From: Marinosulfonomonas sp.
Lineage (GTDB): Bacteria; Pseudomonadota; Alphaproteobacteria; Rhodobacterales; Rhodobacteraceae
Direction: 5' to 3'
Assembly (NCBI GenBank): GCA_015488685.1
Contig: WFNH01000032.1
Span: 1-41,234 of the forward strand
Length of the DNA stretch: 41,234 bases
Shown here: positions 1-41,234 of the stretch, in pieces
How the letters are laid out: each line of letters starts with the position of its first letter
Numbering within the stretch: position 1 is the first letter of the stretch
The notes under the pieces: generated by a model
Databases searched by the model: none
Told to the model about the DNA's origin: nothing
Seen by the model: only the letters and a program-made list of their open reading frames with translations
Position numbers and translations under genes: made by a program

Positions 1-257
1 TAGGCCCCCACGACAAGAGTCGCAACCCCTTTTTGTAAAAAATCAAAAGTTTTTTCAAAAAATTCAATTTCCTCAGGAAACAACGATTATCCAAGAAAAA
101 CACCCAAACATGCCCAGGAAAAACCGGCAAGATTTAACACAATCAAAGACAGTTTCAGCAACTATTGAAAAGGGACGAAGAAAGAACCCAAAATCAGGCA
201 GAATCAAACCGAACGCTTTGGGGGATTCGGACCTGAAAACATTCTCAAATGTTGAAA
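1..257. other. AT-rich stretch without a recognised gene
   Basis: This edge of the window is rich in A and T runs and lies downstream of the minus-strand tRNA. Open frames crossing it are short, run through the tRNA and show no protein-like character. A weak inverted repeat (CGAC/GTCG near 11-22) is too short to call a terminator. I see nothing else here. Confidence 0.5.
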
Positions 258-334
258 TGGTGACCCCGACTGGATTCGAACCAGTAACCTGCCCCTTAGG
301 AGGGGGCTGCTCTATCCAGTTGAGCCACGGGGCC
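258..334 (-). tRNA. tRNA-Arg (anticodon CCT)
   Basis: The minus strand folds into a standard cloverleaf. The acceptor stem pairs GGCCCCG with CGGGGTC (one G-T pair). The anticodon stem GCCCC/GGGGC carries the loop CTCCTAA, giving anticodon CCT, which reads the AGG arginine codon. The T arm contains GGTTCGAATCC. The discriminator base is A, and the terminal CCA is encoded (258-260). Confidence 0.95.
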
Positions 335-389
335 ACAACCCAGTGAATACGCATATTCAGAATGAATTTCCAGCGCCAATCAAAAGCGA

Positions 390-1655
390 CTACAGGGGAA
401 TGAATTCCAGCACGTCCCCTTTGGACACACCTTCGCTATCCGCAGGGATCACCGCCAGCCCGTCGGCCAGCGACAACAACGCCACGCGGCCGGAAAATTC
501 GGGTGACATCAGTTCCACTTCACTTGTCTCTGTCAGCGGGTTGTCAACATAACGGGCCGGGCGGAATTCGATCCGGCCGGGGCGGCGTTTGGCATCACCC
601 GCCGCCCGCACCAGCATTCGGCCAGCGCGGCGGGCCGTTAGCCCTGCGCGTTTTCCCAGCACCGGCGCACCGATCACCATCCATGTCACAAAGGCCGACA
701 CGGGATTGCCCGGCAGACCAACGAAAATCGCACGGTCCAATGTGCCGAAGGCAATCGGTTTACCCGGTTTGATCGCCACTTTCATCACCTGCATCTTGCC
801 GCCCGCCTCTTCAAACAGGCGCGGCATGTGGTCTTCGTCACCGACCGACACGCCGCCGGTGGTGATGACCATGTCACATGTGGTGCAGGCATTGACCAAC
901 GCGGCTTTCAGCAGATCGGGTTTGTCGGGGATCGCACCCAGATCGACCACCTCGATCCAGCCCTTTTTCAGCAAGGACAGCAGAGTATACCGGTTCGAGT
1001 TCCAGATTTGCCCTGCCCCCAGCGGCTTGCCAGGTTGCACCAACTCGCTTCCGGTCGAAAAGATTGCCACGCGCACTTTGCGCCGCACCTTAACGGTGCC
1101 AGCACCGATTGCAGCCAGCGCGCCAGTTTGGCGGGGCCCGATTTCGGCACCGGCGGGGACAACGACCTGCCCTTTGGCGGCATCTCCACCACTGGGACGG
1201 ATATGTTGGCCCACGGCGGGTTTGCGGGAAAAGGTGATGGTGTCGCCCGAAACCTCGCAATCCTCTTGCATCACAACGGCATCAAAACCTGCAGGCACAG
1301 GGGCGCCCGTCAGAATACGTAGCGCAGTGCCCGATTGCGGTTTGTCTTGCCCTGCGTCACCGGCTGCAATACGGCCAATCACCTGCAGGGTCCATGGACT
1401 GTCCCCCGCCAGATCGGCGGTTTGCACCAGATAGCCGTCCATCGCCGAGTTATCAAAAGGCGGTAGCGGAATGGGCGAGGTCGCATCAAACGCCAGCACG
1501 CGGCCGATCGCATCGGTCAGGGCGACGTCCTCGACATCATCAACGGCCGAGGCCAGCGCCAGCCCGCGTTCAATCGCGACATCCAGCGGGGTCAACTTGT
1601 GGGCATGGCTGTCACAGCCACAGGCGGCGACGGTCGGTTCAACAGGTGCGTTCAT
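390..1655 (-). CDS. moeA: Molybdopterin molybdotransferase MoeA
   Basis: MoeA inserts molybdate into adenylylated molybdopterin, the last step in making molybdenum cofactor in the cytoplasm. The 421-residue protein has the usual family length. Visible signatures are PPFDNSAMDGY (about 65-75), TGSELV (about 201-206), GGVSVGDEDHMP (about 267-278), KPGKPIAFG (about 296-304) and GLPGNPVSAFV (about 313-323). A short Cys/His-containing N-terminal extension (CGCDSHAH, 12-19) precedes the conserved core. Its product would be needed by the molybdoenzyme encoded at 13979-16657, but it is not in that operon, and moeA is also an ordinary housekeeping gene. The nitroreductase gene lies just upstream on the same strand. 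No other cofactor-synthesis genes are in the window. Confidence 0.95.
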   Translation of the reverse strand: MNAPVEPTVAACGCDSHAHKLTPLDVAIERGLALASAVDDVEDVALTDAIGRVLAFDATSPIPLPPFDNSAMDGYLVQTADLAGDSPWTLQVIGRIAAGDAGQDKPQSGTALRILTGAPVPAGFDAVVMQEDCEVSGDTITFSRKPAVGQHIRPSGGDAAKGQVVVPAGAEIGPRQTGALAAIGAGTVKVRRKVRVAIFSTGSELVQPGKPLGAGQIWNSNRYTLLSLLKKGWIEVVDLGAIPDKPDLLKAALVNACTTCDMVITTGGVSVGDEDHMPRLFEEAGGKMQVMKVAIKPGKPIAFGTLDRAIFVGLPGNPVSAFVTWMVIGAPVLGKRAGLTARRAGRMLVRAAGDAKRRPGRIEFRPARYVDNPLTETSEVELMSPEFSGRVALLSLADGLAVIPADSEGVSKGDVLEFIPL

Positions 1656-1724
1656 GAAGGAGCCTCGTCAGAAAAAATAGGCGGGCACCACTTTGGGAGG
1701 ACAGAGCGGTGCCCGCACGATCGG

Positions 1725-2345
1725 CTATCCCGTCCATTGTGACAACAGGGATTCAGGCGCGGGACGTGCGTTGCGCCTTGGGGCCGATGTGGGTGTTCCG
1801 ATGGCGATGAAACACAGGAAGGTTTCATCGTCATCCAGTTTCAATGCATTCCGAAAGGCCTGCGTGCGCACCGCCTGCCCGCTAAGGGCACGCGCGCCAA
1901 AGCCCATCGCATGGGCCGCGAGCAACACATTCTGCAACGCCGCCCCGCCTGAGGCCAACTGGTCATCTACATGCGGCACATCGGCAGTGCGGTTCAGGCG
2001 CAGCACCAGACCCAGCAACAGCGGGGCGCGGCTGGCTTTTTCACGCGCGCGCGACAGGGCCTCGGTATCGGCATTGGGCAGACGTTCGCGCAGTGCGGTT
2101 TCGAACACATCCGCAAGGGCGGACCGACTGCTTTCGGGGAATTCGATAAAGCGCCACGGGCGCAGTTTGCCGTGATCCGGCGCGGCAGCGGCAGTGGCCA
2201 TCAGGGTTTTCACCTGCTCGGGTGTCGGGCCGGGTTTGGCAACTTTCTTAGGGGAAACGGAATGGCGGGTCAGAATGGCCTCGATCACATCATTTTCCAT
2301 CCCATCCCCCTCGGGGGTCTCAAACGGATGGATGATATTGGACAT
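1725..2345 (-). CDS. Nitroreductase family protein (FMN-dependent)
   Basis: A compact 206-residue nitroreductase-fold protein, most like the YdjA-type single-domain group. An N-terminal TRHSVSPKK segment takes the place of the family's R(R/S)SxR phosphate-binding motif. AAAAPDHGKLRPWRF follows, then a central helix containing GGAALQNVLLAAHAMGFGA, the usual FMN-stacking and dimer region. Members transfer hydride from NAD(P)H through FMN to nitroaromatics, quinones or enals; the substrate cannot be read here. I chose ATG 2345 because AAAGGAG lies nine bases upstream, although the frame stays open to 2369. The gene is separated from moeA by about 70 bases on the same strand. A CRP/FNR-like palindrome lies about 130 bases upstream, inside the 3-prime end of the kinase gene. 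Confidence 0.85.
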   Translation of the reverse strand: MSNIIHPFETPEGDGMENDVIEAILTRHSVSPKKVAKPGPTPEQVKTLMATAAAAPDHGKLRPWRFIEFPESSRSALADVFETALRERLPNADTEALSRAREKASRAPLLLGLVLRLNRTADVPHVDDQLASGGAALQNVLLAAHAMGFGARALSGQAVRTQAFRNALKLDDDETFLCFIAIGTPTSAPRRNARPAPESLLSQWTG

Positions 2346-2467
2346 ACGGATCACTCCTTTGGCGGGCACTATGCGCTGCCTATTCGCACAAACCCTATTC
2401 CCGCGATGTTTCGGCAGGATTTAGGCACAGTTACATTACATGTCGTGTTGTAAATAATTGTAACGGG

Positions 2468-4759
2468 TCAGCCTTGACTTTGGTCAATTGTAAGCCGCAT
2501 CGCATGGGCCAGAACGGCCATATTCACCGGCTTTTGCACCGTGACCACATCTTTCAGATCATCAGGAAGCGACCCTTCGACCATATAGCTGGAAATCACC
2601 ATCGCCGGCAGTTCTGGGCGGATTTCATGCAGCGCGGTGATCAGTTCGGCGCCATTCATTCCCGGCATCATCATATCCGTCACCACCGCATCATAACTGC
2701 CCGGATTGGTGCGGAAAGCATGTAGCGCCAATGCCGGATTCGAGAACGCCTCGACCCGATACCCCAGCCGCGCCATCATCCGACGGATGGTATAAAGCAG
2801 GTCTTCTTCGTCATCGACCAGCAGGATATGTTCGTGCCCCATCTGTGGGCGTGCTTGTTGTTCAATATGACTCTCGGTGACTTCGAATTCGGGGAATAGC
2901 AAGGTAAAACAAGTGCCGGTTTCCCGACGGCTTTGCAAATGAACCTTGCCGCCCGCCTCTTCCACCCAGTTACGCACAATCGCCAGCCCAAGGCCGGTGC
3001 CCTTGCCGACAGGTTTGGTAGAAAAGAACGGCTCGAATATCTTTTCCTGAATGTCCTGCGGGATGCCGGGTCCGTTATCGTCGATTTCCAGCTTGATCGT
3101 TCCCAGCGCCCCTTTGGGCAGCTTTTTCAACCCTCCTTTGGTGCCGCGGTTAATCCGCTCAAGGCGCAGTTCGATCTGCCCGCCATTGTCTCCGATCGCT
3201 TCAACCGCGTTGTGGCATAGGTTCATCACGATCTGGAAAAAGGCCGTCGGGTCAATATCCGTCGCAACACGGTCAACGACCGGTTTGAATTCAATCTGCA
3301 CCGTCGGCGGGGTTGAAACACGGATCAGTTCCAGTGCCTCGTCCACTGCATGATGCAATTCCAGCCGCCGCGCCTGCCCCGGCTGCTGGCGCGCAAAGGT
3401 CAGCAACTGCTGGATCAGCGCCCGTGCCCGCCGCGAGGCAATCTCGATATGTTCGATTGAGGCGCGCACATCCTCAGGCGCGTCCATATCTTCGGATTCC
3501 AGTTTGATCAGTTCTGTATTGCCGATGATCGTCATTAGGACATTGTTAAAATCATGGGCAACCGAACCAGCCAAAATTCCCACCGCCTCCATCTTTTGCA
3601 CTTGCGCAATTTGTTCATCCACGTGGCGCTTTTCAGTAATATCCTCGCCCATGCCGATATAGTTGGTGATCTCGCCTTCTTCGTTCAGCAGGGGCAACAG
3701 GCTTGTCGCCGCCCAATAATGGCTGCCATCCTTGCGCAGGTTCTTGAATACACCACGCCATGGCTCGCCTTTACTCAAACGTCTCCAGATATCTTTATAA
3801 GCCCCTTCCGGCGTGTGGCCGGATTTCAGAATGCTGGGGGATTTGCCAACCAGCTCCTCTTCGGTATACCCCGTCATTTCCAACAATTTGCGGTTCGCAA
3901 ACTCGATCGTTCCGTGTGTGTCAGTGATCATAATCGAAGCCGGGCTTTGCTGCACCACCCACGCAAGCTTGCGTTCTGCCATTTGCGCTGATTTGCGCGC
4001 CTCCAGCTCTTTCAACTGTGCCGCGTTCGACCGTAATGCGCTGCCAACCAGCGCAAAAATCATCAGCGCGATCAGCCCCACCAGCGCCGTCAGCAACACC
4101 ATAACACCGGCCAAAGACCGAACCAAAGCATCCCCGTCTGACAGGGCTGCAACGATGGTATCCAGATTGCGTTGTCGCTGGTCCAGCCAATGGCGTTCCA
4201 ACACCGCCAGCGCCCGCAATGCATCCGAGTCATCAACACGCACCATCGTGTCAATCTCCTCGGCGCTTTTATGGTCCGCAATTCCCTGTTTGATAATCTC
4301 GATATTGCGGGAATATTCCTCGACCACGCGCTTGATCCGCTTCAGTGCGTCCTGTTCTACCGGATCGGGGTTGGCGGCCTGATATGTCGCAATCGCATCC
4401 AGCAACAAACGGCTTTGGGCCCGCAGGGTTTGTTCATATTTTTCATCCTGCCGCAGCACATAATTTTTGAAGTTGTGGATCATCCCGCCATAGCCGAAAT
4501 ACCCGCGTATTTCGGAGATCCAAAGGCCTCTGGGATCGGCGGCATGTGAATATTCTTCCCACCCGGTCTTGATCTTGCGGAATCGCGAACTGGTTTCGTT
4601 ACTTAGCGCCAGCATCACCGCTAAAATCAGCAACAGCACAGCCGCACCTGTAACCGCAATCGGCATCAACCGGCGGCGGCGTTTGGGTGGCGATATGGAT
4701 TGATTGCCTTGCATAGCTGAAATTATCGTGCCCCTTCCCTGACTTATATGCCAATCCAC
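2468..4759 (-). CDS. Membrane-bound hybrid histidine kinase (PAS, HisKA, HATPase, receiver)
   Basis: A 763-residue sensor. One membrane helix lies near 32-52 and a second near 214-241. They enclose an extracytoplasmic, probably helical, region of about 160 residues that contains the motif [13 protein letters not shown] (91-103). A PAS domain follows (about 265-378), then a HisKA domain with the phospho-acceptor His402 in AHDFNN. The ATPase domain has N-box ([10 protein letters not shown]), DNGPGIP and GTGLGLAI motifs. A C-terminal receiver domain has Asp695 in TDMMMPG and Lys743 in KPVN. The start is GTG 4759; an ATG at 4714 is an alternative, since neither has a strong ribosome site and both keep the first membrane helix. 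The response-regulator gene is divergent, about 107 bases away. The ligand is unknown. Confidence 0.88.
2474..2487. promoter_or_regulatory. Candidate CRP/FNR-family palindrome TTGAC-N4-GTCAA
   Basis: TTGACTTTGGTCAA is a perfect five-base inverted repeat with the four-base spacing of FNR/FixK-type sites. It lies about 130 bases upstream of the nitroreductase start, but inside the last codons of the histidine kinase gene. It may therefore be chance. Confidence 0.3.
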
Positions 4760-4866
4760 GGCGGTTTTCCATTGCCACAGGCGTGAAAAACGCGGAAAAC
4801 AGAAGATAGATTATAGCTTTATTGCTAGACTGAACAAACAAGACCCTAACGTAGTGAAGGAAGCCT

Positions 4867-5586
4867 GTGCAAAAAGAACTGATCCTAGTTGTCGATGACG
4901 ATCCCCAGATCACTTCTTTTCTAAAGCGGTATCTGGAAAAACAGGGATACAACGTCGAATGTGCCTCGGACGGACGCGAAATGCAGGCGGTGCTGGATCG
5001 GCAAAAGGTGGATCTGGTTATTCTGGATATCGGCCTGCCGGGCAAAAGCGGACTGGACATCACCCGTGATATCCGGCGGGATTCAAACCTGCCTATTCTT
5101 GTTCTCTCCGGCAGCTCGGAAACCTTTGATCGCGTTGTCGGACTGGAATTCGGCGCCGACGACTATATGGTCAAGCCTTACGAGCCGCGCGAATTACTGG
5201 CCCGCGTGCGCACCATTTTGCGGCGTGCAAAACCGGCCGAACAGGTTTCGACCAAAGCGGTTTTATACCAGTTCGACAATTGGTCGGTGAACCAGAACGA
5301 ACGGTCACTATCGCGGATTGACAGCGGTGAAGTTGAACCACTGACCACCACCGAATTCGAAATCCTTTATATGTTCGTCACCAACCCGCACACGGTGTTC
5401 AACCGCAATCAATTGCTGGACGCCGCCCGTGGCCGCGAGAGTTTCGCAGGGGATCGGGCGATAGACGTGCATATCATGCGGTTGCGTAAAAAGTTGGAGT
5501 CCGAACCGGATGGAGGGGAGTATATCAAAACCATCCATGGCATCGGTTACAGCTTCATTGCCACTGTAAACAAGGTCAGCGCATAG
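4867..5586 (+). CDS. OmpR-family response regulator
   Basis: A 239-residue two-domain regulator. The receiver domain (about 4-118) has the acidic pocket DDD (10-12), phospho-acceptor Asp54 in LDIGLPG and a KPYEPREL motif. The OmpR/PhoB winged-helix DNA-binding domain (about 138-232) ends in the typical sequence DVHIMRLRKKLE followed by IHGIGYSF. The start is GTG 4867, with AAGGA a few bases upstream. The gene is divergent from the hybrid kinase at 2468-4759, so the two probably share a promoter region (4760-4866) and may be partners. A hybrid kinase normally relays through a phosphotransfer domain, which is not present in this window. The 3-prime end overlaps the convergent hemY-like gene by 11 bases. 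Confidence 0.9.
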   Translation: MQKELILVVDDDPQITSFLKRYLEKQGYNVECASDGREMQAVLDRQKVDLVILDIGLPGKSGLDITRDIRRDSNLPILVLSGSSETFDRVVGLEFGADDYMVKPYEPRELLARVRTILRRAKPAEQVSTKAVLYQFDNWSVNQNERSLSRIDSGEVEPLTTTEFEILYMFVTNPHTVFNRNQLLDAARGRESFAGDRAIDVHIMRLRKKLESEPDGGEYIKTIHGIGYSFIATVNKVSA

Positions 5587-6955
5587 CCTGCTTTGTGCTG
5601 TTCTTTTCGTCAGGTGAAACCATCAGGCTTTCTGTAATGTTCTTGGCAATATCCAGCGCCGACTTAATGCAGTTGGCCACTGAAACCCCATTGGTGTAGT
5701 TTCCGGTCAGATACAGCCCTTCAACCCGCCGCGGGGTTTGGGCAAACAGTTTTTGCCGTGCCATATGACCCAGCGTGTATTGTGGCAACCCCAGCGGCCA
5801 ACGGCGCAAACGTGTGACAGCCGGCCCGCCCTTGATGCCCAGAACTTCGGATAGCTCTGCATGCATTTGTGCCATCAGATCAATGCCCGACATCTGCGCC
5901 AGTTCAGGATTGCGCACCCCACCAGCATAGGCCGAAATCGCCACGAACCCATCAGGTGCTCGGCGCGGATACATGGTTGAGGCGAATTGCGAACCAGAAA
6001 GGATGCGCCCATCATCTCTGGTCGATAAAAAACCCAACCCGTCCAGCGGGTGTGCCACCTGTTCGCGCCGGTAACCAAAAAACCCGACATTCACCTGCGG
6101 CGCCTGAATGGAACCGGTCGCATCGGCCCCGACCGGGTCAATCCGTTCCAGTAATTGCGCAGCAACATGTGGCTGCACAGCCAGCACCACAGCACGGGCA
6201 TTGCGGGTGCCCTTGCTGGTTTTCACAGCAAACCCTTGTGCGGCTCTGCTCAGGCCGGAAACGGTAATGCCGGTGTGAACCCGACTACCCAATTGTTTGG
6301 CCAACACATGCGGAATTGCCCCGATCCCGTCATCCCACGAATACAGATGCCGCCCCGGTTCACTGCCCCGTTTGGCACGCAGCACGCCACGGGTGATCGA
6401 GCCAAGTGCCCGTTCCATCTCTGCCAGTTTGGGAAAGGCGCCATTAACCGACAGTTCCCGTGAATCCCCCATAAAGATACCGGCGGCCATCGGGTCCATC
6501 ACCTTGTCGGCAAATTCGCGACCAAAGCGACGGCTGGCAAAAGCGTGGATGCTTTCTTCGTCCCCCATATATCGCGGAATCAGCCCTTCTATCAGGATGC
6601 GGGCACGGGCACGGGCCGACAGATAATTCGAGGTAAAAAAGCCGGTCAATGAGGCCGGAATCCCAGCCAGTTTCCCGTTATCTCGCAAATAGCGGCGTTT
6701 GACTTCCGGCCCCAGATCATGCGCCTGATCCAGCAGGCCAAGGGCCGTGATCTGCGCAACCGCCTGCGGCACCGAGGCGTTGAAGGTGGTCGGCCCGTGT
6801 TCCATTAGAAACCCATCAAAGCGTTCGGAAATTGCATTGCCACCGGTGCGCACTTGCCGTTCCAGCAGTTGCACATCAATCCCGCGCAACATCAAGTTAT
6901 AGGCCGTCGCCAGCCCCGAAATCCCGCCGCCAATGACAATCACATCACGCATCAT
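5576..6955 (-). CDS. hemY: HemY-type protoporphyrinogen/coproporphyrinogen oxidase
   Basis: An FAD-dependent oxidase of the HemY family, 459 residues. The dinucleotide-binding motif VIVIGGGISGLATAYNL lies at about 5-21, followed by LLERQVRTGGN. The C-terminal FAD-contact segment LYLTGNYTNGVSVANC is typical of the family. These enzymes take six electrons from protoporphyrinogen IX or coproporphyrinogen III to make the porphyrin. Rhodobacterales usually rely on HemJ for this step (family knowledge), so a HemY homologue inside a respiratory cluster may be an accessory copy. Its ATG overlaps the stop of the radical SAM gene by four bases (ATGA), so the two are translationally coupled as the last genes of the operon. 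A ferrochelatase gene lies at 26556. The exact substrate is not decided by sequence. Confidence 0.85.
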   Translation of the reverse strand: MMRDVIVIGGGISGLATAYNLMLRGIDVQLLERQVRTGGNAISERFDGFLMEHGPTTFNASVPQAVAQITALGLLDQAHDLGPEVKRRYLRDNGKLAGIPASLTGFFTSNYLSARARARILIEGLIPRYMGDEESIHAFASRRFGREFADKVMDPMAAGIFMGDSRELSVNGAFPKLAEMERALGSITRGVLRAKRGSEPGRHLYSWDDGIGAIPHVLAKQLGSRVHTGITVSGLSRAAQGFAVKTSKGTRNARAVVLAVQPHVAAQLLERIDPVGADATGSIQAPQVNVGFFGYRREQVAHPLDGLGFLSTRDDGRILSGSQFASTMYPRRAPDGFVAISAYAGGVRNPELAQMSGIDLMAQMHAELSEVLGIKGGPAVTRLRRWPLGLPQYTLGHMARQKLFAQTPRRVEGLYLTGNYTNGVSVANCIKSALDIAKNITESLMVSPDEKNSTKQAMR

Positions 6956-8217
6956 TTACGCCCTCTCTTGATGAACGAAGGTGGTCCGGCATCGCCGAAA
7001 CGGCGTTTGGCCAGCAGGGTCAGATCGTCTTTGGTCACCTCGGTACGGCCTTCGCCGCGCACATAGTCCTCGGCCCGTTTGCGCACCATACGGCGCACGA
7101 AACCGGGGATGCGGGCAAGGTGTGTTTCGGCATCAGATGCCCAGCGCATTGTCGTGCCCGCCGGAACCAGCGGCGTGATCACGGCACCGCCTTGGGGCTG
7201 ATAGCTGCACAGGCTGTCTTCGCCCATCATGTTGCCATCCATCGCCAAGGGGCGGGCGCGGCATCCGCCACACAGGATCTGGAATTCACAAGCACCACAG
7301 CGCCCTTCCAGTTCGGGTGCGCGCAATGCGTTCAGCACCGGTGCGTCCTGCCAGATTTCGGCAAAGTTCTGATCCTTTACCGACCCCGCCGAATTTTCCA
7401 TATAGGGGCACGGGGTAACATCGCCCGTGGGGGTGATCCGCGCGTAACGGGTGGCGGCGATACAGCCGCCCGCGTCATAGCCATGCGCGGCGGTGATGGG
7501 CCAATCAGGGTCCATTTCCAGCGCGATCCGTTTGAAATGCGGCGCGCATTTGGCCCGCACCATCAGGCGCTTTTCCTCTTTCGCCGCCTTGGCCACACGG
7601 CGCAGAACGCGGTCGTATTTTTGGGGTGAAATGCCTGAATATTTCTCGCCCCTGCCGGTGCAGACCATGAAAAACACATTCAGCACCATCGCGCCTGCAT
7701 CACGGGCAAAGGCGACCATATCGTCAATTTCATCCGCCGTTTCGTCGGTGGCAGAAAAATGGATCTGGAACGGCATTTCGGCCGCTTTGCAGGCATCAAT
7801 CCCCTGCATGGTTTTGATCCATGCGCCTTTCTTGCCGCGAAAATCATCGTGGTGGTCGGGGTTCAGGGAATCGACAGAAATGCCGATACCCGCCACACCC
7901 GCATCCTGCAATTCACGAATACGATCAGGGCGCAGCAACATGCCGTTGGTTCCCACCACCACCATCAGGCCAAGGCCGGACGCATGTCGCGCCAGTTCCG
8001 GCAGATCACGGCGTAACATCGGCTCGCCGCCGGTCAGAACCACCATGGCTTCGGGGCCGACCTCGGCGATTTCACCCAGCACCCGTTTCAGATCATCGGT
8101 GCCCAGTTCATCCACCGCCCCTTCTTTCAGAACCTTGGCATCCAGATAGCAATGCTCGCAAGCAAGGTTGCATCTTTCGGTCAGGTTCAGGGCAATCAGA
8201 TAGGGGGCATCGGCCAT
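6952..8217 (-). CDS. Radical SAM/SPASM protein with C-terminal PCP_red-like module (NirJ/AhbD-like)
   Basis: A 421-residue radical SAM enzyme. The [4Fe-4S]-SAM motif is C16-x3-C20-x2-C23, followed by the SAM-binding GGEP (63-66). A C-terminal SPASM/Twitch-type region holds further cysteines (C252, C270, C307, C310, C316, C319, C337) able to bind one or two auxiliary clusters. Architecture and neighbours resemble the haem-modifying proteins NirJ and AhbD, but peptide-modifying SPASM proteins look similar, so the haem link rests mostly on the adjacent hemY. Residues about 358-406 (starting RWASDAETHLARIPGFVR) resemble the helical PCP_red domain known from protochlorophyllide reductase. The same module recurs three times in the neighbouring Usp protein. 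The gene follows that one after three bases and overlaps hemY by four. Confidence 0.85.
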   Translation of the reverse strand: MADAPYLIALNLTERCNLACEHCYLDAKVLKEGAVDELGTDDLKRVLGEIAEVGPEAMVVLTGGEPMLRRDLPELARHASGLGLMVVVGTNGMLLRPDRIRELQDAGVAGIGISVDSLNPDHHDDFRGKKGAWIKTMQGIDACKAAEMPFQIHFSATDETADEIDDMVAFARDAGAMVLNVFFMVCTGRGEKYSGISPQKYDRVLRRVAKAAKEEKRLMVRAKCAPHFKRIALEMDPDWPITAAHGYDAGGCIAATRYARITPTGDVTPCPYMENSAGSVKDQNFAEIWQDAPVLNALRAPELEGRCGACEFQILCGGCRARPLAMDGNMMGEDSLCSYQPQGGAVITPLVPAGTTMRWASDAETHLARIPGFVRRMVRKRAEDYVRGEGRTEVTKDDLTLLAKRRFGDAGPPSFIKRGRK

Positions 8218-8220
8218 GAT

Positions 8221-9867
8221 TTACCCCTTATCCTCGGGGCACATCGCCAGACGGGCGTTGGCAAAGGCCTCATCCTCGATTGCAGCATCTACCACCGAAA
8301 CCCCGCGCTTTTTGGCGAAATTTTCGATGCTGGTTTTCACCTGATCGCGGAAGGCCTCGGGAACCCGTTGCAAGCGGGCCAAAGACGCCGCGCGCCATTC
8401 AATGCCGCTTTCCTGACGACTGGCGGGTTCCAGCACGGCTTCGGCCATGAAAGGCTCAATATGTGCAACCGTCACCTGCCCCGCCGCATCGCGCCGTGCC
8501 GATTTCTCGGCCCGCAGGCAGATGTTTTCACGCACCTGTTCATCCGTGATGCTGTCCAGCAGCGCGCGGGCATCGGCAGCCCAATCCAGCCGCTCGAAAC
8601 TTTGCTGCGGGGCGTCTTTGTCGCCACCACCACTGGGCATCATTTTGCTCATCACCTGTTCGACGAATTTTGTGGTGATAAAAGTGTGCCCCTCTTTTTG
8701 CGCCTGCCGGATCACGCCGGTGCGGGCCATGCCGCGCACAAACTCGGGCGCGCGGTTGATCATCTCGCTGGCCTCGTCCGACCACATGATCGTTTCCTCG
8801 GCCACCACATCGGAGGGCGGGAAATGTTCGACCATGCCGATCCAGATATGGCACGGCACCATCCGCAGCAGGTTTTCGGTATTGCCGCCAATATCCAGCC
8901 CGTCATCGGCATGAACGCCGGTTTTCCCGACCAGCAACAGCGATGCGACGTGTTTTTCGACATATTTCCTGATCGCCTGATAGGGTTTGCCGGCAACCAG
9001 TTCGGTAACCACTTCCATACCGGCATCCTGCGCAACAGTTTCGGCCACGTTCAGATGTGCCTGATAGATTTTGGCGATGCCGTCATCAATCAGTTCTTCG
9101 TGCAACTGTTCCTGTTCCTTGAACCGGAAAACCTTGCCCGCTTCCTCGTCCAGAACGGTCGATATTTTGTTGAAAGCAACGTAGTGATAATAGGGATCAT
9201 AAGCCGCCACCACATGAACCGGCACATCCAGACGCTTGCCTATATCCAGCGCGGTCATCAGCACGCCGAATGATTTGGGCGAGCCATCCATCCCCACCAC
9301 GATCGGGCCATCACCGATGTTCATCCGCCGGTCTTTGGCCACAAACACATCCATATTGGTGCGCCGCACAACCCGTTCGCAAACGGTGCCGATGGTAGAC
9401 CCGGCCACAGCGCCAAGCCCCAGCGCGCCGATGAACAACACGTCATGGTCACCCTTGTTCATCGCATCAATCAGACAGCTGTAATTCTTGCCCTCGGGCG
9501 ACAGACGATCAAAGGGCACGCCCGCCTTTTTAGCCACATCCGCAGCAGCATCGTGGTAACTGTCGGAAATCAGACCCAGCCCCATGCCGATCAGATCCTC
9601 GTGCACCTCGCGCTGATGCTCCATCTCGCTTTCGCGTTGATAGCGTTCGGGAAGGCCACCTTCCATCTGTTTGAAACGGCGGTCGTGCAGACGGGCGGCA
9701 TAGGCGTGGATGCCGGTGATTTTGCCATCACACAGGCGGGTTGCCTGCTTCATCGCGTTGTTGGCATAATCGGATTGATCCAGCGCCACCAGAATACGTT
9801 TCAGCGACACGGGGGCGTCGCCTGCGGCGCCTTCCACCCCTTCGTCAATCGCCAGATTTACAACCAT
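8221..9867 (-). CDS. Tandem universal stress protein with three C-terminal PCP_red-like modules
   Basis: A 548-residue cytoplasmic protein. Two universal-stress (UspA) domains lie at about 21-178 and 188-345. Each begins with the beta-strand/loop ILVALDQSD or IVVGMDGSP, and each ends in a nucleotide-loop-like segment (GALGLGAVAGSTIGTVCERVVRRT; GKTGVHADDGLDIGGNTENLL). After these come three helical repeats at about 361-408, 428-474 and 490-537. Each starts with W-x2-(D/E/A)-A and has a central R/A-rich helix, which I read as PCP_red-like domains. The adjacent radical SAM protein has a fourth copy, so the two proteins may interact or share a ligand. PCP_red is associated with light-independent protochlorophyllide reductase, but no chlorophyll genes are here. 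The function is unknown. A GGAG site sits eight bases before the start. Confidence 0.8.
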   Translation of the reverse strand: MVVNLAIDEGVEGAAGDAPVSLKRILVALDQSDYANNAMKQATRLCDGKITGIHAYAARLHDRRFKQMEGGLPERYQRESEMEHQREVHEDLIGMGLGLISDSYHDAAADVAKKAGVPFDRLSPEGKNYSCLIDAMNKGDHDVLFIGALGLGAVAGSTIGTVCERVVRRTNMDVFVAKDRRMNIGDGPIVVGMDGSPKSFGVLMTALDIGKRLDVPVHVVAAYDPYYHYVAFNKISTVLDEEAGKVFRFKEQEQLHEELIDDGIAKIYQAHLNVAETVAQDAGMEVVTELVAGKPYQAIRKYVEKHVASLLLVGKTGVHADDGLDIGGNTENLLRMVPCHIWIGMVEHFPPSDVVAEETIMWSDEASEMINRAPEFVRGMARTGVIRQAQKEGHTFITTKFVEQVMSKMMPSGGGDKDAPQQSFERLDWAADARALLDSITDEQVRENICLRAEKSARRDAAGQVTVAHIEPFMAEAVLEPASRQESGIEWRAASLARLQRVPEAFRDQVKTSIENFAKKRGVSVVDAAIEDEAFANARLAMCPEDKG

Positions 9868-9908
9868 GTTTCTTCTCCAGATTTATCGGCCCCTGTTTTG
9901 GCCGGTGT

Positions 9909-10757
9909 CTACTTGTCTTTGGCGCAGCGAAAGCCCACAAATTCGGCATAAGCATTCGTGTAATCCCACAACCGGTTGCTGGCGACGGTCATATGTGGGC
10001 GGCCGTTCCAGTTGTTCCCTTTGATATAGGCGCAAGGCTCGCTGGGGACGCTTTCGTCCAGCGGATCGGGGGTGGAGCAGAATGCAGGCAGAACCCCGCC
10101 ATTATCAGCCTTTAATTGCGCCAGCAGCTTTAGCATCTCGGGCGTTGCATCGCGGGTGTCAACGTGACTGTCGCGGCATTGGCCCGCGCGGGCCTCGCGT
10201 GTGTCAGACACCCATTCCGAAACGTTCCCAGCCATGCCGCGCACGCCGTAGGGGCTGATGTCCCCCTCGTATTCGGTGACGGCAACGGGGGCTTCACCGC
10301 TGATGTGGGCGCGGCTCAGATCCTCGTCATTGCCCCACGGGTAAATCCGCCCGTCCGTGCCCCGCGCGGCCTTTTCCCATTCGACTTCGGTGGGCAGGCG
10401 TTTGCCCTTCCATGCGCAATAGGCAATGGCATCTTCGTGCAGAACACCTGTCACGGGCTGATCGGACTGGTTCAAATCGTCCTCGTCCACAAAGGCCGAA
10501 GGCGCATGATCCGTAGCTTTGACGAACGTAGAATATTCGGCGTTCGTCACCTCAAATTTATCAATCCAGAAATCATCCACCTGATAGGGCATCGGCCCGT
10601 AAAGGCCGGTGTAATAGACATAGCCCAGCGTGGCTTCGCCCGCCGGAACAAATGCCATGCCTTTGGGACCAAAAGGGGAGAGAGCCGCATAAGCCCCCAC
10701 CCCGATTGCGACCGCCCCAGCGGCAGCAAGCAATGTGGTTTTCAGTTGAATAGCCAA
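9909..10757 (-). CDS. Membrane-anchored FGE/SUMF1-fold protein
   Basis: A 282-residue protein with an N-terminal hydrophobic signal or anchor (about 8-30) followed by a formylglycine-generating-enzyme (sulfatase-modifying factor) fold. Family landmarks are FWIDKFEVTNAEYSTFV, AIAYCAWKGKRLPTEVEWEKAARG, YPWGN, GNVSEWVSD and the terminal VGFRCA. The region where true FGEs carry their copper-binding cysteine pair is replaced by NRLWDYTNAYAE, so sulfatase activation is unlikely. Such folds also occur as structural or accessory subunits of redox enzymes. The track start is TTG 10757, overlapping the upstream 35-aa gene by 16 bases; no strong ribosome site supports it, so the exact start is uncertain. 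It is probably periplasmic-facing, and it is fourth in the accessory operon. Confidence 0.8.
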   Translation of the reverse strand: MAIQLKTTLLAAAGAVAIGVGAYAALSPFGPKGMAFVPAGEATLGYVYYTGLYGPMPYQVDDFWIDKFEVTNAEYSTFVKATDHAPSAFVDEDDLNQSDQPVTGVLHEDAIAYCAWKGKRLPTEVEWEKAARGTDGRIYPWGNDEDLSRAHISGEAPVAVTEYEGDISPYGVRGMAGNVSEWVSDTREARAGQCRDSHVDTRDATPEMLKLLAQLKADNGGVLPAFCSTPDPLDESVPSEPCAYIKGNNWNGRPHMTVASNRLWDYTNAYAEFVGFRCAKDK

Positions 10758-10849
10758 TACCCCAACAGCAGCAGCACAACAGCCACATTCACAAGGGCGC
10801 CGGCCAGAACGAAGACGTCAAAGGCATTTATTCTTTTGCGTTTTGCCAT
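10742..10849 (-). CDS. 35-residue single-helix membrane peptide
   Basis: A small gene with ATG 10849 and TGA at 10742-10744. The peptide has a basic N-terminus (MAKRKRINAF) and one hydrophobic helix from about residue 11 to 34, ending in YWLFN. An AAGGAG ribosome site lies ten bases before the ATG, and the gene sits 24 bases after the cupredoxin-like gene and overlaps the following one. That spacing supports real translation. It could be a small subunit that stabilises a membrane complex. No family is recognised. Confidence 0.6.
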   Translation of the reverse strand: MAKRKRINAFDVFVLAGALVNVAVVLLLLGYWLFN

Positions 10850-10873
10850 CTGGCCGGTCTCCTTGATCAGTGT

Positions 10874-11614
10874 TTAGTAGGACAGGTCCATGCTGACTTC
10901 TCCGCCAGCATCGACAGTGATTTCACCGACTTTCTTTTCGCCAAGGAAACCATGCCACATCATAACCTTGTATGTGCCAGCCGGAATATCGGTGATCGAA
11001 AACGCCCCGTTTTCATCCACAACTGAAAAGTAAGGCGTTTTGGCGACGTAAACAAAGCCATGCATGAAATCATGGGCGTCACATTCCACTTTCATACCGT
11101 TCCCGCGGCGCAGTTTGATCACTTTGGTCAGAACGTCGCCTTTATTGGGTTGTGAAACATTCAGAACAGTTTTGCGCGCTTTGCCGATCTGTTCGTATGT
11201 GTGGATGTTGTGAAGCGTTCCGTCATTGTTCACCGCTGTCAGTTCGCCTGTATTGGCCATCACACCAAATGCCGGCGAAAACTCGCAATGTTCCTGATTG
11301 ATTGTCAATTTCATTAAATCTTCGGGCATGGCTTTGCCCTCTTCGATGTTAGACAGGAACACGACTGCACCTTTCAGCGTGCCGTTTTCGTTGATCTCGA
11401 CAAACGGAACTTCGCGAGAGCCTTCGCCACAGATCTTCGGGTCTTTCGAGATGGTGTAGGTGCGGGTGTCAGCCTTGGCGTCGCCAGCAGCAACAGTGCC
11501 GACAAAACTACCACCGTCAGTGACTTCGATTTCCTTATATCCCTTGGCACTTGCTGCAGTGGCCATCCCCAACATTGCCAACGCAATAGCAGACTTTTTC
11601 ATTATGTTTTTCAT
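10874..11614 (-). CDS. Periplasmic cupredoxin-like protein with C-terminal carboxypeptidase-regulatory-like domain
   Basis: A 246-residue exported protein with a signal peptide ending at ATASA-like sequence (TAASA, about residue 23). The central part carries a candidate mononuclear copper site: His in GTLHNIHTY, then the loop CDAHDFM followed by HGF. The C-x2-H-x2-M order is that of type 1 blue-copper sites. The last 55 residues or so (FSVVDENGAFSITDIPAGTYKVMMWH) look like the beta-sandwich domain seen in carboxypeptidase-regulatory and methylamine-utilisation-type proteins. It may carry electrons or deliver copper in the periplasm; this is inference. GAAAGGAAG precedes the ATG at suitable distance. 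It is second in the operon that starts with the HEAT-repeat gene. Confidence 0.75.
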   Translation of the reverse strand: MKNIMKKSAIALAMLGMATAASAKGYKEIEVTDGGSFVGTVAAGDAKADTRTYTISKDPKICGEGSREVPFVEINENGTLKGAVVFLSNIEEGKAMPEDLMKLTINQEHCEFSPAFGVMANTGELTAVNNDGTLHNIHTYEQIGKARKTVLNVSQPNKGDVLTKVIKLRRGNGMKVECDAHDFMHGFVYVAKTPYFSVVDENGAFSITDIPAGTYKVMMWHGFLGEKKVGEITVDAGGEVSMDLSY

Positions 11615-11640
11615 TTTGCTTCCTTTCGGGTGAGTAATAA

Positions 11641-13815
11641 TTACGCGACTTTCAAAGCCTCTTCTCGAGGTCGTTGTTGAAACAGTTCGGCCAGCGCATC
11701 AATCGCAACCAGCCAGCGTGCTTTCTGGCTTTCGTCCGACAACAGTTCCAACAAACGGGCGGCACCGGCCTTTGGGGCGAATTCCCCCAGCAGTTTGCCG
11801 ATATCGCGGCGATATGTGCCGTCATGGCTGACAGCAAACAACACCAACGCATCTACGGACGCATCACCATAGAGACGCGCCAATGCGCGGGCAGCTGCAA
11901 TTCCAACGCCCAGATAGTCATCATCCAGTGCGTCAATCATTTCCTTGCCTGCCAGATTGCGGTGGTCCATTGCACGGATGGCCTCGACACGAACCAGCGG
12001 ATCGGGATTTTGCAGCATGTCGAGAAGGGCCGCATCGATATCGGCCCCTTTGATCCACCCCATCGCCCGCGCCGCTAGAACACGGGTTTCCGATGTTTCG
12101 CTCTCCAGCAGGTTTTTCAGCGGCTCCAACGCAGCATCAGGCAATGCACCCGTTTGTTCGCCATGTTTGGCCAGCGAAAACAATACGCCGTGAAGCACGT
12201 CGTCCTCGACATCCTTGTCCAACACCTTGATCAGAGTATCGGTAACCTCGCTATTTACAACGCCCCCTAGCAAACGGGCCGAAAACCGCCGCACATCCTC
12301 GTGTGGTGCTGCCGCTGTCTCCCATGAAATCTTGCGTTTGGCGTGCTTGCGCTTTTTGGTCATATCCAGAAAACGCTGATCCACCTCGTTTAGAATTACC
12401 TCTTCAGGCTCTTCCTGCGGGACATCCGGCCGGTTTGTCTTGATTGCTTCCAATGTTGAAACTGCCGGGGTGCGTTTCTCGGCGACCAGCGGCAGGTCCT
12501 CGTCTATTTCTCTGGCAATTTCTTCGGTAATTTCAGGAAGCGGCTCTTCTTCAACCTCTTCTTCAGGCTCTTCAGGCGACAATACCAATTCACCATTCAA
12601 ACCTGCAATCAGCCCAATACCGGCATCATTTGGCCATTTAGGATCGTTTGCCGCAATTTCAGCTAAAGCCGTGAGCGCAGCAAGCCGCAGATGGCGGTCC
12701 GCATCGCCAGCAGCATGTAACAATGCAGGTACAGCAACATCACCAGCACCCTGAACCGCCTCGATCACACCGACACGGAACTCCTGCGGAATGGATTGGT
12801 CCCCCAGAACATGCAACAGCCCTTTGGCGGCTTCCGCCCCCCTAAGGGCCATAAGTGCAAGGGCAGCCTGTTTGGCGGCCTTGGGTTCACCCGCGATTGC
12901 CTTTTGCACTGCGTTTCCCAGATCGTCATCCTGAAACTTGTCCGGGTTTGCTGCAATTATGCGGAACACCTCGATACGCACTTCCGGTGCAGGATCCTTG
13001 ATCAAATCCCACAGCAAAAGATCATTTTGCAAACCGGCATGCTTTACAACTGCGGCCCGAACACTTGCATCCTTGTCTCCGAAAAGGGGTTTCAAACGAT
13101 CATCAGACGGTTCAAGGTTCTCAAGGGCAAGGCGGCGGATTTCCGGCTTTACATCCTCGATCATCCCTCCACGCAGGGCATCCAGTGCCGGGTTGTCGGA
13201 TTTACCAACGGCCTTTACTATGCGGCGACACATGCGTGTATCACCCTTGGCATAAAGATCAATAATTGCATGTGCACCCGGTTCGCCCATTTTTGACAGG
13301 GCTGCCAAAACCGGCTCTGTCAGATCCTGAGCTTCTTCGTCCAGCATCGCCCCAACGATTTCGGGCACTGCGTCCTGAGGCGCAAATACGGCCAGCCCTT
13401 CGATGGCCGACATCTGGATATCCACCCAGTCATCCCAGCCGGAAACATAAAACTCGTCCTCGTCCCAAGCGACTTCGTCATTGCTGCGGGAAACGGCCAA
13501 TTTACGCAACAACGGCACAACAGGTTCGTAGCGCATGGCGATAAGCGCCTTGATTGCAGCGCGTTTTACGTCAGCCTCGGGGTCACCGATCAGGTTCTCC
13601 ATCAGTTTTTCGGCTGTAGTCGGATCGTTCAGCTGCTCCAACGCCGTGGCTGCATCAACGCGAACATCCGGGTCTTCATCCAGCAATGCCTTGACCAGAG
13701 ATTCTGCTGTTTCCGGCATCCCCATACTACCCAACGCCCGCGCAGCGGCACAGCGATGGACATCAATTCCCTTGTCCAGAATTTCGGTTAATCTATCGCG
13801 CGCTTTGGTTTTCAT
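11641..13815 (-). CDS. HEAT-repeat scaffold protein
   Basis: A protein of about 724 residues built almost entirely of HEAT-type helical repeats, with recurrent segments such as DVRVDAATALEQLNDPTTAEKL, ADVKRAAIKALIAM and LVRVEAIRAMDH. A strongly acidic Glu/Pro/Asp linker (about residues 411-500) splits the repeats into two arrays. There is no signal peptide, so it should act in the cytoplasm as a binding scaffold; PBS-lyase-like HEAT proteins can bind cofactors, but nothing here shows a catalytic site. I start it at ATG 13815, which follows AAAGGTGGTAGGA; the frame is open upstream to 13872 but that would cross the likely promoter. It is the first gene of a seven-gene operon, 57 bases downstream of a TTGAC-N4-GTCAA box. 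Confidence 0.8.
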   Translation of the reverse strand: MKTKARDRLTEILDKGIDVHRCAAARALGSMGMPETAESLVKALLDEDPDVRVDAATALEQLNDPTTAEKLMENLIGDPEADVKRAAIKALIAMRYEPVVPLLRKLAVSRSNDEVAWDEDEFYVSGWDDWVDIQMSAIEGLAVFAPQDAVPEIVGAMLDEEAQDLTEPVLAALSKMGEPGAHAIIDLYAKGDTRMCRRIVKAVGKSDNPALDALRGGMIEDVKPEIRRLALENLEPSDDRLKPLFGDKDASVRAAVVKHAGLQNDLLLWDLIKDPAPEVRIEVFRIIAANPDKFQDDDLGNAVQKAIAGEPKAAKQAALALMALRGAEAAKGLLHVLGDQSIPQEFRVGVIEAVQGAGDVAVPALLHAAGDADRHLRLAALTALAEIAANDPKWPNDAGIGLIAGLNGELVLSPEEPEEEVEEEPLPEITEEIAREIDEDLPLVAEKRTPAVSTLEAIKTNRPDVPQEEPEEVILNEVDQRFLDMTKKRKHAKRKISWETAAAPHEDVRRFSARLLGGVVNSEVTDTLIKVLDKDVEDDVLHGVLFSLAKHGEQTGALPDAALEPLKNLLESETSETRVLAARAMGWIKGADIDAALLDMLQNPDPLVRVEAIRAMDHRNLAGKEMIDALDDDYLGVGIAAARALARLYGDASVDALVLFAVSHDGTYRRDIGKLLGEFAPKAGAARLLELLSDESQKARWLVAIDALAELFQQRPREEALKVA

Positions 13816-13871
13816 TGTCCTACCACCTTTATTCAGTCGTGGTAGCCTATCGATTCCGGTTTTTCGGCGCA

Positions 13872-13885
13872 TTGACGTGCGTCAA
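13872..13885. promoter_or_regulatory. CRP/FNR-family box TTGAC-N4-GTCAA ahead of the HEAT-repeat operon
   Basis: TTGACGTGCGTCAA is a perfect inverted repeat, 57 bases before the HEAT-gene start. If it acts in the class II position (centre about -41.5), transcription would start near 13837. The minus strand then has TAGGCT at 13844-13849, a weak match to a -10 element. It differs from the two TTGAT boxes of the island only in the fifth base of each half-site. Confidence 0.5.
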
Positions 13886-13893
13886 GCATTAGG

Positions 13894-13967
13894 TCGCCGA
13901 CCCCCGTTTTCACAAGGGTCGGCGATTTGTCACAATTTTGTGGGCGGGCACCTGTAAACAGATGCCC
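13894..13967 (-). terminator. Stem-loops downstream of idrA
   Basis: Two strong inverted repeats follow the idrA stop. One at 13946-13967 has nine pairs (one G-U) and a four-base loop, and one at 13894-13925 has ten perfect pairs. A small hairpin (13931-13942) lies between them. None is followed by a U tract on the minus strand, so they may protect the transcript end or end transcription by another route rather than act as a classic intrinsic terminator. Confidence 0.5.
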
Positions 13968-13978
13968 ATTCCGTAAGC

Positions 13979-16657
13979 CTAGATTACGATGTCACGCGGC
14001 GCAAAGGACATCGACCGGAAACTATGTTTGTATGGTGATTCACCGATCTTGGTGACCTTCGCCACACCCATTTTATAGTTATAGTTCCCGCTGATCCAGT
14101 CAACCACACGTCCGGCCAGTGCATTTGCCGGTTGGCTTGTATGCAGGAAGTCCATGTACATGACCCCCTTCTTGACTGCCCGTGTTACAATCGCAACCGC
14201 GGTTACCGATGCTTCTGAAAGCTCGACGTTCCCATTGGCCATTTGTCCGGCAAAGGAATAGTCAGATCCTTCAACACCCAGAATGATGTCTTTTAATGCC
14301 GGCACACGATCGTTGGACAACAGAACCATATCACCGCTTTCAATGCCGCGTGCTGCTGCATCATCTTCGTTGATCTCGACCCAGTTGTCCGGCCAACGCT
14401 GGACAATATAAGGACGGCGCGTGTCATCAAAACCTGACTGCCAACGTTCGTTGGCGCGGCCGGATGTGCACCATAGTTCGTCGCCCTTTGGCTTCATCCA
14501 TTCCCAATAATCCGAGAACAGAGACCAAGGTGATTTCTGGATGTTACACTTACCGGTTTGCGAATTGAAATGCGTCAGCTTTTTGTTGAACATATTCGCA
14601 GCAGTCGGGCCATCAGCAGGCAGTTTGCGCGTTGTGTCATGCAGACGAACGGTGCCCATCAAAGACCCATCAGCATTCATATACACAGGTGCCTGGATAC
14701 CATTGGTCCCCATTTCGCGGAACTTCTCATGCAGGGTTTTGCCTTCACGGTGTGCAGCGATCTTGACCATATTAAAGTCTTTGCGGCTACCACGAGTGAA
14801 TTTGGCTGCTTCTTCCGCGACATCATTGGAAGTCTCCCAATCATATCCGTCAAAGCCCATTTTCTTGGCAAGTTGCGAAATGATCCACCAGTCCGGTTTT
14901 GCTTCGCCGGGTGCATCATAGAACTTTTGATACAGACGAACACGACGTTCACCATTAGCCCGCAAGAAATCTTCTTCGCCCCAAGTTGCGGCCGGGAAGA
15001 TGATATCTGCAAACTGGTTACCGATTGGATCAACCAGATAAATGTCCTGATTGACAATAACCATGCCACCGCTATCAACACGCGCCTTAAGGGTCTCAAG
15101 GATTTTGTCGCGGTTGATCGACTGGATCTGGTGCGGGTTGCCACGGGTCAGTTCATGGAACCGTTGCGACAATTGCTGGGAACCCAACATCGACTGAATC
15201 CATGTCGTGCCGATAACATGGGCCATACGGGTGTGACCCGATACCGTCCAAGTATCCGTATCAAGTGCACGACGACGACGACCAGGCAGCTTCATTGGTG
15301 ATTTATTACGGGGATAGCTACCACCCGAAACACCACCACGCTGGTGACCACCGGCGCGACCGATCATCTGACCGGGACGACCGCCGGCACCTACAGTAAT
15401 GCCCAAGGCTGCAATCGCCTCTGTATTGCCTGTGTTATTGGACCAGTAAAAGCCTTTTTCGATCATGATCGAGGTCTTCGGACGTGATCCGTCTTCTTTT
15501 GGCTTGGCCATCATCTCGGCAGCCAGTTTGATTTTTGCAGCATCTACACCAGTCACTTCGGATGCAGCGTCAAGGGCAAACTCATCCTGACCCAGCAACC
15601 ATTTGCTCCAATCATCAAACCCTTTGGTCTGGAATTTGCCCCATGTGGTGCGCCACTGCCAAGGCGTGTTCCGTGTGCCCTGACCAAAGCCCGAGGACGA
15701 ACCCCACTTGTCATTGACCCACTTCTCGATCCACTCTTTGTCTTGCCAGCCGTTTTCAACGATAACCCGTGCGATCGCATTCACAAGCAGCAAATCCGTG
15801 CCCGGATTGACATCCAGCCATAAGCCGCCATTTTGCTCGGCAAAGGCAACACCAGCGGTTTTGCGCGGAACCATAAAGATGGCTTTCTGACCACCCTGAA
15901 TTGCCGGCATGATCCACTGTGTAAACATGATAGTTTTGGTTTCATAGGGATCAGTGCCGCAAATCAGCAGTGTTTCTGCATCTTTCCAGTCCTGATATGA
16001 AGGCCCAAAATTATCAAACCCTGCATCACGGAAACCCGGTGTCGCGCCAACATTGGACGGCGCATCATGGTTGGCGAAATTCGCAGTGTTAACCGAACGC
16101 AGTGCATATTTGCGAATTGCATAGGTGTTTTCGATGTACTGATAGCTATAGCTTTTAACGCCATAAGCATTTGCCCCGAATTTCGCGATGACATATTTTG
16201 CCATTTCAGCCGCAATATCCAGCGCGAAGTCCCATGTGACCGGCTGAAGCATACCATAGATACGCATCATTGGCGACTTCAGGCGATCGCGTGTCGGTGT
16301 TTCAGGGTTATAGCATTTCTGCGCAATACAACCACCACGAAGCGACGAGTCACCATTTACGTTTACGGCTTCTGCCGCTTTGTCGGGGATGATCACAACG
16401 TGATGAGGTTCACCGTCATGCAGCACGATATTGTGCTGGTTGGGGGCAACCCACGGGCCAAGCGCCTGAACGGGGAAATCCTCGCCAAATGCATTCTGGT
16501 CCGCCATTGCGCCACCGTTCTTGCCGCCCTTAACGGGCCAACGGTAGACTTTGTAGCCACAGGCCACGATGCAGTAATCGCAGGCTGTGGTGATAACTTC
16601 CGCATCTGCCGGGGGCAGAGGGACGTTCTCGTCTGGGATATAATATGGAGTTGACAT
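13979..16657 (-). CDS. idrA: Iodate reductase catalytic subunit (AioA-family molybdoenzyme)
   Basis: An 892-residue molybdopterin oxidoreductase of the arsenite-oxidase (AioA) clade. The N-terminus has C26-x2-C29-x3-C33 in ACDYCIVACGYKVYRW, close to the AioA motif. At the usual fourth ligand position there is Ser (SSLRGG, about 104-109), which predicts a [3Fe-4S] cluster. It lacks its own export signal, so like AioA it is probably carried to the periplasm by its Tat-targeted Rieske partner. Known arsenite-oxidase operons do not carry two dihaem peroxidases, whereas dissimilatory iodate reductase loci (idrA, idrB, idrP1, idrP2) do, which is why I favour iodate reductase. The reaction would be iodate reduction with electrons from the periplasmic chain. 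An AGGAGAGGAAG ribosome site precedes the ATG, 13 bases after idrB. Another AioA-like activity is not excluded. Confidence 0.8.
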   Translation of the reverse strand: MSTPYYIPDENVPLPPADAEVITTACDYCIVACGYKVYRWPVKGGKNGGAMADQNAFGEDFPVQALGPWVAPNQHNIVLHDGEPHHVVIIPDKAAEAVNVNGDSSLRGGCIAQKCYNPETPTRDRLKSPMMRIYGMLQPVTWDFALDIAAEMAKYVIAKFGANAYGVKSYSYQYIENTYAIRKYALRSVNTANFANHDAPSNVGATPGFRDAGFDNFGPSYQDWKDAETLLICGTDPYETKTIMFTQWIMPAIQGGQKAIFMVPRKTAGVAFAEQNGGLWLDVNPGTDLLLVNAIARVIVENGWQDKEWIEKWVNDKWGSSSGFGQGTRNTPWQWRTTWGKFQTKGFDDWSKWLLGQDEFALDAASEVTGVDAAKIKLAAEMMAKPKEDGSRPKTSIMIEKGFYWSNNTGNTEAIAALGITVGAGGRPGQMIGRAGGHQRGGVSGGSYPRNKSPMKLPGRRRRALDTDTWTVSGHTRMAHVIGTTWIQSMLGSQQLSQRFHELTRGNPHQIQSINRDKILETLKARVDSGGMVIVNQDIYLVDPIGNQFADIIFPAATWGEEDFLRANGERRVRLYQKFYDAPGEAKPDWWIISQLAKKMGFDGYDWETSNDVAEEAAKFTRGSRKDFNMVKIAAHREGKTLHEKFREMGTNGIQAPVYMNADGSLMGTVRLHDTTRKLPADGPTAANMFNKKLTHFNSQTGKCNIQKSPWSLFSDYWEWMKPKGDELWCTSGRANERWQSGFDDTRRPYIVQRWPDNWVEINEDDAAARGIESGDMVLLSNDRVPALKDIILGVEGSDYSFAGQMANGNVELSEASVTAVAIVTRAVKKGVMYMDFLHTSQPANALAGRVVDWISGNYNYKMGVAKVTKIGESPYKHSFRSMSFAPRDIVI

Positions 16658-16670
16658 GTTCTTCCTCTCC

Positions 16671-17252
16671 TTAACCGTGCAGGTTGTCTTTGCGGCCGAA
16701 AATCAGGCCGAAGATTCCGGTGGCGTAGATATCGTCACCATCGAGTTCCAGCAGAACCTGCGGAAGGCTTTGGTAAGCCTGGCCGGAAATCAGGATGCCG
16801 TGGCGCGTCAAGTCATAGGTCGACAGATGCAACGGACAGGCGCCCAGTGATTTCGTATCGGGTTTATAGCTGTCGTAAAGCGAACCACCCTGGTGGGTGC
16901 AGGCATAGTTGAAGGCAACAACGTCCTGGCCTTCGCCAATACCGCCGCCCGCTTTCACGCCCATTTTAACGATCATCGAGTCGGCATGTTCGCCTTCATC
17001 GGGGTAGGAGAAATCGAACGGTTTATCCAATTCCAGTTCCGACATTTTCGCGATCAGTTTACGCGGGAATTCGGTGATCTGCGCTGGCACTTCTTCGGCC
17101 ATCGGGGTCCCCGGATTCATCGTGATCATGATCGTTGTTGTGACACCGGTGCTGATCAGGAAGTTGCGGCGGGAAACCAGGCATTTGTGCCCGATTGCTT
17201 TGGCAATCTCCTTACGGCGTTCACCGGTCGGTTTTTGTAGTTCATGTGACAT
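16671..17252 (-). CDS. idrB: Iodate reductase Rieske subunit
   Basis: A 193-residue Rieske [2Fe-2S] protein of the AioB type. A twin-arginine signal with SRRNFLIS (27-34) precedes a hydrophobic stretch. The cluster ligands are C118-T-H120 and C139-P-L-H142. The residues that follow each pair (QGGSL and LSTYD) are as in the arsenite oxidase small subunit, and the stabilising disulfide of bc1-type Rieske proteins is absent. It would transfer electrons between a periplasmic cytochrome and the molybdoenzyme, and guide the folded pair through the Tat system. It lies between the peroxidase gene (23-base gap) and idrA (13-base gap), in one transcript. Confidence 0.85.
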   Translation of the reverse strand: MSHELQKPTGERRKEIAKAIGHKCLVSRRNFLISTGVTTTIMITMNPGTPMAEEVPAQITEFPRKLIAKMSELELDKPFDFSYPDEGEHADSMIVKMGVKAGGGIGEGQDVVAFNYACTHQGGSLYDSYKPDTKSLGACPLHLSTYDLTRHGILISGQAYQSLPQVLLELDGDDIYATGIFGLIFGRKDNLHG

Positions 17253-17275
17253 ATTAAAAATCCTCTCCTGAAGGC

Positions 17276-18430
17276 TTACTCGGCAGCCCGCGCTTCATAG
17301 GGTGGCAATTCGGGTGGATCGACGCGCAGCTCGTCGCCGCTAAATGCCTCAAGGAAGGCAACCAGCTGATCCATTTCCTCGTCAGTCAGGCCCAGAGGCT
17401 TGATCTTGTCGGATTTGGTCGAGGCCATCGTGCCATCGGTGAAGTCATTTTCACCACCACCGGCGTTATAGAACTCTACAACTTCGCGCAGATCCCAGAA
17501 CGAGCCGTTGTGCATGTAGGGCGCCGTATACAACGTGTAGCGCAGAGGCGGCGTACGGAATTTACCCATATGCTCAGGCTCTTTGGTGCGGAAATACAGG
17601 CCCGGATCGTCTTTCAGCTTACGATACATCTCCTGCGGCACACCTTTTGCATACAGCTCGTAACGGAAGGAAACCTGCGCAAGGCCATCATCCTCCCAAC
17701 GCTCTGCAGGTGGAACACCAAGGTTATAGTAGTTCTCATCTGTTGCTTGCGGTCCATTGTGGCACTGAATGCAACCCGCCTTGCCGTTGAACAGCTTCAT
17801 ACCGGCAACCTGTTCATCCGTCAGTGCGGATTTGTCACCAGCCAGATACTTGTCAACAGGTGTGTCGTTCACAATCAGGGTGCGTTCAAAAGCAGCAATT
17901 GCGCGCCAAGCATCACCGATCAAAGGATAATCCGTTCCAAATGCTTCTTTGAAGCGCTTGCGATATTCAGGAATAAACGCCATGCGCGTTTCCATCACAT
18001 CGTTTTCACCGTTACCGGCGACCGCACCTTTGGCAGCACTTGGCGCCTGCTTTTCAAGCGAAGCAGCGGCACCCGCCCAGAACAACTGTCCCAGATAGGC
18101 CGAGTTGATTACTGACTGCGAGTTACGCCAGTGAACCGTGCCGGGATATCCGCGCGACAGTGAATCACTAAATGCCCAACCTTGATCAGGTTCATGGCAG
18201 GTGACACAGGCTGTGGACGCATCACCGCCGATACGAGGGTCCCAAAACAGAATTTTTCCAAGTTCGATTTTGGCTTCCGACTGCTTGTTATCAAGCGGGA
18301 TAGGCGGTTCACCAAGCGGTGCCAGTGGCGGGTATTTCGCCATTTCTCCAGCATTGACCATGGCCGCCGAAACTGCAACAGCAGCCACCCCAGCCATTAA
18401 TGTAAGTGTTTTCTTCATCGTTTTCATCAA
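17276..18430 (-). CDS. idrP: Dihaem cytochrome c peroxidase-family protein (IdrP)
   Basis: A 384-residue periplasmic protein of the bacterial dihaem peroxidase/MauG family with an N-terminal signal peptide (cleavage near residue 27). Two c-type haem sites are present: C75-V-T-C78-H79 and C220-I-Q-C223-H224. A TAPYMHNGSF segment (about 302-311) is typical of the second haem domain. In iodate reductase loci two such proteins (IdrP1 and IdrP2) are proposed to remove hydrogen peroxide formed during iodate reduction. I cannot tell from sequence alone which of the two numbers this one should carry. It is adjacent to idrB and starts 12 bases after the other peroxidase gene. The C-terminus is Pro- and acid-rich. 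Confidence 0.85.
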   Translation of the reverse strand: MMKTMKKTLTLMAGVAAVAVSAAMVNAGEMAKYPPLAPLGEPPIPLDNKQSEAKIELGKILFWDPRIGGDASTACVTCHEPDQGWAFSDSLSRGYPGTVHWRNSQSVINSAYLGQLFWAGAAASLEKQAPSAAKGAVAGNGENDVMETRMAFIPEYRKRFKEAFGTDYPLIGDAWRAIAAFERTLIVNDTPVDKYLAGDKSALTDEQVAGMKLFNGKAGCIQCHNGPQATDENYYNLGVPPAERWEDDGLAQVSFRYELYAKGVPQEMYRKLKDDPGLYFRTKEPEHMGKFRTPPLRYTLYTAPYMHNGSFWDLREVVEFYNAGGGENDFTDGTMASTKSDKIKPLGLTDEEMDQLVAFLEAFSGDELRVDPPELPPYEARAAE

Positions 18431-18442
18431 TCCTCTCCCGTC

Positions 18443-19561
18443 CTAGTTCGGCACTTCGCGCCAGTTTTCGATGGCGGGATAGTTGGTTGGAATTTCATCT
18501 TCCCAGACATATTCGGGACCGGTGAGCGGATCACCGGAAAGAGCCTCAAGGAAAGCCACGAGATCTTGCTCTTCCATAAACGTCAGACCCAAAGGACGTA
18601 CTTTGGGGTCAAGGTTCGGGGTGCCTTCACCACCTGCGTTATAGAAAGAAACGATATCGGACAGGTTCTTGAACATACCATTATGCATGTACGGCGCAGT
18701 ATACTTCAGCTCGCGCAATGTTGGTGTTACGAACTTGCCAATATCGCTGCCATCTGCGGGATGGCGAATAATCTGCGCGCCAACATCTTGACTGATGTTC
18801 TGATAGTTCTGAACGCCCATAAACATAGCAAAAGCCGCATATGTCATATTGCGCATTGGATCGGACCAGATATCAGGGTTCTCGGGAACCCCCATGTTGT
18901 GAGCCTTGCCATCTGTAAAACGCGGGCCATAGTGGCAATCAATACAACCGGCTTTGCCTTCAAACAGAGCCCGACCACGTTTTGCCGCATCCGACATAGT
19001 ACCTGTATCAAAAGGTGAACCTTTTGAAATCAGGGTCTTCAAATATTCAGGAATTGCCTTGCGCACAGAGCCGTTCGAAGGTTCGCCATAACCGGCATCC
19101 GCAAACATCTTTACATAAACCGGATCCTGCTTGATGCGTTCCTGCATCAGGCGCATGTCCAGATTCATGCTATAATCTTCGGTGATGCTTTCACGGGTTA
19201 CATCATTCAGGTTCGTACCCAAACGCCCGTCATGGAACCAGTTATCTGCAAGTGCGGTGTTGACCAGTGTTGGCGTATTACGGAAGCCTTTCGAACCCGG
19301 ATAAGCCTGCGAAAGAGCCAGACCGTCTGTAAAGGCTTTGTCTGGCTGGTGACATGTTGAACACGAGATAGCAGCATCGCCAGACAGACGCGGATCGAAA
19401 AACAAACGCTTGCCAAGCGCCGCTTTGGCCTCGTTGAATTCGGGGCCTACGACAGGCCCGATTGCCATGTCTTCAGCCGTTACCGGACCGGAAAGCACCG
19501 TGGCACACATCAATGCTGCCCCCAGCGTTACCGAACCGCTTTTGAACCGAGATATCTTCAT
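18443..19561 (-). CDS. idrP: Dihaem cytochrome c peroxidase-family protein (IdrP), first gene of the iodate reductase operon
   Basis: A 372-residue exported dihaem peroxidase homologue, clearly paralogous to the next gene. The signal peptide ends near residue 29. Haem sites are C67-S-T-C70-H71 and C206-I-D-C209-H210, and the segment TAPYMHNGMF (about 288-297) matches its neighbour. The role proposed for IdrP proteins is peroxide disposal, or possibly electron transfer, alongside IdrAB in the periplasm. It is the first gene of the four-gene transcript; AGGGAG lies a few bases before the ATG. Upstream are three tandem stem-loops and an FNR box, which suggest control by oxygen and possibly by leader structure. 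The P1/P2 numbering is not decided. Confidence 0.85.
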   Translation of the reverse strand: MKISRFKSGSVTLGAALMCATVLSGPVTAEDMAIGPVVGPEFNEAKAALGKRLFFDPRLSGDAAISCSTCHQPDKAFTDGLALSQAYPGSKGFRNTPTLVNTALADNWFHDGRLGTNLNDVTRESITEDYSMNLDMRLMQERIKQDPVYVKMFADAGYGEPSNGSVRKAIPEYLKTLISKGSPFDTGTMSDAAKRGRALFEGKAGCIDCHYGPRFTDGKAHNMGVPENPDIWSDPMRNMTYAAFAMFMGVQNYQNISQDVGAQIIRHPADGSDIGKFVTPTLRELKYTAPYMHNGMFKNLSDIVSFYNAGGEGTPNLDPKVRPLGLTFMEEQDLVAFLEALSGDPLTGPEYVWEDEIPTNYPAIENWREVPN

Positions 19562-19591
19562 CGATCTCCCTTTCTTATTGGAAATTAAATC

Positions 19592-19654
19592 CGACTCGTG
19601 GAGTGCGAGCCGAACGTTGTCTTGGACACAACGTCGCAGGGCGGGTGCCCTGCG
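19592..19654 (-). promoter_or_regulatory. Three back-to-back stem-loops upstream of the iodate reductase operon
   Basis: Three inverted repeats adjoin one another with at most one base between them: 19592-19612 (7 pairs, one G-U, 7-base loop), 19614-19634 (7 perfect pairs, 7-base loop) and 19635-19654 (8 perfect pairs, 4-base loop). They lie between the FNR box and the AGGGAG ribosome site of the first idrP gene. They could be a structured leader RNA or DNA operator repeats, depending on where transcription starts. No U tract follows, so they are not ordinary terminators of the upstream operon. Confidence 0.6.
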
Positions 19655-19657
19655 TCA

Positions 19658-19671
19658 TTGATAGCCATCAA
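19658..19671. promoter_or_regulatory. FNR box of the iodate reductase operon
   Basis: TTGATAGCCATCAA matches the FNR consensus TTGAT-N4-ATCAA perfectly. It lies 97 bases upstream of the first idrP start and downstream of the cytochrome operon. The surrounding block ATTGATRGCCATCAAGRTTC is shared with the box at 25282-25295. Confidence 0.85.
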
Positions 19672-19723
19672 GATTCCGTGATTTCGGGAATATTTTTTGA
19701 AATGTTACCCGCGTTCCAGCCAA

Positions 19724-22003
19724 CTATTGTTGACTGAAACGCTTTCTTGCCCGCCAGGCGATGACCAGAAACAGCAGCCCGGCAAGCAGCGCAGCAGCAA
19801 TCGCAATCCCCATGATTTTGGTCGGGTTTTCGGTGGGTTCCAGCAAAATCCAGTACCATGCAGTAAAGCTGTTCTGGATACCTTTTTCGCCATTCACCCC
19901 ATCCCATGCCGCAAAAGCAATTGGCGTATAGACACCTTCACTGAATTGCAGATCTTTGGCGGATTCGGTTTCTAACGGGCGGTTAAAGACCACTTGCCAC
20001 TGTCCATCGGCCCATTTGCCTTTGGCACTAAGGGCGGAACTGTCTTCGCGTGGTTTAGGCGCTTTGTCCAAACCGACCGCATCCATGATGACAGCTGTTT
20101 CATCGGCGGCAGGTTCAACCGAAGGCGCGGTCCAGACCCACATATTGACGGGGTTCTTTTTGTCCCCCTGACGAAAGTAGGGTTTTTCGTTGGTGCCCGA
20201 CAGAGCCGCCGGAATCTGCACTGCAATTGCATCGCGGGTCGCCTCGACACCATCAACAGCATAGGCTTTCTCCAGATCCGAACCGGGGACCGAATAGGTG
20301 CGGTCATCGACATCAACCCGCATGGAAATGTCCTTGTCATTATAAAGGGCACGCACGGTGACGAATTCGGTCAGAGTTGTGAACAGGCGGGGTTCCTTGA
20401 TAATGTTCGGAGCAACATTGAAGGTCATCGCAGGGGCAGTATCCCACAGCGGATCGGCCGGATCGGTTGGCAGATCGCCATCCACGCGGATCGCTTTGAT
20501 CACAGATTCGCCTTTGGAAACCGGTACAGCGGCATCGCGCAGTGTCATCACATAATTGGCCACAGCCCAACGGGTTTTGATGTCCAGCGCTGTGGTGTGC
20601 TCGGGCATTGGCGACGACGGAATCCCGACAGACAACCGCTGGAACACATCCTCGACATCGCGCGTCACACGCCAGCTTTCGGGGTGGGTCAGGTTGCGGG
20701 GCCAGATACGGTTGCCCGCGTCATCGGCCAGACGTTTGCCCGATGTAATGTTCCCGCGCCCTTTCATGCCATGACAGGCCGCACAAATGCTTTCGAATTT
20801 CTCTTTGCCCAGCGCCAGCAATTCGGGCGTGACTTCGGGCTTTGTTCCCAGATCAATCGGACTTAACTCGTCCGGCTCGACATCGTCCCAGTATCCAAAC
20901 ACCTTGATCTTCTGGATCAATCCATCAATTTCGGCATCAGACAGGATTTCGCCCCAAGCTGGCATCGCCGTGCCGGTCAGACCGTTCTTGATGGTATTGC
21001 GCAAATCATCATCAGACGGGAATTCCGAGTTGTTATCGGTGGTTTTGTATTTGAACAGGCCAAGGGTGAAATCACGCGGCTTGGGATACATCCGTTCCGC
21101 CGCCACCCCCAGACCGTCACCATCCACACCGTGGCACTGCGAACAGCGTTTCATGTAAACGGCGTCGATCTGTTCTTCTGTCAGCGCGGCGTTGGGATCG
21201 ACCGGCGCAGGCGCGACCGCATCGGCAGATTTTTCTTCCAGCTCCCATGAACGCGGCTCGTATCCGGTATAGTCATAGAGGAACGAAATGATCTTCCAGA
21301 CTTCGTCCTCTTTTAGCATTTCTTCCCAGACCGGCATCGCCGAGGCCCAGGGCGTGCCCTCGCGTGGCAGGCCGGGGCCGCCTTGGGTGATGCGCCAGAA
21401 CAGGAAGGATTCCTGCAACTGTGCGATCATCCCGACGTCCTGAAAGTTGATCGGGCGCGGGGTGAAGGTTTTGGCAAAATGGCCTTCGCCGTTCAGCAAA
21501 TCACCGTGGCAGTAGACGCAGTTCTTATAATAAAGCTGCGCCCCTTCGGCGACAATCGCCTGATATTCATCTGACGTTTTATCAAACTGTTCGCGGTATG
21601 GGTTTTGCAATTTAAGCAGATCATATGTCTTGCCATAAGCATGCAGGCTGGACGGTGGCGCGGGGTGAACCGTGCGCAATTCCAGCGGCGATGTGACGGA
21701 CGGCTTGACCATGTCATACGTCAAATAGCCAACACCGCCAACCACCGCCGCAAAAGCAGCAATGCGGGGCAGTAACATTTTCGGCGAACCAAACAACGCC
21801 ATCAACGGCGCAAAGAATCTGGCCGCCATTTTGTTGTCGAACGTCACAACCAACAGCACAGCAACCGTGCAGATGATCATATACTGGATCAGCAGGGACG
21901 CCGGCACAGGCGGGTTCAGCACATAGGCGAAGACCACATAAAGCGCTGTCAAAAGAAGAACCGACAGGAACAGGGGGTGTTTGAAAAAGCGCATCATATT
22001 CAT
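19724..22003 (-). CDS. Membrane-anchored trihaem cytochrome c with EB_dh-like haem b domain
   Basis: A 759-residue electron-transfer protein. Two or three hydrophobic helices lie in the first 100 residues. Three monohaem cytochrome c domains follow, with C162-V-Y-C165-H166, C287-S-Q-C290-H291 and C407-A-A-C410-H411. Each has a downstream Met-Pro candidate axial ligand (M223, M347, M466). Residues about 500-715 look like the beta-sandwich EB_dh/DMSO-reductase gamma domain that binds one haem b in ClrC, SerC and EbdC. A final membrane helix (about 729-749) precedes a basic tail. It follows the other trihaem gene after three bases, so it is the last gene of the bd-like operon. It probably links the membrane complex to periplasmic enzymes such as the iodate reductase. 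Confidence 0.82.
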   Translation of the reverse strand: MNMMRFFKHPLFLSVLLLTALYVVFAYVLNPPVPASLLIQYMIICTVAVLLVVTFDNKMAARFFAPLMALFGSPKMLLPRIAAFAAVVGGVGYLTYDMVKPSVTSPLELRTVHPAPPSSLHAYGKTYDLLKLQNPYREQFDKTSDEYQAIVAEGAQLYYKNCVYCHGDLLNGEGHFAKTFTPRPINFQDVGMIAQLQESFLFWRITQGGPGLPREGTPWASAMPVWEEMLKEDEVWKIISFLYDYTGYEPRSWELEEKSADAVAPAPVDPNAALTEEQIDAVYMKRCSQCHGVDGDGLGVAAERMYPKPRDFTLGLFKYKTTDNNSEFPSDDDLRNTIKNGLTGTAMPAWGEILSDAEIDGLIQKIKVFGYWDDVEPDELSPIDLGTKPEVTPELLALGKEKFESICAACHGMKGRGNITSGKRLADDAGNRIWPRNLTHPESWRVTRDVEDVFQRLSVGIPSSPMPEHTTALDIKTRWAVANYVMTLRDAAVPVSKGESVIKAIRVDGDLPTDPADPLWDTAPAMTFNVAPNIIKEPRLFTTLTEFVTVRALYNDKDISMRVDVDDRTYSVPGSDLEKAYAVDGVEATRDAIAVQIPAALSGTNEKPYFRQGDKKNPVNMWVWTAPSVEPAADETAVIMDAVGLDKAPKPREDSSALSAKGKWADGQWQVVFNRPLETESAKDLQFSEGVYTPIAFAAWDGVNGEKGIQNSFTAWYWILLEPTENPTKIMGIAIAAALLAGLLFLVIAWRARKRFSQQ

Positions 22004-22006
22004 CCC

Positions 22007-23146
22007 TTATTCAGGCAGGTTCATGAGGTAATCGACAATCAATGACAGTTCGCTGTCATCCATCTGGTCGGCAAAGTCGTCCGGCATCATATCAGCCTCG
22101 AATCCATCGGCGATCGTATCGTTGGGATTCAGAATTGCGGTTTTGATCTGATCCGCAGACATCCGCTTGCCAATCCCGTTCAGTTTAGGTCCGACATCGG
22201 CTTCGGACCCGTCCAGATCGTGGCAACCGGCGCAGCCGAATTTGTCGATCACTTCCAACGCAGTTGTTGCCAGTGGCTCTTCTTCCCCATCATCTGTCGC
22301 GGGGGGTGTATCCGGCAAGGACATCAAATAATCCGCAAGAACCAACAGTTCAGACCCCCGCAAGGATTCGCCGAAATCAGCGGGCATCACATCCGCATCA
22401 AAGCCATCGGCAATCACCGCATTCGGCGCGATGATGGATTCGATCACACCAGCACGATCCATCCGTTTGCCGATACCGTATAATGACGGGCCAATATCCG
22501 CCCCGCTTCCGTTCAGATCATGACAGGCTGCACAGCCATATTCGCCGATAATATTTTCACCCGATGTCAGCAGGGGCGCGGGTTCACCGCCTCCATCACC
22601 GGAATCATCCGAAACCGGCGTATCTTCTGCGCTTGGCAGAGGCACTGTTGGTTCCAGCCCAGCAAGATCTTGTAAAAATGCCGTGACAGCATTCATTTCG
22701 ACCGCAGACAATTCAATCGGCGCCTTATCAACCACCGGCATCGGCGATTCCGTATCGTTGGTGCCTTTTTTACCAAAGCCCGCAACAACATAAGCAGACG
22801 GGTCTTTCATTGATTCAAGGATATAATCCTCAATCGCCTTGGCGCCCTCTTTACCCGCAGCAACACCTGTGTAACGCGGATCAGCCAAACGTTCGGGGAA
22901 CGTCGCCGCCATATCCATTTCCAGCGTATCAGGTGCGCGGCCCATGCCGTTGTGGCACAGGGTGCAAGTGCCTTTGCCCTTATAGATCGTTTCACCAAGG
23001 GCGATCATGCCATCCATATCCAGACCATCGGTCGAGACCTCGACCGGTTCGGAAGTATCCGGCACCACTTGCGGCAACAAATGGGAAATTCCCATGAACG
23101 CCAGCAACATGACAACACTGAAACCGATAACGCGAAGGAAATTCAT
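22007..23146 (-). CDS. Trihaem cytochrome c with internal duplication
   Basis: A 379-residue periplasmic cytochrome with an uncleaved-looking N-terminal hydrophobic segment (about 6-24). Haem sites are C61-T-L-C64-H65, C205-A-A-C208-H209 and C305-A-G-C308-H309. The second and third domains are close copies of each other; both have DLxGSxADxGPxLxGIGKRM, an ADGF(D/E)AD stretch and a Met-Pro pair (about 254 and 354). A Pro/Asp/Gly linker separates them from the first domain. Its start overlaps the stop of the bd-like gene in ATGA, so the two proteins are made in coupled fashion. It is probably an electron donor to, or acceptor from, that membrane protein. Confidence 0.85.
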   Translation of the reverse strand: MNFLRVIGFSVVMLLAFMGISHLLPQVVPDTSEPVEVSTDGLDMDGMIALGETIYKGKGTCTLCHNGMGRAPDTLEMDMAATFPERLADPRYTGVAAGKEGAKAIEDYILESMKDPSAYVVAGFGKKGTNDTESPMPVVDKAPIELSAVEMNAVTAFLQDLAGLEPTVPLPSAEDTPVSDDSGDGGGEPAPLLTSGENIIGEYGCAACHDLNGSGADIGPSLYGIGKRMDRAGVIESIIAPNAVIADGFDADVMPADFGESLRGSELLVLADYLMSLPDTPPATDDGEEEPLATTALEVIDKFGCAGCHDLDGSEADVGPKLNGIGKRMSADQIKTAILNPNDTIADGFEADMMPDDFADQMDDSELSLIVDYLMNLPE

Positions 23147-24900
23147 GCTGCGTCCTCCGTCCCTTTTTGCTTGGTCTGGCCCAGCCGTGACAGCCAGAAC
23201 ACAAATACCATGATCGCCATGAACCCAAGGGTGATTGCAGTAATCACATTGCCCGCATCCCCCAGTGTCGGGATATAATTTTCAGGCGAGTTGTCCTTCA
23301 TGATCGTATAAACATGCCAGTTGGTGCGCAGGCTGGAGCGGATATACCCCATCAGCCCCATCAGCCATGTAAACGCCACCGGCAGCACGAACAGCGCGTA
23401 TTGCGACCTGTTGGTCATTCGGCCCCAGTAAACCTTTTCGGGCTTTGAGCCGCGTAGACGGAAGACATCAATCAACACCGAACCGATGATAATCGTCAGT
23501 GTGCTAACCACCTGCGGAACCGAGGCACCGACCTTGTAAACAGTCGGGGTAATATAGCCGTAAATACCGGCACTGACGATGTTGGTTATCCCCACCACAT
23601 ACAGCGCAACCACAATCATATTGCCCGATTTTGCCCAGCTAACCGTTGGTATACGGGACGAGCGATAGAACAGCTGGAACGACAGGAACGTCATCACCAG
23701 CATCAGGTTCACAGCCGTATTTTTGGCTGGCATGATCCCCAGTGGGCCAAGGATTTTGTGGTGCGTTCCGCCAAGGTTCTGGATTTCATTTGCCGTCAGG
23801 ATCAACGTGTGCGGCGTCAGCCAGACAAGGAAACCGCCAACCACGACAACCGCGATGTATTTCACATATTTTGCATACTCCGCCCCGCGATCTGTGCGCA
23901 TCAGGCCCGACCACAGGTAATAATTCGCCGCCAGCATGATCGTCCCGATCAACACCGCCTGAATAATAAACAGCCACGCCAGAATCCCGCCCATCGCGGT
24001 GATCCCCATTTGCTGGGAATAGGCGTAAATCTCGGCCATCAGCCAGTAGCCGGCGAACGGCAGCGGAATGAAACCAAGGATGGCGATGAAGTTCGAGGTA
24101 TAGCCCATCCAGTCATAATGCGCTTTCTTCTCGGGGTCTTTTTCGGCCAGGAACATGTAAGCAGCATAGCCCCCTACAATCGCGCCGCCATAAGCGATAT
24201 TGGCAAGGAAACGGTGCAGGTTCAGCGGGTTCCACAACGGGTTGCGCGTAGCCTCCCATACGGTGCCGGTGACAGCGCCCGTCGGATCAACGCCAGCGGG
24301 CGACATCATAAAGCTGACCCATGCGTTGGCGATGAACATCAAGGTCAGGCCAACGGTGTTCAACAACAGGCCAATCGACATGTGATACCATTTGCGATTG
24401 CCGCGCCGCAGGGCATCCCATGAGTAAAAGTAGACATAAAGCGTAATGGATTCGAGGCCGAACAACATCGCATAAATCAGCATCTGCCCGCGGAACACCT
24501 TGACCATATAGCCCATCAGATGCGGGTAGAACACCAGTAAAGACAGCAACAGGCCACCACCAACCAAAGCGGTCAGCGAATAGGCGGCCATTGTGATCTT
24601 CATGAATTCACGCGCCATGCTGTCATAGCGGTCATCGCCGGTAACCACGCTCATAAATTCGGTTGCGATGGCGAACAGCGGCACCGCCAGAACGAACGCG
24701 GCAAGGAACAGGTGCATCTGCGCCGCGCTCCAGACAACGGTGCGCCCGCTCACACCGCCAATCATCGGATAATCCAGACGCGAGGGTTTCGGCGCCCCCT
24801 CCAGAACAGCCGCCGCCTGGTCGGCAGCAGCAAGCGCCAGTTCAGGCGCGAAAAGCAGAACAAAGGCGGCAAACAGGGCCAGCAAGCGAGATAGTTTCAT
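23143..24900 (-). CDS. Cytochrome bd-superfamily membrane oxidoreductase lacking a Q-loop (CydA-like)
   Basis: A 585-residue membrane protein with an N-terminal signal-like segment and about a dozen further helices. Features of CydA can be aligned: His63 in AQMHLFLAAF, Glu150 in GLESITLYVYFYSWD, His229 in NLHRFLANIAYGG, and Glu290 in GYWLMAEIYAYS, which takes the place of the CydA GW-x3-E-x-GRQPW motif. The long quinol-binding Q-loop that CydA has between its sixth and seventh helices is absent: only a short hydrophilic turn (about 252-265) is present. Instead there are extra C-terminal helices. This fits the bd-superfamily branches thought to use cytochrome c rather than quinol. No cydB follows; two trihaem cytochromes do. 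Whether it reduces oxygen or another oxidant is unknown. Confidence 0.75.
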   Translation of the reverse strand: MKLSRLLALFAAFVLLFAPELALAAADQAAAVLEGAPKPSRLDYPMIGGVSGRTVVWSAAQMHLFLAAFVLAVPLFAIATEFMSVVTGDDRYDSMAREFMKITMAAYSLTALVGGGLLLSLLVFYPHLMGYMVKVFRGQMLIYAMLFGLESITLYVYFYSWDALRRGNRKWYHMSIGLLLNTVGLTLMFIANAWVSFMMSPAGVDPTGAVTGTVWEATRNPLWNPLNLHRFLANIAYGGAIVGGYAAYMFLAEKDPEKKAHYDWMGYTSNFIAILGFIPLPFAGYWLMAEIYAYSQQMGITAMGGILAWLFIIQAVLIGTIMLAANYYLWSGLMRTDRGAEYAKYVKYIAVVVVGGFLVWLTPHTLILTANEIQNLGGTHHKILGPLGIMPAKNTAVNLMLVMTFLSFQLFYRSSRIPTVSWAKSGNMIVVALYVVGITNIVSAGIYGYITPTVYKVGASVPQVVSTLTIIIGSVLIDVFRLRGSKPEKVYWGRMTNRSQYALFVLPVAFTWLMGLMGYIRSSLRTNWHVYTIMKDNSPENYIPTLGDAGNVITAITLGFMAIMVFVFWLSRLGQTKQKGTEDAA

Positions 24901-24910
24901 AATCAGCCCC

Positions 24911-25039
24911 CTAAACCGGCATCAGATCAGCGCCGACCGGCAACCCCTGACCTTCCATGATCGACTTGTCGATGAAGTAGAAAACAGCAACCCAGACAAC
25001 CAGAGCCACCACAAATACCAGCCACTTGTTTCCCAACAT
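24911..25039 (-). CDS. 42-residue single-helix membrane peptide
   Basis: A small gene with ATG 25039 and TAG 24911-24913. The peptide has one hydrophobic helix (about 6-23, LVFVVALVVWVAVFYFI) after MLGNK and a short polar tail. AAGGAAG lies six bases before the ATG, and the bd-like gene starts ten bases after the stop. The position and size recall the small stabilising subunits of bd oxidases (CydX, CydH) and of cbb3 oxidase (CcoQ), but there is no clear sequence match. It is probably a subunit of the bd-like complex. Confidence 0.7.
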   Translation of the reverse strand: MLGNKWLVFVVALVVWVAVFYFIDKSIMEGQGLPVGADLMPV

Positions 25040-25077
25040 ACGGACTTCCTTATTATTCTTTTGCCTTCAAGCGCGCG

Positions 25078-25203
25078 CTAGCGATGAATCGAAACAATCC
25101 CGTGGTCGTACAGCAGCAACCACCAGAAAAAATACAGCATAGCGACAGCGGTCAGCGTAAAAACCAGCTTGCCCAACAGTGTGTTTTCGTTCTTTTCAGA
25201 CAT
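25078..25203 (-). CDS. 41-residue single-helix membrane peptide, first gene of the bd-like operon
   Basis: A small gene with ATG 25203 and TAG 25078-25080. The peptide starts with a charged MSEKNEN segment and has one membrane helix (about 12-32) rich in aromatic residues (MLYFFWWLLLY), ending DHGIVSIHR. AGGGA precedes the ATG by a few bases, and the second peptide gene begins 38 bases downstream. It is the first gene after the FNR box at 25282-25295. It is probably a small subunit of the bd-like complex. No family is recognised. Confidence 0.65.
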   Translation of the reverse strand: MSEKNENTLLGKLVFTLTAVAMLYFFWWLLLYDHGIVSIHR

Positions 25204-25274
25204 GTTCCCTGCCGTTTCCATTCACGCGACTTGCGCATTCCATAGGTCGCGGCAGAACAGCACAGTCCGAATTT

Positions 25275-25295
25275 ATTGTAATTGATGGCCATCAA
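25275..25295 (-). promoter_or_regulatory. FNR box and possible -10 element of the bd-like/cytochrome operon
   Basis: TTGATGGCCATCAA (25282-25295) is a perfect FNR site and itself fully palindromic. It lies 79 bases before the first peptide gene. One base further along the minus strand is TACAAT (25275-25280), a good -10 match. If that is the true -10, the box overlaps the -35 region and FNR would repress. If transcription starts near 25247, FNR would be in the activating class II position. Sequence cannot decide. Confidence 0.8.
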
Positions 25296-25323
25296 GGTTC
25301 GGCTGCTTTATGAAACCCCGACC

Positions 25324-25632
25324 CTAAAACGCCACCCCGCAAGATTGCGAAATCCGCTGACGCAGACGGGCCATATAATCCGGCATCGCTTCGTCTTCTT
25401 CGCGTGGCACAAGGAAAATCAGTTTGGCGGCAATAATATACGGGCGGCGTTCCTTGCCTTCACCCGGTGTCGGACTGGTCAGAATTTCCTTAACCAACGC
25501 TACTGTTTGTGTCGGATTTTCGCAAAACCGCGGCAGGGCGGATTTGTTAGCGTACCAATCGGCACTGTTGAAAATGAACAGCATAACCGCGGCTGTTAAA
25601 GCAAAGACAATCAGAATCCGGTGCACATTCAT
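25324..25632 (-). CDS. Small membrane-anchored hypothetical protein
   Basis: A protein of about 102 residues if started at the ATG 25632 (MNVHRILIV), although the frame stays open to 25701. One N-terminal membrane helix (RILIVFALTAAVMLFIFN) is followed by a soluble part of about 75 residues with two cysteines (in PRFCENP and the near-terminal SQSCGVAF), which could form a disulfide in the periplasm. I do not recognise the family. Its stop is 29 bases from the FNR box, and it is divergent from the FNR-type gene. A plausible ribosome site is the AAGGGG directly before the ATG, which is rather close. Confidence 0.5.
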   Translation of the reverse strand: MNVHRILIVFALTAAVMLFIFNSADWYANKSALPRFCENPTQTVALVKEILTSPTPGEGKERRPYIIAAKLIFLVPREEDEAMPDYMARLRQRISQSCGVAF

Positions 25633-25703
25633 CCCCTTGTTGCGGGCAAATCCAAGGGTTGATTGTTTCACAAATCCTGCACCGATACGCCACCCCGCCA
25701 CCC

Positions 25704-25824
25704 GAATTGTTACAATTCTTTACATCTCGCAACGCAATGTAACGAATTCAAAATCTTGGCGAAACATCCCGCATCTAATGTCCAAAACTGAAATTGGTGG
25801 TTGGGTATATCCCTAAACCACCAA
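25704..25824 (+). promoter_or_regulatory. Regulatory region of the FNR-type gene with two inverted repeats
   Basis: Two dyads lie between the divergent genes. One at 25704-25718 has seven-base arms GAATTGT/ACAATTC around one base. A second at 25794-25824 has nine-base arms TTGGTGGTT/AACCACCAA with an inner GGG/CCC pair, and ends six bases before the AAGGA ribosome site. The second could be a leader hairpin near the ribosome site or an operator. No TTGAT box is present here. Confidence 0.5.
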
Positions 25825-25846
25825 ATGTTTAAGGATACCAACCCGA

Positions 25847-26614
25847 ATGAGCACCCTACCCGCTGTTAAATGCCAGAACTGTTCGCTTTATACCGAAGCG
25901 GGCAGTCTATGCGCGCAAATTACCTCGGACGAACTGGACAGGCTAAGTAATAAATCCCGCACTGCCACTCTGAAGCGGGGTGAAAGCATTGACACCGAAG
26001 AGCTGTTGATGTGGCCAATCATTGCCATTTCATCCGGCGTTATCAGCCTGCAACATTTGCTGGAGGATGGACGCAAAACAATTGCTGCGTTTTTCATGCA
26101 AGGCGATATTATCGACATGCGCGGCATTTCCAGTCGCAACCGTGGCCATCTGATTGCCCTGAACAAGGTCAACCTGTGCCGCCTGTCACCCGCCGCATTC
26201 GAAACCATTATTGAAAAGAACACCGACGCCCAGCGCGTTGTCTGGGACAATCTGCGCAAACAAACCTACCGCGCGATTGACCACTCTGCCGATCTGGCCA
26301 AGAAACACGCGCTGGAAAAGCTGGCATCATTCATCTTTGAATGCAAACGTCGCCAGACCATCACCTTGTCGGAAAACAGCGTGACCATACCGGTGCGCCG
26401 TGTTGATCTGGCCGAGTATTTGGGAATGCAGCCAGAAACCGTCAGCCGTAGCTTCAAAGATCTCGAAGATCGCGGGATCCTCGAGTTCAACGGCATCTCG
26501 AACATCCGCCTACTTAAAGCCCCGATCCTGCGGCGCATTGCGAACGGTGATAGAAATGCAGATGCAATCCAGCATCCATCTAAAAACAAATTCAAAGTCC
26601 TTAGCTTTGGCTGA
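25847..26614 (+). CDS. FNR-type (CRP/FNR family) oxygen-responsive regulator
   Basis: A 255-residue regulator. N-terminal cysteines C9, C12 and C22 plus C111 give the four ligands expected for an oxygen-labile [4Fe-4S] cluster; the second spacing (C12-x9-C22) is longer than in E. coli FNR. The cyclic-nucleotide-fold sensor domain (about 25-140) and dimer helix are followed by a winged helix-turn-helix (about 185-212). The recognition helix has E197-T-V-S200-R201, the same E-x2-S-R that reads TTGAT half-sites in FNR. Two perfect TTGAT-N4-ATCAA boxes in this window are therefore its likely targets. The 3-prime end overlaps hemH. It may be the island's own regulator or the cell's general FnrL. 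Confidence 0.85.
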   Translation: MSTLPAVKCQNCSLYTEAGSLCAQITSDELDRLSNKSRTATLKRGESIDTEELLMWPIIAISSGVISLQHLLEDGRKTIAAFFMQGDIIDMRGISSRNRGHLIALNKVNLCRLSPAAFETIIEKNTDAQRVVWDNLRKQTYRAIDHSADLAKKHALEKLASFIFECKRRQTITLSENSVTIPVRRVDLAEYLGMQPETVSRSFKDLEDRGILEFNGISNIRLLKAPILRRIANGDRNADAIQHPSKNKFKVLSFG

Positions 26615-27602
26615 TACCGGCAAGACCGGGATACTGCTGATCAATCTGGGCACGCCCGAGGCAACGGACTATCGTTCGATGCGCCGGTATCTTAAACAAT
26701 TTCTATCCGACAAACGTGTGGTCGAGTCCAGCGGGCCTGTCTGGTGGCTGGTGCTGAACGGCATCATCCTGCGCAAGCGTCCGAAAACCAGCGGGCGGGC
26801 CTATGATATGATCTGGAACCGCGAGTTGGACGAATCCCCGTTAAAAACCGTAACCCGTGCGCAATCTGATGCGGTTGCACTTGAATTTGCGGGCAAGGCG
26901 AATGTGGTTGTGGACTGGGCCATGCGGTACGGCAAACCTTCCATCGACGATGTGCTGCAACGGCTGACCGATCAGGGCTGTGACCGCATCTTGCTGTTCC
27001 CGCTCTATCCGCAATACAGCGGCGCGACGACGGGCACGGCGATGGACAACGTGTTCGATGTTTTGAAAACCATGCGCCATCAGCCCGCAATCCGCAGCAT
27101 TGCCCCCTATTATGACCACCCAGCCCATATCAAGGCGCTGGCCGACAGTATACGCGCTCATCACGCTACGCTGGATTGGGAACCCGAGGTCACTATTGCC
27201 TCGCTTCACGGGCTGCCTGTGGATTTTGTCAAAAAGGGTGATCCCTATCAGGATCAGTGCGAAGCCACCGTCGCCATACTGCGCGAGGAACTGGGGTTCC
27301 CCGATTGGAAACTGCTGCTAACCTATCAGTCGCGATCGGGCCGAACAGAATGGTTAACACCCGATACCGAGGAAACAGCCGTGGGGTTGGCCCGTGACGG
27401 CATCCGGAATCTTACAATTATTGCCCCTGGTTTCGCCACAGACTGTATCGAAACACTGGAAGAATTGCACATCCGTGCTGTCGATGCTTTTCTAAAGGCG
27501 GGCGGGGAGAACTGCTCTGTTGTTCCCTGCCTGAACGATAGCACAGATTCGATCAACATGCTGAAAACAATTATAGATTCTAATCTTCATGGTTGGGTTT
27601 AA
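26556..27602 (+). CDS. hemH: Ferrochelatase
   Basis: HemH inserts ferrous iron into protoporphyrin IX (or, in the coproporphyrin branch, coproporphyrin III). The protein is about 348 residues. Family motifs are GILLINLGTPEATD, FPLYPQYSGATTGTAMD, the catalytic-His segment ASLHGLP (about 215-221, where the more common form is SFHGLP), YQSRSGRTEWLTPDT and APGFATDCIETLEEL. I start it at ATG 26556, overlapping the regulator gene by 59 bases with a weak GGTGA site; a TTG at 26607 is an alternative. The overlap means that regulator and ferrochelatase are co-transcribed. Together with HemY and the radical SAM protein at the far end of the island, this suggests a local haem supply. It may also be the cell's only hemH. 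Confidence 0.9.
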   Translation: MQMQSSIHLKTNSKSLALADTGKTGILLINLGTPEATDYRSMRRYLKQFLSDKRVVESSGPVWWLVLNGIILRKRPKTSGRAYDMIWNRELDESPLKTVTRAQSDAVALEFAGKANVVVDWAMRYGKPSIDDVLQRLTDQGCDRILLFPLYPQYSGATTGTAMDNVFDVLKTMRHQPAIRSIAPYYDHPAHIKALADSIRAHHATLDWEPEVTIASLHGLPVDFVKKGDPYQDQCEATVAILREELGFPDWKLLLTYQSRSGRTEWLTPDTEETAVGLARDGIRNLTIIAPGFATDCIETLEELHIRAVDAFLKAGGENCSVVPCLNDSTDSINMLKTIIDSNLHGWV

Positions 27603-27668
27603 TCCGGCACGAAACTGCTCGTCTCTCTTGTTGGATTTTTCGCCGCATCTATCAAATGCGGGGTTTAC

Positions 27669-27712
27669 TTGACAATTCCTGTCCGCTATTCATATTCACG
27701 ATTACGAATATG
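27669..27712 (+). promoter_or_regulatory. Promoter with overlapping operator ahead of the RND efflux genes
   Basis: TTGACA (27669-27674) is followed after 17 bases by ATATTC (27692-27697), a moderate -10. Over it lies an inverted repeat with arms CATATTC (27691-27697) and GAATATG (27706-27712) separated by eight bases. The core ATTC-N8-GAAT has the form I recall for sites of the ArsR-family sulfide-responsive repressor SqrR/BigR of Rhodobacterales. A repressor here would block RNA polymerase. No such regulator gene is in the window. Confidence 0.5.
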
Positions 27713-27797
27713 TTAGGGATTCACCCCTTCCAAAATTGGCTCGGCTAACGCAAGATAGGATTGATCTGTCTTAAGCACTGGCAAAAGGACACCGGAA

Positions 27798-28760
27798 ATG
27801 AAACTCTCGCTGCCTCTTATTATCACTTTGCTTGGTGCATCCATAGCCCAGGCAGAAACCCTGACATTAACTCCGCAGCCGATTACCGAATGGAAAGCGG
27901 TCTATGGTGTGATCGAAACCCGTGACCGAGTGCCCGCACGGGCGCGTATCGGGGGCACGATTGTGGAATTGCTGGTGACCGAAGGCGACATGGTAACCGA
28001 AGGTCAAAAGGTTGCCCTGATCAAGGATGACAAACTGGAATTCCAGCTGGAAGCGCTGGACGCCCAGATTTCCGCATTGCAGGCCCGCCTGAAAACGGCA
28101 GCCGAAGATCTGAAGCGCGGCGAAGAGCTGATCAAGCGCGGCACAATCACATCACAACGCCTTAGCCAGCTACAATCCCAGGTCGATGTCCTGAATGGCG
28201 AAATTCGCGGGGTCGAGGCGCAACAACTGGTGATCAAGCAACAGATTTCCGAAGGCGAAGTCCTGTCCCCAGAGGCTGGCGTGGTCTTGTCTGTGCCACC
28301 ATCCAAAGGCTCGGTTATCAATCCGGGTGAAAGCGTTGCTGTGATCGGCGGCGGCGGGTCATTCTTGCGATTGTCTGTGCCCGAGCGCCATGCGGCCAAC
28401 CTGCACGAGGGCGACAAGATCGTGATGAGCGAAGGCCAGAATGGAACTTTGGCCAAAGTCTATCCGCAAATCGAAAACGGGCGGGTGCTGGCCGATGTCG
28501 AAGTTCCGGGTCTGAACGACCGCTTTGTCGGTCGCCGCGTTCCAGTGCGTTTGCCTGTCGGCGAGCGTAAGGCAATTCTGGTGCCGCAATCGGCTGTGTC
28601 CATGCATGGCGGCATTGATTTTGTTACCCTCGACATAAACGGCGAAAAAATGCGCCGCGCTGTTGTATTGGGGGCCACCGTTACCCGTGACGGTAAAATC
28701 TGGAAAGAAGTCCTGACCGGCGTTTCTGCTGGCGACAAACTGGTGAACAACGATGAATGA
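27798..28760 (+). CDS. RND efflux periplasmic adaptor (membrane fusion protein)
   Basis: A 320-residue membrane fusion protein. The signal peptide ends near ASIAQA (residue 19). The lipoyl-like half-motif RIGGTIVELLVTEGDMVTEGQKVALI (given here only in part) is at about 53-76. A coiled-coil hairpin spans roughly 80-150. The second lipoyl half (LSPEAGVVLSVPPSKGSVINPGESV) and a beta-barrel follow. The adaptor joins the inner-membrane pump to an outer-membrane channel. The next gene encodes the pump, and its start overlaps this gene by eight bases. No outer-membrane factor is encoded nearby. AAGGA precedes the ATG. Transcription probably starts at the promoter at 27669-27697. Confidence 0.88.
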   Translation: MKLSLPLIITLLGASIAQAETLTLTPQPITEWKAVYGVIETRDRVPARARIGGTIVELLVTEGDMVTEGQKVALIKDDKLEFQLEALDAQISALQARLKTAAEDLKRGEELIKRGTITSQRLSQLQSQVDVLNGEIRGVEAQQLVIKQQISEGEVLSPEAGVVLSVPPSKGSVINPGESVAVIGGGGSFLRLSVPERHAANLHEGDKIVMSEGQNGTLAKVYPQIENGRVLADVEVPGLNDRFVGRRVPVRLPVGERKAILVPQSAVSMHGGIDFVTLDINGEKMRRAVVLGATVTRDGKIWKEVLTGVSAGDKLVNNDE

Positions 28761-31700
28761 TAGCCATATCGGACAAACAGGCGCGCTGGGGATTGCCGGT
28801 CGCCTAACCCGCAACTTCATCACATCGCCTCTGACCCCCCTGTTCCTGCTGGCCGCCTTTGCCGTGGGGCTGATCGCCCTTGCAAACCTGCCGCGGGAGG
28901 AAGAGCCGCAGATTTCGGTGCCGCTGGTGGACATCCACGTTCAGGCTGACGGTCTAAAAGCCGAAGATGCGGTGAAACTGATCACCGAGCCATTGGAAAA
29001 CATCGTCAAAGGCATTGATCAGGTCGAACATGTCTATTCCTCGACCCGTGACAATCAGGTGATGGTAACGGCGCGCTTCCTTGTCGGGGTGGACGCCGAA
29101 ACCGCCATTTTACGCGTCTATGACAAATTACGCGCAAATATGGACCGCATCCCTGTGGGAATTCCCGACCCGTTGGTTGTGGGCCGCGGGATCAACGATG
29201 TGGCCATTGTCACCCTGACCTTTTCCCCGAAACCGGGGCAGGATACGATAACAGCCAATGACATCACCCGCATTGTCCGCGAGGTTAATTCCGAGATCGC
29301 CAAAATCGACGATGTTGGCCTGACCTTCATGGTCGGAGAAACTTCGGATGCGCTGCGCGTTGCCCCGGACCCCGAAAAGCTGGCGCTATATGGCGTGACA
29401 CTGCAACAGCTGGTGGGGAAAGTGAAAGGTGCCAACTCGGCCTCGCCCGCCGGAACGGTGCGCGATAACGGCGAACAGATCGCTTTTATTCTGGGCGAAA
29501 CCCTTTCGACACCGGACCAGATCGGCAATCTGTTGCTGACCTCGCGCGACGGGCGGCCCGTTTATGTGCGCGATGTGGCCGATGTTTCCTATGCAATCGA
29601 CCTTGATGAAGTCCACGTTGCAACCCTACACCGCGCCGATAACGGCAATGTCGACCGCCTGCCTGCTGTCACACTGGCCATCGCAAAACGCGCGGGTTCT
29701 AACGCCGTTAAGGTAGCCGAAGCGGTGCTGGGAAAAGTCGACACGCTGAAAGGCACCCTGATCCCCGACACGATGCAAATCGAAGTCACCCGCGATTACG
29801 GCGAAACTGCGGATGAAAAGGCGAACGAACTGCTGTTCCATCTGGGTCTTGCAACCGTATCCATCGTTGCACTGGTATTTCTGGCTATCGGCTGGCGCGA
29901 AGCCATGGTGGTGGCTGTTGTCATCCCGATGACCATTCTGACGACGCTGTTTGCATCATGGCTGATGGGATACACCCTGAACCGCGTGTCACTGTTTGCG
30001 CTGATCTTTTCCATCGGGATTCTGGTGGATGACGCGATTGTGGTGATTGAAAATATTGCCCGACATTGGGGAATGCAGAAAAAAGGGCACAGCCGGTTTG
30101 GCGCCGCAATCAACGCTGTGGCCGAGGTCGGCAACCCGACCATCGTCGCCACCCTGACCGTGGTGGTTGCGTTGCTGCCTATGCTGTTCGTGTCCGGTCT
30201 GATGGGCCCATACATGAGTCCCATTCCCGCCAATGCGTCGGCGGCAATGATCATTTCGTTCTTTGTGGCGGTGATCATCACGCCGTGGCTGATGATGAAG
30301 ATCGCCGGTCGGGCCGAAATGCATCATGACGAAAGCGCCGAGGCCGGTGGAAAATTGGGAAAGATATACGCAGCTTTTGCCCGCCCCATCCTGCGTTACA
30401 AAATTGTCAGTCTGGCATTCTTGCTGATTGTCGTTGTCGCTTCGTTCGGGTCTTTGGCAGCGCTATACACCAAGGACGTAACTGTTAAACTGCTGCCGTT
30501 TGATAACAAATCCGAATTGTCGGTTGTAATCGACCTGCCCGAAGGGGCCTCGGTCGAGGCAACGGATGCGGTGGCACAGCAAGCCGCAAAAATAGCACTG
30601 GGACTGGACGAGGTTGTCTCGGTTCAAACCTACTCGGGCACCGCCGCGCCATTCAATTTCAATGGGCTGGTGCGCCATTACTTCCTGCGGCAACTGCCCG
30701 AGCTGGGTGACGTGCAGATCAACCTGCTGCCCAAAGGGGACAGGGAACGTACCAGCCATGAAATCGCGCTGGAGCTGCGGGAATTACTGACCGCAATGGA
30801 TGTCCCCCCCGGTACCAACATCAAAACAGTCGAGCCGCCCCCCGGCCCGCCTGTCATCGCCACACTGCTGGCCGAGGTATACGGCCCCGATGCCGAAACC
30901 CGCCGCAAAGCCGCGCGCCGTATCCGCAAAGCATTCCAAGCTGTGCCATACATCGTCGATGTTGACGACAGCTTTGGTACGCGGCCACGCCAGAAACGGG
31001 CCGAACTGGTGGCGGACGATCTGGAATTCTACCACGTTCAGGAAAGCGATGCGCTGGATACCCTGCGGCTGCTGAACAGCCAGATCACTGTTGGCTATTC
31101 CCACCGTGGCAAGGGCCGCCAACCGATCCCGATCGTGGTTGGCCGTGACCGTGGCGACCGCGTGATCGACGAACGTATGCTGGCCACACCGGTGCCAACC
31201 AATGTGCTGCCCGGGGATCGCGGCGTGGTCGAGCTGGGCGATGTTGTTAATATCGTCGAGGATCGCGCCTCCTATCCTATCTTCCGCCATAATGGCCGCT
31301 ATGCCGAAATGGTTACCGGAGAAATGGCGGGCCGGTTCGAGGCCCCGCTATATGGTATGCTGGCCGTTGCGGACGAGTTGGATAAAATGGATTGGTCCAA
31401 CATGGAAAAACCCGAAATCAGTCTGCACGGTATGCCCACAGAAGAAGACCATGTAACCCTGCTGTGGGATGGCGAATGGGAGGTCACATGGGTCACCTTC
31501 CGCGACATGGGTGCGGCATTTGCTGTAGCCCTGTTGGGCATCTATATCCTTGTGGTTGCGCAGTTTGGCTCGTTCCGGCTGCCACTGGTGATCCTGACTC
31601 CCGTGCCATTGACCTTCCTTGGCATCATGTTCGGTCACTGGTTATTCGGCGCGCCGTTCTCGGCCACCTCGATGATCGGCTTTATCGCGCTGGCGGGGAT

Positions 31701-31965
31701 CATCGTGCGAAATTCGATCCTGCTGGTCGATTTTATCAGGAACGAAGGCGAAGGCCGCGTTGATCTGGACATCCTGATCGCCGCAGGGGCCACCCGTTTC
31801 AAACCGATCCTTCTGACGGCACTCGCCGCGATGATTGGTGCGGGCGTGATCCTGTCCGACCCGATTTTCCAAGGGCTGGCAATTTCGCTGCTGTTCGGGC
31901 TGGCAACATCCACCCTGCTGACCGTGCTGGTCATTCCGGCCATCTACCGCGTCTTCAAGATGTAG
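28753..31965 (+). CDS. RND family efflux transporter (AcrB/HAE1-like permease)
   Basis: A 1070-residue inner-membrane proton-driven pump of normal family length. It has the duplicated architecture of RND permeases: TM1 near 28-46, a large periplasmic loop, a helix cluster at about 360-540 that includes the paired acidic residues in GILVDDAIVVIENI (about 421-434), then a second periplasmic loop and a final helix cluster (about 910-1070). Asp residues of TM4 are the proton-relay sites. Sequence does not show the substrate. The heavy-metal signatures of CusA/CzcA are not obvious, so an organic toxin or lipid-like substrate is more likely. It is coupled to the adaptor gene by an eight-base overlap and followed by two strong hairpins. 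Confidence 0.9.
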   Translation: MNDSHIGQTGALGIAGRLTRNFITSPLTPLFLLAAFAVGLIALANLPREEEPQISVPLVDIHVQADGLKAEDAVKLITEPLENIVKGIDQVEHVYSSTRDNQVMVTARFLVGVDAETAILRVYDKLRANMDRIPVGIPDPLVVGRGINDVAIVTLTFSPKPGQDTITANDITRIVREVNSEIAKIDDVGLTFMVGETSDALRVAPDPEKLALYGVTLQQLVGKVKGANSASPAGTVRDNGEQIAFILGETLSTPDQIGNLLLTSRDGRPVYVRDVADVSYAIDLDEVHVATLHRADNGNVDRLPAVTLAIAKRAGSNAVKVAEAVLGKVDTLKGTLIPDTMQIEVTRDYGETADEKANELLFHLGLATVSIVALVFLAIGWREAMVVAVVIPMTILTTLFASWLMGYTLNRVSLFALIFSIGILVDDAIVVIENIARHWGMQKKGHSRFGAAINAVAEVGNPTIVATLTVVVALLPMLFVSGLMGPYMSPIPANASAAMIISFFVAVIITPWLMMKIAGRAEMHHDESAEAGGKLGKIYAAFARPILRYKIVSLAFLLIVVVASFGSLAALYTKDVTVKLLPFDNKSELSVVIDLPEGASVEATDAVAQQAAKIALGLDEVVSVQTYSGTAAPFNFNGLVRHYFLRQLPELGDVQINLLPKGDRERTSHEIALELRELLTAMDVPPGTNIKTVEPPPGPPVIATLLAEVYGPDAETRRKAARRIRKAFQAVPYIVDVDDSFGTRPRQKRAELVADDLEFYHVQESDALDTLRLLNSQITVGYSHRGKGRQPIPIVVGRDRGDRVIDERMLATPVPTNVLPGDRGVVELGDVVNIVEDRASYPIFRHNGRYAEMVTGEMAGRFEAPLYGMLAVADELDKMDWSNMEKPEISLHGMPTEEDHVTLLWDGEWEVTWVTFRDMGAAFAVALLGIYILVVAQFGSFRLPLVILTPVPLTFLGIMFGHWLFGAPFSATSMIGFIALAGIIVRNSILLVDFIRNEGEGRVDLDILIAAGATRFKPILLTALAAMIGAGVILSDPIFQGLAISLLFGLATSTLLTVLVIPAIYRVFKM

Positions 31966-31974
31966 ACATGATAA

Positions 31975-32040
31975 AAGGGGAGCGTTGTTGGCCCACCGCT
32001 CCCCTTCTGCTATCCGGTTTTGCCGAAACAGAACCGGATA
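31975..32040 (+). terminator. Two consecutive stem-loops after the RND operon
   Basis: A ten-base perfect stem at 31975-31984/31997-32006 and a nine-base perfect stem at 32011-32019/32032-32040 follow the pump stop codon by 10 and 46 bases. Neither has a real T tract. They likely end or stabilise the transcript before the LacI-family gene. Confidence 0.6.
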
Positions 32041-32136
32041 ATTCTGTTAGCGCTATCATAGGCAATACATCACCCTTGGACAAGACGAAAATTTGTCTGT
32101 AACAAGTATGTAAACGCCATAACAGGAAATTTGTTC

Positions 32137-33165
32137 GTGTCATCGCCGTCCACACCGCCCAAACGCCCGCTGACCCTGCGCGACGTTTCCGAAGCCTCGG
32201 GCGTTAGCGAAATGACTGTCAGCCGCGTTTTGCGCAATCGCGGTGACGTATCAGACGCCACCCGCCTGAAAGTCACCGAAGCGGCCAAACGGCTGGGCTA
32301 TGTCCCAAACAAGATCGCCGGTGCACTGGCCAGCCAGCGGGTCAATCTGGTGGCTGTGATCATCCCGTCCCTGTCAAACATGGTCTTCCCCGAGGTCCTG
32401 ACCAGCATTAACGAGGTACTGGACGAAACCCCGTTGCAACCGGTGTTCGGCGTCACCAACTACCAGCCCGAAAAAGAAGAATCCGTGCTGTTCGAAATGC
32501 TGTCGTGGCGCCCCTCCGGCGTGATCATCGCCGGTCTGGAGCATACCGATGCCGCGCGCGCCATGATGCGCAACGCCGATGTGCCGATTGTCGAGATCAT
32601 GGATCTGGACGGCGACCCGATAGATGCCATCGTTGGTGTGTCACAACGCCGCGCAGGCCGCGAAATGGCCGAAGCAATCATTGCAGAAGGCTATCGCAAG
32701 ATCGGCTTTATGGGCACCAACATGCCACTGGACCACCGCGCGCGTAAACGGTTCGAAGGATTTAGCGAAGCCTTGGCCAAGGCGGGAATCGAGATTGCGG
32801 ATCAGGAATTCTATTCCGGCGGCTCGGCACTGGTGAAAGGCCGCGAGATGACCGCAACGATCCTGAAACGCTCGCCCGATCTGGATTTTCTTTATTATTC
32901 AAATGACATGATTGGTGCAGGCGGGTTGCTGTATTGTCTGGCCAACGGCATAGACGTGCCCGGTCAGGTCGGCTTGGCGGGGTTCAACGGAGTTGAACTG
33001 TTGAACGGCCTGCCCAAACAACTGGCCACAATGGACGCCGAACGTCATAAAATAGGCCGCGCAGCCGCCGAAATCATCGCCGCACGTACATTGGGTCAAG
33101 ATGCCCCGCAGCGGGTTGAGCTTACCCCGCGCCTGCAATTTGGAGAAACTTTGAAACGCCCTTGA
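32137..33165 (+). CDS. LacI-family transcriptional regulator
   Basis: A regulator of about 342 residues. The N-terminal helix-turn-helix (TLRDVSEASGVSEMTVSRVLRN) and hinge helix (KIAGALASQR) are typical of LacI/GalR proteins. A periplasmic-binding-protein-like effector domain follows (about 65-340), resembling gluconate-type (GntR) members, so a sugar or sugar-acid ligand is likely; this is inference. The frame can start at TTG 32131, but GTG 32137 has better spacing from AGGA at 32124. No sugar-transport or catabolic gene is adjacent, so its target is unclear. The stop codon overlaps the -35 element of the copper ATPase promoter. Confidence 0.85.
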   Translation: MSSPSTPPKRPLTLRDVSEASGVSEMTVSRVLRNRGDVSDATRLKVTEAAKRLGYVPNKIAGALASQRVNLVAVIIPSLSNMVFPEVLTSINEVLDETPLQPVFGVTNYQPEKEESVLFEMLSWRPSGVIIAGLEHTDAARAMMRNADVPIVEIMDLDGDPIDAIVGVSQRRAGREMAEAIIAEGYRKIGFMGTNMPLDHRARKRFEGFSEALAKAGIEIADQEFYSGGSALVKGREMTATILKRSPDLDFLYYSNDMIGAGGLLYCLANGIDVPGQVGLAGFNGVELLNGLPKQLATMDAERHKIGRAAAEIIAARTLGQDAPQRVELTPRLQFGETLKRP

Positions 33166-33192
33166 CCCTCCACTTACTGGAACCTCTATCTG
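33162..33192 (+). promoter_or_regulatory. CueR-type (MerR family) promoter of the copper ATPase
   Basis: TTGACC (33162-33167) and TATCTG (33187-33192) are separated by 19 bases, the over-long spacing characteristic of MerR-family activated promoters. The spacer carries the dyad TCCA-cttac-TGGA. It closely resembles the E. coli copA promoter recognised by CueR. No cueR gene lies in the window, so the regulator must be elsewhere. Confidence 0.7.
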
Positions 33193-33223
33193 TAGGGTGA
33201 AACAATGATTCCACAGGTGTGCC

Positions 33224-35746
<2,523 letters not shown>

Positions 35747-35761
35747 CATTGCAGAATTTTG

Positions 35762-35790
35762 TTTGCGCACGGGGTGAACCTGTGCGCAAA
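35762..35790 (+). terminator. Hairpin between copA and matB
   Basis: TTTGCGCAC (35762-35770) pairs perfectly with GTGCGCAAA (35782-35790). It lies 15 bases after the copA stop and 29 before the matB start. There is no U tract, so termination is only one possibility; an operator dyad for matB is another. Confidence 0.45.
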
Positions 35791-35819
35791 TTGCGGGCAT
35801 CTACAAACAGGATTTCCCG

Positions 35820-37328
35820 ATGCCCGATAAAAATCTATACCACCTGTTCCGCAGCCGCTTTCCCGCTGATATGGACGCCACGTTTCTGGAACACGCCCGT
35901 GGCAGCACATCCTTTGCCGATCTGGACGACCAATCCGCTCGCCTGTGCCACGCCCTAAAGACAAACGGCGTCACCAAAGGCGACCGTGTGATTGTGCAGG
36001 TCGCCAAATCACCCGAAGCCGTGATGCTGTACCTTGCCTGCCTGCGGGCCGGCGCAGTATTCATCCCGCTGAACACCGCCTACACCACCCGCGAAGTGGC
36101 CTATTTCGTGCAGGATGCAGGCCCGCGCGTGGTGGTTTGCGATCCAGCCACAAAAGCGGATATAGCTACGATCTGCGACACGGGAACCGCCATACTGACA
36201 CTGGATACCAACGGTAATGGCACCCTGATTGACCAGATGAAATCTTCCAGCCCCGACCCTGAAATTACCCCATCCAAACCGGATGATCTGGCCGCAATTC
36301 TTTATACTTCTGGCACCACCGGCCGCTCCAAGGGGGCGATGCTGACCCATGACAATCTGGCCGCAAATGCGCTGGTGCTGCATGAATACTGGCAATGGCA
36401 ACCCGGTGATGTGCTGTTGCACGCCCTGCCTATTTTCCATGTGCACGGGCTGTTTGTGGCGCTGCATTGTGCGTTGCTGAATGGCTCACAGGTGATCTTT
36501 CACAGCGGGTTTAATGTGGATGCAATCATCCGCGACCTGCCGCGCTCGACCGTGCTGATGGGCGTGCCGACCTTTTACACCCGCCTATTGGACGCGCCGA
36601 ATTTCACCGCCGAGACCTGCCGCAATATGCGCCTGTTTATCTCTGGCTCAGCCCCGCTGCTGCCTGAAACCTTTGCCGAATTTGAAACCCTGTCCGGCCA
36701 CATCATTCTGGAACGTTACGGCATGACCGAAGCGGGTATGATCACCTCGAACCCCTATGATGGCGCCCGGATCGCTGGCACCGTGGGCTATGCCCTGCCC
36801 GGCGTAACCGCGCGTGTGGCGGATGAAAACGGGCAGGAAATACCGCATGGCGAGGTCGGGATACTGGAAATCACCGGCCCGAATGTTTTTGCCGGTTACT
36901 GGCAGATGCCGGAAAAAACCGCCGAGGAATTTCGCGGTGACGGATTTTTCATCACCGGCGATATGGCCACGATGGAACCTGACGGACGGATCAGCATCGT
37001 TGGCCGCGCCAAGGATCTGATCATTACCGGCGGGTATAATGTTTACCCGAAAGAAGTGGAAATCGAGATCGACAATCTGCCCGGCGTTAAGGAATCCGCT
37101 GTGATCGGTCTGCCCCATCCTGATCTGGGTGAAGCCGTCACTGCTGTTGTTGTCACAAATGAAACTGCCGACATGATACAGAACGATATAAACGAGGTTC
37201 TGGCCATTAAGCTGGCGCGTTTCAAACAGCCGCAAAAGATCCTGTTCGTTTCGGAGCTGCCACGGAACACCATGGGGAAAGTGCAGAAAAAAGCACTACG
37301 GGAACAATATCAAGATTTATATGCTTAA
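35820..37328 (+). CDS. matB: Malonyl-CoA synthetase
   Basis: A 502-residue member of the acyl-CoA synthetase (AMP-forming) family. The P-loop-like motif YTSGTTGRSKGAM lies at about 162-174. RYGMTEAGMITSNPYDG (about 298-314) is close to the MatB-specific version of the A5 motif. GDMATMEPDGRISIVGRAKDLIITGGYN (in part) marks the hinge, and the lysine near the C-terminus (MGKVQKK) is the adenylation Lys. It activates malonate to malonyl-CoA in the cytoplasm. The usual partner matA (malonyl-CoA decarboxylase) and a malonate transporter are not in this window. AGGA lies eight bases before the ATG. The gene converges with the GTPase pair, 18 bases away. Confidence 0.92.
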   Translation: MPDKNLYHLFRSRFPADMDATFLEHARGSTSFADLDDQSARLCHALKTNGVTKGDRVIVQVAKSPEAVMLYLACLRAGAVFIPLNTAYTTREVAYFVQDAGPRVVVCDPATKADIATICDTGTAILTLDTNGNGTLIDQMKSSSPDPEITPSKPDDLAAILYTSGTTGRSKGAMLTHDNLAANALVLHEYWQWQPGDVLLHALPIFHVHGLFVALHCALLNGSQVIFHSGFNVDAIIRDLPRSTVLMGVPTFYTRLLDAPNFTAETCRNMRLFISGSAPLLPETFAEFETLSGHIILERYGMTEAGMITSNPYDGARIAGTVGYALPGVTARVADENGQEIPHGEVGILEITGPNVFAGYWQMPEKTAEEFRGDGFFITGDMATMEPDGRISIVGRAKDLIITGGYNVYPKEVEIEIDNLPGVKESAVIGLPHPDLGEAVTAVVVTNETADMIQNDINEVLAIKLARFKQPQKILFVSELPRNTMGKVQKKALREQYQDLYA

Positions 37329-37346
37329 CGTCAGGCCAAACGGCCC

Positions 37347-38729
37347 TTAACTTACGCGGGATATATTTGTCTGCGTCGTTGCCTGTTCCATGTCGCGGCT
37401 TAGCTGCAACAAAAGAAGCGTCGTTGTTTCAAGCGGCTCATCGCCGGTTTCAAGTTGCATCAGGAACAGTTGATCCAGCGCCTCTTGAAACTGGGTAGTA
37501 ACCCATTCAATTTCCGGGGTTTGCGGATCAATCAGGGTCAGCGTATCCGTCATCTCCATCACAATATTGCAGCTGGATTGAATAAGCTTGCTAACATCCG
37601 AGTCATCGGATTTTTCGATGGCGGCAATTAGATCCTGTGTTTTATTGTTCCACTCCGCTAATAGCGAGGGTTCAGGAACCTCTGTTTGCGCCTTTGCGCC
37701 ACCTGCCTTTAATTCCAGTGGCTGGTTTGATGCCTTGCTTGCAGAGTCCGATCTATGATCTACACCAGACAAATTTTTGCCCTTGCCCGAATTTTCCGGA
37801 ACAGCTTTGCTGTTATCCCCAACCTCATCCGCACTATCTCGCTGCTTCAACGTCTCGAAAAAAGGAGCAAGCTGGCTCTCGATTATCGCGGTTGCATCTG
37901 CCAGTTTTTTCTCACGAATTGGGTCTGAAATTTCTCTGATTGCTGTGAATATTGCCTGGCCGCCATGCTCGGCCCAGGCCTCTTTATCCTGAACAATCCC
38001 ATCCGGCGCCGCCTTTGACGCCTTGGGCGCAGCGACTGGAACGATGGACCTAAAAAATTCCCCGGCCTCTTTTTGAACACGGGCCATAACTCTGTCTATG
38101 CCACGTTTAACTGCGGGTAGATCAGTGTGGGTAACGACAAGAATACTGTTCTTCCGATTGATCGCAGGCAGGCTGGACCAAGTATAGCGTTCGCTTTCGC
38201 GCCAAGCCTGAACCGCGTTTGTGCACCAGATTGTCGCCTCGGAGCTTTTGACAAGATGCTGCATTTTCTTGTCGTCACTAAGAGGGTCACTCGTTCCGGG
38301 GCAATCAAAAATATTGATGTCTTTTAGAAACGGATTGGGTGTCGTTACCAGGATAAAGTCCGGTTCCATTTTTACGGCCGCACCAAAATCAACATCATTT
38401 ACCTGCATCAGCTTTTTCTGATCCCACCAGCCAGCAGCAATCTGTGTCGCGGTCCCATAACGAAACAACAAAGGCGGAAAGTCGCTGGCAAGAACACTTG
38501 TTGGTATCAAGTTCTTGCCCACAAGCAAATTTGTTAACGTTGATTTTCCCGCACTAAATTCCCCCGCAACAATAAACCTAACCGGTGTGCACAGGCGGTT
38601 ATAATGCTTTCGGGCAAGCTGCCGTAATGGGCCGGCTTCATTTGGAACATCCCCAAGATCGGGGTCGGTTTTTTTGATAAACTCTTGCAAATACGAAAGT
38701 TGTTTTTGTTCAAATGTCGAATGTTTCAT
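37347..38729 (-). CDS. Dynamin-like GTPase, second of a pair
   Basis: A 460-residue protein with a GTPase domain: P-loop G56-EFSAGKS (56-63), DCPG (142-145, G3) and THTD (200-203, a variant of NKxD, G4). About 305-365 is a low-complexity Ser/Lys/Ala-rich, likely unstructured linker. The last 95 residues are helical. The start overlaps the stop of the upstream GTPase gene in an ATGA quartet, so the two are translated in step. Paired bacterial dynamin-like proteins can form hetero-oligomers that act on membranes (family knowledge). The product lacks the clear membrane helices of some dynamins. The pair's wider role is unknown; membrane repair or antiphage defence are possibilities. Bases are more AT-rich than in the neighbouring matB. 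Confidence 0.75.
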   Translation of the reverse strand: MKHSTFEQKQLSYLQEFIKKTDPDLGDVPNEAGPLRQLARKHYNRLCTPVRFIVAGEFSAGKSTLTNLLVGKNLIPTSVLASDFPPLLFRYGTATQIAAGWWDQKKLMQVNDVDFGAAVKMEPDFILVTTPNPFLKDINIFDCPGTSDPLSDDKKMQHLVKSSEATIWCTNAVQAWRESERYTWSSLPAINRKNSILVVTHTDLPAVKRGIDRVMARVQKEAGEFFRSIVPVAAPKASKAAPDGIVQDKEAWAEHGGQAIFTAIREISDPIREKKLADATAIIESQLAPFFETLKQRDSADEVGDNSKAVPENSGKGKNLSGVDHRSDSASKASNQPLELKAGGAKAQTEVPEPSLLAEWNNKTQDLIAAIEKSDDSDVSKLIQSSCNIVMEMTDTLTLIDPQTPEIEWVTTQFQEALDQLFLMQLETGDEPLETTTLLLLQLSRDMEQATTQTNISRVS

Positions 38730-40816
38730 TTTTCACCATCCGCCGTTTCAAGCATTGACCTGATTTCCACAAGCGTTTCCACCAACATCTCGGCGGTTTC
38801 CAAGTCAGTTGTGGATTGTTGCATCGACCGCTTTCTGGTGCGATTTTCCTGATTTGTATAAACCTTGCCATCCTTGCCTTGTTCGGAGAATACATCCAGA
38901 TGGTGGGATACATCTTCGATATATTCACCCATCAAACGTTCGATCGCAGCTTCAATCTCTGAACGCCCTTTGCCCACCATTTCAACACAAATTTCTCTGA
39001 ATTGTTTGCTGGCCGTATCAACAGCCTGACGGATCTTTCCACGCGGGAAACCCAGTAGACCGTTCAGCCAGTTTGCCGTCAGGTCCAGTGATACTGTCCT
39101 GTACAAAGCGTCCGTTTTAGGCAGCAAAGTTCCCAAGAACCATGTATTTGCCCGAACGGCCATCATGTGGTCGCGTATTTCTTCGCAGAATTCCATGCCC
39201 AAAGACTGGTTAAGGATGACAATCTCATCAACCAGGCTATTGCGAATGGCTTCAAACGCCATCGAATAGTGTTCCCGAAGGGTTTCCCGCAAAGGATCAA
39301 GGTCGCATTGGTATGTTTCACCGCGTTTCAGATCGGCAATTTCGGCAAGGATAGTTTCATAATAATTGTCTGAATATCCATTTACGGTGAAAGCCAGATC
39401 TGCCTCCAATTCTTCCCATCCCTCGGCGGCTGCTACTTTAAGGGATTTAAATACGGATTTGATTTGGGCACGCGCCAACATCACCAGCTGATTCTTTTCC
39501 TCGCGGGTCAAAATAGGGGCTGCATTGGCATCTTCGCGGATCAGATTATCTATCCGTACGCGCGTTTGCTCGACAGTTTGACGTGATAGGTTTTCAAGGT
39601 CAGTCACGGCCTCGATCAGATCTGTCGAGGCCGCTTTGTGGTATATCATATCCGAGATTGCCTCTTCCAGCTCTGGCAAACCGGAGGCCACATATGCCGA
39701 CGCGCGCAATTCAGCATTTTCAACATCTGATGGCGTAATCTTGGAAACTTTTTCCTCTAGGCCGCACACTTGAATGAAGTCTTTCAACACGTCAGGGTCA
39801 AGATATTCATCATTTTCATTCAACGCATAATCAGCCCATGCGGCACTGCCCAGAACCACAGCAACCTCTTTACCGTTCAGTTCTCTTCTCAGTTGCCTTA
39901 CAACACGGGAACGCAGGTTTTTTAGTTCGTCAGCCGAGGCCGTAACTTCGTCGACCCGGTTTACAAAAACCACTATCTGATCCTGATTTAGCGCTTTCAG
40001 CAACCGGACAAGGCGCAGATCAACGCTGGTCAGGGACTGATGCGCAGATAGAACAACCACAAAGAAATCTGCGGTTTCAAGACTCTGTTGTGTAATCTCT
40101 TCGCGGATCAAAAGTGGATCATTGATGCCTGGCGTATCCATAATAAGCAGTGGACAGCCAAATGGGTCTTGCTCGAAAAACACTTCTGCTGCCCGGGTGA
40201 TATCACTGAAGCGACCGGCGATAGAACCGGTAACGGGTTTATCCGGACAATCACCAGCGCATACATACCGCGCCATAATTTCGCTATTAATTGTGTTAAA
40301 CTTATGTGTCTGACCTAACAGAGCCTCATATTTACCACTTAATCGTATCTTTGCCCGCTCGCGCATGGCGTCAACCTGGTCGAACAGTTGCTCGCTTTTA
40401 TAGTCCTCCAGCAATCCATCGGTCAGTTCGCCCAACCGTCCACCGCGCGTGGCCAACTGATACCATTGTTCTTCATCAAAAAAACTAAATATCGCACCAC
40501 TGGTCTGCCCCGAAGGATGTGCAAAATGTAGTTGCGTTACTATCGAGGTCCATGGATTAATATCCGAGGGCAGAAATTCCGGTTTTCTAATCAAACAATT
40601 TATCAGGCTGGATTTCCCGGCCTTCACCTGACCGATAACCGCAATTTTGGCCTGGCTTTTCATGAGCCTATCTTCAATAGGGCCAAGACGTTCCTTCAAT
40701 CCCCCATCGGATAGACTACCTAACTGATGTAATAGCCCCAGCAAGCTGGTTTTGACACTTTCCAGCTGCTCGCCAACTCTGTGCTCTTGCGGAAAAGGGG
40801 CTACTTTAGATTCCAT
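38726..40816 (-). CDS. Dynamin-like GTPase, first of a pair
   Basis: A 696-residue protein with a dynamin-type GTPase domain near the N-terminus: GQVKAGKSS (62-70, G1), a threonine in NPWTSIVT (about 88-95, G2), DTPG (227-230, G3) and NRVD (286-289, G4). The rest (about 370-690) is predicted long helices, as in stalk regions, with a short hydrophobic patch around 565-610 (NTWFLGTLL, NWLNGLLGFP) that might touch membrane. Only a short AT-rich intergenic region precedes it, with no recognised promoter. It is coupled by a four-base overlap to the second GTPase. No companion defence gene is visible in the remaining 400 bases of the window. Confidence 0.78.
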   Translation of the reverse strand: MESKVAPFPQEHRVGEQLESVKTSLLGLLHQLGSLSDGGLKERLGPIEDRLMKSQAKIAVIGQVKAGKSSLINCLIRKPEFLPSDINPWTSIVTQLHFAHPSGQTSGAIFSFFDEEQWYQLATRGGRLGELTDGLLEDYKSEQLFDQVDAMRERAKIRLSGKYEALLGQTHKFNTINSEIMARYVCAGDCPDKPVTGSIAGRFSDITRAAEVFFEQDPFGCPLLIMDTPGINDPLLIREEITQQSLETADFFVVVLSAHQSLTSVDLRLVRLLKALNQDQIVVFVNRVDEVTASADELKNLRSRVVRQLRRELNGKEVAVVLGSAAWADYALNENDEYLDPDVLKDFIQVCGLEEKVSKITPSDVENAELRASAYVASGLPELEEAISDMIYHKAASTDLIEAVTDLENLSRQTVEQTRVRIDNLIREDANAAPILTREEKNQLVMLARAQIKSVFKSLKVAAAEGWEELEADLAFTVNGYSDNYYETILAEIADLKRGETYQCDLDPLRETLREHYSMAFEAIRNSLVDEIVILNQSLGMEFCEEIRDHMMAVRANTWFLGTLLPKTDALYRTVSLDLTANWLNGLLGFPRGKIRQAVDTASKQFREICVEMVGKGRSEIEAAIERLMGEYIEDVSHHLDVFSEQGKDGKVYTNQENRTRKRSMQQSTTDLETAEMLVETLVEIRSMLETADGEK

Positions 40817-40821
40817 ATCGT

Positions 40822-41202
40822 TTAATCAACCATTGAAAGGCAAAGAGGTTTGAAAACAAACTTCGGGGTGGCTATTGGGTATATAGTGTTTGCTGAATAA
40901 ATATTGCGAACACGTGAATAAGGGCTTTCTGAAGGAATTTCACACCTCTTGCAATGCATTTCCATACGCGCCTTGCCTTCCTTGCATAGCAACCTAAGGT
41001 TATGGGGTTTTGCTGCGATGCTATTTTGCAGTTTGGCCCAACGGCACAGCGCATTGAGATGAAATGTATCAATTAACTTTCCATAGCAGCTTTTGTAATC
41101 AAATATTGCTGAAACTACGTTATCGAACAAAAATATTGACCCGAAATATGCCATTTTAACCATCCTCGCAAACCTCGCATTTGTGCTAACTAGAGCAATC
41201 AA
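40822..41202 (-). CDS. Doubtful open frame upstream of the GTPase pair
   Basis: A 126-codon frame starting at TTG that ends five bases before the first GTPase start. It has several cysteines, including a CKRC pair (about 83-86), but I recognise no family, and the region is AT-rich with no ribosome site I can point to. It could be a decayed or divergent zinc-binding protein, or chance. Apart from this frame I see nothing in 40817-41234. Confidence 0.2.
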   Translation of the reverse strand: MIALVSTNARFARMVKMAYFGSIFLFDNVVSAIFDYKSCYGKLIDTFHLNALCRWAKLQNSIAAKPHNLRLLCKEGKARMEMHCKRCEIPSESPYSRVRNIYSANTIYPIATPKFVFKPLCLSMVD

Positions 41203-41234
41203 ATCTACCAGCCTTACATTTCTACCTTTTGTAG

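Follow-up and report, generated by a model that had tools for sequence, protein, structure and literature searches.

What does a cytochrome bd-like membrane protein that lacks the quinol-binding loop do beside the genes of an iodate reductase? The question is raised by a stretch of 41,234 nucleotides from Marinosulfonomonas sp., here called the window, in which the genes bdA, cytC3, cytEB, s1 and s2 were confirmed as open reading frames, all on the minus strand. The preliminary description regarded positions 19724 to 25203 as an operon; its genes are real, but the conserved block is far larger. It contains idrABP1P2, bdA, two haem c proteins, two one-helix peptides, a cupredoxin and three tetrapyrrole-type genes, encoding a protoporphyrinogen oxidase-like protein, a NirJ2/AhbD-like radical SAM protein and a Usp/PCP_red protein. 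The features are as follows.

5576 to 25701: the whole conserved extent of the idr/module cluster.
25847 to 26614, plus strand: Crp/FNR regulator, divergent, with FNR-like Cys 9, 12, 22 and 111.
25324 to 25701, minus strand: up125, a small protein conserved in the cluster (39 of 80 loci).
25078 to 25203, minus strand: s1, a one-helix peptide of 41 aa from the ATG at 25203, with the motif FfWWlliYdHGv in the alignment.
24911 to 25039, minus strand: s2, a one-helix peptide of 42 aa, with the motif D..iM..QGLPv..dlmP in the alignment.
23143 to 24900, minus strand: bdA, a bd-like membrane subunit of 585 aa with the CydA fold, the Q-loop being replaced by transmembrane helices.
22007 to 23146, minus strand: cytC3, a cytochrome c of 379 aa with an N-terminal hydrophobic stretch and CXXCH at 61, 205 and 305.
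19724 to 22003, minus strand: cytEB, 759 aa, with CXXCH at 162, 287 and 407, an EB_dh domain and hydrophobic ends.
18443 to 19561, minus strand: idrP2, dihaem peroxidase/MauG-like (PF03150, 135 bits).
17276 to 18430, minus strand: idrP1, dihaem peroxidase/MauG-like (PF03150, 130 bits).
16671 to 17252, minus strand: idrB, Rieske subunit (TIGR02694, 107 bits).
13979 to 16657, minus strand: idrA, iodate reductase-type molybdenum subunit.
11641 to 13872, minus strand: HEAT-repeat protein.
10874 to 11614, minus strand: cupredoxin, exported, with a C-terminal beta domain and H135, C178, H181 and M184.
9909 to 10757, minus strand: FGE-sulfatase-like protein, not general across the cluster's relatives.
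8221 to 9867, minus strand: protein with two Usp and two PCP_red domains.
6952 to 8217, minus strand: radical SAM/SPASM protein with PCP_red, NirJ2/AhbD-like (300 bits to TIGR04055, cut-off 500).
5576 to 6955, minus strand: protoporphyrinogen oxidase-like flavoprotein of the HemY type (TIGR00562, 248 bits, cut-off 98).

The overlap and spacing of the genes suggest that bdA, cytC3, cytEB, s1 and s2 are co-transcribed, and the same gene order was found in a single-contig genome of the same genus. Another ATG at 25221 would give an s1 of 47 aa. The two peptides are not chance reading frames, because BLAST detected s1 in 54 of the 80 loci and s2 in 44, and each has a shared motif. In the clustering of neighbours, locus L055 was excluded as a copy of the L024 contig. 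The HEAT-repeat gene also adjoins idr in three alphaproteobacterial genomes without bdA.

The molybdoenzyme beside the module was recognised from the gene order idrP2-P1-B-A and from the kinship of IdrA, as seen in the domain matches, the plasmid comparison and the IdrA tree. The IdrA protein matched the plasmid IdrA of Thiothrix, Azonexus and Vibrio at 50–66%, and the remaining 28 plasmid hits, at 26–31%, were mostly annotated as the arsenite oxidase type.

The bdA protein was found to have the CydA fold. Its residues 58–306 matched PF01654 (62 bits, cut-off 26), and its AF2 model (pLDDT 77, pTM 0.80) aligned with ten CydA structures over 344–359 residues at VIA Z 28.6–31.4. The candidate haem ligands proposed earlier, His63, His229, Glu150 and Glu290, were invariant in 101 of 101 aligned relatives, a count that omits the CydA outgroup, the window's own locus and both type-2 copies of genome G125 (L016, L020); the G125 type-2 gene in alignment A1 keeps these residues too. 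The sequence-profile alignment equated His63 with CydA His19, Glu150 with Glu107 and His229 with His186, in E. coli numbering. We know of no canonical ligand that corresponds to Glu290. The loss of the quinol loop was borne out, as the region between TM6 and TM7 is helical in the model and the local CydA profile match stops before it. The extra helices had been placed at the C-terminus; they actually occupy the Q-loop position, at about residues 280–480. In the weak C-terminal alignment, the last part of bdA corresponds to CydA TM8-9, with LRTNW in place of GRQPW. A Pfam scan of 17 cluster proteins gave no match to a CydB family, which agrees with the earlier statement.

This fold raises the possibility that the complex is a cytochrome c-oxidising oxygen reductase of the OR-N type, which consumes O2 near Idr, as had been suggested, or acts as a low-O2 terminal oxidase. 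The OR-N and OR-C families of the cytochrome bd superfamily reportedly go back to Murali et al. 2021. The invariant equivalents of His19, Glu107 and His186 are in line with such a role, and OR-N relatives are described, in the available parts of two reports, as putative cytochrome c-oxidising oxygen reductases (PMC10839748, PMC12342949). However, the profile alignment and residue count put Tyr143 at the position of CydA Glu99 in 101 of 101 relatives, and Glu445 aligned with Leu516, in a weak C-terminal alignment whose template CydA apparently also lacks Glu445. Moreover, two canonical CydA proteins are encoded elsewhere in the same genome, the neighbouring regulator resembles FNR, and clusters of this kind have been reported, as far as the available text goes, in anaerobic anammox bacteria (PMC3578206). 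Haem-copper oxidase subunits made up 9 of the 37 structural matches at ranks 14–50, mainly over the inserted region, at Z 6–7.7, which falls short of the noise level given for helical bundles; we do not claim this likeness for bdA. Taken together, oxygen reduction appears rather unlikely.

The six haem c sites noted earlier are present here, but this number is not general: among the cytC3-like reading frames of at least 200 aa in the 80 loci, two CXXCH motifs were found in 55 of 75, three in 18, four in one and none in one. By contrast, the cytEB-like frames of at least 600 aa had three in all 62 cases. The EB_dh domain of cytEB was confirmed by a match of 68 bits; it is a haem b domain of the NxrC/EbdC type, and several relatives divide cytEB into a one-haem gene and a gene with two haems and EB_dh. 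The only PDB relatives of cytC3 at E 0.001 were entries of Kustd1711 from the anammox nxr cluster (best 64 bits; 1.3e-16 to 7zs0), published as a dihaem cytochrome of +350 mV. The type-1 copper ligands of the cupredoxin, H135, C178, H181 and M184, were invariant in 50 of 50 sequences, and its AF2 model (pLDDT 91) gave VIA Z 11.8 to plastocyanin.

The module is closely linked to idr in Alpha- and Gammaproteobacteria, most of the surveyed genomes being MAGs. Among 80 genomes with a close bdA relative, 76 had idr genes, so that the operon does not lie mainly away from idr, and 73 had idrA itself. The idr genes stood in the bdA locus in 39, with idrA in 36 and idrP1/P2 before the end of the stretch in the other three; elsewhere in the genome they were found in 14 of 15 and 23 of 26. 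In even draws, each containing its centre genome, picked for having bdA, 289 alphaproteobacterial genomes gave 10 with bdA, 11 with idrA and 7 with both (Fisher 1e-9), and 274 gammaproteobacterial genomes gave 12, 10 and 8 (Fisher 3e-11), both values being uncorrected for kinship. The bdA and IdrA distance matrices were correlated (r 0.63, 36 loci, 0 of 2000 permutations); L032 was represented by its type-2 bdA, its type-1 gene being cut. The bdA tree leaves out identical copies as well as hits shorter than 430 aa or scoring below 150 bits, and a 25% match in G280 (L014/L034) was not counted as bdA.

The linkage is not obligatory. The module is absent from the plasmid idr loci of Azonexus, Thiothrix and Vibrio within the stretch read, and therefore Idr can occur without it; a bdA search of plasmids gave no match. 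Six genomes in the sampled draws had idr and lacked bdA. We rejected the idea that module-bearing IdrA proteins form one clade, since in the IdrA tree, from which repeated loci of the same genomes and sequences below 640 aa or 300 bits had been dropped, they were interspersed with idr-only proteins (7 changes against a mean of 8.6 after shuffling; 32 of 500 shuffles gave 7 or fewer).

In two genomes, the partner is nitrite oxidoreductase (NXR). NXR alpha was found in 2 of 41 genomes searched, G317 and G423, both of which belong to the 8 bdA genomes where idrA was not detected, and in none of the 33 others; it was not found in the window's genome at E 1e-60. In both, NXR alpha (best match Kuenenia NXR-A, 7B04, with 1527 bits against 178 for the next) adjoins bdA and the Usp/PCP_red, HemY-like and radical SAM genes; the G423 stretch showed no cupredoxin. 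The bdA of G317 falls within a gamma clade of 32 rows; of the 31 others, 30 come from idr-bearing genomes (SH-aLRT 95, quick tree). Two genomes with NXR-like proteins at 39–41% were not among the bdA-positive ones. Since bdA, together with these three accessory genes, is joined by NXR where idrA was not detected, the partner enzyme swaps. An operon serving idr alone was therefore dropped, as G317 and G423 pair with NXR and neither idrA nor NXR was detected in 5 of the 22 sampled bdA genomes. For G317, G396, G423 and G497 the idrA search was limited to E 1e-150, so a short idrA fragment could be missed there; G044, G053 and G079 were negative also at 1e-30. The pattern suggests that the module serves as an adaptor that can be exchanged among high-potential oxyanion enzymes.

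The gene that best marks the module across genomes was Usp/PCP_red. At E 1e-20, all of its carriers also had bdA, both the 9 alphaproteobacterial and the 10 gammaproteobacterial genomes; at this threshold it was not found in the six idr-only genomes, and it was absent from 3 of the 22 bdA genomes (G044, G396, G497). The products of the NirJ2/AhbD-like, HemY-like and PCP_red genes probably synthesise or insert a tetrapyrrole on which bdA depends.

We propose with moderate confidence that the module encodes a membrane complex that exchanges high-potential electrons between the respiratory chain and the periplasmic Idr through haem c and the cupredoxin. The claim of a haem c-rich electron-transfer complex without a quinol loop, tied to idr, is supported, while the assembly itself stays at the level of a proposal. 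BdA, cytC3, cytEB, s1 and s2 would form a complex of the NXR-companion kind, in which the haem c groups and the EB_dh haem b may connect the cupredoxin and IdrAB to putative bd-type membrane haems. The most likely direction here would be toward iodate reduction at low O2: electrons would pass from the respiratory chain to the complex, the cupredoxin and Idr, part of the energy would perhaps be conserved as proton motive force, and IdrP1/P2 would remove peroxide. An FNR box was not found in the intergenic stretch of the window (the best site had 3 mismatches, equalled in 130 of 200 shuffles); sites with 1 mismatch occur in L046, L048 and L110 among 15 loci examined.

The direction might also be the opposite, with IdrAB oxidising iodide (or hypoiodite) and the complex delivering the electrons into the respiratory chain, a route proposed for nitrite in NXR organisms. 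The iodate/iodide couple lies at about +0.7 V. At so oxidising a potential, moving electrons back to quinone would be a steep step, and the regulator carries FNR-like cysteines. The other partner of the module, NXR, is bidirectional (PMC8387239), and AioA, the nearest characterised family, is an oxidase; yet the published idr physiology, in the available portion of the source, is reductive and favoured by low O2 (PMC11445184). We regard reverse flow as quite improbable. We give still less credence to a protective device that disposes of H2O2, hypoiodous acid or other by-products of iodate reduction with cytochrome c electrons. The close linkage of idrP1/P2 and the Usp-domain protein would fit it, but idrP1/P2 fill that role in the published model, the six idr-only genomes manage without bdA, and in G317 and G423 the module accompanies NXR, for which such products would not be expected.

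The linkage of the module to idr points to a membrane route of electrons to iodate, which bears on how iodide arises in low-oxygen seawater, and to a connection between tetrapyrrole genes and a bd-type protein. The pairing with either NXR or Idr offers a comparative test: the module should serve a high-potential periplasmic molybdoenzyme, and not nitrite or O2 as such. A bolder reading, which we put forward tentatively as a whole, is that an exchangeable respiratory module couples such oxyanion enzymes to proton motive force, with a bd-type subunit in the membrane that holds a specially made tetrapyrrole. The radical SAM protein of NirJ2/AhbD-like type, together with the HemY-like and Usp/PCP_red proteins, would build this tetrapyrrole or insert it. 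If so, the module would drive electrons uphill with NXR; paired with Idr, it would draw on the step from cytochrome c to iodate and act as an analogue of complex IV that needs no oxygen.

Among known systems, the CydAB quinol oxidase (qOR) shares the CydA fold and the equivalents of His19, Glu107 and His186, whereas the bdA cluster lacks the Q-loop, CydB and Glu99, and Glu445 is apparently not kept. The OR-N and OR-C branches share, by their descriptions in the portions available, the lack of a quinol site and the link to cytochrome c (PMC10839748, PMC12342949). The idrABP1P2 island of Denitromonas, Pseudomonas SCT and Azoarcus has the same four genes in the same order, and its surroundings are described as poorly conserved in the available part of that report (PMC8692401); in the annotated plasmid clusters of Azonexus and Thiothrix, idrA is followed by a cytochrome c and moaA in place of the module.

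The closest likeness is to the NXR-linked set of Nitrospinae, Nitrospirae and anammox bacteria, where a module of a bd-like protein lacking the Q-loop, alternative NxrC, dihaem and trihaem cytochromes c and cupredoxins adjoins NXR (PMC3578206, PMC6606698, PMC8026999, PMC11791136), so that the term "undescribed" in the preliminary description no longer applies. As far as the accessible portions of three of these reports go (PMC8026999, PMC6606698, PMC3578206), both have a bd-like subunit of about 14 helices without Q-loop, an NxrC-type protein that carries haem c and a TM helix, additional haem c proteins, a cupredoxin, a Kustd1711-type cytochrome and, in some genomes, duplicate copies. BdA is likened to the Nitrospira and Kuenenia bd-like proteins by these descriptions, and sequence kinship rests on cytC3 and Kustd1711. 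In the present cluster, however, the partner is idrABP1P2, not NXR, the alternative NxrC is fused with a monohaem cytochrome in the window, the hosts are Alpha- and Gammaproteobacteria, and tetrapyrrole and Usp/PCP_red genes, unmentioned in the accessible parts of those descriptions, are linked. The module beside NXR, of unproven function in nitrite-oxidising and anammox bacteria, is thus known; what is new is that in marine Proteobacteria it is linked to idr and has either NXR or Idr as the partner.

Our analysis revealed that the bd-like membrane subunit bdA, which is CydA-like without a Q-loop, stands in one gene series with the iodate reductase genes on the minus strand. In the order of transcription, the small conserved protein up125 is followed by the one-helix peptides s1 and s2, bdA, the haem c proteins cytC3 and cytEB, idrP2, idrP1, idrB and idrA, and then by genes for a HEAT-repeat protein, an exported cupredoxin, an FGE-sulfatase-like protein, a Usp/PCP_red protein, a radical SAM/PCP_red protein and a HemY-like flavoprotein. 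The single-contig genome G576 of the same genus shows an identical gene order, starting at the regulator and running as far as the radical SAM gene, at which the compared stretch stops, so the arrangement is not an artefact of assembly. The cluster and its flanks contain the following features:

390-4759, minus strand, MoeA-type molybdenum cofactor gene, nitroreductase-like gene and PAS histidine kinase at the far end of the cluster
23143-24900, minus strand, bdA (585 aa)
25324-25701, minus strand, up125
from 25847, plus strand, Crp/FNR-type regulator, divergent from the cluster
26400-27602, plus strand, ferrochelatase hemH (TIGR00109, 269 bits), after the FNR-like regulator
27798-35746 and 37347-40816, beyond the regulator, RND efflux pair, heavy-metal P-type ATPase and two dynamin-like GTPases

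The cysteines of the regulator (9, 12, 22 and 111) are spaced like those of the FNR cluster, and all four were kept in 12 of the 13 listed relatives, the sequence of the 13th being incomplete. An inverted repeat, TTGGTGGTT ... AACCACCAA, lies ahead of this gene at about 25793-25825 and is a possible operator. The hemH gene is one more haem gene at the cluster edge. In G576, the RND pair, the P-type ATPase and the dynamin-like GTPases were likewise present in the same order as in the window.

The structural comparison of the predicted model indicated that bdA has the CydA fold. CydA His19, Glu107 and His186 correspond to His63, Glu150 and His229 of bdA, and these residues, together with Tyr143 at the position of CydA Glu99, were invariant in 101 of 101 relatives. 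Helices replace the Q-loop at about residues 280-480, and Gln314, Glu372 and His381 are among the invariant residues of the inserted part. In a profile alignment that is weak here, the Glu445 position is taken by Leu516, close to the conserved Met514 and Met517, and GRQPW is changed to LRTNW. A paper on Nitrospinae, in its account of the conserved cluster of nitrite-oxidising (NOB) and anammox bacteria, describes a bd-like protein with glutamine at a copper-ligand position (PMC8026999), for which Gln314 would be a candidate.

Scanning genome contigs yielded 126 bdA relatives, and the best 80 of them were retained. These 80 came nearly all from MAGs, including Thiodiazotropha, Beggiatoa-like bacteria, Sedimenticola and Marinosulfonomonas, and belonged, going by their titles, to the Alpha- and Gammaproteobacteria, save one Candidatus Lambdaproteobacteria and a few labelled Proteobacteria only. 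The bdA locus itself contained idr genes in 39 of these 80 (idrA in 36; in L074, L104 and L111, idrP1/P2 appear before the stretch breaks off), and for the remaining 41, idrA was found elsewhere in the genome in 14 of 15 and 23 of 26. Overall, 76 of these 80 genomes carried idr genes, and no idrA was found in the locus or genome of L072, L077, L097 and L112. In the even draw of 289 Alphaproteobacteria, bdA was found in 10 genomes (omitting a weak match in G280), idrA, scored at E 1e-150, in 11, and both in 7; the even draw of 274 Gammaproteobacteria gave 12, 10 and 8. Each draw contains its centre genome (G000 and G293), where bdA was known beforehand; minus these, the counts are 9, 10 and 6 of 288 and 11, 9 and 7 of 273. 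Several relatives (L025, L026, L028, L032 and L172) had two bd-like modules near idr, one of the 585-aa type and the other of a type with about 720 aa. The two types share about 40% identity, and each has separate haem c genes.

The linked genes include several of tetrapyrrole type. The HemY-like protein scored 248 bits, well above the protoporphyrinogen oxidase cut-off of 98, while the radical SAM protein was nearest to NirJ2 and the heme b synthase AhbD (300 and 296 bits, below the cut-offs of 500) and shares the PCP_red domain with the Usp protein. All three genes are also present in G317, a genome in which bdA is linked to nitrite oxidoreductase (NXR). It is plausible that these genes supply a dedicated haem for bdA. 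The Usp/PCP_red gene was found in 9 alpha- and 10 gammaproteobacterial genomes of the even draws, every one with bdA, and was missing from three bdA genomes of these draws. As it was not found in six genomes with idr and without bdA (G059, G148, G176, G184, G367 and G515), it tracks bdA and not idr. Three of the six, namely G148, G176 and G184, still have the HEAT gene after idrA.

An NXR-type alpha subunit was detected in 2 of the 41 genomes searched with that of G317, namely G317 and G423, and idrA was not found in either at E 1e-150. In both, the NXR-type genes share a stretch with bdA and the Usp/PCP_red, HemY-like and radical SAM genes. The G317 alpha matched Kuenenia NXR-A with 1527 bits, the next chain having 178. 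In a quick tree, G317 bdA was nested in a gammaproteobacterial clade with 32 rows (SH-aLRT 95); of the 31 others, 30 come from genomes that carry idr genes. Because it is nested in this way, the partner enzyme of bdA appears to have changed, at least in the G317 lineage. The bdA of G423 shows much greater divergence (42%), and its tree position is unsure. Both genomes (L165 and L167) are Gammaproteobacteria with a Kuenenia-type NXR, and they are possibly nitrite oxidisers within this class. A search of 170 gamma genomes gave two more NXR-like alphas (39-41%), and neither of the genomes that carry them belongs to the bdA-positive set.

The haem c proteins and the cupredoxin also have counterparts on the NXR side. 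At E 0.001, cytC3 matched three distinct PDB sequences only, all entries of Kustd1711. This cytochrome is reported to belong to the nxr cluster of anammox bacteria, its haem potentials lying near +350 mV (PMC11791136). The same cluster was reported to code for blue copper proteins (PMC11791136). Both NXR genomes contained a cytC3 relative, and one of them, G317, also a relative of the cupredoxin (32%), which follows the NXR gamma gene. The cupredoxin residues H135, C178, H181 and M184 were invariant in 50 of 50 sequences, and its AF2 model (pLDDT 91) matched plastocyanin with Z 11.8 over 88 residues and amicyanin with about Z 10. The cytEB protein has three CXXCH motifs and an EB_dh domain; among PDB entries, the c-type part was nearest to 6h5l_B (113 bits) and the EB_dh part to 2ivf_C, with NXR subunit C matched weakly. 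In the two-copy loci, cytEB is divided into a one-haem gene and a two-haem/EB_dh gene.

According to these data, the bd-like module is paired with two rather dissimilar molybdoenzymes that have in common a periplasmic high-potential oxyanion couple. Most simply, it can be read as a complex for electron exchange that works at potentials of about +350 mV or higher. In the pairing with Idr, electrons would flow in the reductive direction, which is favoured by the FNR-like regulator and by the physiology reported for iodate reduction, far stronger in static, low-O2 conditions (PMC11445184). Idr loci without the module exist, so it is not required for Idr as such; what it adds may be the conservation of energy or access to another source of electrons. 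For the NXR-linked module, roles as a membrane anchor, as a complex for reverse electron flow or as an oxidase were proposed earlier, without proof (PMC3578206, PMC6606698, PMC8026999).

A literature search by title and abstract start, with subscription papers and preprints outside its scope, found none pairing iodate or idrA with bd-like proteins. The survey of idr neighbourhoods describes the surroundings of idr as poorly conserved (PMC8692401). Modules of this kind have been described from NOB and anammox bacteria, where they lie beside NXR (PMC3578206, PMC6606698, PMC8026999), and Mn-oxidising Nitrospirota have been described as having other bd-like complexes.
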